Shown: positions 1-64,000 of the stretch, in pieces
Numbering within the stretch: position 1 is the stretch's first letter
Layout of the letters: each line of letters begins with the position of its first letter
Source: an uncultured Pelagibacteraceae bacterium
Lineage (GTDB): Bacteria > Pseudomonadota > Alphaproteobacteria > Pelagibacterales > Pelagibacteraceae
NCBI GenBank assembly: GCA_902569285.1
Contig: CACFTS010000001.1
Location: 1-64,000 of the forward strand
Reading direction: 5' to 3'
DNA length: 64,000 nt
Position numbers and translations under genes: made by a program
Notes under the pieces: model-generated
What the model was told of the DNA's origin: nothing
Database searches by the model: none
The model's input: the letters and a program-made list of their open reading frames with translations, nothing else

Positions 1-53
1 ATAATCTATTCAAGATTTATTTACTTTACCACATATAAAGATACATTATTTTT

Positions 54-2111
54 GTGAAAGCATTTTTAGAAAGATACTTAAACTATATTATTTTTTTTAT
101 ATTATTAATTTTATTAATTACTATAAAGATAATTAATCCACCATTTATAAAATCAATTTCTAATTTAAGTTTTGATGTTTATCAAAAAGTTTTTACTTTA
201 GAAAAAAAAGATACAGATGTAGTTATAATTGATATCGATGAAGATAGCCTTGGAAAATTTGGTCAATTTCCTTGGAGTAGATCTGTTTTTGCAAAGATAC
301 TAGATCAACTCAATACTTCAAATCCTAAAGCAATTGGCTTTGATATATTCTTTGCTGAAAAAGATAAACAATCACCTGAAGAAATAATCAAATCATATAA
401 TTTAATTCCTTCTGATATGGTTGACTTGCAAAAATTAAAAAGTCATGACGAATTATTTGCAGAAAAATTAAAAGCGTCTAAATCAATCATTGCTGTCCTT
501 GGAAGCAATGTTCCTTCACATTCAAATTATGACAGGAAGGCTAAAGCAAAATTTCTATCTAAAGGAGGTGATCCGAAACAATTTACATACTCTTATCCTT
601 ATTCAATAGGATCTTTAGAAAGTTTAGAAGAAAATGTTAAAGGTTTAGGTTCTATATCTTTTTTAGATCAATCAGATGGAATAATAAGATCATTACCTCT
701 CTTAGTTAGATTTAATGAAAAACTATATCCAACTATGGGTTTAGAAATGGTTCGAGTTGGATCTAAACAAAAAAATATTTATGTAGAACTTAATGAAGTT
801 GGGATTAAAAGAATAAGTGCCAGACCTCACAAAATCAAGTCGGATCCAAACGGTATTATTTGGATTAAATATAAAAAATCATTAAAAGAACAATTTATAT
901 CCGCTAGTAAAGTTTATGATGGTGAGTTCAAAAAAGATTTTTTTGAAAATAAATATGTTTTAATTGGTGCATCTGCTCAAGGATTATTCGATTTAGTTAA
1001 AACTCCACTTGGAGTTACTATTCCAGGAGTTGAAGTTCACGCAAATGTTATAGAAAATATTTTAGATCAATCATATTTATTAAGAAATCCAAACACTTAC
1101 ATTTTTGAATTATTATTTTCTATTATAGTTGCTTTAATAACATTTGTATTATCACAGAAAATTAAACCGAAATATAGTTTATCAATTTTCTTTGGAAATA
1201 TTTTAGTAATTATAATAATTGGATTTTCAATTTACAAATTTAGATCTGAACTTGTTGATATAAGTTATCCAATATTTATTGTAACTTTAACATTCCTTAC
1301 TGGACTTTATTTTAGGTTTATAGAGGAAAATAAACTTGCTTTAGCAAATTTACAAAAAGAAGCTAAACTTTTAAAAGAAAGAGAGCTTGCGGCAGGGGTT
1401 CAGAAAAGTTTATTTCCAGATATATCGAAGTTTGAAAATTTTATATATGCTAAAAATGTTCCAGCAAGAGATGTGTCAGGAGACTATTTTGATGTTGTAA
1501 GATCCACACCTGAAGAATATTTTTTTACATTAGCCGATGTTTCTGGAAAAGGAATTAAAGCTGGAATGTATATGGCAAAAGCTTCTTCAATTTTTAGAAC
1601 ACTTACTAATTTAAAATATCCAATAGAAAAAGTTGTATTTGGTGTAAACAATGAGCTGGTTGAAGCTAAATTTAAAGGAATGTTTGTAACAGCTGTTTTT
1701 GGAAAATTAAATATCAAAACTGGAGAATTAGTTTTTATTAATGCGGGTCATGAAAGCATCCTAACGTTTGATCAAAACAAAAATTATGAATATATAAAAT
1801 CTGAAATGCCTCCAATTGGCATTGTGAAATATTTTACAGAGTCGATGGTAAAATCAAATACGATTAATATGAAAGATAAAACTTTTGTAGTTTATACCGA
1901 CGGTGTAACAGAAGGGTATTTAAAAAATGGTGAGGAATTAGGAGCTGAAGGTGTTCAAAAAATTATAAACGATATGTCTGAAATAACTCCTAAAACGATA
2001 GTTGAATCCATTGAAAAAGAGCTAAATTGGGGAGCTGAAAAATTACGTGATGATATTACGTGTATGGCAATAAACATAAAAAACACTGAATTAATAAAAA
2101 AAACTAAATAA
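54..2111 (+). CDS. CHASE2-domain sensor with C-terminal SpoIIE/PP2C-type serine phosphatase (RsbU-like)
   Basis: N-terminal TM plus CHASE2-like region (DVVIIDIDEDSLGKFGQFPWSR..., GVEVHANVIENIL), three TM helices, then a PP2C/SpoIIE domain (DVSGDYFDVV, LADVSGKGIKAGMYMA, NAGHE, VYTDGVTEG). GTG start at 54. Confidence 0.85.
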   Translation: MKAFLERYLNYIIFFILLILLITIKIINPPFIKSISNLSFDVYQKVFTLEKKDTDVVIIDIDEDSLGKFGQFPWSRSVFAKILDQLNTSNPKAIGFDIFFAEKDKQSPEEIIKSYNLIPSDMVDLQKLKSHDELFAEKLKASKSIIAVLGSNVPSHSNYDRKAKAKFLSKGGDPKQFTYSYPYSIGSLESLEENVKGLGSISFLDQSDGIIRSLPLLVRFNEKLYPTMGLEMVRVGSKQKNIYVELNEVGIKRISARPHKIKSDPNGIIWIKYKKSLKEQFISASKVYDGEFKKDFFENKYVLIGASAQGLFDLVKTPLGVTIPGVEVHANVIENILDQSYLLRNPNTYIFELLFSIIVALITFVLSQKIKPKYSLSIFFGNILVIIIIGFSIYKFRSELVDISYPIFIVTLTFLTGLYFRFIEENKLALANLQKEAKLLKERELAAGVQKSLFPDISKFENFIYAKNVPARDVSGDYFDVVRSTPEEYFFTLADVSGKGIKAGMYMAKASSIFRTLTNLKYPIEKVVFGVNNELVEAKFKGMFVTAVFGKLNIKTGELVFINAGHESILTFDQNKNYEYIKSEMPPIGIVKYFTESMVKSNTINMKDKTFVVYTDGVTEGYLKNGEELGAEGVQKIINDMSEITPKTIVESIEKELNWGAEKLRDDITCMAINIKNTELIKKTK

Positions 2112-2121
2112 TTATTTTTAA

Positions 2122-3363
2122 TTACCCGATTAAAGCACCAACATTGAATATTGGAGAGTACATAGCGATCATAAGCCCTCCAATCATGATTCCCATAAAA
2201 ACAATCATAATAGGCTCAATTAAACTTGAAAGGTTCTCAACAACTGTATCGAACTCTGCCTCATAATATTTTGCAACTGAGCCAAACATTTCATCTAGTT
2301 GTCCAGTTTGTTCACCGACTGAAATAAGTTGTCCAAATGTAGGTGGAAACAAAGGATCTTTTAAAAATAATTTTGTTAATGTGTCTCCAGAAAAAACTCC
2401 TTTTTTTACATTCTCTAAAGACTCTAAAACAACCATATTAGTACTAACTGATTTTGCAATTTCTAAACTTTCAAGTAAATTCACACCTGCAGCACTTAAA
2501 TTACCCATAATTAATGAAATTCTAGCTAACATTGATTTTAATATCATGTCACCAAAGATTGGTAATTTCAAAACTCTTTTATGCCATGCGTATCTAATTT
2601 TTTCATTTTTTGCAGTTAAATATTTAAAAGCAACAAAGAAAGTTATAAGTGAAAGTAAAAGAATAAGACCACCTGTTCCTCTTAAAAAATCACTCATTGC
2701 CATAATTGTTGCCGTTGCAGCAGGTAATTTTATTCCCATTCCATCATACATTTTAGCAAATACTGGAACGACTTTAATTAACATGAAGGCACTGACGGTA
2801 ATTGCAACTGTAAACATAATGCTTGGATACATTAAAGCTGATTTTATTTTTTTTTTAATATTTTCTTTTTTTTCAAGAGACTCTACAATTTTATGCAAAA
2901 ATACATCCAACTTACCACTAGCTTCTCCAGCTTTTATTAAGTTTACATAAATGTTATCAAACAGTTCTGGATATTTTTCGAAGCATTTTGATAAAGTAAC
3001 CCCACCTTCTAAGCTTTTTCTTATATCTTCAATAACATCTTTCATTGCAGGGCTTTCTATCTGATCTCTTAACATTCCTAAAACTTGCAGAATAGGTAAG
3101 CCTGCTTTAACCATCGTAGCAAATTGCTTTGAAAACATTAAGACATCTTCGACTTTAGCTTTTTTTTTGCCAAAAAGACTTAAGCCTTTGCCTTTTTTCT
3201 TATCTTTTTCTCCAGATTTTTTCTTTTTTGAAGAACGTACTATATTGGTAATTATTATCTTTTGTTCTTTTAGTTTGTGAGATGCTTCATCTAAATTTAA
3301 AGCTTCGATTTCGCCATCTACATATTTTCCGTCAGAAATCCCTTTGTATGTAAAAGTTTCCAT
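2122..3363 (-). CDS. pilC: Type IV pilus / T2SS inner-membrane platform protein (PilC/GspF family)
   Basis: Two T2SF domains (FSKQFATMVKAGLPILQVL; ARISLIMGNLSAAGVNLLESLEIA), TM segments and C-terminal EPIMIVFMGIMIGGLMIAMYSPIF. Confidence 0.93.
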   Translation of the reverse strand: METFTYKGISDGKYVDGEIEALNLDEASHKLKEQKIIITNIVRSSKKKKSGEKDKKKGKGLSLFGKKKAKVEDVLMFSKQFATMVKAGLPILQVLGMLRDQIESPAMKDVIEDIRKSLEGGVTLSKCFEKYPELFDNIYVNLIKAGEASGKLDVFLHKIVESLEKKENIKKKIKSALMYPSIMFTVAITVSAFMLIKVVPVFAKMYDGMGIKLPAATATIMAMSDFLRGTGGLILLLSLITFFVAFKYLTAKNEKIRYAWHKRVLKLPIFGDMILKSMLARISLIMGNLSAAGVNLLESLEIAKSVSTNMVVLESLENVKKGVFSGDTLTKLFLKDPLFPPTFGQLISVGEQTGQLDEMFGSVAKYYEAEFDTVVENLSSLIEPIMIVFMGIMIGGLMIAMYSPIFNVGALIG

Positions 3364-3376
3364 AAATTAAAATTAT

Positions 3377-5128
3377 TTATTCGTTAGAAAGAACTCTTTC
3401 GTATTCTCTAAAATTAAGTTCCCCCGCTGCAATTAATCTTCTGCCCATATCTTGCATTGTTTGGAAACCTTCTTTAATTGCAATTTCTCTTAGTTCAGGA
3501 GTTGTTGCTTGCCTTAAGATTGCTTCTTTTATAGGTTTAGATACAGAAAGTATTTCATAAATACCTTGTCTTCCTTTATAGCCTGTGTCGCTACATTTTG
3601 CACAACCTTTTCCTTTAATAGCTTTAACTCTAGATGCTAATTCTGCTGTAAAACCTAAATCTTGTAAAACCTTTGGGGTAACATCATCATCAGGAACCTT
3701 GCAATCTTTACAATTTCTTCTCGCAAGTCTTTGTGCAAGAACAAGTTGACAAGCAGCGCTGATTAAATAATCGGGCGTACCCATATTTTGTAATCTAGTT
3801 ATAGTGCTTGGAGCATCATTCGTGTGCAGAGTACTAAATACTAAGTGCCCTGTTAATGCAGCTTTTAATCCAATATCTACCGTTTCTTTATCTCGCATCT
3901 CTCCAACAAGTATAATTTCCGGGTCTTGTCTTAAAAAAGATCTAAGTGCAGTAGCAAAAGTTAAACCTATATCATCTTTAATTTGAACTTGTCCAACTCC
4001 ATCTAATTCATATTCAACTGGATCTTCTGCTGTTAAAATATTTAAATGAGGTTTACTTACCTCTTTTAAAATACTGTAAAGAGTAGTCGATTTACCAGAT
4101 CCTGTAGGCCCTGTTACAAGAATTAAACCTTGAGTACCATGGATTGCTTTTCTTAAATTTTTTAAATCTTGTTCATCAAAATTAAGTTGCTCCAAAGTTA
4201 TGTCTCCTGCGTCTTTATTTAATACACGCATTACTATTCTTTCATTGTTTGCTGTTGGCAAAATTGAAAGTCGAAGATCCACTACTTTACCTTCGATTTT
4301 AAAATTTATTGCTCCATCTTGAGGAAGTCTTCTTTCTGCAATATCAAGTTTACCCATAATTTTAAAACGAGTTACGACAGCTCCATAATTGTCATGCAAA
4401 AATTTTTTATATTGTTCTTGTTCTTTGAGCATTCCATCCTGTCTATATCTTACTCTTGATGAAAATCTGAAAGGTTCAATATGAATATCACTTACTCCAT
4501 TTTTAATAGCATCAGCAACCACTGCCGTACTAAATTTTATTACCTCAGATTCATTTTCAATAGCTTCTATATCTTCCTCTGGTTTATCTTCTAGTATTTC
4601 TCCTGCCTCACCTAAATCAGAATCAAAAGTTTTTTGTTTTTCTTTATTTTCTTTTCTGATGGTTGCTGTAGTTACTTCACCACTCTCCGAAGATAAATTT
4701 TCTATAAACGTTGAAATTTGAGTTAATGGAGCCGCATGTAGTTCAATATTTTTTTTTGTTATTGCTTTTAGGTTTCTCATTAAATTAAGCTTAGAGCTAT
4801 CTGGGATTGCTATGTGTAAAGTTTTTCCATCCATTTTAAATGGAGCAACAAAATTTACTTTTATATAATTTGAAGGAAGAATAGTTTTAATTTCATCAGT
4901 TATTTCTTGTTTAGTTAAATCAACTATATCTAAATTTTGTTCTTTAACCAAAATATCAAGAATACTTTTTTCGTCAGTAAGTTTAAGATCAAATACTGCA
5001 TCTATTTGTGATTTATTACCCTCAGTGCTTGTCTTTTTAATCTTGATTAAATCTTTTCCAGAAATAATATCATTATCAATTAAAACATTGATTAAATTAA
5101 TTTCGCTTTCTCTGCTTATTTTTAACAT
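3377..5128 (-). CDS. pilB: Type IV pilus assembly ATPase (PilB/GspE family)
   Basis: Walker A GPTGSGKSTTLYS, Asp box, Walker B EIILVGEMRDKETVDIGLKAALTGHLVFSTLHTN, tetracysteine zinc motif CKDCK...CAKC. Confidence 0.95.
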   Translation of the reverse strand: MLKISRESEINLINVLIDNDIISGKDLIKIKKTSTEGNKSQIDAVFDLKLTDEKSILDILVKEQNLDIVDLTKQEITDEIKTILPSNYIKVNFVAPFKMDGKTLHIAIPDSSKLNLMRNLKAITKKNIELHAAPLTQISTFIENLSSESGEVTTATIRKENKEKQKTFDSDLGEAGEILEDKPEEDIEAIENESEVIKFSTAVVADAIKNGVSDIHIEPFRFSSRVRYRQDGMLKEQEQYKKFLHDNYGAVVTRFKIMGKLDIAERRLPQDGAINFKIEGKVVDLRLSILPTANNERIVMRVLNKDAGDITLEQLNFDEQDLKNLRKAIHGTQGLILVTGPTGSGKSTTLYSILKEVSKPHLNILTAEDPVEYELDGVGQVQIKDDIGLTFATALRSFLRQDPEIILVGEMRDKETVDIGLKAALTGHLVFSTLHTNDAPSTITRLQNMGTPDYLISAACQLVLAQRLARRNCKDCKVPDDDVTPKVLQDLGFTAELASRVKAIKGKGCAKCSDTGYKGRQGIYEILSVSKPIKEAILRQATTPELREIAIKEGFQTMQDMGRRLIAAGELNFREYERVLSNE

Positions 5129-5133
5129 TTTTT

Positions 5134-6687
5134 TTATAATATTCTTGGAGCAATAAACACCAATAATTCATCTAGTGTATCTGATTTACTCTTTCCTTGA
5201 AACATTTTTCCTATAATAGGTACCTTGTTCATGCCTGGAACACTTGATTTACTGTCTGAAACTACATTCTTTTTAATACCTCCGATTACAACTATGTCAC
5301 CGTCTGCGACTAATAATTTTGTATTAATTTCCATTGTATTAATTCCTACACTTCCAGCATTTGTTCTATTTGGAGAGTCGTTATTAACTTTTACGTCTAA
5401 AAGTACGTTTCCATCACCAATAATACTAGGTGTTACAGTCATTACTAGTGCAGCATCTTTATAAGTGTCTGCACCATCACCCCCTGCAACTGGTATTTGT
5501 TCACCTTGTTTGATTGTAGCTGTTTGGTTATCTAGAGAAAATATTTTTGGATTAGAAATAATTTTAGATAAACCTCGTTTTTCTAAAGCTTCTAATTCAA
5601 CTTTTAATACTGCTGAACCTGTTTTTTTTAATATACCTATACCACTTGTAGCAGCTCCTGCAGGAAAGTTTAGTATTGTATCTTTCCCTGCACCAAAGTT
5701 TGCAGTGTCATCACTTAGTACAGCATCTGGCCCTGAAGGTGCACCTACTGAACTACCACCTTGAGTACCTCCAATCCTTTCATCTTGTCTTGAATAAGCA
5801 CCACCTAATTTATTTCCTAACTCTTGTTCAAAAGAAGATTCAGCTTCAACAATAAATACTTCCATCAAAACTTGTTTAGTTCTTACATCTATTTCTCTAA
5901 TTACTTTATCTACAACGTCTAAATCTTTTTCTTTACCTCTGACAATAATTGAACGTGTTGTTTTTTCTTCTGTAACCTGAATTGGAACAAATGAACCAGT
6001 GTTTGAAGTTGAAGTAAATAATTCAACTATTGTTGCTTTCGCTTCTGCAGGAGAAATATAATAGAGTCTAAATATTTCAGAGATAATTGGTTCAACAGAA
6101 TCCTCTAATTCAACTTTTTTCTTCACAGCTTGCGCTCTAGCTGATTTATAACTTTCTTGCGAAGTCAGTGTTGCTGGTGTAGCTACTCTAATTATATTGC
6201 TTCCAACATCAATATCTGCTGCATAGTTTTTCATATCTAATAAAGCGTTAAATGCTTTATCCCAAGGAACTTCTACTAATTGCGCTGTAATTGAGCCAGC
6301 CACATCTTCGCCAACAAGAATATTTACACCACCAATTTTTCCCATCAATCTCATAGCTTCGCTATAATCCATGTTTTGAAAGTTAAAAGTTAAATTCTGT
6401 TTTAAACTCTTATACTCATCAGGAATTAAAAGATAATTTTTCTCTTTAACTGAAGAAATTTTCTTTCTTTTTTTAAGTTTTACGACATCTGCTTCTACCG
6501 GTATTGGTCCCATATCTGCTGTTTTCTCAAGCTCTGCTTTTCCTAATTTTTTAACATCTGTTTTGATTAAAGGAGTGTCATGTTTAAAACCTTTAGTTCC
6601 TTTTTTCCCCATAGTTGTACAACCCGCAAGAAATAATCCTATTAGAATTAAATTTACAAAAGTTTTAAAATAAGGTTTTGTCATCAA
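5134..6687 (-). CDS. Type IV pilus secretin, lipoprotein form (PilQ/MshL family)
   Basis: Lipobox LAGC at N-terminus; secretin N-domain (YSEAMRLMGKIGGVNILVGEDVAGSITAQLVEVPWDKAFNALL); C-terminal secretin signature (VPGMNKVPIIGKMFQGKSKSDTLDELLVFIAPRIL). Confidence 0.92.
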   Translation of the reverse strand: MMTKPYFKTFVNLILIGLFLAGCTTMGKKGTKGFKHDTPLIKTDVKKLGKAELEKTADMGPIPVEADVVKLKKRKKISSVKEKNYLLIPDEYKSLKQNLTFNFQNMDYSEAMRLMGKIGGVNILVGEDVAGSITAQLVEVPWDKAFNALLDMKNYAADIDVGSNIIRVATPATLTSQESYKSARAQAVKKKVELEDSVEPIISEIFRLYYISPAEAKATIVELFTSTSNTGSFVPIQVTEEKTTRSIIVRGKEKDLDVVDKVIREIDVRTKQVLMEVFIVEAESSFEQELGNKLGGAYSRQDERIGGTQGGSSVGAPSGPDAVLSDDTANFGAGKDTILNFPAGAATSGIGILKKTGSAVLKVELEALEKRGLSKIISNPKIFSLDNQTATIKQGEQIPVAGGDGADTYKDAALVMTVTPSIIGDGNVLLDVKVNNDSPNRTNAGSVGINTMEINTKLLVADGDIVVIGGIKKNVVSDSKSSVPGMNKVPIIGKMFQGKSKSDTLDELLVFIAPRIL

Positions 6688-7190
6688 TTGTTTCTTTCAA
6701 TAATTTGATTTTTAAAGTTGATTGCTACTAAGGAATCTTCCCCTCTTTCAAAAACTACCTCTTTTTGACTTATACTTATTAATTTTATGCCTGGCGATAA
6801 TTCTTCAAAAAAACCTAAATTTATAATTTCACCATCTTCATTAATTAGCGAAGCATACCCTTCATCTTTACCCACGATTACCCCAATCAGTTTGTAATTA
6901 AATACACTTAAGTTTCTTTTCTCCTCTTCTGTATCGGCAATTAATTTCACTGAACTTCCACCACCAAGGGAACCATCGCCAACAAAAGGGTCATTCAATG
7001 GCAAAGGTTCTTCCTTGCCAACTTCTGAACTTATATTTGAATTTTGTAATGCTTGTTGCTTTTTTATTTTTTGATTTATTTCTTTTGCTTTCTCAACAAT
7101 ATTTTTTTCGGTATCATGATTGTCTGCATACGCAATCGAAAATGTGAATAATACACAAATGATAAATATTAATTTTCTAAAAAAAATCAT
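6684..7190 (-). CDS. PilP/MshK-like pilus accessory protein
   Basis: Signal peptide; 'LNDPFVGDG...FNYKLIGVIVGKDEGYASLINEDGEIINLG' resembles PilP-type small beta domain; position in the operon between PilO-like and secretin genes. Confidence 0.6.
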   Translation of the reverse strand: MIFFRKLIFIICVLFTFSIAYADNHDTEKNIVEKAKEINQKIKKQQALQNSNISSEVGKEEPLPLNDPFVGDGSLGGGSSVKLIADTEEEKRNLSVFNYKLIGVIVGKDEGYASLINEDGEIINLGFFEELSPGIKLISISQKEVVFERGEDSLVAINFKNQIIERNN

Positions 7191-7878
7191 CTGCTAAACC
7201 TACTATTGTTAAAGTTCCATTTACTTTTATCGCTCCAGTTGAATCACCCATTCCTTTTACCACTTGTATAGACTCCTTGTCAAAATTTAACATTTTTTGT
7301 GATAAGGAAAGTTGTCTTTTAAACTTAATATATCCTAAAAAGTTACCAGTTATTTCGTAATCTACTGGAATTGTATAATAAGCAACATTTTTAACTGATT
7401 TTTTTTTCTTTTTCGTACTTTTTTTCTTCTTTTTTCCAGTTGCTTTTGCGATAGCATCTGATTTGGTGACTTCTTTAATATCTCTCTTTTCAATTTTAGA
7501 AATTACTAAATTATTCATGGCTGCAAATTCACTTAAAGTTTGATAAAGACCCTCAACTTCTGCTCTTGTATGAAATAATGTTGAATACTGCTCGTATTCA
7601 GGTCTCATTTTTTTAATTTTTTTATTTGCAATTTTAATATTTTGTATGAACTTTTCCGTTTCTTCTTTTTTTGAATTCATATCATTAAGTTGAGCTTTCT
7701 TTTTATTTACTATCGGATTCAAAACTCCATAAAATATGATTAAAAAAAATATTACAGCTCCAAAAGATATTCCAATTTTAATCCATGTTTTTTTCTCCAC
7801 TCTTTTTAGTTTCGCTTGAATATCTTCAAGAGATATGTTCTTTAAATCTATATTTTTAAAATCAATATTAAAATTCAT
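7177..7878 (-). CDS. PilO/MshJ-like pilus assembly protein
   Basis: Single N-terminal TM, coiled-coil, then ferredoxin-like region ('YYTIPVDYEITGNFLGYIKFKRQLS'); position after the PilM-PilN fusion gene. Confidence 0.75.
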   Translation of the reverse strand: MNFNIDFKNIDLKNISLEDIQAKLKRVEKKTWIKIGISFGAVIFFLIIFYGVLNPIVNKKKAQLNDMNSKKEETEKFIQNIKIANKKIKKMRPEYEQYSTLFHTRAEVEGLYQTLSEFAAMNNLVISKIEKRDIKEVTKSDAIAKATGKKKKKSTKKKKKSVKNVAYYTIPVDYEITGNFLGYIKFKRQLSLSQKMLNFDKESIQVVKGMGDSTGAIKVNGTLTIVGLADDFF

Positions 7879-7880
7879 AA

Positions 7881-10295
7881 CTAAACTTTCTTAATCTTAA
7901 CAAAAACTCTAAACCCTTTCATTGTAACACCACCTTTCGCTGTTCGAGGAAGTCTCATTGATGAAAGGGATGCTTGTTCAATTAATTTTTGTTTACCTAA
8001 ATTTTCAATAAATTTTAAAATATCTTGATCACTTGCTGCAACACCTTGGATTGTGATCATGTAACCACCGTTATAATCAACTTTGTCAAACTTCAGTTTT
8101 GAAGGCACACTCGATGCTATTTGAGCTAATACCCTGTAAGTTAATTCTTTATTAGATTTTAATGTACTGCTTAATTTTAAAGTTGTTTGTATTAGCTGCA
8201 GTTCTTTAGTAGTTTTCTTTAATTCTAATGATTTTTGTTCATGAATTTTCATAACATTAGAATAATTCTCAAGTTTTTTATTGTACGAATGAATATTCCA
8301 AAATGATAATGTAAATAATATTAAATATAATGCTGCAATACCAGTTGCTAATCCCTTAAAAGCAAAGCTAGATATTGCTTTCATTTTCTTTTTCTGGAAC
8401 ATGCTTTTTCTGTCTGGAAGTAAATTTATATTTTTTGCTGCGGTTACAAATTTATAATATCCAAATACATCAAGCTTTCTGAATGCTAAACCTATTGATG
8501 TAGTAAAGTATGATCTATTTTTTAAATTAACTTGTTGGTCAAATTGTTGTGGAACTTTTAAGCCTTCAATTGGATCAAATAAATTAAATCCAACATTCAT
8601 TAATGTTTTTCTAAAAATAGATAAATAATCCTCAACATTTTCTAAGTCTGAGACAACTTTTAAACTTCTAATTCTTTTTTCGTATTTAGTTTCAAAATCT
8701 TGAACTGCTTGTTTTACTTGTGTTGTGTATCTTCTTACTAATGCTTCTTTCTCCTCTGCATCTGTAGATTCTAATAAAATTTTTCTATCTTGGCCTCTTA
8801 AAAAAATATCAGTAATTATTGGATTATTATCATATAAAATCATTAAATAATTTTCATCTAAACCAAATTCTAAAACAGCTGTTAAATTTGCATCATCTTT
8901 TTTGTTTGAAATTTGATTAATTTGATCGACAGCAGATTTTAATGCGAAACATTTAACATCAATAATAACTGGATTTAGGCCACTATTTTTTACGATTGAT
9001 ACATAACCATTTATATCGGCTAATTTAGAAGCAACAAATAAGATATCCATGGTGTTATCTTTTTCATTTCTATTTATTACTTGATGAAAAATTGAATAAT
9101 CATCTAAATTATCTGTTAGCTGAACTAAGTTTTCCCATAATGAATTCGTTTCTATTGCTTTTTGTAACTCTTCATCTTTCAACAATGGAGAAGTGACTAC
9201 TCTTATTATTGCACTTGTAACTGGGATAGAAATAGCAACGTTCCCTACATCTATTTTTGATTTTTGTAATGCCAAACTAAGTTCTGTTGTAACCTTTTCA
9301 GCATTTTCTAAAACACTACTTTCATCTGGAATATCTACTTTATGAGTATAAAATTTTTCCAATACCCACTGATTATTCTTATCAGAGTTTATTTGTGCCA
9401 ATCTTATCTCTTTATTTGTAAGCTCAATACCAATTACTTCCTCTCCTTTAATTGAAGATTTTCCTATTTTTGATTTAAAAAAGTTTAATATTTTATTTAA
9501 AGAGTTATTTTTATTTTTAACCGGAGACTTAGGAAGTTTAATTCCTTTTAAAGAAGGTTTTTTAAATTTTAAATTCTTAAATTTACCTAAAATATTAGAA
9601 ACTTTATTTTTAGCAGTCGCATCAACACTATCTTCTGCTTTTTCTACAGCTTCATTGCTTAAAGTAACATCATTATTAACTCCAGACTGTATTTCGGTAC
9701 TTATATTTTGTTTGCTCACATTAGGAGTTGCTTCTGTTGAAACAGTTGGGCTAGGTTTTTCCTCCACATTTACTGTGGGATCGGGTTGTTCTTGAGTTAA
9801 TGGCTGATTTTGCTGTTGTTCTCCGGTTGTTTGTTGAATTTGTTGTCCTTCATCAGCAAGTTTTTTCAATTTCTCACTTTCAGAATGTATATCATCAAAC
9901 CATTTCTCTAAAATTGGAATTGCTTCATCAAGGTTTTGTGTTCCTGACGAAGAAATTTTTTGTTTTCCATCAATATAAAGTCTGCCTACCCAATTTTTTG
10001 ATTTAAGTTCACCTTTATATTTGTCTTGTCTTATATATATATGCAATCTTCCATCTTTTTTATGAATAACCTGATGTTCAGTTGCTTCTTTTTTAACTTC
10101 ATTGGCTGTTTCATCATTTTTCACTTGATTTTCAGAAACATTTTGGTTTTCAGAAACATTTTGGTTTTCACCAGAATTTTCATCAGGAGAATTGTCTAAG
10201 TTTTCATCAACCGAAGGTTGATTTTCAACTTTTTCACCATTTTCCTCATTTTCATTAGAGGAATTTATATTTTCATCTTTTTTATCTTCACTCAT
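7881..10295 (-). CDS. PilM-PilN fusion (MshI-like) with additional N-terminal basic beta-beta-beta-alpha domain
   Basis: Actin-like PilM core (GEEVIGIELTNKEIRLAQI...LTAVLEFGLDENYLMILYD), then TM and PilN-like C-terminus (RKSMFQKKKMKAISSFAFKGLATGIAALYLILFTLSFWN...SSVPSKLKFDKVDYNGGYMITIQGVA). N-terminus has an acidic low-complexity leader plus 'DGRLHIYIRQDKYKGELKSKNWVGRLYIDGKQKISSSGTQNLDEAIPILEKWFDDI'. Confidence 0.85.
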   Translation of the reverse strand: MSEDKKDENINSSNENEENGEKVENQPSVDENLDNSPDENSGENQNVSENQNVSENQVKNDETANEVKKEATEHQVIHKKDGRLHIYIRQDKYKGELKSKNWVGRLYIDGKQKISSSGTQNLDEAIPILEKWFDDIHSESEKLKKLADEGQQIQQTTGEQQQNQPLTQEQPDPTVNVEEKPSPTVSTEATPNVSKQNISTEIQSGVNNDVTLSNEAVEKAEDSVDATAKNKVSNILGKFKNLKFKKPSLKGIKLPKSPVKNKNNSLNKILNFFKSKIGKSSIKGEEVIGIELTNKEIRLAQINSDKNNQWVLEKFYTHKVDIPDESSVLENAEKVTTELSLALQKSKIDVGNVAISIPVTSAIIRVVTSPLLKDEELQKAIETNSLWENLVQLTDNLDDYSIFHQVINRNEKDNTMDILFVASKLADINGYVSIVKNSGLNPVIIDVKCFALKSAVDQINQISNKKDDANLTAVLEFGLDENYLMILYDNNPIITDIFLRGQDRKILLESTDAEEKEALVRRYTTQVKQAVQDFETKYEKRIRSLKVVSDLENVEDYLSIFRKTLMNVGFNLFDPIEGLKVPQQFDQQVNLKNRSYFTTSIGLAFRKLDVFGYYKFVTAAKNINLLPDRKSMFQKKKMKAISSFAFKGLATGIAALYLILFTLSFWNIHSYNKKLENYSNVMKIHEQKSLELKKTTKELQLIQTTLKLSSTLKSNKELTYRVLAQIASSVPSKLKFDKVDYNGGYMITIQGVAASDQDILKFIENLGKQKLIEQASLSSMRLPRTAKGGVTMKGFRVFVKIKKV
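10129..10164. repeat. 18-bp perfect tandem duplication encoding NQNVSE NQNVSE
   Basis: Two consecutive copies of ttttcagaaacattttgg; translated as a repeated ENQNVS in the acidic leader of the PilMN fusion. Confidence 0.9.
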
Positions 10296-11019
10296 AATTT
10301 TTAAAACACTCTAAAAAATATTTTTTAAAACGAATCTCTAACACAAATTTCATAATCTCTAACACAAATTGTTATAAACATCTAACACAAAACTATAAGT
10401 TGTATGCTCATTTTGGGTCAAATTTACAAAAAGTCAATAAAATCAACACTTTTAAGACTTTATTAAATTTTTAAACTTTTAAGATAATTTAACGGTAATT
10501 ATTAAAATTCTAACACAATTTTATAAAAGTCTAACACAATAGATTTTTTTTGATTGTGTTAGAGTATTTGAATTATGTAAAAATTCAAAAAAGCTAGTAA
10601 AATCAATGTTTTTGATTTTTTTAATTAAGGATAGACCTTTTGTGTTAGAGAAATACTTATTTGTGTTAGAGTAAAAAAACTTATTACTAAATTTAAAATA
10701 TTTTAATTTAAATCATGAAATATTTCCATTTCTACCTCAAAATTTGACAAATATCAGAAGTTGTATGTCTAAAATTACAATTTTTAATAGAAATTTACCT
10801 AAAAATACTTTTTTTACTTAAATATTAATTTTTTTACAAAATTAAACTTAAACTTTAACTATTATCATGCTGTTAACAGCTTGCATGCACCATTTAGAGT
10901 ATGCAACTTGGTATATATTTTTCAAAATAACGATTTTGGTATTCTAAATAGAGATTTTAATATTCTGAACATGAATTACATCTAAAAATAAATAAATAAC
11001 ATGGTTTCTAAAATATTTT
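10296..11019. promoter_or_regulatory. Candidate regulatory region upstream of the PilMN-PilO-PilP-secretin-PilB-PilC operon
   Basis: 724 bp with no ORF in the track, containing the TCTAACACAA array, a perfect palindrome GCTGTTAACAGC (10869-10880) and other short repeats; immediately 5' of the minus-strand operon that starts at 10295. Confidence 0.6.
10337..10670. repeat. Array of eight TCTAACACAA decamers (5 direct, 3 inverted) in a long intergenic region
   Basis: + strand copies at 10337-10346, 10358-10367, 10381-10390, 10509-10518, 10530-10539; reverse-complement TTGTGTTAGA at 10554-10563, 10640-10649, 10661-10670. Start-to-start spacings of 21, 23, 21, 24 and 21 bp within clusters. Confidence 0.95.
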
Positions 11020-11865
11020 TCACTTTACAAAAGTTCCTCTATGATAATCATTCATAGCTTCTAATATTTCTGCTTTGGTATTCATAACAAATGGTCCGCC
11101 TCTTGCTATTTGTTCACCAATTGGTTTTCCTGATACTAAAAGAAATTTAGATCTTGTTATAGCTTCAACTTTTAATTCTTCTCCATTAGTTAATAAAATT
11201 AAAGTTGAGTCTTTTATTTTCTCATGAGATTTATTTCCAATTTTTATTTCTCCTTCTACAAGATAAATGAATGAATTGTGAGTAGAAGGTAAATTAAAAT
11301 TAAATTTTTTATTTTTATTTAAGCTAATATCAAAATAAATAGGTTCAATATTATGTTGTTCAAAGAAACCTTTAGAATTTTCAAAGTTGCCAGCTATTAC
11401 CTTAACAGATTTCTCTTCATCGTTGTGTACATTAATTTTTTCTTTATCAATATAATAATATTGGGGTTTGTTCATTTTTAATTTTGCGGGCATGTTAATC
11501 CATAATTGAAAACCATGTAGCTTACCTTCTTTCATTACCGGCATTTCAGAATGAATAATTCCGCTTCCAGTTTTCATCCATTGAACATCTCCAGCTTTCA
11601 TTTTACCTTCGCCGCCAGTACTATCTTTATGTTTAAAGTCTCCTGCCAACATGTAAGTTACAGTTTCAATTCCTCTATGTGGGTGAGCAGGAAAGCCTGC
11701 TACATAATCATCTTTATTTTCTGAACCAAATTCATCTAACATTAAAAACGGATCAAAATAATTTGGCTCAACTCCAATACTTCTTTTTAATTTTACGCCA
11801 GCACCGTCAGATGTTGTGATTGGTTTTATAATTTTTTCAACTTCTATTTCTAAAATTTTTTTCAT
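11020..11865 (-). CDS. Pirin family protein (bicupin)
   Basis: GVEPNYFDPFLMLDEF, FPAHPHRGIETVTYMLAGDFKHKDSTGGEGKMKAGDVQWMKTGSGIIHSEMP. Open frame extends to 11913, but MKKILEIEVEKII at 11865 is the more natural start. Confidence 0.92.
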   Translation of the reverse strand: MKKILEIEVEKIIKPITTSDGAGVKLKRSIGVEPNYFDPFLMLDEFGSENKDDYVAGFPAHPHRGIETVTYMLAGDFKHKDSTGGEGKMKAGDVQWMKTGSGIIHSEMPVMKEGKLHGFQLWINMPAKLKMNKPQYYYIDKEKINVHNDEEKSVKVIAGNFENSKGFFEQHNIEPIYFDISLNKNKKFNFNLPSTHNSFIYLVEGEIKIGNKSHEKIKDSTLILLTNGEELKVEAITRSKFLLVSGKPIGEQIARGGPFVMNTKAEILEAMNDYHRGTFVK

Positions 11866-11909
11866 ATAATCTTTTTTATACGCTAATCCATTTAAACAAA
11901 CTGAGTTAC

Positions 11910-12434
11910 TCATAATTTTTTATTTAATTCCAATAATTCTTTTAAAGAACCATTAGTTTCCCATTTCTTTACTAGTTGACTCATTTTATGAACTGTCTCT
12001 GAAACAAATTCATTAAATACTGTTTTGTATTCAGAACCAATACTTATTCCACTTTTACTATAATCTAATAATTTTATCTTGGATAAATGCAAAATTTTTC
12101 TTCTAACAGTCTCTCTTGGTAAATCTAATACTTCAGCAATACTTGCAATATTTACTTTTCTTTTCTCTTTAAATAAGTCTGTATGATTTTTTAATGTTGA
12201 TTTAAGTTCTTCGTAATTTTTTATACCTTCTTTGTTAGTCTTATATAAATAATCACTTACAACAAGTTGCATAATCATAAAGCTATCAAAATCAATTTTT
12301 AAATTATTTTTTACTCGACTATAAAAATTTATTAAGAACATCATCCAATTATACAAACCGTTTGAAAAAACCGGAGCCTCATCCTTTTTGAAGCCTGTTT
12401 TAAAATCAATAATATTTTTTTCGTTTATACCCAT
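11910..12434 (-). CDS. Winged-helix DNA-binding regulator
   Basis: HTH-like segment 'NIASIAEVLDLPRETVRRKILHLSKIKLLDYSKSGISI'. Confidence 0.6.
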   Translation of the reverse strand: MGINEKNIIDFKTGFKKDEAPVFSNGLYNWMMFLINFYSRVKNNLKIDFDSFMIMQLVVSDYLYKTNKEGIKNYEELKSTLKNHTDLFKEKRKVNIASIAEVLDLPRETVRRKILHLSKIKLLDYSKSGISIGSEYKTVFNEFVSETVHKMSQLVKKWETNGSLKELLELNKKL

Positions 12435-12551
12435 AATAGTTTTTTTCTAACTCAATATAGTTTTTTATTACCTATTTTAGTTTTTAAATAACCTATACTG
12501 GGTAACTATATAAATAATTAAGTTTAATTCAACTTATGAATGAAAAGTGTA

Positions 12552-12854
12552 TTAATTTGGATTTCCGCGAATATCTGTGTTGAATTCTTGATATATTACA
12601 ACAGATAAAATTTTAAAATTTTTAATAATTCTTTCATAGTCCCAAGACAAATCAACTGAATTACAATTTAATTCTTTGAAGTAGTAAACTTTTGCCATTG
12701 GAATTGATGGATCAATCTCAGATAAAAGAATATTCAATTCATCAGTTTTTTTTTCAATTGTAAAATTATACCTACAAACATTTGAGGTTGTCCAATACAT
12801 CAATGTACTTAAAACAATTAAAAAAAAAATCATAACTTTAGGAATACTTAACAT
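12552..12854 (-). CDS. Hypothetical protein with N-terminal TM/signal anchor
   Basis: 100-aa ORF, hydrophobic N-terminus, start adjacent to the upstream phosphatase gene on the same strand. Confidence 0.5.
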   Translation of the reverse strand: MLSIPKVMIFFLIVLSTLMYWTTSNVCRYNFTIEKKTDELNILLSEIDPSIPMAKVYYFKELNCNSVDLSWDYERIIKNFKILSVVIYQEFNTDIRGNPN

Positions 12855-12856
12855 AA

Positions 12857-14140
12857 TTAATTTCCATCAATAGTAACAATTGTTAAATCATCTTTTTGAA
12901 CTCTATCTGATTTAATTAAGTCTTCAATTATTTTACTTAGTCTTTGAGAATTGGGTACACTTTGATATTTTTTTATATAATTTTGAAAACCTTCTTGTCC
13001 TAGCATCTCTCCTTTTGTATCTTTCATCTCTGTTATACCATCAGTAAATATATACATTGAGCTTTCCTTGAAAGAAATTAATTTTTCTGTAAATTTAAAC
13101 TTTGGAGCTATGCCTAACGGCGGACCTGCTTCTTCAAAGTTTGAAAAGTCTCCTCCCTTAGAAAAAATTAAAGGTGGTTCATGTCCTGCGTTAGATAAGA
13201 GTAATTCTTTTTTGTTACTATCAAAGATACCAATCACCATTGTCACAAACATACCTCTTGATGCTGTCTCACATATTTCATCATTAAGAATTTTCAAAAG
13301 TTCTGCTGCAGAAAAAATAGTTTTACTTAAGCATCGATAAAGGCTTGAAGCCTTAGACATTAATAATGATGACTTAATTCCTTTTCCAGATACATCAGCA
13401 ACACCAAAACCAAATCTTCCTTCACCAAGATCTGAAAAATTATAAAAGTCCCCAGAGACAACCTTTGCTGGAATATTTATGCCGGCAATAGGAAAAGGAT
13501 CTTTTTTATTTTGAGACAATAAAGTTTTTTGAATATCCCCGACAATTTCTATTTCTTTTTGCATTCTATTTTTATCAATCAATTCTTTTGCAGTTTTTGC
13601 ATTTTTAATCGCAAGTGCTGCTGGTCCTGATAAAGTTTCTAAAAGTTTTCTATCACTCTCTTCAAACAGTTTTGTATTTGTTTTTTTATTTAAACAATGA
13701 ATAACACCTATACATTCTCCCGAAACTATTAAGGGTGAACATAAAACAGAATAAGTTGTAAAGTTTGTTTTATTATCTAGATCAAAATAAAATTCTGCTA
13801 TTTCTCTTACATCTTTTCTTACGTCACCCACTCTAATACACTTTTTAGTCGCTGTAGCTTTACCCATTACTCCCTGAGTAATTGGTATTTCAAAATCTTC
13901 AAGATAAGCTTGATACTTTGATGCGATACATTGAAAAACTTGTTTTTTCTCTTCAATAAAAAAAACATTTGCTGCTTGAGCGTTTATTCTTTTAATGATT
14001 ACTTCAAGCGCATTCTGTAATGTCTCTTTTAAATCTAGAGAGCCTGCAAGCTCGTTGTTCATTTGTGTAATTAAAGCTAGGTCTTTACTGGAAGTATCCT
14101 CCACTTTATTTACTTCAGGTTTTTTTGAACCAAAAAACAT
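12857..14140 (-). CDS. GAF-domain SpoIIE/PP2C-type phosphatase (RsbU-like)
   Basis: GAF region (LKETLQNALEVIIKRINAQAANVFFIEE...VLCSPLIVSGECIGVIHCLNKK) then SpoIIE (VVSGDFYNFSDLGEGRFGFGVADVSGKGIKSSLLMSKAS, SNAGHEPPL, IFTDGITEM). Confidence 0.9.
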   Translation of the reverse strand: MFFGSKKPEVNKVEDTSSKDLALITQMNNELAGSLDLKETLQNALEVIIKRINAQAANVFFIEEKKQVFQCIASKYQAYLEDFEIPITQGVMGKATATKKCIRVGDVRKDVREIAEFYFDLDNKTNFTTYSVLCSPLIVSGECIGVIHCLNKKTNTKLFEESDRKLLETLSGPAALAIKNAKTAKELIDKNRMQKEIEIVGDIQKTLLSQNKKDPFPIAGINIPAKVVSGDFYNFSDLGEGRFGFGVADVSGKGIKSSLLMSKASSLYRCLSKTIFSAAELLKILNDEICETASRGMFVTMVIGIFDSNKKELLLSNAGHEPPLIFSKGGDFSNFEEAGPPLGIAPKFKFTEKLISFKESSMYIFTDGITEMKDTKGEMLGQEGFQNYIKKYQSVPNSQRLSKIIEDLIKSDRVQKDDLTIVTIDGN

Positions 14141-14303
14141 ATTATTTTATTGGCAATCTATCTCTTTTTTGATATTTTTTCAAAATATGGAAATTTTAAT
14201 TCATTCACCAAATTTTTATCTTCATATACAAGATGCTGTTATATTTGTTCAGTATTGTATTGAAGGCATTGTTGAAATAGCTTCACGAATTAAAATATAA
14301 TCA

Positions 14304-15074
14304 GTGTTAATCATCTATATAGCTGTATTTATACTTGGTAGCTTATGGGGAAGCTTTAGTAACGTATGTATATATAGACTGCCTGAGAGAGGAAATGTAG
14401 TTTCCGCTAGATCAAAATGTAGAAATTGCCAAAAAAAGATCAGTTGGTTCGATAATATACCTTTTATTTCATACATAATTCTTAGAGGAAAATGTAGAGA
14501 TTGCGGCTTTAAAATATCTTTTCAGTATTTTGTAGTAGAACTACTGGTAGCACTTGGTTTTCTTATCTCTTTTCACTTTTTTGGTTTTTCTATTGCTACG
14601 TTGCTACTCTTTATATTAACTATTTTCTTCGTAATTATTTTTTTTATAGATTTAAAACACTTTATAATTCCAAATGAATTAACCTTCCCTCTTATGGCGA
14701 TTGGGTTTTTAAAGTCATTTGATCCAAACCTAAATCAATATTTATTTCCAAATTACTTTAATTCATTGATTGGAGGAATTGTTGGTTATTTAATTATATG
14801 GTTCATAATATTTGCTTATAAAAAATTACGAAACAAAGAAGGTATGGGTTTAGGAGATGCCAAACTTTTATCTGCAATGGGCTTCTGGTTTGGGTGGATA
14901 TCAATTCCGTTTATATTATTTTTCTCATCATTTGTAGCCTTAGGCTTTGCAATTCCAAGCTTGGTGAATAAATCTAAAACAATGTCATCACAAATTCCTT
15001 TTGGTCCTTATCTTGTCTTGGGCTGTGTATTATATTTAGTACTGATTGAACAGATTATAAAATATTTGAATTAA
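14304..15074 (+). CDS. pilD: Prepilin peptidase / leader peptidase (PilD/GspO)
   Basis: SLWGSFSNVCIYRLPERGNVVSARSKCRNCQKKISWFDNIPFISYIILRGKCRDCG with paired CxxC; catalytic FFIDLKHFIIPNELT and GMGLGDAKLL. GTG start. Confidence 0.93.
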   Translation: MLIIYIAVFILGSLWGSFSNVCIYRLPERGNVVSARSKCRNCQKKISWFDNIPFISYIILRGKCRDCGFKISFQYFVVELLVALGFLISFHFFGFSIATLLLFILTIFFVIIFFIDLKHFIIPNELTFPLMAIGFLKSFDPNLNQYLFPNYFNSLIGGIVGYLIIWFIIFAYKKLRNKEGMGLGDAKLLSAMGFWFGWISIPFILFFSSFVALGFAIPSLVNKSKTMSSQIPFGPYLVLGCVLYLVLIEQIIKYLN

Positions 15075-15280
15075 TGGAAAAATTACTTTTCTTTAATATA
15101 ATCGTATCCTCATTAAATATTTTTATAATTGTATACGCTTACTCATTAAATTTTTTTCCAAAAAAATGGAGGAAGAAAGTTAATCAAGATACTTTGGTTG
15201 GTCTTACGTTAATTTTTTTTACTATGCTTACTATGTTTGCTTGGATTATATATTTTTATCTAAAAATTTTTAAATTTTGA
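15074..15280 (+). CDS. Small hypothetical membrane protein
   Basis: 68-aa ORF directly after pilD; two hydrophobic segments. Confidence 0.45.
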   Translation: MEKLLFFNIIVSSLNIFIIVYAYSLNFFPKKWRKKVNQDTLVGLTLIFFTMLTMFAWIIYFYLKIFKF

Positions 15281-17042
15281 ATTTAAATACAAGATTTGCC
15301 AGTACGCTGATAGCGTCTTGACTAGAAGTAAATCCATCTAAATTAAATGAAAAAATACTATTCTCATTTGCTTTATATTTATAATTTAAATTACTTGAAA
15401 AACTTGCTTCTTTTTTTAATTCATCGTCTTGATCATAAAAAGTGCTTGTCCCATTAATCAAATAATTTTGATCATCATTATTTGCCAAAGTTCTGTAATC
15501 TAGAATCCACCCTAAAGAAAAATTTCTTTTATCACTTTGAAAAAAAGTATATTCATCACTTAGAGCCGCAGAAATATTAAGAACATGTCTATCATCCCAA
15601 TCAAAATATTGACTTTCTTTATGTGAGGGCGTGTATGAATACCCTAATGTATAACCAATATCAGGTATTAAAAAACTATTATTAAGTTTATTGCCAAATA
15701 AAATTTCAAAATTCTCATAGTTATCTGTAACATTTAATAAACCACTTGAAGTAGTATTGGTAAGAATTAATCTTTCACTTTTATTTAGGGCTATTCCTCC
15801 TAATAAAAAATATTCACCTTTTAATTTTTTACTGTTTTGATGATTATTAAAATAAAATCCTGATAGTATACTTATACGATCTACATCATGATCTTTAGAA
15901 ATATTTTGTAAACTCGTCTCAGCAGATATAACAAAATTTAAATTTTCTAAAGGTTTTATAATATTAGCACCAAAATTTACTAAACTATTTTCCAACTTTA
16001 AAGAACTACTTTTTCCATCTCTTTTAAGTAATGATGAAAATGTTTCTACCCAAGCAGTGTCACGATCTAAAAATTGATCACTATTTTTAAATTGAGTTAA
16101 AGATTTTCTTATATTTAAAGATTTATATCCTAAAGACTCATCTATAAATTCATTTCCTCCTTGTCCAACGGAACCTGCTGAGCCTTTAACAACATTGTTT
16201 CCATCTAAATCTTCTAATGTTAAATTACCAGATGTTTCATAAAAGTAACTCTTTCCTACGCCATGTTGTAATTTTAAAGTATTATTAGACCCACTGGAAT
16301 CAATTATACCAACAACTATACCACCATCTTTTAATGTTAAGGTATTGTTGTTTCCATACAATTCAATTGCAGTTGCACTAGGTCCTTGATTATTTTTAAT
16401 AGTACCACTGTTTGTTATGGTTGAAGTCTTTCTAATTCTAAGTGTGGATTTACTACTACTATTACTTGTTATTTCACCACCCGAATGATTTGTTAAGGTT
16501 AAAGTTTCTGTATTATCAGTTGAATAAATAGTGTTACCCTGTCCACCTGTTGTTGTGCTATAAATTTTTCCATGATTGTTTATAGTTACTGTATCAGAAG
16601 CTCCAACTGATATTGTCCTACCACTTGCATAAATGCTACCACCAGAATTATTAGTTATAGTTGCACCAGATGAATTAGCTAAATCTATAGCTTTAGTGCT
16701 TTCAGAAGAAGAAACGGTTCCTGAATTATTAACTGTTAAACCATCGGAAGCATTACCATAAATTGCATTTCCTCCAGTTGTTGTTTTTACTATTGAGTCA
16801 GAAGATATAACAACTGTTGCATTATTTGCTTCAGCTGATTCAGTGGTATTAATTTTTATAGAATAATTAGCTTTAGAAATAGTAGAATTTGTAATTGTTA
16901 AAGTAATATCTGCAGCATCTTTGATATGCTGTTGAGTAGTTCTTGTTTCACCACTTATTGTTTGGCTTTCAGTTATATTCTCAGCATTTAATTTTGTAAT
17001 AAATATTAAAAAAAAAAAAAATAATTTTAAAATTCTAAACAT
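15270..17042 (-). CDS. Autotransporter-like surface protein: beta-helical Ser/Thr/Asn-rich passenger plus C-terminal beta-barrel
   Basis: Signal peptide; repetitive 'TITNNSGGSIYASGRTISVGASDTVTINNHGKIYSTTTGGQGNTIYS' passenger; C-terminal amphipathic strands ending in hydrophobic residues (ANLVFKFKI). Confidence 0.7.
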   Translation of the reverse strand: MFRILKLFFFFLIFITKLNAENITESQTISGETRTTQQHIKDAADITLTITNSTISKANYSIKINTTESAEANNATVVISSDSIVKTTTGGNAIYGNASDGLTVNNSGTVSSSESTKAIDLANSSGATITNNSGGSIYASGRTISVGASDTVTINNHGKIYSTTTGGQGNTIYSTDNTETLTLTNHSGGEITSNSSSKSTLRIRKTSTITNSGTIKNNQGPSATAIELYGNNNTLTLKDGGIVVGIIDSSGSNNTLKLQHGVGKSYFYETSGNLTLEDLDGNNVVKGSAGSVGQGGNEFIDESLGYKSLNIRKSLTQFKNSDQFLDRDTAWVETFSSLLKRDGKSSSLKLENSLVNFGANIIKPLENLNFVISAETSLQNISKDHDVDRISILSGFYFNNHQNSKKLKGEYFLLGGIALNKSERLILTNTTSSGLLNVTDNYENFEILFGNKLNNSFLIPDIGYTLGYSYTPSHKESQYFDWDDRHVLNISAALSDEYTFFQSDKRNFSLGWILDYRTLANNDDQNYLINGTSTFYDQDDELKKEASFSSNLNYKYKANENSIFSFNLDGFTSSQDAISVLANLVFKFKI

Positions 17043-17059
17043 AAAAATATTTTAATTTA

Positions 17060-20000
17060 CTAAAAACTACTATCTCTCCAACCACCTTTATTGGTTATAA
17101 TTTCTCCTGGAATTGATAGGATCGAAAATAAAGTGCTCGCATCATCAGAAGGTCCCGCAACATTGGCGTATAACTTGTCTCCAAAGACAACAAGCTCTGA
17201 TAATACACCTTTTCTAACAAATCCACACCTAAGGTCTACTGCCCCATCTGAAGGATTAGCTATTGATACACCATCATCATCTACTGGATTAAATTCTAAT
17301 TCATCTAGTTGGGCAGAAGTGTTAGTTCCACACTCATCATCTGCTGCACAAATAAATGCATTTCCTTGATCGCATTTGTTAGCACCTGGAGGTGGTTGGT
17401 AAATTGGATAATAAACTTGTCCTTTAAATAAAGTAGGGGGCGCTGATGCTTTTCTAAATGTTCTAGGTAAAACAAAAGATCCTGAGTCATTTTGTTCTAA
17501 ATGTGCAACCCAAGCTCTGGCACCGGTTTTTAAAGGACAATTACTACCAGATGAATCTCCTGAAGTGTTAACACAAGTTGTGCTATTATCTATGTTGTCA
17601 GCACTGCTTGCTCCTTGATTTGCTAATTTTATAAACTCTGGATTAATTTGCATAGGAACAGCTCCTGGTGATTCTACTGCAGTTGGTATTGTAACCGAAT
17701 TCAAATGTGCCCAATATGGATAGTGTTCATCTTTTATTCCATATAAAATGTTATCCAATTCATTTGCTCTTCCACCAAGATCAGTAAAGTTTCCAGTTGA
17801 ACCAAACAACCAAAAACCACCATCACTTAATCCTAAACCTGCATCCATTGAAAAATATGAATATCTTCCATTATCTTGGGAAGCTTTTAAATTAAATAAA
17901 GTAGTTTGATCAAAAATTTCTGTCGTCCCTGGTATCAAATTACCAGTATCAGCAGTAGCGCCAGGATTATATCCTTTTGTATTATTGGTTAAATTTATTT
18001 TTGTAATTTTACCTTCAAGATCATTAATATAGACTAGTGCTCCTCTCCAAGGAATATTTGGCGCCGTATCAGGAGTGATAACAACTGGAGAGGCTGGAAT
18101 TGCGTTTGTAATATCACTTCCATTTGGAGTGGAAAATACCGTTTGTCCCAAAGTCAATCCACTAGGTGATGTATCCACTATAGTAATAGGCCCGCCGTTA
18201 TCTTGTGCTCCAAATAAACTTCCAGGTTTACCATCAGCGTGACCCTCAAGATCAACTAAGAATACTGCAGAACCTGAACATGCATCATTTCTAGCCATAC
18301 CAGCACCGAATATTGCCACATACCTGTCTCCTTCAATACCACTTCCTAATGTTGAAAAACCTGTAACACCAGATGTTGGTATTCTAGCTATTTTTGGAGT
18401 TGACCAAGTTTCACCTAACTGAGAGTAATCATATTCCGCTGGTAAACCAGAAGCTCCTAAACATGCTGTTATACTAATTTGATTTGAAATTGTTGGTTCA
18501 GTATCTGATTGATTGGCATTAAAAGCTTTAATACCATCAAATGTTATCTGCAAAAGAGCTCCTCCAACACCATCGTCTACCATTTTTGCTTTTGTAATTG
18601 GCACAGCTTGTGGGGCTCCACCAACAAGTTGTGTTGCACTTAAAACACCATCTGGGATCTTGTCTCCTAAAGGATATTCCAAAATAATTTCTGGGAAATG
18701 AAAAGTCTTACCTTTATAACAAGAAGCCGTTCCTGTATTTCTAAAATCAGACGAAGTGCTACATGCTGCAATTTTATTCTGTTCGGTAAATGTGTCATCA
18801 CTGGTTTCTTCGTCCGTATCTCTAGCTTTTTGAAAATTATCTGTAGCCACCTCTCCTTCCAGTGAGGTAAGTAAAGATCCAGAACCTGCATTATAATCGA
18901 ACTCTGTTATAATACCATTAACATCAGCACGTAATATCTTTTGATTAATTTTATCATTAAAAATCGAAAACATATGAATTGGACCTTTGCCTCCATCTGC
19001 ACCAGGTTCTGTAATATCTAGTACTGAAAAACCTGCACCACCTCTTCCATAAGGTATCACCGCTAATGTACGCCAGGATTTTGTACCTGATAGTCCTAAA
19101 TTTTGATTATACCCTCTTATAAATACATCATGAACAACTGGAGATCCATCAACACCAAAAATTGGATTAGTTCCACCACCTCCATCTACTTTACCATCAT
19201 AATCTCTGTTTATAATTTGAGGTAAGAGTGAACCAACAAAAGGAGGGATAAAGCCCCATTGTTCTTTACCAGTTTCCTCATTTATGGCATGAAAGACTCC
19301 ACTGTTAGAACCTGCATAAACTATCTTTTTTCTGTTTGCTTGTTCTGTCATAAAACCTTGATAATTATTAGTGGCTCTATAATAAGCTTCTTGATTAGTA
19401 TTTGTGAAAGCGATATTTGCATCAGGAGGCCCAACTTCTATAAGTTGAGAATGGTATATATCTCCCATAACATGAGCCCTAACTTCTTCTACGTCACAGT
19501 TAGCATTATAATCAAAATAGTCATTACCTTTCATAAAGTTAATCAAACCCTTTACCTCATCGCCTAAATTTGTATCAGCACCCACTGCTGGGCAATCTGA
19601 TGTACTATGGTGGTAATCTGGAATAGTATATCCCAATTTATCAAACATATTTTTTAAGGCAGTAGAGTTACCAGTATTAAAATTATCCCAACTTTTTGCA
19701 TATGTGTCTCCAGGACTCCACGCCGTCCAAAGCTTCCTAGTATCAGGCGCACTTCCTGCGGTCGACTGACCTTTTATCATAGTCGCAGCGCTCCAATTAC
19801 CATGAGTATTTCCAGGTGACGTATCATGCTCAACACAATCATCGCTTGTATCAGTATTAGTATCATCACATTTACCTGGTTTCAGAAATTTCTTTAATAT
19901 AGTTCCACGCCATTCACCATACTGTTCGTAAGCAAATTGCGCTTGATATATCGATCCACCCTTTTGAATAGTGGCCGAAATAGATGGAGCAGTAAATGCA

Positions 20001-22111
20001 AGTTTATCTGCAATAATTTGTCTAATTTTACTAGTTAAGTCTGATTTTAAATCTTCTGGTGTGTTAGCTATTATTGCTCTTTCACAATCTTCATCCTCTA
20101 TACACTCCTGTGCAGTTGCTGATGCGGCTAATTCGCTAGAACCTATTCTTGCAAGATGATGAAACCTATTTAAATTTGTACCGGTTATGCCACCACCGTA
20201 AGCTACATAAAGAGATTTAACTCCCATTTTTCTCAATGCTTCCATTCTGGCTGCTGTTTGACCACCTGCTCCCAAAACTCCCGTATTAGTCATAGCACCA
20301 TCTCCAATCACAATAACGTAATTCAATTGACATTCAGAATCTGGGTCTATAATTGATCCTCCTGCGTTTGAATCTTTAAAGTAATCATAAGCTATTTGTG
20401 AAAATGCATGAGAGTCTGTTCCCCATGCCATCCCTAATGGGTTTAAAGTACCCATAATTAAATCTGCTCCTCCTGGACTTACCGCAACATTTAAACAAGA
20501 GTCTCTATTGCATTGTGAGCTTGTTCCATTTGGATGAACTCTTGTTTGTGAACCAGTATCACTTTGAGCTATCTCTAAAACTGGACTTTCAGTTGGAACT
20601 CCAGTAATCGGATCTGTTGTTGTTGTTGTAATTACATTTCCATCCGCATCTTTTGATTCTACCCAGCTAAAAGTTGTGTTAAATCCACCCCAACCTTGAT
20701 AATATGTACAATCAGAGTTTCTATGGCAATAACGTCCACCTCTATCACGACCTCTTGGACCCCCATTCTCACCAGCATTCCAGTGGCCAAAACCAAAATA
20801 TGCTCCTGTTGTAAGTGTACTATCATTAACTATAGCATTTATTGCTTGCTTAACTCCGTCCCATCTTCTTAATCTTGGACCGCCCATCTGTTGAAGCCAA
20901 GTTGTATTTCTTTGTGCAGCTGTGAAAAGATCTTCATTAAATTCATCTACATAACCCCCAGATGTTGCAGTTAGAATTCTAGTACTTGTTACATGAAGAC
21001 CCCAAGGTTGATTAAAATTAATATTATCTGCAGCTAATGCACCTGAAGTTCCTGAATTTGAAGAAATTGATGCTGTTCCCGTTCCAACACTTGTGACAAC
21101 TTCACAAGTATCATCATCTGTAGTTCCGGCTGTACCATCAGCATCAAATTGTAATTTTTGTATCGCATGATTAAAGTGAGATGTTATATAGATAATATCA
21201 CTATCATCAGGCGACACTTCTACACCCGTTGCAAACATTATTTCCGAAGTCAAGTTTGGGTCGTTTACAGCGGTACACCTTCTTGTTTCAGCTCCTAATT
21301 CAAATGCTGCACCGGCTGCTACAAGAGAATGACCTACTAAATCACCATTTACGTTTGAAGAAAAATAAATTATTGTTCCTTCATTATTGACACTTATTCT
21401 CATTGACCTTCTTGTAATATCATTCATACTTATAAAATCTTGTTGAGTGCATAGCATGTTTGTAAGATTACAAGATTTAAAAAAACTCCAACTTCTCCGA
21501 GAATGTCCTCCTGACATGAAGATATAAGGTGTTCCATTAATAGTTTTAATATCAAAATCGTATATTATTTGTCCAGCTGCACCACGTAATGCAAACCTAC
21601 ACTCTGTCCCATCCTCTGAAAAACCTAATACATGATCCCAGCTTCGTCTTTCTCTACTGTTCATAAAAATTATATTTTCGTTATTTATGACTGTTGAAGT
21701 CAGGCCTGCTAAAAATTTTACCGTTGAAGTTCTTCTTAACCAACTGTTTCTACCACGAAAATTATTAGTAACGTCTGTTTGCTGCGCACAACCAGCAGCT
21801 GGAATTCCTCTAATTGGTCTAAAGGTAGTATCTCTTGCTCCCGCTGCTGTATATCTTATTAACCCTCCCATAGTTCTTCTACCTTGTTGTCCAATCAAAA
21901 TTCTTCCCTGCGAGTCATATGTAATCCCAGAGGCTATACCAAGCCCGTCACCTCCGATCCATCTACCCATACTTGCAGAACTGTCTACTAAAAATAAAAT
22001 ATTTGCTTTTACATCACCATCTCCAGCCCCTGGTGGTACTGGTTTAGCATTTGCATTACTGTTTAAAATTAATGCAAATAAAAATACAAAAAGTTTTAAA
22101 TATTTAAACAT
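17060..22111 (-). CDS. Giant PilY1-like pilus tip protein with von Willebrand A and beta-propeller domains
   Basis: Signal peptide; VWA MIDAS 'ILFLVDSSASMG'; later 'NYVIVIGDGAMTNTG'; PilY1 propeller motifs (RKKIVYAGSNSGVFHAINEETGKEQWGFIPPFVGSLLPQI; GVDGSPVVHDVFI); located in a cluster with minor pilins. Confidence 0.88.
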   Translation of the reverse strand: MFKYLKLFVFLFALILNSNANAKPVPPGAGDGDVKANILFLVDSSASMGRWIGGDGLGIASGITYDSQGRILIGQQGRRTMGGLIRYTAAGARDTTFRPIRGIPAAGCAQQTDVTNNFRGRNSWLRRTSTVKFLAGLTSTVINNENIIFMNSRERRSWDHVLGFSEDGTECRFALRGAAGQIIYDFDIKTINGTPYIFMSGGHSRRSWSFFKSCNLTNMLCTQQDFISMNDITRRSMRISVNNEGTIIYFSSNVNGDLVGHSLVAAGAAFELGAETRRCTAVNDPNLTSEIMFATGVEVSPDDSDIIYITSHFNHAIQKLQFDADGTAGTTDDDTCEVVTSVGTGTASISSNSGTSGALAADNINFNQPWGLHVTSTRILTATSGGYVDEFNEDLFTAAQRNTTWLQQMGGPRLRRWDGVKQAINAIVNDSTLTTGAYFGFGHWNAGENGGPRGRDRGGRYCHRNSDCTYYQGWGGFNTTFSWVESKDADGNVITTTTTDPITGVPTESPVLEIAQSDTGSQTRVHPNGTSSQCNRDSCLNVAVSPGGADLIMGTLNPLGMAWGTDSHAFSQIAYDYFKDSNAGGSIIDPDSECQLNYVIVIGDGAMTNTGVLGAGGQTAARMEALRKMGVKSLYVAYGGGITGTNLNRFHHLARIGSSELAASATAQECIEDEDCERAIIANTPEDLKSDLTSKIRQIIADKLAFTAPSISATIQKGGSIYQAQFAYEQYGEWRGTILKKFLKPGKCDDTNTDTSDDCVEHDTSPGNTHGNWSAATMIKGQSTAGSAPDTRKLWTAWSPGDTYAKSWDNFNTGNSTALKNMFDKLGYTIPDYHHSTSDCPAVGADTNLGDEVKGLINFMKGNDYFDYNANCDVEEVRAHVMGDIYHSQLIEVGPPDANIAFTNTNQEAYYRATNNYQGFMTEQANRKKIVYAGSNSGVFHAINEETGKEQWGFIPPFVGSLLPQIINRDYDGKVDGGGGTNPIFGVDGSPVVHDVFIRGYNQNLGLSGTKSWRTLAVIPYGRGGAGFSVLDITEPGADGGKGPIHMFSIFNDKINQKILRADVNGIITEFDYNAGSGSLLTSLEGEVATDNFQKARDTDEETSDDTFTEQNKIAACSTSSDFRNTGTASCYKGKTFHFPEIILEYPLGDKIPDGVLSATQLVGGAPQAVPITKAKMVDDGVGGALLQITFDGIKAFNANQSDTEPTISNQISITACLGASGLPAEYDYSQLGETWSTPKIARIPTSGVTGFSTLGSGIEGDRYVAIFGAGMARNDACSGSAVFLVDLEGHADGKPGSLFGAQDNGGPITIVDTSPSGLTLGQTVFSTPNGSDITNAIPASPVVITPDTAPNIPWRGALVYINDLEGKITKINLTNNTKGYNPGATADTGNLIPGTTEIFDQTTLFNLKASQDNGRYSYFSMDAGLGLSDGGFWLFGSTGNFTDLGGRANELDNILYGIKDEHYPYWAHLNSVTIPTAVESPGAVPMQINPEFIKLANQGASSADNIDNSTTCVNTSGDSSGSNCPLKTGARAWVAHLEQNDSGSFVLPRTFRKASAPPTLFKGQVYYPIYQPPPGANKCDQGNAFICAADDECGTNTSAQLDELEFNPVDDDGVSIANPSDGAVDLRCGFVRKGVLSELVVFGDKLYANVAGPSDDASTLFSILSIPGEIITNKGGWRDSSF

Positions 22112-22114
22112 AAT

Positions 22115-22651
22115 TTATCCCATCATATCAATTACTCGTTCATCTGATCTATAGTCTATCATTTCCGAATTAGTAATTTCTAACACTTCAAACACATCAC
22201 CTAAGATTTCCATCTTGCTGTACATCATTATTAAACTTCCAATACTTAAATTTTTATATCCAATCCAATTATCATTCTTAACTTCATCACCTGGATCACC
22301 AATGTTATTTTTTACAAACTCATAAATTTCATTCTTAATCTCGCTATTGGATACAATTATATTTATGCCAGCAATTTTAGAATCATAAACTATAACTTCC
22401 AAATCTGCATTTTCCAAATTAGAACCTTCGCAGTAGTCTAAAGCGTAGACTTTATATCTTACAGATATTTTTGTTCCGATTAATTTAGCATTATAATTGC
22501 TTAAAAAAGTGAAAGTGTTTTGAGCAGTACTAACTGGAGATCCAATTGGTACCGATAGCAAAGAACAGGCATAGGAATAACTAGTAAAAAATAGAAAAAA
22601 TAAGAATTTTATGAAAATTTTTTTCATTTTAAAATTATAAAGATAAGACAA
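22115..22651 (-). CDS. Hypothetical secreted protein
   Basis: Signal peptide (KIFIKFLFFLFFTSYSYAC); sits between pilX-like and pilY1-like genes on the same strand. Confidence 0.5.
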   Translation of the reverse strand: MSYLYNFKMKKIFIKFLFFLFFTSYSYACSLLSVPIGSPVSTAQNTFTFLSNYNAKLIGTKISVRYKVYALDYCEGSNLENADLEVIVYDSKIAGINIIVSNSEIKNEIYEFVKNNIGDPGDEVKNDNWIGYKNLSIGSLIMMYSKMEILGDVFEVLEITNSEMIDYRSDERVIDMMG

Positions 22652-22698
22652 TTTTATTTCAATATAAGTAGCTGCTCATTTTAAGCTATTTATTAAAC

Positions 22699-23388
22699 TT
22701 AATGTGAAAGAATCACTATAGTTTCTAAAGGAACTAATATTTCAGGATTATTCGCATTTCCCATCATGCCACATGCATAAATTCTATAAGCTGTTCCCAT
22801 TCTTTGAGCTGATCCTGAGGTTTTTTTTAAACTCACACCTGATGCTTTATAACTAGATGTACCTGAGTTAACCGAAAAAAATTCGTATCTAAATCTTTGA
22901 AGTTTTTCTTGTTCAGCTCTAATTGCGGCAGCTGTATCAACTGTTGGATTAAGCGGAAAACTTGCATCTGTAAAAATAGGTTGAATTAAATCATAAAAAT
23001 TTTGATTTTCAACTTGTTCAATTACTCTAAAATCAGCAGCTCTAGTTAAATTTCTAAAACTTTTATAACAAGGTGTTTGATTGGGTGCTGGATCATCTGA
23101 CACTCCATCTCCATCCTTATCTCCATTACGCGGAATATATCTACCATCATAATCTCTAATTCCACTAGCAGTGTTTATTGGACCCAGCATCTTGTCTAAT
23201 AAACTCTTCTCTGCTTGCATTAAAGCAGTTTCAGCAACATAAAAAGTCTGTTGGTACTCATCACTACTGTTATTGCCTTGATGATCCGAAGAAGCAATAA
23301 CAATTAAAGCGCCACCCATTAAAGACATCGCAAGCAACAAAACTAAAGATAAAACTAAAGCAAATCCTTTTTGTTTATTTCTTATCAT
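22699..23388 (-). CDS. PilX-like minor pilin assembly protein
   Basis: N-terminus 'RNKQKGFALVLSLVLLLAMSLMGGALIVIASSDHQGNNSSDEYQQTFYVAETALMQAEKSLL' typical of PilX N-domain. Confidence 0.85.
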   Translation of the reverse strand: MIRNKQKGFALVLSLVLLLAMSLMGGALIVIASSDHQGNNSSDEYQQTFYVAETALMQAEKSLLDKMLGPINTASGIRDYDGRYIPRNGDKDGDGVSDDPAPNQTPCYKSFRNLTRAADFRVIEQVENQNFYDLIQPIFTDASFPLNPTVDTAAAIRAEQEKLQRFRYEFFSVNSGTSSYKASGVSLKKTSGSAQRMGTAYRIYACGMMGNANNPEILVPLETIVILSH

Positions 23389-24380
23389 TAAAATGCCTCA
23401 CCTCCAATATTTCTTGTATGAACTGATACAATTACTGAGTCTCTTAAATATCTATCGGGATTAGATGCGTCTCTGCCAGATAATCCAGTAGTTATTCTTG
23501 CAATCCCTTCTCTAAAAAAATGATTTTTTGATCTAAAGGTGAGTCTTACATCAACTCCACGAATGTCATATAATTTATCTCTCATATCACTAAGTTCTGG
23601 TGCAGGAAACTTCCCAGATGCATTTTTGATTACTATTCCATTTTCATCAAAAGGTATAAATTCCATATCTTCTATATGATCCCTGACTAGCACTGGAGCA
23701 CTGGTGCATTCAGGGCAGGTATCAACCCAACTTCCTGAGGTTGGAAAATTACAATCAGTTAAACTTGCTCTTTCTTGTTTCCAGCTTGAAATTTTTTTGT
23801 AAACTCCGTATCTAATAATCGTGCCTTCAGAACCATCTGGGCGTATAATTTTATCAGTGCCAGTTTGATCAGCAAAGTATGTAATTTTATATTTCTTAAA
23901 TGGTTGCAGCAAATCATTTTGATTAAAATCCTCATAAACAATTTGAATTTGGTCACAACAAATTTCTCCAGCCCCGCCTGTAGTTGTTGATCCTGCTCCT
24001 TGAACATTTCTTCTAATCACAACAGGGTTGTGACTATCTGCTGTAATGTTAAATCCACTATCAAAAACTAAATAACTTACTTTTGGCAAAGTCAATCCGG
24101 GAGCAGTACAGCTGGCTGTAGTATCAGCTGAAAATTTTTCAATTTCATATGTACCTGCATAGTATTTAAAACCTGCCATACGAATATCTCTCATCAACAT
24201 TGAAACTAAATCTCTACTAGATTTACTAATTTTAGCTTTCTCAGATACTCTAGAATAAGATTTGTTTACCACATTGTATGAAGTGTACATTGCAGCCATC
24301 ATGATAGTTGTGATTACAATTCCAATTAACACTTCAATTAATGTCAGTCCAATTATGTATTTTGAGTTTTTCTTATTCAT
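23388..24380 (-). CDS. PilW-like minor pilin
   Basis: Class III-like prepilin N-terminus 'IGLTLIEVLIGIVITTIMMAAMYTSYNVVNKSY'; 'SSRDLVSMLMRDIRMAGFKYY'. Confidence 0.85.
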   Translation of the reverse strand: MNKKNSKYIIGLTLIEVLIGIVITTIMMAAMYTSYNVVNKSYSRVSEKAKISKSSRDLVSMLMRDIRMAGFKYYAGTYEIEKFSADTTASCTAPGLTLPKVSYLVFDSGFNITADSHNPVVIRRNVQGAGSTTTGGAGEICCDQIQIVYEDFNQNDLLQPFKKYKITYFADQTGTDKIIRPDGSEGTIIRYGVYKKISSWKQERASLTDCNFPTSGSWVDTCPECTSAPVLVRDHIEDMEFIPFDENGIVIKNASGKFPAPELSDMRDKLYDIRGVDVRLTFRSKNHFFREGIARITTGLSGRDASNPDRYLRDSVIVSVHTRNIGGEAF

Positions 24381-25018
24381 GGTTTTAATACGTAATCTGT
24401 TTGAAAATATAAATATTTTCTTTTTTTTCCGTCATTTAAATTCATTTGAATTCTACCTATGTACATTAGATCATCTAATACGTATGGAACGTCCGCTCCA
24501 TCTAAAGGTCTTTCGTTTGCATTTACCAATATTCCAGGCTCGGCACTCCACTGACTACCAAGTTTAAATACTCTAAAATTTCGTCTTTCATTAGTTCCTT
24601 TACAATTTAAATAATTTTTATTATTCAATAAAGCTTCCCATTTTCTTTGCTTCATCAAAGGACCATCAATTTTATCATCACCATAGACATTACCTACATT
24701 ACCTGTATTACCTGTATTTAAAGAGGTAGTCCCTGCTCCTGGGTTATCACAAAAATTTGGATTAAACTCATTTTGAAAAAGATAATCAGAAAAATTTATT
24801 GCAGATCCAGTAACTATATTTTTATGTCCTATAACATCTTCAGCTATCATATTTGTTAAATAATTTGCTTTTGTTCTTTCTCCTGATGTGTAAATAGATT
24901 GTACAGAATAATTGGTCATTTGTAGTATTGCCACAAAACCAATTCCAACAATTGCCGTTGACATTAAAGCTTCTAAAAGTGATAACCCTGAAATTTTTTT
25001 ATTCATACTTATTTTCAT
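24377..25018 (-). CDS. PilV-like minor pilin
   Basis: Prepilin N-terminus 'ISGLSLLEALMSTAIVGIGFVAILQMTNYSVQSI'. Confidence 0.8.
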   Translation of the reverse strand: MKISMNKKISGLSLLEALMSTAIVGIGFVAILQMTNYSVQSIYTSGERTKANYLTNMIAEDVIGHKNIVTGSAINFSDYLFQNEFNPNFCDNPGAGTTSLNTGNTGNVGNVYGDDKIDGPLMKQRKWEALLNNKNYLNCKGTNERRNFRVFKLGSQWSAEPGILVNANERPLDGADVPYVLDDLMYIGRIQMNLNDGKKRKYLYFQTDYVLKP

Positions 25019-25819
25019 TTAATAAATCCATTCTCCGCCCATATAAGTTTTTTCTTTTGTCACTGGATCCATCACATATGTATTTTTAAATTTACTCACT
25101 GAAAAATTTCCATATCTTCCCCAATGGACTCTTCTTAAGAGCTCAACTTCACTTGTGGGAAACACGTCTGCTGGAACATCGCTATCATCATATAATACAT
25201 CACAAGAATTTGCATCTGAAGTTCTTCTACAAATATAAATAAATTCGTAAGGAATGCTTGAGCTGTCTTTTGCTAGTGATTCAGATCCTTCATAAAACTT
25301 TCCATTTCTTGCAAAACAAACTGCTCCATTTCCATCTGGTTCGATAAAATTTGTTGTTACCTTTTCAAGAGTAATTGAATAAACTGCATTCTTGATCTCT
25401 TCAGTAGTCTCACCTGGTGCCAAAATGCTAGGATCAGCTCCAACAGGTAAATCAGTATCCCAATAATCATTATCAAAAAAATTACATCTACTTAAAGTAT
25501 CAGTGTTCCAATTATCAGCACCATCATTAATTTTTGTTGCAAGAGTCTGCATGGTCATACCCTTAGAAGCAACAGTTAAACCGAATTCAGTATTATCAAA
25601 ACGTACCTGAACGTAACCAAAAGTTCCTCTTTCCGTTAGATTAATAGCATTTTTCATTAATGATTGAATCTTTTCTACGGCTTGTCGAACTTGTCTTTCT
25701 TTATTCCATGAAGAAAAATTTGGGTAAGCAACAGCTGAGATAACTCCTACTATTGCTAATACAACTAATAACTCTAGGATATTAAATCCCTTATTATTAT
25801 TCTTTTCCTGCTGCTGCAT
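25019..25819 (-). CDS. FimT/GspH-like (pseudo)pilin
   Basis: Prepilin cleavage-like 'NNKGFNILELLVVLAIVGVISAVAYPNFSSWNKERQVRQAVEKIQSLMKNAI'. Confidence 0.85.
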   Translation of the reverse strand: MQQQEKNNNKGFNILELLVVLAIVGVISAVAYPNFSSWNKERQVRQAVEKIQSLMKNAINLTERGTFGYVQVRFDNTEFGLTVASKGMTMQTLATKINDGADNWNTDTLSRCNFFDNDYWDTDLPVGADPSILAPGETTEEIKNAVYSITLEKVTTNFIEPDGNGAVCFARNGKFYEGSESLAKDSSSIPYEFIYICRRTSDANSCDVLYDDSDVPADVFPTSEVELLRRVHWGRYGNFSVSKFKNTYVMDPVTKEKTYMGGEWIY

Positions 25820-26807
25820 CTATTTTTCCAGCCTTCACTAATTCTTCTAATGATTTTGTCATTGTAATCATTCCATCTTTGACAGCTGTTTGCATGATGC
25901 TAGGGATTTGATGAATTTTTGCTTCACGAATTAAGTTTTGTATTGGAGCTGTACACTTCATCACTTCAAAAGCACCACAACGGCCTTGGCCATCTTTAGT
26001 TTTAAGAAGTCTTTGAGTTACTACCATTTTTAAAGATGTTGAAATCTGAGCTCTAATTTGTGCCTGTTGTTCAGGTGGGAATACATCAATAATTCTGTTT
26101 ATCGTATTAGGTGCACCACTAGTGTGCAATGTTCCAAAAACTAAGTGTCCTGTTTCAGCAGCAGTTAATGCAAGTGAAACTGTTTCTAAATCTCTCATCT
26201 CTCCAACTAGAATTACATCTGGATCTTCTCGAAGAGCAGCTTTCAATGCACTTGCAAAAGTTTGAGTTTGTTTACCAACTTCTCTATGAGATACTATACT
26301 CTTTGCATCTTTATGAATAAACTCTACTGGATCTTCAACCGTAATAATATTTGCCGTTCTGGTCTTATTAATTTCATTTACGATGGCTGCAAGTGTTGTC
26401 GATTTTCCAGATCCCGTTGGACCCGTTACTAAAACAAGACCTTTGTGCATGTCTATGATATCATAAAGAACTTGCGGAAGATCAAACTGTCCCATTTCTG
26501 GAATAACACTTTCAACTCTTCTTAATACTGCAGCAGGTCCATTTATAGTTTTATAAAAATTTGCTCTAAATCTTAAACCGCTTAAAGTAACAGCGGAGTC
26601 TAATTCGTGAGTATCATTAAATTTTTTCGATTCTACCTCATTACAATTGGTAGAAATAAGATCCATGAGATCTTGTGCCTTCACCATTACATCTGGCACT
26701 TTAATAATTTCACCTGTTTGTCTGTAAGCTAACGGCGAACCACTTCTGATATGAAAGTCTGAGATTTTTTTATTATTTTTTGCTAATTCTTCTAATTTTT
26801 CAAACAT
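25797..26807 (-). CDS. pilT: Type IV pilus twitching/retraction ATPase (PilT family)
   Basis: DFHIRSGSPLAYRQTGEI, Walker A VTGPTGSGKSTTLA, Walker B DVILVGEMRDLETVSLALTAAETGHLVFGTLHTSGAPNTINRIIDVFPPEQQAQIR. Confidence 0.92.
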   Translation of the reverse strand: MFEKLEELAKNNKKISDFHIRSGSPLAYRQTGEIIKVPDVMVKAQDLMDLISTNCNEVESKKFNDTHELDSAVTLSGLRFRANFYKTINGPAAVLRRVESVIPEMGQFDLPQVLYDIIDMHKGLVLVTGPTGSGKSTTLAAIVNEINKTRTANIITVEDPVEFIHKDAKSIVSHREVGKQTQTFASALKAALREDPDVILVGEMRDLETVSLALTAAETGHLVFGTLHTSGAPNTINRIIDVFPPEQQAQIRAQISTSLKMVVTQRLLKTKDGQGRCGAFEVMKCTAPIQNLIREAKIHQIPSIMQTAVKDGMITMTKSLEELVKAGKIDAAAGKE

Positions 26808-26897
26808 TACAAATATTTATCTATAAACACAAAAAAAACAATAATTACTTAAAAGAAAACAACTCATTGTGTGCTCAAAATGATGGTTAAAGAATAC

Positions 26898-29195
26898 TTA
26901 AAATGTCCCTGAAACTTCTAAGTTTGCTCCATAATCAGGTATTTTGCTCATCAAGCTATAATTTGAACTAAATTTAACATCAAACCCATTTAAGTTTTTT
27001 AAATAACTTATCTCTGTTTGATTATTTTCTAATGGATTATAATTAATGGCAAAATTTACATCATCATCATTTACCCTTCCAAATTTAAATAACAAACTGT
27101 CTGTATGTGAAAATCTGTCAGTATCAAGATGTTGAAATATTTCATAATTAATAGAAAATGTTATTCCATTTAAATAAATTTTTTCAAAGCCAAAGTTACC
27201 TCTTACGTTTGTTTTAGAGTATTTTTCTATTGCTACAAGATTTGTATTAGAGCTTCCTACGTCATAGTAGTGGAATTTTACATCTGGGGTAAAATCATAA
27301 ACAAATTCCAAACCTCCATTATATGAAATAGTTCCATCTGAAAATTTTTTTTCATCAGTATTAAATAATAATCCAGTTGCTATTTCTCCACTTTCAAATA
27401 TTTCCTCCTCATAAGTAGTATTTGTTCCAGCTTTAACATTGCTTAAAAAATCGGTAAAATCTGATAGTTGAGTTACAGCATAGGTAAATCTTCCTGATGG
27501 CGTAAAGTTGTAATTTCCAAAAGTTTCGTTGGTCCTAAAATTTGTTGTTATAAATGCTTGTTTGCCATTCCTTTTACCGGAGGTATGACCAGTAAGAGAA
27601 TGTTTAAATTTTAAAGCACTTAAACCAAATACAGTGTTTAGGTAATCATTATCACTTAATGAATTAACACCATAAATATTCAAAGTTAGTGAGTCCATAT
27701 AGACATCTTGAAAAGAATTTCTAATTTCTGACTTGTTCTCTGCATATCTTACGGCAAATCCAAAAAATTTGTAATCTTTATATTTTTTATCAGCACCAAA
27801 TGTTAAACCTAATGTTTCAATATCTTTTGCTTCCTCAACTGATGTCATCTGAAAGCTACCTAAAGATATGTCACCATGACTCCAATACGACCATTGAGAA
27901 TTTTTTTTATCTTTTTTCTTATTTTTCTTTAGAGAAACTTTTTGAAAATGTTGTGAATTTTTAAGGCTACTTGCTAAAGACTCTAATAATCGATTGTTAT
28001 AATTAATATCTAAATTAAAACTATTTAAGTTTTCACTTTCTCTATTTCTTTTTATCCATTCAAATCGTTTAAAAATAACTGATGTATTTAAAGTAACATT
28101 CTGTTTAGCAAGTTGAACTTGAGATCCTATGTTAGAAACTGGTAGATCAACACACCCTACAAGACCATATGAACACTCCAAATCAAATTGGTGCATCACA
28201 TCATTAGTACTACTATCTATTGTATCTATTCCAGTATTGTATCTTGAAACAACATAAAGTTTTTTTCCATGTGTATCAAAAGCCATTCCTAAAGCTTTAC
28301 CTGTTGTTCCAGATGCATCGCTTCCATAAGCTATACTATATGAACCAAGGACACTTGCTGATGTGGTGTCAAAAGCAGTAGACAATTGAAATTGAAAAAT
28401 GTCATCAGGATGTGCATTAGCATTATGATTACCAATAAGAAGAACAAACATTGCAGTACCATCACTACTAAACTCTATGGCTTGCGCAGAGTCTTTACCT
28501 GAGTCAGGATTGTTAATTAAACTGCTCATGTCAAAAGTATTTAATAAAGTGGGGTTGGTTATGTCATAAGCGGGTGATAAAGAATATTCTTTTACAGTTT
28601 GATTATTATCAGTGTTTAACAAAGTAAATATTTTTGTTCCATCATTATTAAAAGAGAAATTCCAATACCTCGTACCATAATCTGTCTCCGAATCTGCTTC
28701 ATATGTAATACCTGATAATTCAAATGGTGCAGTCAAATTAAATTGGTAAATGTTACCAGTTTGATTGGTAAGAAATAATTTTGTTCCATCATTATTAAAT
28801 TTTATATCTTCACATCTACTACCAGTACCATTATTAGTTTTTCCTACTAAAGTAATTAAAGGATCAATTTCATCTAGAACTAAACCCGCTGATCTAAGAT
28901 CAAAAGGAATTGATAAATTAAAAGTTCTAAGACATTCTTGTTGTTTGCTATTTTGTACTGTAACAAGTTTATTTACAACAAAAACTTTTTTACCATCATT
29001 ACTAAAAGCTATTCCTGTTCCTCGCTCAATTGCATCATTATCTACAGCACTACCATCTAAAGAGCTGGTTCTACTACTATCTTCTTTAGGTCGAACGGCT
29101 GTCTCCCATGTAGGTCCATTCATTGCTGCAAAAGAATTTTGCCAAAACGATAAAAAAAAGATAATTAAAAAAAATATTGTTTTAAAAAATTTCAT
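26898..29195 (-). CDS. Outer-membrane autotransporter-like protein with beta-propeller-like repeats
   Basis: Signal peptide; repeated 'GIAFSNDGKKVFVV', 'IKFNNDGTKLFLTN', 'FSFNNDGTKIFTLL', 'IEFSSDGTAMFVLL' motifs; C-terminal barrel ending in ANLEVSGTF. Confidence 0.72.
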   Translation of the reverse strand: MKFFKTIFFLIIFFLSFWQNSFAAMNGPTWETAVRPKEDSSRTSSLDGSAVDNDAIERGTGIAFSNDGKKVFVVNKLVTVQNSKQQECLRTFNLSIPFDLRSAGLVLDEIDPLITLVGKTNNGTGSRCEDIKFNNDGTKLFLTNQTGNIYQFNLTAPFELSGITYEADSETDYGTRYWNFSFNNDGTKIFTLLNTDNNQTVKEYSLSPAYDITNPTLLNTFDMSSLINNPDSGKDSAQAIEFSSDGTAMFVLLIGNHNANAHPDDIFQFQLSTAFDTTSASVLGSYSIAYGSDASGTTGKALGMAFDTHGKKLYVVSRYNTGIDTIDSSTNDVMHQFDLECSYGLVGCVDLPVSNIGSQVQLAKQNVTLNTSVIFKRFEWIKRNRESENLNSFNLDINYNNRLLESLASSLKNSQHFQKVSLKKNKKKDKKNSQWSYWSHGDISLGSFQMTSVEEAKDIETLGLTFGADKKYKDYKFFGFAVRYAENKSEIRNSFQDVYMDSLTLNIYGVNSLSDNDYLNTVFGLSALKFKHSLTGHTSGKRNGKQAFITTNFRTNETFGNYNFTPSGRFTYAVTQLSDFTDFLSNVKAGTNTTYEEEIFESGEIATGLLFNTDEKKFSDGTISYNGGLEFVYDFTPDVKFHYYDVGSSNTNLVAIEKYSKTNVRGNFGFEKIYLNGITFSINYEIFQHLDTDRFSHTDSLLFKFGRVNDDDVNFAINYNPLENNQTEISYLKNLNGFDVKFSSNYSLMSKIPDYGANLEVSGTF

Positions 29196-29339
29196 AAGTT
29201 TTCTTTATTTTAAAACTATTTTTAAACATTTTTAATAATGATTCAACTCAGAGTATATAAGTCCAAATTGAGTTTTAAAAAAATTAATTTTAGACAGTTA
29301 ATTTATTTTCAGCTAACTTTCTATATAAATTTAATTCTT

Positions 29340-29510
29340 ATGAGTAAAGAGAACTTGATTAATGGCGCAAATAGAACCTATATCAAAAGTTGGAGTCTCT
29401 ATGACAAGAAAAATCCTAAAGAGGATGGTGATCAGTTGAAAACTGTTATTGGTATATGTTTTATGATTATAACTTTAAGTTGCGTTGGGGCTGTTTCAAT
29501 TTTCTATTAA
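29340..29510 (+). CDS. Small hypothetical single-TM protein
   Basis: Internal Met in ORF 29238-29510; MSKENLINGANRTYIKSWSLYDKKNPKEDGDQLKTVIGICFMIITLSCVGAVSIFY. Confidence 0.5.
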   Translation: MSKENLINGANRTYIKSWSLYDKKNPKEDGDQLKTVIGICFMIITLSCVGAVSIFY

Positions 29511-30169
29511 AAAACTTTCCAGTCTGTGGGAAATGTTACATAATTTACTTGGATACAACGTCTTTCTTTAATAATTTTTTTCTTTTCCATACCGTGCCAA
29601 GTATTTGGACCACTGGTAAAAAAATAACCATAATTATCTTTGTAAGGAACCGTTTTAACTTTTTCTAATTTTTCATTATATAAATCAGTACCTAAATCTT
29701 CAGATTCATTTGTTTTATTAACAAAAATTAACCCTGACATTAATTTTTCTTTAATATCACAATGAGGTTTTAACCAAAATCCTTCTCGATCACATATAAC
29801 CTCAACTCTTACATATGAATTGCTCAAATCTTTATTTATCATTTTTGATATTGTTTCGTATGTTTCTTTTGATTGAAGTTCGTTAATAAATTTTACTAAA
29901 TTTGGAAATTGTGATGCATTTTCCTTAGTTATAAAGCATCTAAATTTTATTGCTTTACCACCAGATGCAATTCCTTCTCTAAATTCTGCTGCGCCATCAT
30001 CAATTGCTCTAGTTCCATCATAGTTTAAATTATGTTTACTAACGTCTGGAATATCTGCTTTAATAATTTCTTCAATTACTTCCTCGCTTAAAGCATCTTT
30101 GTATTCCCAATGATCAAAAGGAATCTCGTGTTTCTTTGCTTGTTTTAAAATTGAATTAAGAAAAGTCAT
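29507..30169 (-). CDS. 2OG-Fe(II) oxygenase-like protein
   Basis: 'LKPHCDIKEKLMSGLIFVNK ... NTWHGMEKKKIIKERRCIQVNYV' resembles HxD...H jelly-roll dioxygenase motifs. Confidence 0.55.
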   Translation of the reverse strand: MTFLNSILKQAKKHEIPFDHWEYKDALSEEVIEEIIKADIPDVSKHNLNYDGTRAIDDGAAEFREGIASGGKAIKFRCFITKENASQFPNLVKFINELQSKETYETISKMINKDLSNSYVRVEVICDREGFWLKPHCDIKEKLMSGLIFVNKTNESEDLGTDLYNEKLEKVKTVPYKDNYGYFFTSGPNTWHGMEKKKIIKERRCIQVNYVTFPTDWKVF

Positions 30170-31106
30170 AATTTTTTAATTGCTCTTTTATATAACTTGA
30201 TATTTTATCAGTTTCATTAAGTTTTTCATAATTCCATTCTTCTACTGAATTTTCTAAATCTTTGATGATATTTAACGATTTAAATAATTCAAAAAATTTT
30301 CTAAATCTTTTATTGTTCTTAATTGCCGGCATTTGAGCTACATAAATTGGTTTTCCTGTCATTGCAGCTTCAGAAATCATTGATGTTGAGTCACATGTTA
30401 CAACAATATGGTCTGCTAATTTTAATGATGAAAGATAAGCCTTTTTATCAACATTGGTAATAATAATCTGATTTTGACCAAAATAATTTGCTGCTTTATT
30501 AATTACATTTTGAGGAGTTCTCATTGAAGGAATAAAAATTAATTGGTAACCTTTATTAATAAAATTATCTTTAATTTTTAAAAATATTTCATCTATAGTT
30601 TTGTCATTATAATCATAATATTTATTAGGTCCCCCAACAATCAAAGTGACTGCTTTCTCTTTATTTATTTGAGATTTTAAATAATTTTCATTTTCACTTA
30701 ATTCACTGTTTCTTAAATAGTGAATTGCTCCCTTGGTTGTTAAAACATTTTTTCCTTTTAAACCATCATGTTCTGGAGCTACTATAAAGTCAAAATTATC
30801 CAATGAAACTTTTGGATCTTGAATATGTATATTCATGATTTTATTTTTAAATTTTTGTTTTAAATAAATTGAAGGAACTACGCTTTTTCTTCCACAAGAA
30901 ATGACAATATCAAAATTGTTTTGAATATTATTTTTAAAAACAAATTTTTGTGTTGGAGTAATTTTTGGTGGAATCATCTCCCAAAAATTATTCAGTTCAA
31001 TTTTCTCGTGTATAAAATCTAAGTCTAATGCTTTTGCAAGTCCTTCTACTTGACTTATCATTCCATGCATTCCCTCGGTTAATAATATACCTTTTAATTT
31101 AGTCAT
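30156..31106 (-). CDS. ELM1/DUF1022-like glycosyltransferase-fold protein
   Basis: 'LTEGMHGMISQVEGLAKAL', 'VISCGRKSVVPSIYLKQ', 'HIQDPKVSLDNFDFIVAPEHDGLKGKNVLTTKGAIH', 'VTCDSTSMISEAAMTGKPIYVAQMP'. Confidence 0.75.
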   Translation of the reverse strand: MTKLKGILLTEGMHGMISQVEGLAKALDLDFIHEKIELNNFWEMIPPKITPTQKFVFKNNIQNNFDIVISCGRKSVVPSIYLKQKFKNKIMNIHIQDPKVSLDNFDFIVAPEHDGLKGKNVLTTKGAIHYLRNSELSENENYLKSQINKEKAVTLIVGGPNKYYDYNDKTIDEIFLKIKDNFINKGYQLIFIPSMRTPQNVINKAANYFGQNQIIITNVDKKAYLSSLKLADHIVVTCDSTSMISEAAMTGKPIYVAQMPAIKNNKRFRKFFELFKSLNIIKDLENSVEEWNYEKLNETDKISSYIKEQLKNYDFS

Positions 31107-31127
31107 TAATCACTATATAGCTTTCAT

Positions 31128-32072
31128 ATGAGTCAAAATCCAACTAAACACACAAAAGTGTTAATAATTGGATCTGGTCCTGCCGGATACACCGCAGCAG
31201 TTTATGCTGCAAGAGCAATGTTAAATCCAATATTAATTTATGGAGTTGAACCTGGTGGACAATTAACAACAACTACTGATGTTGAAAACTATCCTGGTTT
31301 TTCTGAAGTTATACAAGGACCTTGGTTAATGGATCAAATGAAAGATCAGGCAAAAGCTGTTGGAACAGAAATGATTGAAGATCATATTGGATCTGTCAAT
31401 TTAAAGTCCACACCTTTTGAAGCTGCAGGTGATAGTGGTCAAAAATATACCGCTGATAGCATTATAATTTCTACAGGTGCTCAAGCAAGATGGTTAAATT
31501 TAAAGTCAGAGCAAGAATTTAGAGGCTTTGGAGTTTCCGCATGTGCGACTTGTGATGGATTCTTTTTTAAAAATAAAGAAGTTGCTGTTGTAGGTGGTGG
31601 TAATGCAGCAGTTGAGGAAGCGATGTTTCTTACAAAATTTGCATCAAAAGTAAAATTAATTCATAGACGAGATAGTTTAAGAGCTGAAAAAATGCTTCAA
31701 AAAAAACTAATGGAAAATAAAAAAATTGAAATAATATGGGATTCTGTTGTTGAGGATGTTGTTGGAGATAAAGAGCCTAAAAGTGTTAAAGGAATTAAAA
31801 TTAAAAATTTAAAAACTAATAAAATAGATGAAATAAAATTAGATGGATTATTCATTGCAATTGGTCATGATCCAGCAACTCAGCTATTTAAAGATCAATT
31901 AAATATGGATAAAGAAGGTTATCTAATTACCAAACCTGATTCTACAGAAACAAGTATTCAGGGTGTTTATGCTGCTGGAGATGTTAAAGATAAAACATTT
32001 AGACAAGCTGTAACCGCTGCAGGAATGGGTTGTATGGCTGCACTTGAAGCTGAAAAATTTTTATCTCAATAA
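31128..32072 (+). CDS. trxB: Thioredoxin-disulfide reductase
   Basis: GSGPAGYTAAVYAARA, redox motif CATCDG, AGDVKDKTFRQAVTAAGMGCMAALEAE. Confidence 0.95.
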   Translation: MSQNPTKHTKVLIIGSGPAGYTAAVYAARAMLNPILIYGVEPGGQLTTTTDVENYPGFSEVIQGPWLMDQMKDQAKAVGTEMIEDHIGSVNLKSTPFEAAGDSGQKYTADSIIISTGAQARWLNLKSEQEFRGFGVSACATCDGFFFKNKEVAVVGGGNAAVEEAMFLTKFASKVKLIHRRDSLRAEKMLQKKLMENKKIEIIWDSVVEDVVGDKEPKSVKGIKIKNLKTNKIDEIKLDGLFIAIGHDPATQLFKDQLNMDKEGYLITKPDSTETSIQGVYAAGDVKDKTFRQAVTAAGMGCMAALEAEKFLSQ

Positions 32073-32073
32073 A

Positions 32074-35450
<3,377 letters not shown>

Positions 35451-35469
<19 letters not shown>

Positions 35470-36206
35470 TTATCACTGGTGGATCAACAAGAATTGGGGC
35501 TGCTATTGCAAAAAAATTATCTGGCCCAAAAAAAGAAATGGTTATTCATTATTACAGTTCTAAATCAAAAGCTGAAAAAATAAAAAAAGAATTATCAAAA
35601 AACAAAACAAAAGTTTACTTGGTTAAAGGTGATCTAAGCAGAGAAGCAGATGTGAAAAAAATAGTAAAATTTGCAAAATCTAAATTAAAATATTTTGATT
35701 GCTTAATTAATAACGCTTCTCTATTTGAAAATGATAAACTTGAAAATTTTACTACTGATAGTTGGGGGCGTCACTTAAGAACTAATTTAAGAACTCCTGC
35801 TCTTTTATCAAAAGAATTCTCAAAAAATGTCAGAGGTAAAAATAACAACATAATTAATATTATTGACCAAAGAATTTTTAAACTAACTCCATATTTTTTT
35901 TCATATACAATTAGCAAAACTGGACTTTATACTCTTACTAAAACAAGCGCTATGAGTCTTGCCCCAAGTATAAGAGTAAATGGAATTGCACCAGGCCCAA
36001 CTTTAAAGAATAAAAGGCAATCTGCACAACACTTTAAAAAGCAATACATGGCAACTCCCCTTAAAAGACAAGTGGACGTTGAACAAATCTGTAATGCGGT
36101 TGACTTCTTTGTTAAAAATAGATCTATTACAGGACAAGTAATATCAGTCGATAGTGGTCAAAGTTTAAATTGGCAAACTCCTGATATATTGGGATTAAAA
36201 GAATGA
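35451..36206 (+). CDS. Short-chain dehydrogenase (pteridine reductase-like)
   Basis: [49 protein letters not shown]; adjacent to folB-like gene. Confidence 0.85.
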
Positions 36207-36628
36207 AAAAAAATAATCTTAAAATAGTAAAAATAGATAAGATTAAAGGTTTATTTAATTACGAAAAAAAAATTCTTATAAAAGATCTAATACTAGATTT
36301 AAAACTTGGATATTACGATTTTGAAAAAGAAAAACCTCAAAAAGTAAAATTTACTCTTGAAGTAAACTATGAAGATAAAAAGCCATCAAATGATAAAGAT
36401 CTCAAATCAATTGTTAATTATGCAAAAATTGTAAAATTGATTAAAAAACTAGTTAAAAATAAACATTATAACTTTCTTGAAACATTGGCTGAGGATGTTT
36501 TTGATGAGCTATTTAAAGATAGAAGAATTGATAAAATAACTCTTCAAATTGAAAAATTAGAAATCATGAAAGACTGCTCGTCAGTCGGTATTCAGATTTC
36601 TAAAAAAAGAAGCCATGTTAAGCTCTGA
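36203..36628 (+). CDS. folB: Dihydroneopterin aldolase-like
   Basis: [31 protein letters not shown] ... [17 protein letters not shown]; linked to SDR gene. Confidence 0.75.
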
Positions 36629-38450
36629 TATTGGAAAAGACGTAATCAAAAAAGAACTACCCTTAATGCCAAAACTTCCTGGGGTATACAGGATGTTAAA
36701 TTCCAAAAATGAAGTTCTTTATGTGGGTAAGGCTAAAAATCTTACTAATAGATTAAAGAGTTATGTTTCAGAAAAAAATCACATAATAAGAACTGAAAGA
36801 ATGTTATCTCAAACAAAAAAGCTTGAGATAACCACTACCTCAAATGAAAGTGAGGCATTACTTCTTGAAGCTAACTTAATTAAAAAGCATAAACCTAAAT
36901 TTAATATTCTTTTAAGAGACGATAAGTCTTTCCCATTTATTTTCATCGGTAATAAAGATAAATGGCCACAAATAAAAAGACATCGAGGAAAAAAAGATAA
37001 AGAAGGATTTTATTTTGGTCCTTTTGCATCTGCGGGATCTGCTAACTGGACAATTAAAATGATTCAAAAAATTTTTCACTTAAGAGTTTGTGATGATAAT
37101 GTTTTTAAAAATAGGAAACGTCCGTGTATTTTATATGAAATTAAAAGATGTTCAGGACCTTGTGTTGGCTATATCAAAAAAGAAGAGTATAAAAAAACTG
37201 TTGATGATGCGATTGAATTTGTATCTGGTAAATCAAGAAAAATACAAAAAAGCCTTTCAGATCAAATGGAAAAAGCTAGTGAAGATTTAGATTTTGAAAA
37301 GGCAGTAATTTTGAGAGATAGAATTAAATCATTAAATATTATTCAATCATCACAAAGAATTAATGAGGCAAATTTAATTGAAGCAGATGTTATTGCTGGA
37401 TACAAAGAATCTGGAAAAACCTGTATTCAAGTATTTTTTTATAGATCTAAACAGAATTGGGGTAATCAATCATTTTTTCCAAAACATGATCCAGATGAAA
37501 AGTTGAGTAACATATTAAATTCATTTGTTTCTCAATTTTATGAAAATAAAAGTGTGCCCTCTTCAATAATATTATCAGAGCAAATTAAGGAAAAAGTTTT
37601 AATTGCAAAAACACTCTCTCAAAAAGAAAAAAAGCAAATTAATATTTCTGTTGCAAAAAAAGGATCAAAATTAAAAGTAATTAACAATGCAATTAAAAAC
37701 GCTAAAGATAGTTTAAATAGAAAACTTTATGAAAGCCAAAATAATAGAGAACTATTTGATGCTGTTGCTAAAAAATTTAATCTTGAAACGAATATAAATC
37801 TTATTGAAGTTTATGATAATAGTCACATTCAAGGAACAAATAGTGTTGGCGCATTAATTACTTATGGCGGTGAAGGCTTTATCAAAAAGAGATATCGAAA
37901 ATTCAATATTAAAGTTCAAAAAAATAAACAAGACGATTATGGAATGATGCGAGAAATTTTAAACAGAAGATTTAAAAGAGCTGTTCAAGAAAAAGACAAC
38001 TATCTTACGTTTCCAGACCTTGTTCTAGTTGATGGTGGAAAAGGACAATATTCAGTTGCTAGAGAAGCTTTAAATGAACTAGGACTTCACGATATACCCA
38101 TACTTGCAATCGCTAAGGGTAAGTTCAGAAATAGTGGAAACGAGACATTTTTTCATAATGGAAAAGAATTTAAGTTTGCCAAAAATGATCCCACCCTATT
38201 CTTCCTTCAAAGAATCAGGGATGAATCTCATCGATTTGCAATTAGCGCTCATAGAGCTAAAAGAAAAAAAGGAATTAGTAAATCTTTATTAGATCAAATC
38301 GAAGGTATCGGCTCAATTAGAAAAAGAGCTTTATTAAACCATTTTGGCTCTGCAAGAGCAGTTGAATCAGCAAGTCTAGATGAAATAAAATCAGTTGAAG
38401 GTGTTGAGGTAAAAGTTGCAAAAAAGATATATAATTTTTTTCACGAATAA
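36615..38450 (+). CDS. uvrC: Excinuclease ABC subunit C
   Basis: GIY-YIG domain ([30 protein letters not shown]), UVR, RNase H-like ([31 protein letters not shown]), HhH. Confidence 0.97.
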
Positions 38451-38458
38451 AAAAAAAT

Positions 38459-39043
38459 ATGCTTAAAAAAATACCAAATATATTAACTGTAGGTAGAATT
38501 TTAATTGTTCCTTTTTTTGTACTAGCCTTTTACTTGCCGGGCTTTTATGGAGATCTAACAGCTTTAATATTATTTATTGTTGCTTCCTTCACAGATTTTT
38601 TAGATGGAATGCTAGCTCGACTACTTGGTGAAGAGTCGAAGCTTGGTGAACTATTAGATCCAATTGCTGACAAGATTATTGTGGCAACAGCACTTATTCT
38701 TTTAGTTATGGATGGTACTATTCGTCACTATGAAGTCATTGCAGCAATAATCATCCTTACAAGAGAAATTTTAATTTCTGGTTTAAGAGAATTTTTAGCA
38801 AAAGGAAAAATTAAACTTCCAGTTTCAAATCTTGCAAAATTAAAAACTGTTTTGCAAATGATATCTATAGCTCTTTTGCTATCTGGAGAAACTGGCAATA
38901 AGATTATAAATTTCCAAGATTATAATGCTCAAACTATAGGCATTATCCTATTATGGCTTTCTGCAGCGTTAACGCTTTTTACTGGTTATGACTATATGCG
39001 TAAAGGAATTGATCACGCAATTTCTGAGGATAACAAAGACTAA
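38459..39043 (+). CDS. pgsA: CDP-diacylglycerol--glycerol-3-phosphate 3-phosphatidyltransferase
   Basis: CDP-alcohol phosphotransferase motif (FTDFLDGMLARLLGEESKLGELLDPIADKI). Confidence 0.93.
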   Translation: MLKKIPNILTVGRILIVPFFVLAFYLPGFYGDLTALILFIVASFTDFLDGMLARLLGEESKLGELLDPIADKIIVATALILLVMDGTIRHYEVIAAIIILTREILISGLREFLAKGKIKLPVSNLAKLKTVLQMISIALLLSGETGNKIINFQDYNAQTIGIILLWLSAALTLFTGYDYMRKGIDHAISEDNKD

Positions 39044-39921
39044 GCCGCTTTTTTCTTTTTTACTAGTGCCAGATAACTTTCGTTTAAATCAATTATCATT
39101 TCACATACTTTAAACTGATGTTCGGCTATACAAGATACTGGAGTTACCTCTGCTGCTGTACCTGTTAAAAAGCATCCCTCGAAATTTGAAAGTTCAGATG
39201 GATTGATTTTTCTTTCGTAAACTTTGATATTTTTTGATTTTGCAATTCCAATTACGGTTCTTCTTGTGATTCCATCTAAAAATGAATCAGGAATCGGAGT
39301 ATGTAAATCTCCATTTTTATCTTTAAAAAAAATATTTGCACCAGTTGCTTCAGCAACATTTCCTTCATGATCTAACATAAGTGAATCTGTGTAGCCTTGC
39401 TTTTCTGCCTCATGTTTTGAAAGTGTACAAATCATATAAAGTCCAGATGCTTTTGTATCCCAGGGGATTGTATTGGGTGCAGGTCTTCGCCAGTTAGAGA
39501 TATTCAATTTTATTCCCTCTACTTTCAACTTTGGATCAAAGTAAGAACCCCATTCCCATGTTGCAATGGCTACATGAATTTTTGTTTGCTGTGCAGAGAT
39601 AGCCATCATTTCACTTCCTCTCCAAACAACTGGTCTGACATATCCATTTTCTACTTTTTGAGTTGCAATTATTTTTTTTGATGCAACATTTATTTCATCT
39701 TCACTGTAAGGAATTTCAATACCCATCCTTTTTGCTGAATGAAATAATCTAGAAGTATGTTCTTCTAATTTGAAAATAAAACCATCATATACACGTTCAC
39801 CCTCAAAAACACAGCTAGCATAATGTAATCCGTGGCTCAAAACATGAACTTTAACATCTGACCAATCTACTAATTTGCCATTGTACCATATTTTGCCTGA
39901 TCTCTTATCGTAGGGTATCAT
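39040..39921 (-). CDS. ilvE: Branched-chain amino acid aminotransferase
   Basis: IWYNGKLVDWSDVKVHVLSHGLHYASCVFEGERVYDG; DTKASGLYM; NVAEATGANIFF. Confidence 0.92.
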   Translation of the reverse strand: MIPYDKRSGKIWYNGKLVDWSDVKVHVLSHGLHYASCVFEGERVYDGFIFKLEEHTSRLFHSAKRMGIEIPYSEDEINVASKKIIATQKVENGYVRPVVWRGSEMMAISAQQTKIHVAIATWEWGSYFDPKLKVEGIKLNISNWRRPAPNTIPWDTKASGLYMICTLSKHEAEKQGYTDSLMLDHEGNVAEATGANIFFKDKNGDLHTPIPDSFLDGITRRTVIGIAKSKNIKVYERKINPSELSNFEGCFLTGTAAEVTPVSCIAEHQFKVCEMIIDLNESYLALVKKKKAA

Positions 39922-39991
39922 GTTATGAAATATAAAATTCTTACTGAAAAATATCTTTGTATCTATAATATGTCAATATAACTTACCTATA

Positions 39992-40429
39992 ATGAAACAA
40001 CTTTTATATCTAAAAGATGATCAATTAAAAGATTTAATCGAGAAGCTATTTATAAGTTATAGAGAAACATTCTCAGATTCTAAAAAAATTCTAAATAAAT
40101 ACAGAATTGGTTTAGCACATCAAAAAGTTATACATTTAATATCAATGTATGAAGGTATTTCTATCTCTGAATTACTGAAAAGACTAAAAGTTACCAAACA
40201 AAGCTTAAATAGGGTGCTTAAAGATTTAATTAAATTAGAGGTGGTTATTTTTAAAAAAGATGATCAAGACACTAGAATTAAACATATTTTTCTTAACGAA
40301 AAAGGAAGAAAATTATTTAATGAAATTTTTGAAATACAAAAAAAAAGAATTCATAATGCATTATTAAATTCTAGCTCTGAAGAAGTTATTAATTTTGACA
40401 ATGTATTGAATAAGATAATAAATGGATAA
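39992..40429 (+). CDS. MarR-family transcriptional regulator
   Basis: HTH 'ISISELLKRLKVTKQSLNRVLKDLIKLEVVIFKKDDQDTRIKHIFLNEKGRKLF'. Confidence 0.88.
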   Translation: MKQLLYLKDDQLKDLIEKLFISYRETFSDSKKILNKYRIGLAHQKVIHLISMYEGISISELLKRLKVTKQSLNRVLKDLIKLEVVIFKKDDQDTRIKHIFLNEKGRKLFNEIFEIQKKRIHNALLNSSSEEVINFDNVLNKIING

Positions 40430-41099
40430 TTTTATTGCACATATATTAGTTGTTGATGATGATGATGGTATTAGATCACTAGTAAAAAAATACTTAAATG
40501 AAAATAATTATTTAGTTACTACGGCTAATAGTGCAGAAGACGCTACTAAAAAAGTCAAAATTATACAATTTGATTTAATTATTTTAGATATAATGATGCC
40601 TGGAAAAAGTGGATTAGAATTTATTCAAGAAAATCAAAAGAAATTAGAAACACCCATAATTTTATTAACAGCCAAAGGTGAAACCAATGAAAGAGTTGAA
40701 GGGTTAGAAATTGGTGCTGATGATTATCTAGCAAAGCCCTTTGAACCAAAAGAGCTTATATTAAGAATTAAAAATATAATTAAAAAGACAAAAAAAAATG
40801 ATCAAAAAAGAATTATAAAATTTGAAAATATTAAAATTGATTTAAATAAACTGTTAATTCTTAAGAATGATATTGAATATAAAATAAATAATACAGAAAA
40901 AAAAATATTAGAAAAAATGATTAATAATCCTGGTAAAACATTCTCTCGAGAAGATATAGGAATGTTAATTAATTTAGATAAAGAAAGATCAATAGATGTG
41001 ATTATTACAAGATTGAGGAAAAAAATAGAAATTGATCCTAAAAATCCAAAATTTTTACAAACAATTAGAGGTACTGGATATGTTCTATGGATTGAATAA
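40422..41099 (+). CDS. OmpR/PhoB-family response regulator
   Basis: HILVVDDDDGIRSLVKKYL...IILDIMMPGKSGLEF...LLTAKGE...GADDYLAKPFEPKELILRI plus winged-helix C-terminus. Confidence 0.93.
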   Translation: MDNFIAHILVVDDDDGIRSLVKKYLNENNYLVTTANSAEDATKKVKIIQFDLIILDIMMPGKSGLEFIQENQKKLETPIILLTAKGETNERVEGLEIGADDYLAKPFEPKELILRIKNIIKKTKKNDQKRIIKFENIKIDLNKLLILKNDIEYKINNTEKKILEKMINNPGKTFSREDIGMLINLDKERSIDVIITRLRKKIEIDPKNPKFLQTIRGTGYVLWIE

Positions 41100-42399
41100 A
41101 TTTATTAAAAATATTCTTCCAAAAAGATTATTTTACCGAGCCTTATTAATTGTTGCTGTTCCAGTAATAGTTTTACAGTTATTAATAACAGTTGTTTTTT
41201 TTGATAGTCTTTGGATCAAAACAAACAAGGGGATGACAAAAGCTCTTGTAAATGAAATCAAAACATTTATTGAAATTTATACAGATGAAATTTATGACAA
41301 GAATGTAATTACTAATCTTTTTTCTATCTACCAAGATTTGAATATTGAATATATTAAGGATAATAGTTTTAACTACAATCATGATGAAAGATGGTTTAGT
41401 CCAATAGATAGAACTTTAAGAAGAGAGCTTAAATCAAGATTTGGAACAGATAAGTTTTGGTTTGATACAACCAGATATAAAGAATTAATTGACTTAAGAA
41501 TTAAATATCAATCTGGATATTTTAAATTTTTAATTCCTAAAGATAGGGTTACTAGTTCATCTGCACGAATATTTGCATTATGGATTACAGTCCCAGCTAT
41601 AATAATGATTTTTATTTCATTAATTTTTTTAAAAAACCAAACAAGACCAATCACAAATCTTGCTAAAGCAGCAGAAAAATTCGGTAGAGGTGAAGAAATA
41701 GAAGAATTTAAACCGTCAGGGGCTGCAGAAATAAGACAGGCTGGTTATGAATTTGACAGAATGAGAAAAAGAATTGTTAGACATCTAAATCAGCGTTCAG
41801 AAATGTTGTCAGGAATTAGTCATGATTTAAGAACACCTCTAACAAGAATGAAACTGCAAATTGCTTTCATTAAAGATCAAGAATTAGCTAAAAAGTTATC
41901 AGAAGACATAAATGAAATGGAAAAAATGTTAAATGAATATCTTCAATTCACCAGTTCATCATATTTAGAAAAAGATGAAGAATTCAATATTAGTGATCTA
42001 ATCAATGAAATAATAGAAAAGTATAATAATAAAAATATTTCAACTAACATTACACCTAGATTATATGTTAGTGGTAGAAAAAATTTAATTAGAAGATGTA
42101 TTAACAATTTGTTAGATAATTCAATCAAATATGCTGACAAAGTTAAGATTGAAATTAGTAAAAATAATAACAATTTATTTATTAATATTGAAGATAATGG
42201 CCCTGGTATACCGGAACAAGAATATGATAATGTTTTTAAACCATTTTACAAAATTGATAAAGGTAGAGCTGATTCAAAATCTAGTGTTGGACTAGGATTG
42301 TCTATAGCATCCGATATTATAAGATCGCATGGAGGAAATATTAAATTAGAAAAATCTTCAATGAATGGTTTAGGAGTTAAGATTTTCTTACCTTTTTAA
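41080..42399 (+). CDS. EnvZ-like sensor histidine kinase
   Basis: Two TM, HAMP, H-box SGISHDLRTPLTRMKLQIAF, ATPase motifs NLLDNSIKYA, EDNGPGIP, SVGLGLSIASDIIRSHGG. Open frame extends to 41032; MFYGLNKF at 41080 is the likely start. Confidence 0.93.
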   Translation: MFYGLNKFIKNILPKRLFYRALLIVAVPVIVLQLLITVVFFDSLWIKTNKGMTKALVNEIKTFIEIYTDEIYDKNVITNLFSIYQDLNIEYIKDNSFNYNHDERWFSPIDRTLRRELKSRFGTDKFWFDTTRYKELIDLRIKYQSGYFKFLIPKDRVTSSSARIFALWITVPAIIMIFISLIFLKNQTRPITNLAKAAEKFGRGEEIEEFKPSGAAEIRQAGYEFDRMRKRIVRHLNQRSEMLSGISHDLRTPLTRMKLQIAFIKDQELAKKLSEDINEMEKMLNEYLQFTSSSYLEKDEEFNISDLINEIIEKYNNKNISTNITPRLYVSGRKNLIRRCINNLLDNSIKYADKVKIEISKNNNNLFINIEDNGPGIPEQEYDNVFKPFYKIDKGRADSKSSVGLGLSIASDIIRSHGGNIKLEKSSMNGLGVKIFLPF

Positions 42400-42628
42400 T
42401 TTTTCTTTTTTTTAAAGTTTGTAATTGATCAATTTTTTTTTCTAGATTTTCGACTCTTTTAGAAAGAATTTCGAATTCATCTTTGCTTGTTAGTTTCATT
42501 TTAAAAACTATCTCATCTCTTTTTGACTTTAAAATAATCATTAACTCATTTGCTATATCTTTAGATGATACTAAACCTTTTTCAAATAACTTGGCCAATT
42601 TATCAATAACAAACTTTGAATTTTTCAT
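42377..42628 (-). CDS. UbiK/BMFP-type accessory protein
   Basis: 83 aa, C-terminal coiled coil 'KDEFEILSKRVENLEKKIDQLQTLKKR'. Confidence 0.75.
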   Translation of the reverse strand: MKNSKFVIDKLAKLFEKGLVSSKDIANELMIILKSKRDEIVFKMKLTSKDEFEILSKRVENLEKKIDQLQTLKKRKIKKVRKS

Positions 42629-42646
42629 ATATTTGTATAATAACTT

Positions 42647-42673
42647 ATTATAATTATAACCTATAATTATAAT
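42647..42673. promoter_or_regulatory. Perfect 12-bp inverted repeat (ATTATAATTATA-ACC-TATAATTATAAT) between divergent ubiK-like and lgt genes
   Basis: Read directly from sequence. Confidence 0.5.
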
Positions 42674-42678
42674 TAAAA

Positions 42679-43476
42679 ATGTTCATTAATAATTTTGACC
42701 CAGTTGCAATTCAATTTTTTTCAATAGAAATAAGGTGGTATTCTCTAGCTTATATTGTTGGTATTTTATTAGGTTGGATTTTAAGTAAAAAAATTTTTAT
42801 TTCTGACACTAAATTAAATGAAAAATTTGATGATTATATAACCTATCTAATTTTAGGTTTAATTATTGGAGGAAGACTAGGCTATGTATTGTTTTATAAT
42901 TTTAATTTTTACTTAAATAATTTATTTGATATTTTTAAAATTTGGCAAGGCGGTATGTCATTTCATGGAGGTCTTGTAGGAATTGTTATTGTAAGTATTT
43001 GGTTTGCAAAAAAAAATAATCATAACCCATTTAATTACTTAGATATTGTTTCTTATGTTGCACCAGTAGGTATCTTTTTTGGAAGAATAGCAAACTTTAT
43101 AAATTCTGAATTATATGGAATAGAGGCAAATATCCCCTGGGCAGTAAAATTTGTACACGTAGATAATTTGTATAGACATCCCTCTCAATTATATGAAGCA
43201 CTTTTTGAGGGAATAGTATTATTTTTAATTCTATTATATTTTAAAAATAAAAGTTTCGTGAAAACTCCAGGATTTGTTTCTGGTATATTTTTAATCTTTT
43301 ATTCAATCTTCAGATTTTTTATTGAATTTTTTAGAGTACCTGATGAACAGTTGGGTTATTTGTTGTTTAATTTAACAATGGGGCAAATTATAAGTTTCTT
43401 TTCTTTAATAATTGGATGTTATTTAACTATCATAAAATATGAAGTCAAAAAAGATACTCAATCTACCTTTAGATAA
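42679..43476 (+). CDS. lgt: Prolipoprotein diacylglyceryl transferase
   Basis: IRWYSLAYIVGILLGW, GGRLGYVLFYN, WQGGMSFHGGLVG, GRIANFINSELYG, HPSQLYEALFEG. Confidence 0.96.
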   Translation: MFINNFDPVAIQFFSIEIRWYSLAYIVGILLGWILSKKIFISDTKLNEKFDDYITYLILGLIIGGRLGYVLFYNFNFYLNNLFDIFKIWQGGMSFHGGLVGIVIVSIWFAKKNNHNPFNYLDIVSYVAPVGIFFGRIANFINSELYGIEANIPWAVKFVHVDNLYRHPSQLYEALFEGIVLFLILLYFKNKSFVKTPGFVSGIFLIFYSIFRFFIEFFRVPDEQLGYLLFNLTMGQIISFFSLIIGCYLTIIKYEVKKDTQSTFR

Positions 43477-44485
43477 ATTTATAAATTTATCTCTTTATCA
43501 TAAAAAATTTGGATACTACATGAAAAAAAACCCTTTTGGCAAAGAGGGTGATTTTATAACTGCTCCAAATATTTCAAGACTTTTTTCTGAAATGATTGCA
43601 ATTTGGATTTTAAGTTTTTGGCAAAGTTTAGGATCTCCAAAAAAATTTAATTTAATTGAACTTGGTGCGGGAAATGGTGAAATGATGAAAATACTTATAG
43701 AGAGCTTTCAAAATTTTCCAATTTTTTTAAAATCTTGTAATTTTATTATTCATGAAAAAAGTCCCTCTTTAATTAAAGTTCAAAAAAAAAAATTGTATAA
43801 AAGCAAGATAACTTGGCTTCCTAAAATAAAAAGATTAAAAAAAATTCCAACTATATTTATCGCGAATGAATTCTTTGACTCTCTTGCAATTAAACAGTTT
43901 CTTAAGAAAGAAAATTTATGGTTTGAAAAATTTGTTAGTTTAAAAAATAAGAACAAAGCTTTTTTTATTGAAAAAAAATTTAATATGAAAAATTTTGAAA
44001 AAAAAATAAATTTCAAAATATCCAAAAATCAAAATTTTATAGAATATTCTGAAATTAGTATTAATTATTTAAAAAAAATTACAGAAATAATTAAAAAAAA
44101 TTCAGGTGGAATTTTAGTAATAGACTATGGTTATTCTGAAAAAAAAATGAAAAATACCCTTAGGGCAATATCTAAACATAGATTTTCTAACATATTAGAA
44201 AATATTGGTAATTCAGATATTACCCATAATATAAATTTTAATATTTTTCAAAAAATTATAAAACAGTTGAGTGGTTTAAATAGTAATTTGACAACTCAAA
44301 AAGAGTTTTTAATTAAGATGGGAATAAAGCAAAGAGCAGAAATAATCTCAAAAAATCAAAATTTTATAAAGAAAGCAGACATTTATTACAGATTAAAGAG
44401 ACTTATAGATGATAAACAAATGGGAAATTTGTTTAAAGTTATGTTAATAAAAAATCAAAAAAATAAATTCAAATTAGGATTTTAA
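43439..44485 (+). CDS. SAM-dependent methyltransferase, MidA/NDUFAF7 family
   Basis: FGKEGDFITAPNISRLFSEMIAIW, NLIELGAGNGEMM, FIANEFFDSLAIKQF, GGILVIDYGY. Confidence 0.88.
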   Translation: MKSKKILNLPLDKFINLSLYHKKFGYYMKKNPFGKEGDFITAPNISRLFSEMIAIWILSFWQSLGSPKKFNLIELGAGNGEMMKILIESFQNFPIFLKSCNFIIHEKSPSLIKVQKKKLYKSKITWLPKIKRLKKIPTIFIANEFFDSLAIKQFLKKENLWFEKFVSLKNKNKAFFIEKKFNMKNFEKKINFKISKNQNFIEYSEISINYLKKITEIIKKNSGGILVIDYGYSEKKMKNTLRAISKHRFSNILENIGNSDITHNINFNIFQKIIKQLSGLNSNLTTQKEFLIKMGIKQRAEIISKNQNFIKKADIYYRLKRLIDDKQMGNLFKVMLIKNQKNKFKLGF

Positions 44486-44487
44486 AA

Positions 44488-45249
44488 CTGATTACTTCAA
44501 AAAAATTATTAAAACAAAAAAATATTAGTCATGGTTTTTTCAATAGAAATGGTGGTAAATCAAAGGGCATTTATCGAAGTCTAAATTGTGGACCTGGTTC
44601 AAAAGATAATAAAATAAATATTAAAAAAAATTTAAAGATTGTTCAAAATAAAATTAGTAAAAAATCTAAAAATATTTTTTTACTTCATCAAATTCATAGT
44701 AGTAAATTTATTTTTATAGACAAAAATTTTAGATTTAATAAAAAAAAAATAAAAGCTGATGCGGTTATAACTAATCAAGAAAAACTTCCTATAGCTGTTT
44801 TAACAGCTGATTGTGTTCCATTATTATTATATGACTATAAAAAAAATATAATTGCAGCTATTCATGCTGGTTGGAGAGGTGCTTTTAAAGGAATTATAAA
44901 TAAAGTTATAAAGTTCATGTTGAAGAAAGGTTGTAATAGAAAAGATATCACAGCTGCTATTGGACCCTCTATTGCTCAAAAAAGCTATAATGTTAAGTCA
45001 GATTTTAAGAACAAATTCATTAAAAAACATAAAAAAAACAAAATTTTCTTTAAAAATAAAAAAAAAATTATTTATTTTGATTTACCAAATTATGTCAAAT
45101 CTCAACTGAAATTAAATAAAATCAGTAAAATTGATATAATAGGTATTGATACTTATGATAAAAAAAATAATTTTTTTAGTGCTAGGCGATCTTTAAGATC
45201 AAAACACGATGATTATGGTAGAAATATTTCAATAATTATGATTAATTAA
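44488..45249 (+). CDS. pgeF: Laccase-domain/PgeF (YfiH) family protein, non-canonical start
   Basis: In-frame upstream extension of the 44917 ORF encodes NISHGFFNRNGGKSKGIYRSLNCGPGSKDNK...LHQIHSSKFIFI...ADAVITNQEKLPIAVLTADCVPLLLYD...AAIHAGWRGAFKGI; no ATG/GTG/TTG between in-frame stop 44464-44466 and conserved region. Confidence 0.85.
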   Translation: MITSKKLLKQKNISHGFFNRNGGKSKGIYRSLNCGPGSKDNKINIKKNLKIVQNKISKKSKNIFLLHQIHSSKFIFIDKNFRFNKKKIKADAVITNQEKLPIAVLTADCVPLLLYDYKKNIIAAIHAGWRGAFKGIINKVIKFMLKKGCNRKDITAAIGPSIAQKSYNVKSDFKNKFIKKHKKNKIFFKNKKKIIYFDLPNYVKSQLKLNKISKIDIIGIDTYDKKNNFFSARRSLRSKHDDYGRNISIIMIN

Positions 45250-45258
45250 ACTTTTTCA

Positions 45259-46191
45259 ATGAAATTATTAACTGGTAATAGCAATAAAGTTCTCAGTAAG
45301 AATATTGCAAAATATTTAAAGTCAAAACTTGTCAATTCAAGCATAAGAAAATTTTCAGATGGTGAAATCTATGTCGAGATAAATGAAAATATTAGAGGAA
45401 ATAGTATTTTTATTATTCAATCAATTTCATCTCCAGCTAACGATAATTTAATGGAATTGTTATTATGTATCGATGCTCTGAAAAGATCTTCTGCAAAAAA
45501 TATAACTACAGTAATTCCATATTTTGGTTACGCTAGACAAGATAGAAAAGTTGTACCGAGAACTTCAATATCAGCTAAGTTAGTTTCAAATTTAATTACT
45601 AAAGCTGGAGCTGATAGAGTTGTAACTGTTGATTTGCATGCTGGGCAAATTCAAGGTTTCTTTGATATTCCTGTAGATAACCTTTTTGCTACACCAATAT
45701 TTGCGAGACATGTAAAAAAGAAAATTAAAAGTAAAAAAATTATTTGTGTTGCCCCTGATGTAGGTGGAACTGAAAGAGCTAGAGCGCTTGGAAAACTTCT
45801 TAACGCTGGTCTTGCTATTGTAGATAAAAGAAGACCAAAACCTGGAAAATCACAAGTTATGAATGTTATTGGAGATGTAAAAGATCAAACTTGTATCATT
45901 GTAGATGATATAATTGATTCAGGTGGCACTATAATAAATGCGGCTAAAGCCTTAAAAGAAAGAGGCGCTAAAGAAGTTTATGTTTATATTACTCATGGAG
46001 TTTTAAGCGGAGACGCGGTTAAAAAAATAAAAAACTCAGTAATTAAAAATTTAGTAATTACAGACACAATTAATAATGGTGAAAAAACTAAAAGTGCTAA
46101 AAATATAGAAGTTTTACCTATTTCTGGCCTTATGGGAGAAGCTATAAAAAGAATTTCTAACTCAACTTCCGTTTCAGATTTGTTTAAATAA
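45259..46191 (+). CDS. prs: Ribose-phosphate pyrophosphokinase
   Basis: [67 protein letters not shown]. Confidence 0.97.
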
Positions 46192-46234
46192 ATATCTTGA
46201 TTATTTATCAACATGAGTTAAAAACCTCTGTTTT

Positions 46235-46978
46235 ATGAATTCATTAGAAGCTAACATCCGAAAAAATGATACTAAAGGGCAATTAAATGCTATTAGAAAT
46301 AATGGCAACGTTCCAGGAATTATCTATGGCGGAAAAGATCAAAATCAAAAAATTTCTATTCCAAAAAAATTACTTAAAACTTTAATTGAAAAAGAAAATT
46401 TTTTATCAAATATTATTACTTTAAGTATTGATGGTAAAACTCAAAACGTTTTACCCAGAGAGATTAAATATCATATTCTAAGTGATGAACCAACTCACGT
46501 AGATTTTTTAAGAATATTACCTGGTGTTAAAATTAAAATTGAAGTGCCTGTTAATTTCATAAACCATGAAAAATCCCCAGGATTAAAAAGAGGTGGTGTT
46601 TTAAACATAGTAAGAAGAAAAGTTGAATTAAGATGTCCAAGTGAAAAAATACCTGCAAATTTAACACTAGATCTTGATGGAATTGATATTGGAGAAAGTT
46701 TTAAAATCTCATCAGTTAAATTAGAATCAGATGTAACACCAACTATTCAAGGAAGAGATTTTGTGATAGCGACACTAGCTCCACCAACAATTATGAAAGA
46801 ACCAGAAAAACCAGCTGAAGCTGAAGCAACTGAAGGTGAAGAAGGAGCTGAGGGAGCAGAAGTAGTTGCTGCAGACGGTGACAAACCAGCTACAGAAGGT
46901 GATAAAAAAGAGGGTGATGAAAAAAAACCTGCTGAAAAAAAACCTGCTGAAAAAAAACCTGCTGAAGAAAAAAAATAG
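46235..46978 (+). CDS. rplY: 50S ribosomal protein L25/Ctc
   Basis: VPGIIYGGKDQNQKISIPKK...HVDFLRI; long acidic/KPAEK C-terminal tail. Confidence 0.92.
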   Translation: MNSLEANIRKNDTKGQLNAIRNNGNVPGIIYGGKDQNQKISIPKKLLKTLIEKENFLSNIITLSIDGKTQNVLPREIKYHILSDEPTHVDFLRILPGVKIKIEVPVNFINHEKSPGLKRGGVLNIVRRKVELRCPSEKIPANLTLDLDGIDIGESFKISSVKLESDVTPTIQGRDFVIATLAPPTIMKEPEKPAEAEATEGEEGAEGAEVVAADGDKPATEGDKKEGDEKKPAEKKPAEKKPAEEKK

Positions 46979-47012
46979 CCAATCAAAATTGAAATTTAAA
47001 TTCCATTAATTT

Positions 47013-47573
47013 ATGCTTTTATTTGTAGGATTGGGTAACCCAGCACCAAACAGTGAAAATAATAGACATAATGTAGGTTTCAAAATTATAGACTCAATTA
47101 ATAAAGAATTTGGACTTTCAAAACAAAAACCAAAATTTAAAGGTCTATTGACTACTGGAAATGTTGGAGGTCAAAAGGTTTATGCTATTAAACCATTAAC
47201 TTTCATGAATAACTCAGGAATTTGCATTAGAGAATTAATTGAATATTTTAAAATTGATGCTGAAAATGTAATAGTTTTTCACGATGACCTTGATATTGAA
47301 TTTGGAAAAATAAAAGCAAAATTTGGTGGATCAAGTGCAGGTCATAATGGAATATCCTCAATTGATAAATTTATTGGAAAAGATTATTCAAGAGTGAGAA
47401 TTGGAATTGGAAAACCCAAAGGAAATATTGAAGTTGCTGATTATGTATTACAAAATTTTGATGAAGAAGAAACTATTAGTATTGAAAAAATCTCAAAAAA
47501 TATAACCGAATCAATTTCAATACTTGTTGAAAAAAAATTAGATTTATTTTCTAGCACAGTTAATAATAAATAA
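47013..47573 (+). CDS. pth: Peptidyl-tRNA hydrolase
   Basis: LFVGLGNPAPNSENNRHNVGFKIID, KPLTFMNNSG, VFHDDLDIEFGKIKAKFGGSSAGHNGISSID. Confidence 0.96.
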   Translation: MLLFVGLGNPAPNSENNRHNVGFKIIDSINKEFGLSKQKPKFKGLLTTGNVGGQKVYAIKPLTFMNNSGICIRELIEYFKIDAENVIVFHDDLDIEFGKIKAKFGGSSAGHNGISSIDKFIGKDYSRVRIGIGKPKGNIEVADYVLQNFDEEETISIEKISKNITESISILVEKKLDLFSSTVNNK

Positions 47574-48646
47574 TGAGTTTTAAGTGTGGAATAGTAGGAT
47601 TGCCCAATGTTGGTAAATCTACTCTCTTTAATGCTTTAACAAATTCAAGCAAAGCTCAAGCTGCAAATTTCCCTTTTTGTACGATTGATCCAAACGTAGG
47701 TGTTGTCCCTGTGCCAGATTATAGGTTAGAAAATCTAGCAAAAATTTCAAAGTCAAAAAAAATTATTAATACGACTATTTCTTTTGTCGATATTGCAGGT
47801 TTAGTTAAAGGTGCTTCTAAAGGTGAGGGTTTAGGAAATAAATTTTTATCACACATAAGAGAAGTTGAAGCGATTATACATATGATTAGATGTTTCGACT
47901 CAGATGATATTCAAAATGTAAACCCAACCGTAGATCCTATTAGAGATCTTGAGATTATTGAGACGGAAATGATGCTCGCAGATCTAGAGTCTATTCAAAC
48001 AAGATTGGGGAAAAGTAATAAAAAAAATGTAGTTGAAGAACAAATTAAAATCCTTGAAACTGCTTTAGATTGTATCAATAACGATAAAGATATTTCTATT
48101 TTAAAAACACAATTTGATATCAAACAACTTAATCAAAGTGGATTATTATCTATAAAACCCAAGATATTTGTTTGTAACGTAGATGAGCAAAGTGTACAGA
48201 ATGGTAATGATTATACAAAGAGATTCATTGATAAGTTTGGACAAGAGAATACTTTAATTATTTCTGCAGACATAGAAAACCAAATTAATGAATTGGATAT
48301 AAGTGAGAAAAAAAATTATATGGAAATGATTGGTTTAAAAGAAACTGGATTAAATATGTTAATTCAAAAAGGTTATAAAATTCTTGAATTAGATACTTAT
48401 TTTACTTCAGGACCTGAAGAAACTAGAGCTTGGACTATACAAAAAAACTGTACAGCTCCAAAGGCAGCAGGCGAAATTCATACTGATTTTGAAAAAGGAT
48501 TTATTAGAGCTGAAACTATTTCTTATAATGATTTCATTGCTAATGAAGGTTGGGTAAATTCTAAAACAAATGGTAAAATGAGATTGGAAGGAAAAGATTA
48601 TATTGTTAAAGACGGCGATGTATTAAACTTCCGTTTCAACACGTGA
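47573..48646 (+). CDS. ychF: Ribosome-binding ATPase YchF
   Basis: [39 protein letters not shown]-terminal TGS-like domain. Confidence 0.97.
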
Positions 48647-49402
48647 CCAAATCTTTTTCATGCTAAAATAAACTAAAATAGTAAGAATAATTAAATATAC
48701 AATTGCCTTAAAACCCATTTTATGTCTAGACTCTAAGTGAGGTTCTGCAGCCCACATTAAAAATGTTACCACATCCTTTGCCATTTGTTCTTCAGAGGCA
48801 GTAGTTCCATCGGAATATTCTACCAAGCCATCATCTAAGGGTTTTGCCATTCTAATATTATTTCCATACATATATTTATTGTAATACACACCTTCATCTA
48901 ATGTTGTACCACTTGGAGGTGCTTCGTATCCTAAAAGAAGAGAATAAAGATAATCAGCTCCACCACTTCTTGCTTTTGCAAGTACCGACATGTCTGGCGG
49001 ATATGCTCCACCATTAGCTGCTTGAGCTGCTTTTTCATTTTCATAAGGCTTTACAAACTTATCTGATAATTTTGCAGGTCTAGTAAACATATCGCCATCT
49101 TCATTTGGTCCATCGGTAACTTCAAAAGAAGAAGCAATAGCTTTTACTTGTTCAACGGAGAATTCAGGTCCACCTTTTTCACTCAAATTTCTATAACTCA
49201 AGTATTTCATTGAATGACAACCGGCACACACCTCAGAATAAACCTGATATCCTCTTTGTAGTGATCCACGATCAAATTTTCCAAACAAACCTTTAAAGCT
49301 CCAATCTATTTTCAAGAGGTCAGTTTTTTCTGCAGCATTAACTTGATAGCTTCCTATTGATAATAAAAAAATTAAATAAGTTAATGTTATAATTTTCTTC
49401 AT
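48623..49402 (-). CDS. petC: Cytochrome bc1 complex cytochrome c1
   Basis: Heme motif CAGCHSMKYLSYRNL; C-terminal TM anchor. Confidence 0.96.
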   Translation of the reverse strand: MKKIITLTYLIFLLSIGSYQVNAAEKTDLLKIDWSFKGLFGKFDRGSLQRGYQVYSEVCAGCHSMKYLSYRNLSEKGGPEFSVEQVKAIASSFEVTDGPNEDGDMFTRPAKLSDKFVKPYENEKAAQAANGGAYPPDMSVLAKARSGGADYLYSLLLGYEAPPSGTTLDEGVYYNKYMYGNNIRMAKPLDDGLVEYSDGTTASEEQMAKDVVTFLMWAAEPHLESRHKMGFKAIVYLIILTILVYFSMKKIWSRVETEV

Positions 49403-49411
49403 AATGTTAAT

Positions 49412-50665
49412 TTAAATTATTTTTTTTTTAATATTTTCTAGATTTGGAGATCCACCAAGAACTGGTTCTGTGATGCTTAGTGGTACAGGTCTTGTTTTTT
49501 CCTTATATCCTAAAATCGGTAAAATAATTAAAAAATGTATAAAATAATATGCTGTAGCTACTCTAGCTATCAACAAATAAAGTCCTTCAGCTGGCATTGC
49601 GCCCATGTATCCTAAAATTAAAACATCAATAAATAGAATCCAATAAAACTGTTTATATAATGGTCTAAATACTGCGGATCTAATTTTTGAAGTGTCCAGC
49701 CAAGGCAAAATTATTAATACAAAAATTGCTGCAAACATAGCTATAACTCCAAATAATTTATCAGGAACAGATCTTAAAATTGCATAAAAAGGCAATAAGT
49801 ACCATTCTGGAACTATATGAGCCGGAGTTACCATTGGGTTTGCCTCAATATAATTATCTGCATGTCCTAAAATGTTAGGTGAATAAAAAACAAAAAACGC
49901 AAACACAATCATAAACATTAATAAAGCAAAACCATCTTTTATAACAATATATGGATGAAACGGAACTGTATCCTTTGAAGGTTTTTTTATTTCAATTCCA
50001 ATAGGGTTGTTGTTTCCCGGAATATGTAATGCCCAAATATGAAGAGCTACTAGTCCAAAAATTAAAAATGGTAATAAATAGTGTAAAGCATAAAATCTTG
50101 TAAGAGTTGGGTTATCAACTGCAAAGCCTCCCCATAGCCAAGCTACTATACCTTCGCCCACAAAAGGAATTGCACTAAACAAATTTGTAATTACCGTCGC
50201 TCCCCAAAAACTCATCTGCCCCCATGGAAGTACATAACCCATAAAAGCCGTAGCCATCATTAAGAAGTATATAATCATTCCAATAATCCAAATTATCTCT
50301 CTTGGAGACTTATATGATCCATAATACAATGCTCTAAAAATATGAATGTAAACTGCAAGAAAAAACATTGAAGCTCCATTTGCATGAACATACCTAATTA
50401 ACCAACCATAGTTTACATCTCTCATTATGTGTTCAACACTTGCAAAAGCTAAATCTGAATCAGGGATATAATGCATTGCTAAAGTTAAGCCAGTAACTAT
50501 TTGTACAATTAAACAAAAAGTTAATATTCCCCCAAAAGTCCACCAATAATTTAAGTTTTTTGGAGTTGGGTATTCTCTAAGATGATTTGAAAGAGTTAAT
50601 AAAGGTAAACGATCATTGAACCACTTTCCTAACTTTGAACTAGGTTGGTAATCGTGATCACTCAT
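49412..50665 (-). CDS. petB: Cytochrome b
   Basis: [69 protein letters not shown]. Confidence 0.97.
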
Positions 50666-50675
50666 AATTTATTCC

Positions 50676-51188
50676 TTACCCAATTTTAATTGTGTTAGCA
50701 TTTAGAAACTCATATTTTGGAACTTCCATATTTGTTGGTGCAGGACCTTTTCTTATTCTGCCAGATGTATCATAATGTGATCCATGACATGGACAGAACC
50801 ATCCATTGTAATCACCTTTATCATTTAAAGGAACACATCCTAAATGAGTACATATTCCCAACATTACTAACCACTCTGGATTTTTAGCTCGATCCTCATC
50901 TTTTTCTGGATGTTTTAATTCTTCTAATTTAACTTTTCTTGCCTCATCAATTTCAGCTTGAGTTCTTCTCTTTATAAAAACTGGCTTACCTCTCCAAAGA
51001 ACTGTTATAGATTTTCCAGGTTCAACTGAACTTATATCAACTTCGGTACTTGCTAAAGCTTTCACTGAAGCGTCAGGATTCATTTGATCAATCAAAGGCC
51101 AAGTTACAGCTACTACTCCAACGGCTCCTACCGCATATGAGACTGTAAATAAAAATTCTCTTCTTTTAGGTTTTTTATCTGACATCAA
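50676..51188 (-). CDS. petA: Ubiquinol-cytochrome c reductase Rieske iron-sulfur subunit
   Basis: CTHLGCVP and CPCHGSHYDTSGRI motifs; N-terminal RREFLFTVSYAVGAVG. Confidence 0.97.
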   Translation of the reverse strand: MMSDKKPKRREFLFTVSYAVGAVGVVAVTWPLIDQMNPDASVKALASTEVDISSVEPGKSITVLWRGKPVFIKRRTQAEIDEARKVKLEELKHPEKDEDRAKNPEWLVMLGICTHLGCVPLNDKGDYNGWFCPCHGSHYDTSGRIRKGPAPTNMEVPKYEFLNANTIKIG

Positions 51189-51288
51189 TAAATTTATTAT
51201 ATTTTTAATCCTAATTAAGCTATTTAATATATGATCTCATATAGTAAAATAATATTTTTTCTACAGAAAGAATGACACACACAACCTT

Positions 51289-51747
51289 ATGAACAAAGAG
51301 CTTAAAATCGCATTATTTGAACCAGATATACCTCAAAATACAGCAGCAATAATTAGAACTTGTGCTTGTCTAGGTGCAAAATTAGAAATTATAGAACCAT
51401 GTGGTTTTTTATTAAGTGACAAGAGATTTAAAAGAGTCGTAATGGATTATATGGATGAAAAAGAAATTAAATTATATCAAAGCTCAGATCATTTTTTTAA
51501 ATCTAAAAAGAATCAAAGAATTATATTGATGACAACTAAAGCATCTGAATCTTACACAAATTTTAAATTTGATAAAAATGATACAATTTTATTTGGAAGA
51601 GAAAGTGCAGGAGTTCCCAAGGGGATACACAAATTAATTAAAAATAGACTAAAGATACCAATGAAAAATAATAAACGTTCACTTAATATTGCATCTTCTG
51701 TAGCAATTATATTGGCCGAATGTTTAAAACAAACTAAATTAAACTAG
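51289..51747 (+). CDS. trmL: tRNA (cytidine(34)-2'-O)-methyltransferase, SPOUT family
   Basis: LFEPDIPQNTAAIIRTCACLGAKLEIIEPCGF, DTILFGRESAGVP, RSLNIASSVAIILAE. Confidence 0.92.
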   Translation: MNKELKIALFEPDIPQNTAAIIRTCACLGAKLEIIEPCGFLLSDKRFKRVVMDYMDEKEIKLYQSSDHFFKSKKNQRIILMTTKASESYTNFKFDKNDTILFGRESAGVPKGIHKLIKNRLKIPMKNNKRSLNIASSVAIILAECLKQTKLN

Positions 51748-51748
51748 T

Positions 51749-52576
51749 ATGAATTTAGAAATTAAAAAAAATTTAGCTAGTAATTGGTTCAAAACACTTC
51801 AAGAAGCTTTGTGTGAAGATATAAATAAACTTGAAAAAAATAAGATTCAATTTAAATCAACTACTTGGAAAAGAAATACCAAGAAAGATGAGGGTGGAGG
51901 CGAACATAGAATTTTACAAAATGGAAAGGTTTTTGAAAAAGTTGGTGTAAACTTTTCAAAAGTTTACGGTAAATTTCCAAAACAATTTCAAAAAAATATA
52001 CTAGGCGCTCATAAAGATCCAAGATTTTGGGCATCAGGAGTTTCTGTTGTCATGCATATGAAAAATCCATTAATCCCTGCTATGCATTTTAATACGAGGT
52101 ATATTTGTACTACACAAGATTGGTTTGGTGGAGGAATGGATATAACTCCATCAAAAATAGATTTAAATGAGAAGCAGGAATTTCATAAAGCTTTAAAGAA
52201 TATGTGTAATCGTCATAACAAAAAATACTATACAAAATATAAAAAATGGTGTGATGAATATTTTTATTTACCTCACAGAAAAGAACCTAGAGGTATTGGA
52301 GGGATTTTCTTTGATTACAAAAAAAATAATTTTGAAAAAGATTTTAAATTTGTAAGAGATGTTGGAATTACTTTTGAACTAATTTTTCAAAAAATTATTA
52401 GAAATAAAATGAAAAAAAAATGGACTGCTAGAGATAAAGAAATGCAATATATTAAAAGAGGAAGATATGCTGAATTTAACTTATTATATGATAGAGGTAC
52501 AAAATTTGGATTACAAACGGGTGGAAATATTGAAGGAATACTGATGTCCTTACCTCCCTTGGCTAAATGGAAATAA
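51749..52576 (+). CDS. hemF: Oxygen-dependent coproporphyrinogen III oxidase
   Basis: [84 protein letters not shown]. Confidence 0.97.
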
Positions 52577-52577
52577 T

Positions 52578-53054
52578 ATGGATAAAGAACCAATTACTTT
52601 AAATGGATTAAACAAACTAAAAGAAGAATTAATTTTTTTAAAAGAAAAAAAAAGACCCGAGATAATAGCTGCCATAGCAGAAGCAAGATCACATGGTGAT
52701 CTTAAAGAAAATGCCGAATACCATGCTGCAAAAGAAGAACAATCTCATAATGAAGGTAGAATAACAGAAATAAATGACATCATTGCTAGAGCTAATGTAA
52801 TTGATGTCACAAAATTAAATAATGATGGTAAAGTAATTTTTGGTTCAACTGTTTTTTTGGAAAATTTAGATAATGGTGAAAAAATTAATTATAAAATTGT
52901 AGGTAAAGACGAAGCAGATCTAAAGCAAAAATTAATTTATTTTCAATCTCCTATTGGCAGAGGTTTAATTGGAAAAAATAAAAATGATTTGGTTGAAATA
53001 AATACTCCAGCAGGAGTAAAAAACTTTGAAATTAAGGATGTTAAATATATTTAA
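52578..53054 (+). CDS. greA: Transcription elongation factor GreA
   Basis: [48 protein letters not shown]. Confidence 0.97.
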
Positions 53055-54325
53055 TTGTTAATGATATTTTCAACTTGTTGATCAGAAATTTGAAAATTAT
53101 TTTTTACCCATTCCTCTTCAATCATTTTCAATTTTGCACCTAATTGCTTACCCTCTGAGATTTTATATTTTGTCATTAACATATCTGCACCTATTGGCAT
53201 TGTCGGTATTAATTTATTTTCATATATTTCGATTAATTCTTTAAAAGTGTTTTCAAATTTTTTTGATTTGATTAGCATAAAATTTAAAATATCAATCACA
53301 GCTTGCTTTCCTTCATAGTAAAAAACTTTGTTCATTTTGTTTTCTGTAAGTGTTTTTGATTGTGTTTTTTCTTTATAGAAATTATCAATAATTTTAATCC
53401 TTTTTTGATCTTTTTTTGAAATATTAAACTTATATAAAAAATAATCAGTATTATCGGTTTCATCGATAATCATTAAAGACAATAAGAAAATAAAGTCAAC
53501 TCCTTCAAACATTTTTTTTTTAGTTGAGTTTAATTTAGAAAAAATATTTATGTTTTTTAATTCAGGAAAAATTATCTGAATTAACTCTAAGCTTATTTTA
53601 TCCTTAGCTAATTTTTCTAATGTATTTAATTGAGTTATTTTTTTTAATTCATCTAATAATCTATCTTTTGATAATTTTGAAACTCCACCAATATTCATTT
53701 TTAATTTTCTAATTACTTCTAAACTGTGAGGGTTTTTTGAATAATTAACAAAAAACCTTAAATATCTTAATATTCTTAAATAATCTTCTTTAATTCTTTT
53801 GTTTGTATCTCCAATGAAATTAACTAAACCATTTTCTAAATCTTTTTTACCATCATATGGATCAAACAAATTTCCATCACCATCTGAATAAATTGAATTA
53901 ATTGTAAAATCTCTTCGTGAAGCATCTTCTTTCCAATTTTTAGAGAATTGCACCTTTGCATGTCTTCCATCAGTAGAAATATCTTCTCTTAAAGTGGTAA
54001 TTTCAAATTTATATTTTTCTATTACGGCAGTAATAGTTCCATGGTTGACGCCAGTCTCGTAGTATTTTATGTTATTTTTTCCGAGTGCCTCACAAACTTG
54101 ATTTGGTTCTAAATTTGTTGCTAAATCAATATCATCAACTTTTTCTTTATTAATTATTTTTCGAATACAGCCACCAACATATCTAATTTCACTTTCTGAT
54201 GAAAAAGAATTAATTGCTTTAAAAATTTTATGTGTAGGTGTTTTTTTAGTAAGATCCTTAATATTTTGACTTATATAGTCTAAGTTATTTGATCTAAAAA
54301 AAATTGTATCTAAAAAGCTTTTCAT
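53051..54325 (-). CDS. CCA tRNA nucleotidyltransferase / polyA polymerase family
   Basis: [68 protein letters not shown]. Confidence 0.92.
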
Positions 54326-54328
54326 AGT

Positions 54329-54402
54329 TGGCTGGGGCGCTAGGATTCGAACCTAGGATGCAGGTACCAAAAACCCGTGCCTTACCGCTTGGCTACGCCC
54401 CA
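54329..54402 (-). tRNA. tRNA-Gln (anticodon TTG)
   Basis: Reverse complement TGGGGCGTAGCCAAGCGGTAAGGCACGGGTTTTTGGTACCTGCATCCTAGGTTCGAATCCTAGCGCCCCAGCCA: acceptor, D-arm, GGTTCGAATCC T-arm, encoded CCA. Confidence 0.95.
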
Positions 54403-54435
54403 ATAATAAGTTCGTATAACATAAAAAAGTAAAAT

Positions 54436-55281
54436 TTATATAGTTTTTGAAGCTATACACCAGTAATTTTTATATTTTCTATTAAATTTTTTTTTTGCAC
54501 GTTCACATCTTTCTTTTGATTGAAAATATGCAATTAAAGCAGATCCTGACCCTGTCATTCTTACGAAAACTGGTTTTAATGAATTTTCCAAATATAATTT
54601 AATTTTTTTTAATTTAGGATATTTAGAAAGCACAATTAACTCTAAACTGTTATTCATTTTCCTTAAATAATCAAAATTAAACATATTTTTATTTGGTCTA
54701 TTTAACTTTGGTTTCTCAAATTTTCTTACTTTTGAATATATATCTTTAGTAGAGCAACCAAAATTAGGTTTTACAATTAGAGTATAAATTTTTTTAAAAT
54801 TAGTGAAACGTTTTATCTCATTTCTTGAAGTCAAAATAGAGTTTGTAGAATTTAATCCCAAAATTACATCTGAACCAATTAATTTTGAAATTTCGGTGAT
54901 TTCTTTTTTTTTAATCTTGATTATTTTTTTTTTTATAAAATATCTCAAAATATTTGCAGCATTCATAGAACCACCACCTAAACCTGCTTTATTTGGAATT
55001 TGTTTATTTATTTTTATTTGAAATTTTCTATTTTTTAACAATTTTCTTTTTTCTAATATTTCTAATAATTTAGAAACAGTATTCTTCTTACTTATATTTT
55101 TAGAAAATTTTCCAATGAATGAAATATTATGTTTATTGGATTTTGATCTTTTAATCGATATAACATCGTACAAATCAACAAAAGCTATGATGCTCTCAAT
55201 TCTGTGCAAAGAAGAGGTTTTGCCGGTGATATTTAAAGCTAAATTCAACTTAGCATATGATTTGATTTTAATGTATGACAT
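54436..55281 (-). CDS. ispE: 4-diphosphocytidyl-2-C-methyl-D-erythritol kinase
   Basis: AKLNLALNITGK, QIPNKAGLGGGSMNAANILR, VRMTGSGSALIAYF. Confidence 0.95.
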   Translation of the reverse strand: MSYIKIKSYAKLNLALNITGKTSSLHRIESIIAFVDLYDVISIKRSKSNKHNISFIGKFSKNISKKNTVSKLLEILEKRKLLKNRKFQIKINKQIPNKAGLGGGSMNAANILRYFIKKKIIKIKKKEITEISKLIGSDVILGLNSTNSILTSRNEIKRFTNFKKIYTLIVKPNFGCSTKDIYSKVRKFEKPKLNRPNKNMFNFDYLRKMNNSLELIVLSKYPKLKKIKLYLENSLKPVFVRMTGSGSALIAYFQSKERCERAKKKFNRKYKNYWCIASKTI

Positions 55282-56967
55282 TTAAGAATTTTTAAGACCT
55301 TTAATCATCTTAATATTAATTTTTTCAATCATGTCTTTCTCAGCATCATCCATTTTAAGTACATTAGCCCAAAAATATCGAGCTTGAATTTTTCGGTCTA
55401 GCTTCCATAAAATATCTCCATAATGATCGTTAACTATAGGATCATCTGGCATCAGTTCTACTGCTCTTTTAAGAAATTTTTCAGCTTTTAAATAATCATC
55501 TATTAAATAATAAGCCCAACCAATTGAATCAATAATATAAGGATCATTATTTTTAGATGCATAAGCTATTTCAAGCATCTCAATCGCTTCATTAATTTTA
55601 TAATCTCTTTCAAGCCATGAATAAGCAAGATAATTTAAAATATAAGCATCATCTGGACTAATCTTCAAAGCATGAAGTAAATCTTTATCTGCTTCTTCAT
55701 AATTTTTTAATCTTTCATAACTCCCTCCTCTTCGATAAAGAATATCAGATTTGACATCTGAACTATCATCTAGATTACTTATTATTTTTGTATAATACTT
55801 TATTGCTTCTTTATAATCTTCTGACTTTTTATAAAAATTAGCAATATCAAATAATATTTTATGATTTGGCTCGTCTATCTTCCTAAAATTTGAGGTAATA
55901 TAACTAAGAGATTCTTTGTCATTTCTCTGTTTTGCTATTATTTGTGCTTCTTTTTTTAATCGATACCAAAAATAAAAATTTTCTTCCTTTTTAAATTTTT
56001 TTAATATTTTTTTTGCTTTTTCATAATCTTTATTTAAAAAATAATTTTCAGCTACTAAAGATAGATTAAATTTAAATTTTGGATTTAAAAAATTTGAGAG
56101 ATTAAGATAAAAATTTGATTTTTCAAAATTATCTTCTGAAGAATATAAATTAGATATTAAAAATAAAAACTCACTAATTAAATCATTATGGTTTTTACAT
56201 GAAAAAACTTCATTTAATTTTTGTGCATTTTCATTTTCAATCCAGCTTTTTCCCTGGGACAATAACAATGTTGTATTTATAAACTCAATCTCCTGGGTTA
56301 TATTTTTTGCCTCTTCTAATCTATCGTTTTCAATTAAATAACTTAAATAAAAATAAATATATCTAGTAAAATCTGACTCGTTATTGTTAATTAAATTAGA
56401 AAAATATTCATCAGTTTTTGGATCTTCCAAATAACATCTTTGAAATGTATCTGATATAATTGATAATTTGCCAAGATTTTTTTTATCATTTAAAAATTTT
56501 TTTTCTTTAAATACATAAATATATTGTCTTAAACTTTCTAAGATTGCTAAATCAAATCTATCTTGTTGTGCAAACTCATTGGCTTTTAATAAATAATTAT
56601 ATGCTTGATCTAAATTATCTTTCTTTAAGTTATCTATTAATAGCAATAAATAAGCATCAAAAAAACTAGTGTTATTTTTGTCTTTGTTTTGTTTAATTAC
56701 ATTAATGGCTTGTGATACTTTGTTTTCTAAAACTAATGAAAAAACATATCTTTTTAAATAAGGATCATGAGTATCAATTAATATTTTAGTTGAATTAAAA
56801 AAATCTAAAGCTGCTGAATTGTCTTTATTCCCAAAAGCGACTATACCAGAAAAGTATTTTGATAAATTTCTAGAATCAAAATCCTCAAAACTATTACTTT
56901 TAGAATACAAAGGGGTCTGGTAGAATAACAATAAAATTAAAACAAATTTTATTTTTTTAAAAAACAT
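55282..56967 (-). CDS. TPR-repeat protein
   Basis: Signal peptide and multiple TPR motifs (YYTKIISNLDDSSDVKSDILYRRGGSYERLKNYEEADKDLLHALKISPDDAYILNYLAYSWLE). Confidence 0.88.
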   Translation of the reverse strand: MFFKKIKFVLILLLFYQTPLYSKSNSFEDFDSRNLSKYFSGIVAFGNKDNSAALDFFNSTKILIDTHDPYLKRYVFSLVLENKVSQAINVIKQNKDKNNTSFFDAYLLLLIDNLKKDNLDQAYNYLLKANEFAQQDRFDLAILESLRQYIYVFKEKKFLNDKKNLGKLSIISDTFQRCYLEDPKTDEYFSNLINNNESDFTRYIYFYLSYLIENDRLEEAKNITQEIEFINTTLLLSQGKSWIENENAQKLNEVFSCKNHNDLISEFLFLISNLYSSEDNFEKSNFYLNLSNFLNPKFKFNLSLVAENYFLNKDYEKAKKILKKFKKEENFYFWYRLKKEAQIIAKQRNDKESLSYITSNFRKIDEPNHKILFDIANFYKKSEDYKEAIKYYTKIISNLDDSSDVKSDILYRRGGSYERLKNYEEADKDLLHALKISPDDAYILNYLAYSWLERDYKINEAIEMLEIAYASKNNDPYIIDSIGWAYYLIDDYLKAEKFLKRAVELMPDDPIVNDHYGDILWKLDRKIQARYFWANVLKMDDAEKDMIEKINIKMIKGLKNS

Positions 56968-56978
56968 AATTACACTTT

Positions 56979-57698
56979 ATGACTAAAAAGACTTTAAATC
57001 AAAATGCCAAATATTTTCAGAGATTAATAGACACTATAGAGCCTGATTTTGTTTTTGTTAATAAATCCATTAATAGATTTAAAATCGTTAAAAATAATAA
57101 TAACAACGTAAATCAAAATAAAAGTGAAAGATTATCAGATCTCAAAAAGCAAATTAATTCAATTGAAAATTGTAATTTAAAAGATAATTCCAAGAATTTT
57201 ATCATGGGTGAAGGCGATATTAACAGCCCCGTTATGTTAATTGGAGAAGCTCCTGGAGCAACAGAAGATAGTTCTGGCTTATCATTCCAAGGCGATGTTG
57301 GTGCTCTCTTAAACAAAATGTTATTAGCAATAAATATAAAGAGAGAGAAAGTCTATTCAACGTATTCGATAAATTTTAGACCTCCAGAGGACAGAAAACC
57401 TACTAGTCAGGAAATAAAGCGTTACTCAATATTTTTGAAAGAACACATATCAATTATTAATCCAAAAATTGTTATTCTAATGGGAAGTACTGCAATGGAG
57501 ACGGTTACAGGTTTAAATAATAAAATCTCAAATGAAAGAGGAAAATGGAAAGAAATTATCTTAAAAAATAAAACCTTTCCTTTAATGATTACTTTTAGTC
57601 CTTCATATTTAATTAGATTTCCCGAAAACAAAAAATATTCCTGGGAAGATCTAAAAAAAATAAGACAAAAAATACAAGATTTAAATATCAAAATTTAA
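56979..57698 (+). CDS. Uracil-DNA glycosylase, family 4/5-like
   Basis: GEGDINSPVMLIGEAPGATEDSSGLSFQGDVGALLNKML; TFSPSYLIRFPENKKYSWEDL. Confidence 0.9.
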   Translation: MTKKTLNQNAKYFQRLIDTIEPDFVFVNKSINRFKIVKNNNNNVNQNKSERLSDLKKQINSIENCNLKDNSKNFIMGEGDINSPVMLIGEAPGATEDSSGLSFQGDVGALLNKMLLAINIKREKVYSTYSINFRPPEDRKPTSQEIKRYSIFLKEHISIINPKIVILMGSTAMETVTGLNNKISNERGKWKEIILKNKTFPLMITFSPSYLIRFPENKKYSWEDLKKIRQKIQDLNIKI

Positions 57699-58258
57699 TG
57701 AAAATTATTGCGGGAGTTGATGAAGTTGGCAGAGGAAGTTTAATTGGACCAGTTTACGCTGCTGCGGTCATATTAAAAAAATCAATTAACAGAAAGTTAT
57801 TAAAAGACTCAAAAAGTTTATCAAAAACTCAAAGAAAAATTTTAGCTAAATATATTAAAAAAAATTCTATCTGGGCATTAGGTAAGGCGTCTGTTAAAGA
57901 AATTGAAAAAATTAATATTTTAAACGCAAGTTTGTTAGCTATGAAAAGAGCAATAAAAAAACTTAAAAAAAAACCATCACTTGTTTTAATTGATGGAAAT
58001 AAATTACCTGAAATAAAAAATTATAAACTTAAATCAATAATAAAAGGGGATCAAAAAATGCCCTCAATTTCTGCGGCTTCAATTATTGCTAAAGTTACTC
58101 GTGATAAAATAATAACCAACTTAGGAAAAAATTTTAAAGGTTATTATTGGAACCAAAATTATGGGTACGGGACTAAACAACATTTAAAAGCAATAAGAAA
58201 TTTAGGTATTACTACTCATCACAGAAAAACTTTTTCACCAATAAATAAAAAAAAATAG
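57698..58258 (+). CDS. rnhB: Ribonuclease HII
   Basis: IAGVDEVGRGSLIGPVYAAAVIL; DSKSLSKTQR; SAASIIAKVTRD; YGTKQHLKAI. Confidence 0.96.
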   Translation: MKIIAGVDEVGRGSLIGPVYAAAVILKKSINRKLLKDSKSLSKTQRKILAKYIKKNSIWALGKASVKEIEKINILNASLLAMKRAIKKLKKKPSLVLIDGNKLPEIKNYKLKSIIKGDQKMPSISAASIIAKVTRDKIITNLGKNFKGYYWNQNYGYGTKQHLKAIRNLGITTHHRKTFSPINKKK

Positions 58259-58376
58259 GTTTCACGTAGAAACACAAGATCTGGTTGTTTTTAAAAATAT
58301 CAACACAAATCGAATCCAATTATTTCAATCCTAGGTTGACCGAAGAATCTTTTTGGAGTCTAATTATTATTTATAA
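58259..58376 (+). promoter_or_regulatory. ccrM upstream region with three GANTC sites and a near-parS inverted repeat
   Basis: GANTC at 58312-58316, 58345-58349, 58356-58360; GTTTC-ACGTA-GAAAC at 58259-58273. Confidence 0.5.
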
Positions 58377-59447
58377 ATGACTTTTGATTTTAAAAATAAA
58401 TTAATTAATGGAGATAGCTTAGAGGAATTAAAAAAAATTCCTAATGAATCTTTTGATTTAATTTTTGCGGATCCACCTTACAACCTACAATTAAAAAGTG
58501 AATTAACACGACCTGATAGATCTAAGGTTAGTGCTGTAAATGACAAGTGGGATCAATTTGAAAATTTTAAAAAGTACGATAATTTTACTTATTCTTGGTT
58601 AAGTGAATGTAAAAGAATTTTAAAAAAAAATGGAGCTATTTGGGTAATTGGCAGTTATCATAATATTTTTCGAGTTGGAACTGCAATTCAAAATTTAGGT
58701 TTTTGGATTTTAAATGATGTTATTTGGAATAAAAAAAATCCTATGCCAAATTTTAGAGGAACCCGTTTTACAAATGCTCATGAAACATTGATTTGGGCAT
58801 CAAAATCAGAAAAATCAAAATATACTTTTAACTATCAATCTTTAAAATGTTTAAATGATGATCTTCAAATGAGATCTAATTGGGATCTACCTATTTGCAA
58901 TGGATCTGAACGACTTAAGAAAAATGGAAAAAAAGTACATTCTACACAAAAACCAGAGGCTTTGCTTCATAGAATTCTATTATCAACTTCTAATAAAAAT
59001 GATTTAGTTTTAGATCCTTTTTTAGGTTCTGGAACAACAGCAACAGTTGCCAAAAAATTAGGTAGAAATTATTACGGAATAGAAAGAGAGAAAACTTATT
59101 TTAAAGCTGCTAAACAGAGACTTAAAAATACAAAACCTATTGAAGATGATTATTTAGATACATTAAAAAATAACAGATCTAAACCAAGAATCCCTTTTGG
59201 TTCCTTAGTTGAATTAGGAATAATTAAACCTGGAACAACCATATTTGATAATAAAAAGAAAATTAGCGCAAAAATTATGGCTGATGGCAGTATTAAACAT
59301 GAAAAAACTGAAGGCTCAATTCACAAAGTAGCAGCAACAATTTTAGGTGCTGAAAGCTGTAATGGATGGACTTATTGGCATTATAATTTAAATGGTAGTA
59401 TATTACCAATTGATCATTTAAGGCAAAGACTAATTTCTAATAATTAA
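58377..59447 (+). CDS. ccrM: CcrM-type DNA (adenine-N6) methyltransferase, GANTC specificity predicted
   Basis: IFADPPYNLQL; FLGSGTTATVAKKLGRNYYGIERE; C-terminal extension (PFGSLVELGIIKPGTTIFD...SIHKVAATILGAESCNGWTYWHY) typical of alphaproteobacterial CcrM. Confidence 0.95.
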   Translation: MTFDFKNKLINGDSLEELKKIPNESFDLIFADPPYNLQLKSELTRPDRSKVSAVNDKWDQFENFKKYDNFTYSWLSECKRILKKNGAIWVIGSYHNIFRVGTAIQNLGFWILNDVIWNKKNPMPNFRGTRFTNAHETLIWASKSEKSKYTFNYQSLKCLNDDLQMRSNWDLPICNGSERLKKNGKKVHSTQKPEALLHRILLSTSNKNDLVLDPFLGSGTTATVAKKLGRNYYGIEREKTYFKAAKQRLKNTKPIEDDYLDTLKNNRSKPRIPFGSLVELGIIKPGTTIFDNKKKISAKIMADGSIKHEKTEGSIHKVAATILGAESCNGWTYWHYNLNGSILPIDHLRQRLISNN

Positions 59448-60589
59448 TTTCTATAAATCTTACCAAGATAATTTTCTAAAAATTTATTATTTTTTACCAA
59501 TCTTTTCAAAAAAATATTTCTTAAAAATATAGTAAAAGGGTTGGATAAATGGAAAACAAATTGATTAAATTTTGATCTGTTTTTAACCATTTTTGTTTTT
59601 TTAAGTCTGTTGGTAAAAAATTTATTTTCTGTATTATTTTCTATACTCTGAAATAATTCATAAGCTCCTTCTATTGACTGAGATGCACCTTGGGCAAATG
59701 ATGGTTGATATGCAAAAAAAGCATCGCCAATAAAATGAATATTGTTATTTTGTAAATGGTAGAAATCATTACTTACAAATACTGGAAAAATTTTTAATTC
59801 TTTAAGGTTATTTAAAATTTCTTTATTACTTAAAGGAATTTTGTCCAAAACCTTTTTAATAAAAGAATTTTCACTAAATAATGAATAATTTTTTTGTTCA
59901 TCAGTGGACAATTTATACTTGATTATAGCTATAAAATTAAACTCTCCAATTGGACTTACTGGGTAAATTACATGATGATAATTTGAGCCTAAAAATAAAG
60001 AGATATTTTTATTATCAATATTCTCTGGAGTTTTAATTATAGTTCCTCTAATTGCTAATGTGTTATTAAATTTTGGTTTAATTTGATTATTTGAAATAAG
60101 ACTTTTACTTTTTGAAAAAACTCCGTCAGAAATAATTAAATAATCACATACGTTGGTTTCATTATTTTCAAAATAAAGTTTAATTTGTTTATTTTGTTGA
60201 TCTATCTTCGAAATAGTATGGCTGGTTTTTATTGATTCATCCAAATTCTCTTTTAGAAAATTAATTAATATAGATCTTTTTAAAATAGTATACTTACAAT
60301 CTTTAGAGTTAAAATCTGAGATATTAAGTTCACATATTTTTTTTGAATTATCACTTGAATAAAAATCAATTTTTTCTGGAGTAAATTTGTTTTTATTTTC
60401 TATTCTATCAAATCCAATTTCATTTAAAAGTTTAACACTATTCACTGATAATTGAATTCCATAACCTTCTTCTAGACTAATTGAATTATTTTTTTCATAG
60501 ATTGTTATTTGGTAATTAAGATTTTTTTTAAATAGATTTGCAATAAATAATCCTGATATTCCTGCTCCAATTATTGCTATCTTTTTCAT
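59444..60589 (-). CDS. FAD-dependent monooxygenase (UbiH/PHBH-like)
   Basis: IAIIGAGISGLFIANLFKKN; IHFIGDAFFAYQPSFAQGASQSIEGAYEL. Confidence 0.88.
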   Translation of the reverse strand: MKKIAIIGAGISGLFIANLFKKNLNYQITIYEKNNSISLEEGYGIQLSVNSVKLLNEIGFDRIENKNKFTPEKIDFYSSDNSKKICELNISDFNSKDCKYTILKRSILINFLKENLDESIKTSHTISKIDQQNKQIKLYFENNETNVCDYLIISDGVFSKSKSLISNNQIKPKFNNTLAIRGTIIKTPENIDNKNISLFLGSNYHHVIYPVSPIGEFNFIAIIKYKLSTDEQKNYSLFSENSFIKKVLDKIPLSNKEILNNLKELKIFPVFVSNDFYHLQNNNIHFIGDAFFAYQPSFAQGASQSIEGAYELFQSIENNTENKFFTNRLKKTKMVKNRSKFNQFVFHLSNPFTIFLRNIFLKRLVKNNKFLENYLGKIYRN

Positions 60590-61569
60590 TAATTTTTTTC
60601 GAGATATTTAACGACCTTTTTTGTAAATGTTGGCAACATATAGTTCTTTAATTCTTTTTGATCAATCCAATAAGCAGAGGATATTCTTTTATTATTTTTT
60701 AAATACTGAATCTTGATATTCATTTTCATATTAGACATCTTAAAATTTAAGTTTTCATTAAATTTTTTTGGTTTAGACAACTCTTCCATTGGGAAAATTT
60801 TTAAATTTTTTAAAAAATTAAATTTAGTATTTTTAACTAATAAATATCTTTGATCTTTTTTATAAACTTTTAAGATGAAGTACTTTTCGATATTTTTCTT
60901 TGTATTTTTAATTAAATTAAAATCTTTTTTCTTAAAAGATTTACAATTTTTTGAGATAGGACATTTATTGCATAAAGGATTGTTTGGCTTACAAATTAAT
61001 GCACCTAACTCCATTAGAGCTTGAGCATAATCACTCGATCGTTGAGATAATCCAAATACAGATTTTTTTTTTATAAGATTTTCTTTATTTATTTCATTTT
61101 CCCTTTTCAAATAAAGATATCTTTTTAAAACTCTTTCTATATTTCCATCCAATGGAATGTATGGTTTATTAAAAGCAATAGATAAAATTGCGCGTGCGGT
61201 GTAATCACCAATTCCAGGTAATGATTTTAAATCCTCAAAATTATCAGGTATTTTTCCTTTGAAATTCTTAATAATAACTTGAGAAGTTTTTTTTAAATTT
61301 CTTGCTCTAGAATAATATCCAAGACCTTCCCAAAGTTTCATTAATTTTTTATTTTGAACTCTAGCAAGTGTTTTGAGATTTGGAATATCTTTTATAAATC
61401 GATTAAAATAAGGAATTACTGTTACAACCTGTGTTTGCTGCAACATAAATTCACTTATTAAAATGTAATATTGTCTTTTTTGCAAAGAAACATTTTTTCG
61501 CCACGGTAATGATCTTTTATTTAAATCGTACCATTTAAGAATTTTTTTTGTTATTAATTGTTCTTTCAT
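60589..61569 (-). CDS. mutY: A/G-specific adenine glycosylase
   Basis: LPWRKNVSLQKRQYYILISEFMLQQTQVVTVIPYFNRF, LPGIGDYTARAILSIAF, 4Fe-4S cysteines CKPNNPLCNKCPISKNC. Open frame extends to 61614; MKEQLITK at 61569 is the likely start. Confidence 0.95.
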   Translation of the reverse strand: MKEQLITKKILKWYDLNKRSLPWRKNVSLQKRQYYILISEFMLQQTQVVTVIPYFNRFIKDIPNLKTLARVQNKKLMKLWEGLGYYSRARNLKKTSQVIIKNFKGKIPDNFEDLKSLPGIGDYTARAILSIAFNKPYIPLDGNIERVLKRYLYLKRENEINKENLIKKKSVFGLSQRSSDYAQALMELGALICKPNNPLCNKCPISKNCKSFKKKDFNLIKNTKKNIEKYFILKVYKKDQRYLLVKNTKFNFLKNLKIFPMEELSKPKKFNENLNFKMSNMKMNIKIQYLKNNKRISSAYWIDQKELKNYMLPTFTKKVVKYLEKN

Positions 61570-62058
61570 ATGCAATATAAAAAATATACTAAGCAGAGAA
61601 ACCGATCCATTCAAGGTTTAAGATCCTTTAAAGACACTTTGCCAAAAAATATTAAAAAGGTCATTAATAAAAGAGGTCATATTTATTCTGAAACACTGAA
61701 TAATTGGAAATATATTGTTGGTGAAAATTTATTTAAAGTTTGTTATCCAAAATCATTTAAAAATTCAAATAGATTTGGGGTGAGCACTTTACTGATAATG
61801 GTAAAGAGAGGTCATGAGGTTGATTTGGAATATTCAAAAAAAGACATAATGGATAAAATGAATAATTTTTTTGGATATTCTGTTGTTGAAAAACTTAAAT
61901 TCACTAGTTTTGATTATGAAAAGAAAATACCTCCAAAAGAAACTATTAAAGAGAAAAATATGACAAATAATAGATATAAAAAAAAGATTAATGATGTTAA
62001 AAATGAAAAAATTAAAAAATCACTACTTGAATTAACTAAAGTATTTAAGGAAAAATGA
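61558..62058 (+). CDS. DUF721 (DciA-like) protein
   Basis: LNNWKYIVGENLFKVCYPKSFKN...TLLIMVKRGHEVDLEYSKKDIMDKMNNFFGYSVVEKLKF; linked to dsbA-like and smc genes. Confidence 0.7.
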   Translation: MFFHMQYKKYTKQRNRSIQGLRSFKDTLPKNIKKVINKRGHIYSETLNNWKYIVGENLFKVCYPKSFKNSNRFGVSTLLIMVKRGHEVDLEYSKKDIMDKMNNFFGYSVVEKLKFTSFDYEKKIPPKETIKEKNMTNNRYKKKINDVKNEKIKKSLLELTKVFKEK

Positions 62059-62630
62059 AAAAAATTTTATTATTATTAATTTTATTTTTTGGATCGATCT
62101 CTAACTTAAGTGCTGAAACAAATCGAATAGTTTCGGGAAATAATAATGCTAAGATTACTATTATTACCTATGCTTCCTTAACATGTAGTTATTGTGCCAA
62201 TTTTCATAAAGAGGTCTATCCTAAACTTAAAAAGGACTATATTGATACAGGATTAGCTAAAATAGAATTTAGACACTTTCCTTTAGATGTTGCTGCGTTC
62301 AACGCATCAAAAATTGTTCAATGCAAACAAGATCAAAGTTTAGAAATTCTAGAAAGTTTGTATTCCAATCAACAAGCTTGGGTAAAGGGAGGTACAATTG
62401 AAGAAGTAAATGATAATCTTAAAAAATTTCTTAAAAAAGAAGGTTTTGATATAGATTTTGAAAAATGTATTAACAACAAAGAAATAGAAGATTTTGTTTT
62501 AAATGATCGAATCGAAGGTACTAAAAACTTCAAGGTAAATTCCACTCCTACGATAATAATTAATAATAAAAAGTTTGAAAAATCTCTTAATTACAAAAAT
62601 TTAAAAAAATCATTAGAAAAACTGATATAA
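62055..62630 (+). CDS. DsbA-family thiol:disulfide oxidoreductase
   Basis: Signal peptide; YASLTCSYCANFHKEVYPKLKKDY; VNSTPTIIINNK. Confidence 0.92.
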   Translation: MKKILLLLILFFGSISNLSAETNRIVSGNNNAKITIITYASLTCSYCANFHKEVYPKLKKDYIDTGLAKIEFRHFPLDVAAFNASKIVQCKQDQSLEILESLYSNQQAWVKGGTIEEVNDNLKKFLKKEGFDIDFEKCINNKEIEDFVLNDRIEGTKNFKVNSTPTIIINNKKFEKSLNYKNLKKSLEKLI

Positions 62631-62638
62631 GTTAACTC

Positions 62639-64000
62639 ATGGAGTTTAAAAAAATCCAACTCAATGGGTTTAAATCATTTGCTGATAAAACCAACTTTTT
62701 AATTGAAGATGGTTTAACAGGAATTGTTGGTCCAAACGGATGTGGAAAATCTAACATTGTAGAATCTCTCAGGTGGGCAATGGGAGAAACATCGGCAAAA
62801 AGTATGCGAGGATCTGGAATGGAAGATGTGATATTTTCTGGAACTTCAAACAAAGCTTCAAAAAATATAGCAGAAGTTTCTGTTACAGTTGCAAATGAAA
62901 ATAATGAAGGTCCAATTCAGTTTAGGGAACTTAATGAAGTAAATATCAGAAGAAAAATAGAAAAAGATAAAGGGTCTAAATTTTATATAAATGACAAAGA
63001 AGTAAGAGCCAGAGATGCACAAATGTTTTTTGCTGATTTATCAACTGGTGCTCATTCACCTTCTATGATTAGCCAAGGTCGTATAGGTGCACTAGTTACA
63101 GCAAGACCAACTGATAGAAGGGCAATTTTAGAGGAGGCTGCAGGAATTTCTGGTTTACATGTTAGAAGACATGAGGCTGAACTAAGGTTAAATGCTGCAG
63201 AAAATAATTTAAAAAGAGCAGATGAATTAAGAAGACAACAAGAAAAACAATTGGCTAACCTTCAAAAGCAAGCAGAGGAAGCAACCAAATACAAAAATAT
63301 ATCTGATGAAATTAAAAAAATTGAAGCAGGTTTATATTATTTAAAATTATTAGAAATTGACAAAGAAATAAAAGTTGAAAATGAAATTAACACTGAAGCT
63401 GAAGGAGAAGTAAGCGGTTTTAACAATAAAATTTCTGAATTAGAGAATTTAATTAAATCCGAAACTGACAAAATAACACCTTTAAGAGAAAAAAATATTG
63501 AAAATCTCTCAAAAATTCAAAGACTAAACTTAGAGCTTCAAAGTCTTGATGAAGAAAATACCAGAATTCAAGATGAGATGGTGAATATTAAAAAATCTCT
63601 TCAAACATTCGATGATGATATCAATAGAGAAAAAGGAATAGTTATTGATGCAAACTCTAACGAGAAAAGACTTAAAGAAGAAAAAAATGAACTTATTGAA
63701 ATTGACTCAAAATATTATGAAACCGAAAAACAATCTAATGAAGATTTAGATTATACTAAAAGTAAATTAAAATTAGAAATAAATAAAGTTAAAGAATTAA
63801 TCAATTTAAAAAAAAATGAAGAAGCAATAACAGTTCTTGATAATTGTAAAATAATTATAGAAGAATATGCAGATAGCTACAGTAAAAACCAAAATATAAA
63901 AAAAGAGTCTGTAAAAAGAAACGAAAGAATAAACATTATAGATAAAGAGATAAAAAGTTGGAAAAATTTATTATCTAATTCTGAAAAAATGGTAACTGAG
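62639..64000 (+). CDS. smc: Chromosome segregation ATPase SMC (5' part, runs off window)
   Basis: From ATG 62639: MEFKKIQLNGFKSFADKTNFLIEDGLTGIVGPNGCGKSNIVESLRWAMGETSAKSMRGSGMEDVIFSG, followed by coiled coil. Confidence 0.96.
   Translation, partial: MEFKKIQLNGFKSFADKTNFLIEDGLTGIVGPNGCGKSNIVESLRWAMGETSAKSMRGSGMEDVIFSGTSNKASKNIAEVSVTVANENNEGPIQFRELNEVNIRRKIEKDKGSKFYINDKEVRARDAQMFFADLSTGAHSPSMISQGRIGALVTARPTDRRAILEEAAGISGLHVRRHEAELRLNAAENNLKRADELRRQQEKQLANLQKQAEEATKYKNISDEIKKIEAGLYYLKLLEIDKEIKVENEINTEAEGEVSGFNNKISELENLIKSETDKITPLREKNIENLSKIQRLNLELQSLDEENTRIQDEMVNIKKSLQTFDDDINREKGIVIDANSNEKRLKEEKNELIEIDSKYYETEKQSNEDLDYTKSKLKLEINKVKELINLKKNEEAITVLDNCKIIIEEYADSYSKNQNIKKESVKRNERINIIDKEIKSWKNLLSNSEKMVTE

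Follow-up and report, generated by a model that had tools for sequence, protein, structure and literature searches.

SAR11 bacteria are among the most abundant in the ocean, and possess very few regulators. In the window studied here (the whole 64-kb stretch of DNA that was analysed, from a Pelagibacter (SAR11) genome whose named locus relatives are Pelagibacteraceae single-cell genomes), the first gene of a pilus operon specifies a PilM-PilN fusion protein (PilMN) with a module near its N-terminus resembling the arm-binding domain of integrases, and the DNA upstream of this gene carries an array of short repeated sites. The locus raises the question of what a putative DNA-binding domain would be doing in a structural pilus protein, and of where the domain and the sites came from.

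The PilM-PilN fusion and its N-terminal module

An earlier note on this DNA, made from its letters, had placed an integrase arm-like domain at about residues 76–136 (9888–10070) of the protein, ahead of an actin-like PilM and a transmembrane PilN. The open reading frame, of 804 amino acids, is present on the minus strand (7881–10295; Table 1) and the coordinates do correspond to these residues. Downstream of the module the PilM_2 (PF11104) and PilN (PF05137) matches both exceed the curated Pfam cut-offs, and the hydrophobic stretch at about residues 648–666 fits a PilN transmembrane helix; against the longer TIGR01175 pilM model the protein scores 75 bits (cut-off 133 bits). There is no recombinase catalytic domain (R-K-H/K-R-Y), PilM and PilN being found in its place, and the protein is therefore not a recombinase. 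As in the type IVa and MSHA pili, the PilM_2 and PilN domains are encoded first in a pilMNOPQ-like operon, followed by the genes for the secretin, the assembly ATPase (T2SSE) and the platform protein PilC (T2SSF). The difference is that here PilM and PilN form a single polypeptide with the module in front. From PilM biology, the module should lie on the cytoplasmic side.

Table 1. Features of the pilMN locus, in window coordinates.
Feature	Position	Strand	Basis
PilM-PilN fusion gene with integrase arm-like N-terminal module, 804 aa	7881..10295	-	ORF; PilM_2 and PilN Pfam matches over cut-off
Acidic disordered N-terminal tail, residues 1-75; missing from early-branching fusions	10071..10295	-	identity, charge, composition
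Arm-binding-like module, residues 76-137, putative DNA-binding	9885..10070	-	homology to recombinases L126-L128; AlphaFold; conservation
Variable linker, residues 138-285, basic stretch ahead of PilM	9441..9884	-	identity, charge
PilM (actin-like) domain, residues 289-493	8817..9431	-	PF11104 E 3.6e-18
PilN transmembrane helix, about residues 648-666	8298..8354	-	hydrophobic stretch GLATGIAALYLILFTLSFW in translation
PilN periplasmic domain, residues 721-784	7944..8135	-	PF05137 E 1.6e-8
PilO-like gene	7177..7878	-	weak PilO Pfam match (E 0.0043, below cut-off) and operon position
Probable PilP-like gene	6684..7190	-	operon position between pilO and secretin only; no family match
Secretin (PilQ/MshL-like)	5134..6687	-	PF00263 E 1.3e-39
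Assembly ATPase (PilB/MshE-like)	3377..5128	-	PF00437 E 1.4e-123, MshEN
Platform protein (PilC/T2SSF)	2122..3363	-	PF00482 E 2.1e-57
Array site 1 TCTAACACAA, proximal triple	10337..10346	+	
Array site 2, proximal triple	10358..10367	+	
Array site 3, proximal triple, directly downstream of predicted -10 box	10381..10390	+	
Array site 4, central cluster	10509..10518	+	
Array site 5, central cluster	10530..10539	+	
Array site 6, inverted, central cluster	10554..10563	-	
Array site 7, inverted, distal pair	10640..10649	-	
Array site 8, inverted, distal pair	10661..10670	-	
Predicted pilMN promoter TTGACC-18-TATAGT	10392..10421	-	best-scoring promoter-like match in region; consensus match only
Conserved second motif AAAGTCAATAAAATCAACACTTTT, IHF-like core AATCAA, between proximal and central clusters	10430..10453	+	alignment of 20 upstream regions
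Second copy of IHF-like motif, between central and distal clusters	10590..10613	+	alignment of 20 upstream regions

Across 67 fusions conservation is highest in the module (mean pairwise identity 88%), followed by the PilMN core (67%), the linker (25%) and the tail (21%). The tail has a mean net charge of -16 and is composed to 71% of D, E, N, Q, S, T and P; the linker has a mean net charge of +5. As 72 Pelagibacter pilMN genes possess the module, it is not a chance resemblance; among these copies a few are cut by contig ends and one (G357) has a frameshift in the linker. Additional weak matches, to a SecD-like protein (G025:C9), in G297 and to a stop-containing sequence (G116:C9), were judged to be noise.

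The module segment was modelled with AlphaFold using 33 related sequences (mean pLDDT 85, pTM 0.71). In segment numbering the model possesses strands at 13–17, 31–37 and 40–45 and a C-terminal helix at 51–74, in agreement with the three strands plus helix proposed earlier. The arm-binding (AB) domains of integrases, which are highly variable, consist of three beta-strands then one helix (PMC8138268), and the predicted topology of the module matches this description. Profile searches of Pfam, NCBIfam and PDB revealed no match to the module, Foldseek comparison of the model with PDB and BFVD gave none at E <= 0.001 (best E 0.61), and the Pfam arm families PF14657 and PF13356 were not found in its own genome. 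The confident fold match which the earlier note had named as support was thus not obtained. Weak viral Foldseek matches (GIY-YIG/Mug113-like, and two integrases) were not counted as evidence.

Since fold comparison alone does not settle the matter, the identification is based upon direct homology to integrases. In three tyrosine recombinases encoded at tRNA-Leu (L126, L127 and L128), a domain 54–62% identical to the module forms the N-terminus, ahead of core-binding and catalytic domains; in one of these, from genome G145, it heads, with 59% identity, a 425 amino acid protein matching Phage_integrase. The module-bearing recombinase matches Phage_integrase (PF00589) at E 9.7e-8, over the cut-off, and a PHROG integrase at E 2e-6. 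An AlphaFold model of the whole integrase, built from three sequences, had a mean pLDDT of 41 and was not usable. This homology, together with the arm-like repeats around the attP core of those integrases, bears out the arm-domain reading: the comparisons support the view that the module is an integrase AB domain, and it would presumably bind DNA in a sequence-specific manner. With the AB domains of lambda Int, Tn916 Int and IntSXT (Pfam clan CL0081; PMC8138268) it shares the small N-terminal architecture of three strands and one helix, and its close homologs head integrases whose attP core has repeated arm-like sites on either side. It differs from them in being joined to PilM-PilN rather than to core-binding and catalytic domains, in its membrane tether, and in a sequence too distant from the Pfam arm families for detection.

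Beside the pilus genes are two large reading frames without a Pfam match at E <= 0.01, coding for a 1683 amino acid protein of von Willebrand/PilY1-like appearance (17060–22111) and a 590 amino acid repetitive, autotransporter-like protein (15270–17042). A GAF-SpoIIE phosphatase gene (12857–14140) also adjoins the pilus region, and is kept nearby in relatives L057, L064, L116 and L117.

The site array and its linkage to the module

As had been noted earlier, pilMN is the first gene downstream of a CTCTAACACAA array: eight exact copies of TCTAACACAA lie directly upstream of it, at 10337–10670, and none elsewhere in the window (0.25 expected by chance). Five are in one orientation and three inverted, with steps of 21–23 bp within the triple and the pairs. 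Taken over 450 pilMN sites, the consensus reads (C)TCTAACACAA. When 20 upstream regions are aligned, all eight sites are seen to be conserved, whereas the sequence between them varies. Between the clusters are two copies of a second motif, TGTTGATTTTAYTGACTTTTTT, the core of which is one mismatch from the IHF consensus WATCAANNNNTTR; as to IHF identity, this is only a resemblance. Among relatives, the copies of this motif occur in both orientations. The combination of two-orientation sites with intervening bend-like motifs recalls attP, again as a resemblance only.

The predicted promoter ends two bases before the first proximal site it meets, site 3, so that transcription would be expected to start inside this site. 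At the early-branching loci L111–L113 a site sits in the spacer of a promoter-like sequence (TTGACA-17-TATTGT), and in 15 of the 19 upstream regions having a match of at least 10/12 the best promoter-like match overlaps a site; such calls are consensus matches only, and weak in AT-rich DNA.

In genome G150, all seven exact sites in the 400 kb read lie in the array. A DNA uptake sequence, which would be present in hundreds of dispersed copies, was rejected on account of this confinement in G150 and in the window. An RNA element was also rejected, since sites occur in either strand and most of them lie upstream of the promoter, as were replication origin iterons or an origin-proximal centromere, with dnaA 313–321 kb away from the array in G150 and G035.

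The module is carried by 73 of 399 Pelagibacter genomes, in PilMN in 72 of them and in an integrase in the remaining one. The array pattern, which was searched for independently of the protein and with a reversed-pattern control that gave zero, was discovered in 67 of these 73 genomes and in none of the other 326. The six carriers lacking a pattern match comprise the integrase genome, two in which the contig stops close to the gene, and three whose arrays vary in site sequence or spacing. Where a fusion locus has 430 bp or more of upstream sequence (54 loci), it always contains at least three sites (median 8). Fisher's test gives P 1e-69 for the association, a value that overstates independence because the genomes are related; no more than about three gains or losses are supported by the tree. 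The connection which had been drawn between domain and array is supported by this near-complete co-occurrence, and by the joint absence of both in module-less PilMN relatives.

Module-bearing integrases and the probable capture of the module

The module-bearing tyrosine recombinases were found in AG-920-D05, AG-447-K09 and the TMED44 circle (contig NHCX01000044.1), all three adjoining tRNA-Leu(CAA) sequences. Contig NHCX01000044.1 (L128/L129) repeats with a 5,065-bp period, in about three tandem copies, and reads as tandem copies, or a circle, of an element of about 5 kb. This element contains the tyrosine integrase, a complete tRNA-Leu(CAA) of its own, a serine resolvase and small genes, with attP arm-like sites on both sides. 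The contig has been assigned to a Verrucomicrobia MAG, but SAR11 genomes contain integrated copies related to it.

The attP core of NHCX01000044.1, which is common to the tRNA-Leu anticodon loop, is flanked by ACTCTTACACAACTCTAACAC on one side and ACTCTTACACTACTCTTACAC on the other, and an inverted TTGTGTTATAA adjoins the start of int; in integrated copies the same right-hand sites are found in the stretch separating the tRNA remnant from int. The integrase version of the site is TCTTACACAA. Pairs of CTCTTACACWA 11 bp apart are located on both sides of the integrase attP core, where arm sites belong, with TATAACACAA beside int, and these sites are one base from those of the pilMN array. All copies of CTCTWACACWA in the 2.4-Mb TMED44 assembly are inside the element. 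Compared with Markov shuffles, sites are enriched upstream of int in L127 (P 0.001) and L128 (0/2000), and more weakly in L126. Neither tblastn of the integrase and the domain against phage and plasmid records nor scans of viral contigs with the integrase and its catalytic part gave a significant match.

Phages with tRNA-dependent lysogeny, such as Fionnbharth, carry their own tRNA (PMC10865867). The putative donor element is similar to these phages and to tycheposon-like marine elements in its arm-domain tyrosine integrase, its short-core attP in the tRNA anticodon region and its own intact tRNA. It differs in its size of about 5 kb, in its serine resolvase, and in where it is found (SAR11 genomes, and a repeat unit of 5,065 bp), and no phage or plasmid record searched matches it.

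In a tree of the PilMN core, one deep clade of 17 is module-bearing throughout, and eight closely related module-less PilMN, from which the array is absent too, nest in a second, mostly module-bearing clade. The tree requires about three changes, and its rooting is not firm, the outgroup rows lying on very long branches. The module looks old in the genus, and to have been lost together with the array at least once. A single module-bearing PilMN (G107; L107/L091 region) is found within the module-less clade, through either repeated loss or regain by recombination.

Module-less pilMN genes lie in divergent orientation to a pilT-like ATPase gene, and at L111–L113 the array lies between pilMN and that same gene. 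Several early-branching fusions start with the module (METIHKKDGRLHIY), as integrases do, and have an inverted site pair 34 bp apart directly before the gene (32 bp in integrases). Since both the start and the site layout are integrase-like, domain and sites were probably captured together. The simplest history is that the element integrated upstream of pilMN, the catalytic part was lost, and the arm domain became fused to PilM with the sites remaining. The direction of transfer would thus be from integrase to pilMN. The reverse is formally conceivable, although integrases normally possess an arm domain.

Proposed control of the pilus operon

Because the exact sites are confined to this locus in the long stretches read (the 64 kb of the window and 400 kb of G150), local autoregulation of pilMN by the protein it encodes is favoured over a regulon, and because they cover the predicted promoter, repression is the most likely mode of control. 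We propose, with reasonable though by no means full confidence, that PilMN is a membrane-tethered pilus protein with a captured arm domain which binds its own array and represses its own operon. The arm domain of a tRNA-Leu-targeting SAR11 mobile element would have been captured by pilMN along with the array upstream of the integrase gene. The fused protein would be held in the inner membrane by PilN, its module would lie ahead of PilM on a flexible tether in the cytoplasm, and this module would bind the (C)TCTAACACAA sites that cover the pilMN promoter and start region and extend about 280 bp upstream in phased clusters. Several PilMN molecules would be bound at once, and an IHF-like protein acting at the two conserved inter-cluster motifs might fold them together. 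Given enough free PilMN, the pilMNOPQ-B-C operon would be shut down, and the assembly machine would in this way measure its own subunit. DNA binding, the direction of capture, repression, membrane-tethered feedback and the sensing of pilus assembly are what we infer here. Two points count against repression: an array of eight sites and about 330 bp is larger than simple repression needs, and an identical site layout could also activate. Tentatively, and with a probability that we put rather low, the whole recognition module of the element (arm domain, attP-like array and IHF-like bend sites) may have been domesticated as a unit, membrane PilMN wrapping the array in an intasome-like manner and joining the pilus motor to its own operon, such that the assembly state sets expression.

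The size of the array, with its many phased sites beyond the extent of an ordinary operator, and the membrane location and flexible linkers of the binder would also suit a tether, in which PilMN anchors the locus at the inner membrane near the pilus machine and couples transcription, assembly and position, or holds the chromosome; in one variant, the coupling consists of co-localised insertion of the operon products. We regard this as unlikely, since the proximal sites lie on the predicted promoter. The distance to dnaA makes an origin-linked tether improbable, and in G150 the array is also off the weak GC-skew minimum; a tether of another kind is possible. Binding could, on the other hand, recruit RNA polymerase, the array being an upstream activating region. 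Activation by transmembrane regulators is well known (PMC10269533), most of the clusters are upstream of the promoter, and the predicted promoters are weak. With ToxR, CadC and TcpP (PMC10269533), PilMN would share a cytoplasmic DNA-binding domain on a membrane protein with a single transmembrane segment; it differs in that the part in the membrane belongs to the structure of the pilus machine itself, its domain is of the integrase arm type, and its target appears to be its own operon. Activation of the ToxR/CadC type is nonetheless distinctly unlikely, for in most lineages a site covers the spacer, -10 region or start of the predicted promoter, which suits repression.

That the module is a DNA-binding relic devoid of present function, persisting with the array by hitchhiking, we consider very improbable. 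Relatives with PilMN lacking module and array are viable, but no other part of the protein is as well conserved across deep branches as the module, the sites are kept while their spacers drift, and relics drift in streamlined genomes such as these. Hardly credible at all is the proposal that the module is not an arm domain, the array belonging to another regulator and the integrase likeness reflecting a shared, unrelated adaptor. The module does lack a Pfam or PDB match, but its linkage to the array is near complete, matching sites are found at the integrase's own attP, and it occupies the N-terminal position in the recombinase.

A literature search, thin on subscription journals, revealed no arm domain outside recombinases and no DNA-binding domain in any pilus assembly protein, and found membrane-bound regulators described only with other architectures. 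The individual parts are known, but in the literature covered neither their combination nor a capture of such a domain along with its sites was found. Roughly one fifth to one quarter of the sampled Pelagibacter genomes place a putative DNA-binding domain in a structural pilus protein. If self-repression by PilMN is correct, a regulator was made by transferring both halves of a mobile element's recognition system together, and the pilus machine governs its own gene without a separate transcription factor. The idea is open to direct test with one small domain and short oligonucleotides.

Viral contigs L121–L125 encode proteins of about 116 amino acids (e.g. L124:4983–5333) with the same arm domain and a C-terminal transmembrane helix. 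The domain is 67–77% identical to that of the integrase, and the flank following it also matches the integrase; CTCTWACACWA was not found on these contigs. Possibly this is a second membrane-anchored use of the domain, in which the phage proteins may act on the sites of the host pilMN array.

Follow-up and report, generated by a model that had tools for sequence, protein, structure and literature searches.

A phased array of integrase arm-type-like sites upstream of pilMN in Pelagibacteraceae as the probable target of the PilMN N-terminal domain

We found eight exact copies of TCTAACACAA within 334 bp upstream of pilMN, a pilus gene in a stretch of 64,000 nucleotides from an uncultured Pelagibacteraceae bacterium (hereafter the window). 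The PilMN protein carries an N-terminal domain homologous to the N-termini of tyrosine integrases, and the array is very probably the target of that domain. Comparative evidence strongly supports PilMN-array binding, from which we infer physical contact. Taken as a whole, the reading that PilMN bears a captured integrase arm-type domain, that it recognizes an attP-like array and that it most likely regulates its own operon is on balance probable. The array, its conservation and phasing, its co-occurrence with the domain, the homology of the domain and the matching integrase sites are all established at the level of sequence.

Array of eight phased sites upstream of pilMN

The array occupies the intergenic space from the start of minus-strand pilMN (10295) to the 3' end of a pirin gene (11020), which leaves pilMN as the sole gene with the array upstream (Table 1). 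A preliminary description of this DNA had placed eight decamers directly 5' of the pil operon, and a sequence scan returned all their positions and strands exactly. Five of the eight extend to an 11-mer, as it had also reported, and the extended form is CTCTAACACAA. Its statement that the decamer is rare by chance holds as well: exact TCTAACACAA is expected ∼0.28 times per 64 kb (both strands) and 0.0015 times per 334 bp, where eight copies are present. Apart from shifted forms of TCTAACACAA, other 10-mers reach at most 5 copies per 400 bp in the window, and the maximum for any 10-mer in Markov-simulated windows (n = 20) was 3 copies per 400 bp. The decamer could also have been dense elsewhere in the genome, a check that the description had proposed. 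Throughout the assembly (839,570 bp scanned, ∼59% complete) only two further copies of TCTAACACAA were found, each isolated and single.

Table 1. Positions of the sites, candidate control elements and pil genes in the window
Feature	Position	Strand	Remarks
Arm-type-like site 8 (CTCTAACACAA)	10337..10346	+	–51 from pilMN start, coding orientation
Arm-type-like site 7	10358..10367	+	–72 from pilMN start
Arm-type-like site 6	10381..10390	+	–95; immediately downstream of putative –10
Arm-type-like site 5	10509..10518	+	–223 from pilMN start
Arm-type-like site 4	10530..10539	+	–244 from pilMN start
Arm-type-like site 3	10554..10563	-	Inverted; –268 from pilMN start
Arm-type-like site 2	10640..10649	-	Inverted; –354 from pilMN start
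Arm-type-like site 1	10661..10670	-	Inverted; –375 from pilMN start
IHF-like bend element between promoter-proximal and middle clusters, AAAAAGTCAATAAAATCAACACTTT	10428..10452	+	Conserved in footprint alignment; A-tract + WATCAANNNNTT; putative IHF assignment
Second IHF-like bend element, between middle and distal clusters, AAAAAAGCTAGTAAAATCAATGTTTT	10587..10612	+	Conserved in footprint alignment; putative IHF assignment
Putative sigma-70 promoter of pil operon, TTGACC-18-TATAGT	10392..10421	-	10/12 consensus match, best in region
pilMN, PilM-PilN fusion with N-terminal extension, 804 aa	7881..10295	-	Pfam PilM_2 3.6e–18, PilN 1.6e–8
Integrase arm-binding-type domain of PilMN, ∼residues 73–137	9885..10079	-	∼50–60% identical to L221/L222 integrase N-termini
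Rest of pil operon	2122..7878	-	Pfam
Secretin PilQ	5134–6687	-	Pfam
PilB-type ATPase	3377–5128	-	Pfam
PilC	2122–3363	-	Pfam
Two small, unassigned ORFs at PilO/PilP positions	6684–7190, 7177–7878	-	PilO/PilP by position only

Sites collected from 70 loci at ≤1 mismatch (n = 437; a collection rule that favours uniformity) give the consensus C(77%)TCTAACACAA(A 70%), in which the core TAACACA is conserved at 99–100%. Across 41 aligned loci, mean conservation is 0.91 in the decamers versus 0.63 outside them. Columns that are ≥95% conserved in this footprint make up 76% of decamer columns versus 8% of those between decamers. The common layout is two sites, a gap of 86 bp, three sites, a gap of ∼128 bp and three more sites. 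Neighbouring sites on the same strand are 20–23 bp apart, and the long gaps vary by about one helical turn (86/97; 117/128/139/150). The best spacing period is 10.6–10.7 bp, with the phase held across gaps of 85–161 bp. This phasing, together with conservation focused on the decamers, agrees with the earlier proposal of a phased, cooperative, operator-like array.

The conserved elements between the clusters consist of an A-tract followed by TAAAATCAAYNNTTT and resemble IHF sites. An A-tract with WATCAANNNNTT occurs 0.88 times per region versus 0.03 in shuffles. Strict matches to the IHF consensus WATCAANNNNTTR with an upstream A-tract are present in 22 of 57 regions; the window copies have T at the last R. 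Two HU/IHF-family genes were found in the assembly. In the lambda H' site the A-tract-to-WATCAA spacing equals that of the bend elements of the array, which we regard as a lead. We infer IHF occupancy of these elements, as well as the direction of regulation discussed below.

The putative pil promoter is a consensus match, the best in the window's array region, and stops just ahead of the –95 site. Promoter-consensus matches in the region are not clearly more numerous than expected from shuffles, and no uniform promoter position was found across the main clade. In one subclade (L124–126 and L256–257) a site lies between the –35 and –10 of a TTGACA-17-TATTGT-type promoter. As a separate observation, GATTC (a GANTC/CcrM site) comes right after the promoter-proximal site, read in coding orientation, in many loci (TTGTGTTAGAGATTCG; window 10332–10336), and a link to cell-cycle methylation is possible.

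The N-terminal domain of PilMN and its integrase relatives

With PilM_2 and PilN domains encoded inside a pil operon, the pilMN product has the marks of the type IV pilus proteins PilM and PilN; TIGR01175 matches it at 5e–21, below that model's cut-off. PilMN is membrane-anchored via its PilN segment, and the extra domain is N-terminal, ahead of PilM. The N-terminal extension of long PilMN proteins comprises two highly variable linkers around a near-invariant block of ∼63 residues (VIHKKDGRLHIYxRQDKYKGELKSKNWVGRLYxDGKQKISSSGTxNLxxAIPILEKWFDD). No other part of PilMN is as conserved as this block, which has a mean pairwise identity of 0.90 (linkers, 0.22 and 0.17; PilM, 0.76; PilN, 0.55). A search of open-access full text turned up no PilM described as carrying a DNA-binding domain.

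Several further genes surround the operon. SpoIIE-type phosphatases are encoded on both of its sides, one CHASE2-SpoIIE and one GAF-SpoIIE (window 54–2111 on the plus strand and 12857–14140 on the minus strand), and partner-switching control of the pilus locus is possible. The pilus locus extends upstream in the window (14304–29195). It includes a prepilin peptidase (14304–15074), a 1683-aa ORF without a Pfam match at a PilY1-like position (17060–22111), a PilX-like protein (22699–23388) and an autotransporter beta-domain protein (26898–29195).

The block has relatives in integrases. A tyrosine integrase of genome G145 (L127; PF00589, E = 1e–7) has an N-terminus 59% identical to the PilMN block, and genome G456 encodes both a second domain-bearing integrase and a long PilMN. 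Two more integrases, from other Alphaproteobacteria, were retrieved with a domain HMM (L251 and L252; E = 2.6e–4 and 3.5e–4), again with the domain N-terminal. In the integrases it sits ahead of the catalytic domain (PF00589 in L221/L222), where integrases have their arm-binding domain, and by homology it is of the arm-binding type; the role of the N-terminal arm-binding domain is stated in PMC2951348. An AF2 model of the domain (pLDDT 85) has strands at 12–21, 24–36 and 39–44 and then one long helix at 50–76. This is compatible with the arm-domain fold, a three-stranded sheet against a C-terminal helix, but we do not take it as proof.

Foldseek searches of PDB and BFVD with the model of this small domain gave no match at E < 0.001, a PDB sequence search with the domain profile gave none at E up to 10, and Pfam models, arm-domain models included, did not match the domain. 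The family of unknown function phrog_17986 matched it at E = 0.016 only. Given the Foldseek result and the missing Pfam arm-model match, we base the assignment to a fold family on the sequence homology with integrase N-termini. The curated arm-domain models also miss the N-terminus of a bona fide integrase (L262), so the Pfam result for the PilMN domain weighs little.

Two SAR11 integrase elements provide sites for comparison (L261 and L262; G145:C1:109000-117500 and G456:C3:145000-153500). Both are located in tRNA-Leu(CAA) beside dedA, and in seven relatives this tRNA gene is intact at that place. Next to dedA, the 5' half of the gene alone was read in each element; a complete copy lies just past int and is followed by a serine-recombinase gene, a second recombinase. 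The integrase-flanking site CTCTTACACAA is identical to the PilMN consensus CTCTAACACAA at 10 of 11 positions. The pattern [CG]TCTWACACAA occurs 4 and 3 times in the two 8.5-kb stretches (0.04 and 0.02 expected), including next to int and just beyond the complete tRNA, and was not found in the rest of the window. Hence, domain proteins from two unrelated contexts are accompanied by sites with a single difference in 11 bases.

The pilMN sites thus have one short consensus in direct and inverted copies that is common to integrases with the same domain, as arm-type sites do. No tyrosine-recombinase gene adjoins the array in the window, its flanks being pirin and pilMN. Since there is no core site or recombination context, we class the array as arm-type-like sites and not as an attachment site. 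The preliminary description had named no regulator; it missed both the likely binder, the N-terminal domain of PilMN encoded 42 bp away, and the resemblance to integrase arm-type sites.

The domain also occurs in viruses. Five viral contigs (L136–L140) encode a small protein composed of the same domain and a C-terminal hydrophobic helix (112–116 aa; L136 3983–4330, L138 1828–2178, L139 3983–4333, L140 1078–1416), possibly a DNA-binding protein that marine phages tether to the membrane. Versions of the domain with a link to the membrane therefore exist elsewhere. No decamer array was found near these viral proteins. INPHARED phages gave no match to the domain and only distant integrases with the L127 integrase as query, and a search of IMG/VR with the domain-bearing integrase returned none. 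Viral contigs with paired TCTAACACAA (six) or CTCTTACACAA (two) were rejected as candidates, as they showed no domain-bearing integrase near the sites and no other connection with the domain, and several sites fell inside structural-protein ORFs.

Co-occurrence of domain and array in relatives

Among 399 genomes of the same genus, the domain is present in 73 and a paired array, defined as TCTAACACAA-N9-16-TCTAACACAA, in 67. All 67 array genomes have the domain, and none of the 326 genomes without the domain has the paired array (Fisher's test, P-value ∼1e–69, which ignores relatedness and overstates the evidence). The six domain genomes without an exact pair comprise two contig ends (L103, L122), three diverged arrays (L133, L124, L125) and the L127 integrase. 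In G300, the pilMN contig starts at the gene (L107) and a decamer pair is found at the end of another contig.

The close decamer repeats listed for 61 genomes all lie upstream of a PilMN of ∼750–820 aa (G000, G032, G015, G025, G003, G028, G035 and G027). Short PilMN proteins (∼570–595 aa) have neither the domain nor the array, and no other repeat array was found at their promoters. The comparison with relatives suggested earlier thus came out in favour of the array, which is kept at the equivalent place where the PilMN type is the same and is absent with short PilMN. Long PilMN proteins from three further genera of the family are each accompanied by 8–9 sites in other layouts. In a tree of the PilMN core, short forms nest within long ones and a long form with sites (L102) nests within short ones. 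This nesting indicates more than one joint change of domain and array, helped by physical linkage. Their linkage may in part be trivial, as adjacent elements are inherited together.

Proposed function and relation to known systems

Overall, we suggest that an integrase arm-type domain was captured in Pelagibacteraceae by fusion to a membrane-anchored PilM-PilN. Several PilMN molecules would bind the eight phased 11-mers in three clusters, and the IHF-like bends between the clusters would compact the DNA into an attP-like complex that lacks a recombination core. Since such a complex would cover the pil promoter region, PilMN would most likely repress or feed back on its own operon. It would also link this locus to the inner membrane where the pilus has its base. 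We consider autoregulation rather likely as the main effect of binding. It is favoured by the site inside the promoter in one subclade and by the precedent of the integrase IntS, which represses its own promoter where this overlaps its arm sites (PMC2951348). Against this explanation, an array of eight sites over 375 bp exceeds the need of a simple repressor. More tentatively, the pilus base might be a site-specific DNA-binding machine, in which PilMN docks on a folded attP-like array by its own genes and couples the pilus to a chosen locus for positioning, segregation or assembly-state feedback.

The chief alternative to autoregulation keeps the binding and changes its purpose. The array might dock or tether the pil locus to the membrane pilus base, in a centromere- or anchor-like manner with little transcriptional effect, and we give this a distinctly smaller chance. 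The membrane anchor in PilN with a DNA-binding-type domain at the N-terminus before PilM would suit tethering, as would the viral family with its domain joined to a hydrophobic helix, and an array with bend elements and eight phased sites in 330 bp goes beyond what a promoter operator requires. However, the array invariably lies directly 5' of the putative binder's own gene, as autoregulation expects, and the site between –35 and –10 in one subclade points the same way.

It is unlikely that an unrelated regulator uses the array as its operator, with the PilMN domain binding something else and the correlation due to linked inheritance. Array and domain are within ∼0.5 kb and could be inherited as a block, and only a single clear re-gain (L102) and a single loss clade were seen. 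Yet same-domain integrases in unrelated elements carry the sites with one base changed, and rearranged arrays (L115–L126, L255–L258) still accompany the domain. Much less probable is a functionless attP/attL relic, left when the integrase of an old phage or island beside pilMN decayed to a fused arm domain. Domain and sites both have integrase relatives and the layout resembles arm sites with IHF-like bends, but a relic would decay, whereas here sites and domain are best conserved while flanks and linkers have diverged, and spacing changes keep the helical phase. These signatures of purifying selection argue against a functionless array; taken as an origin only, the relic is compatible with capture of an arm-type domain by PilMN. 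Replication iterons, an idea of the preliminary description, or a DnaA-box array of an origin or mobile replicon are hardly credible and were dropped: short phased repeats in an AT-rich spacer would fit, but the flanks (pirin and pil genes) showed no replication or partition gene, the array strictly follows one form of the pilus gene, and its core TAACACAA departs from the DnaA box TTATNCACA.

SAR11 bacteria, which rank among the most numerous in the ocean, possess very few dedicated regulators. If our proposal is true, PilMN would clearly exemplify the reuse of a phage DNA-binding module in a machine of the cell surface, and either direct feedback from pilus assembly to the chromosome or a physical linkage is predicted. 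With a defined binder, defined sites and controls at hand (short PilMN without the array; the integrase site with one base different), this reading is directly testable.

The closest known systems are the arm systems of lambda Int and KplE1 IntS. In common with these, PilMN has a domain with homology to integrase N-termini, and its 11-bp sites are multiple, direct and inverted, with IHF-like bends between clusters. Unlike them, the PilMN system has neither a core site nor a catalytic domain; its arm-type domain is part of a pilus assembly protein, and its sites lie by the pil promoter instead of in an attachment site. Negative autoregulation of intS at attL (PMC2951348) is similar in that an arm-binding protein, a putative one in the case of PilMN, is encoded immediately downstream of the sites. 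The IntS arm sites overlap the intS promoter (PMC2951348), and the PilMN array would likewise overlap its own, putative promoter; PilMN differs as a structural, membrane-anchored pilus protein whose regulatory role is presumptive. PilMN also resembles the inner-membrane PilM/PilN platform of type IV pili, as it has the PilM_2 and PilN domains and genes for secretin, PilB and PilC come after it, but PilM and PilN are fused and an extra N-terminal domain of DNA-binding type is present. CadC and ToxR are membrane-bound one-component regulators with a cytoplasmic DNA-binding domain that act near promoters. Like them, PilMN is membrane-anchored with a predicted cytoplasmic DNA-binding domain near a promoter; its domain belongs to a different DNA-binding family, and its membrane part is pilus machinery and not a dedicated sensor.
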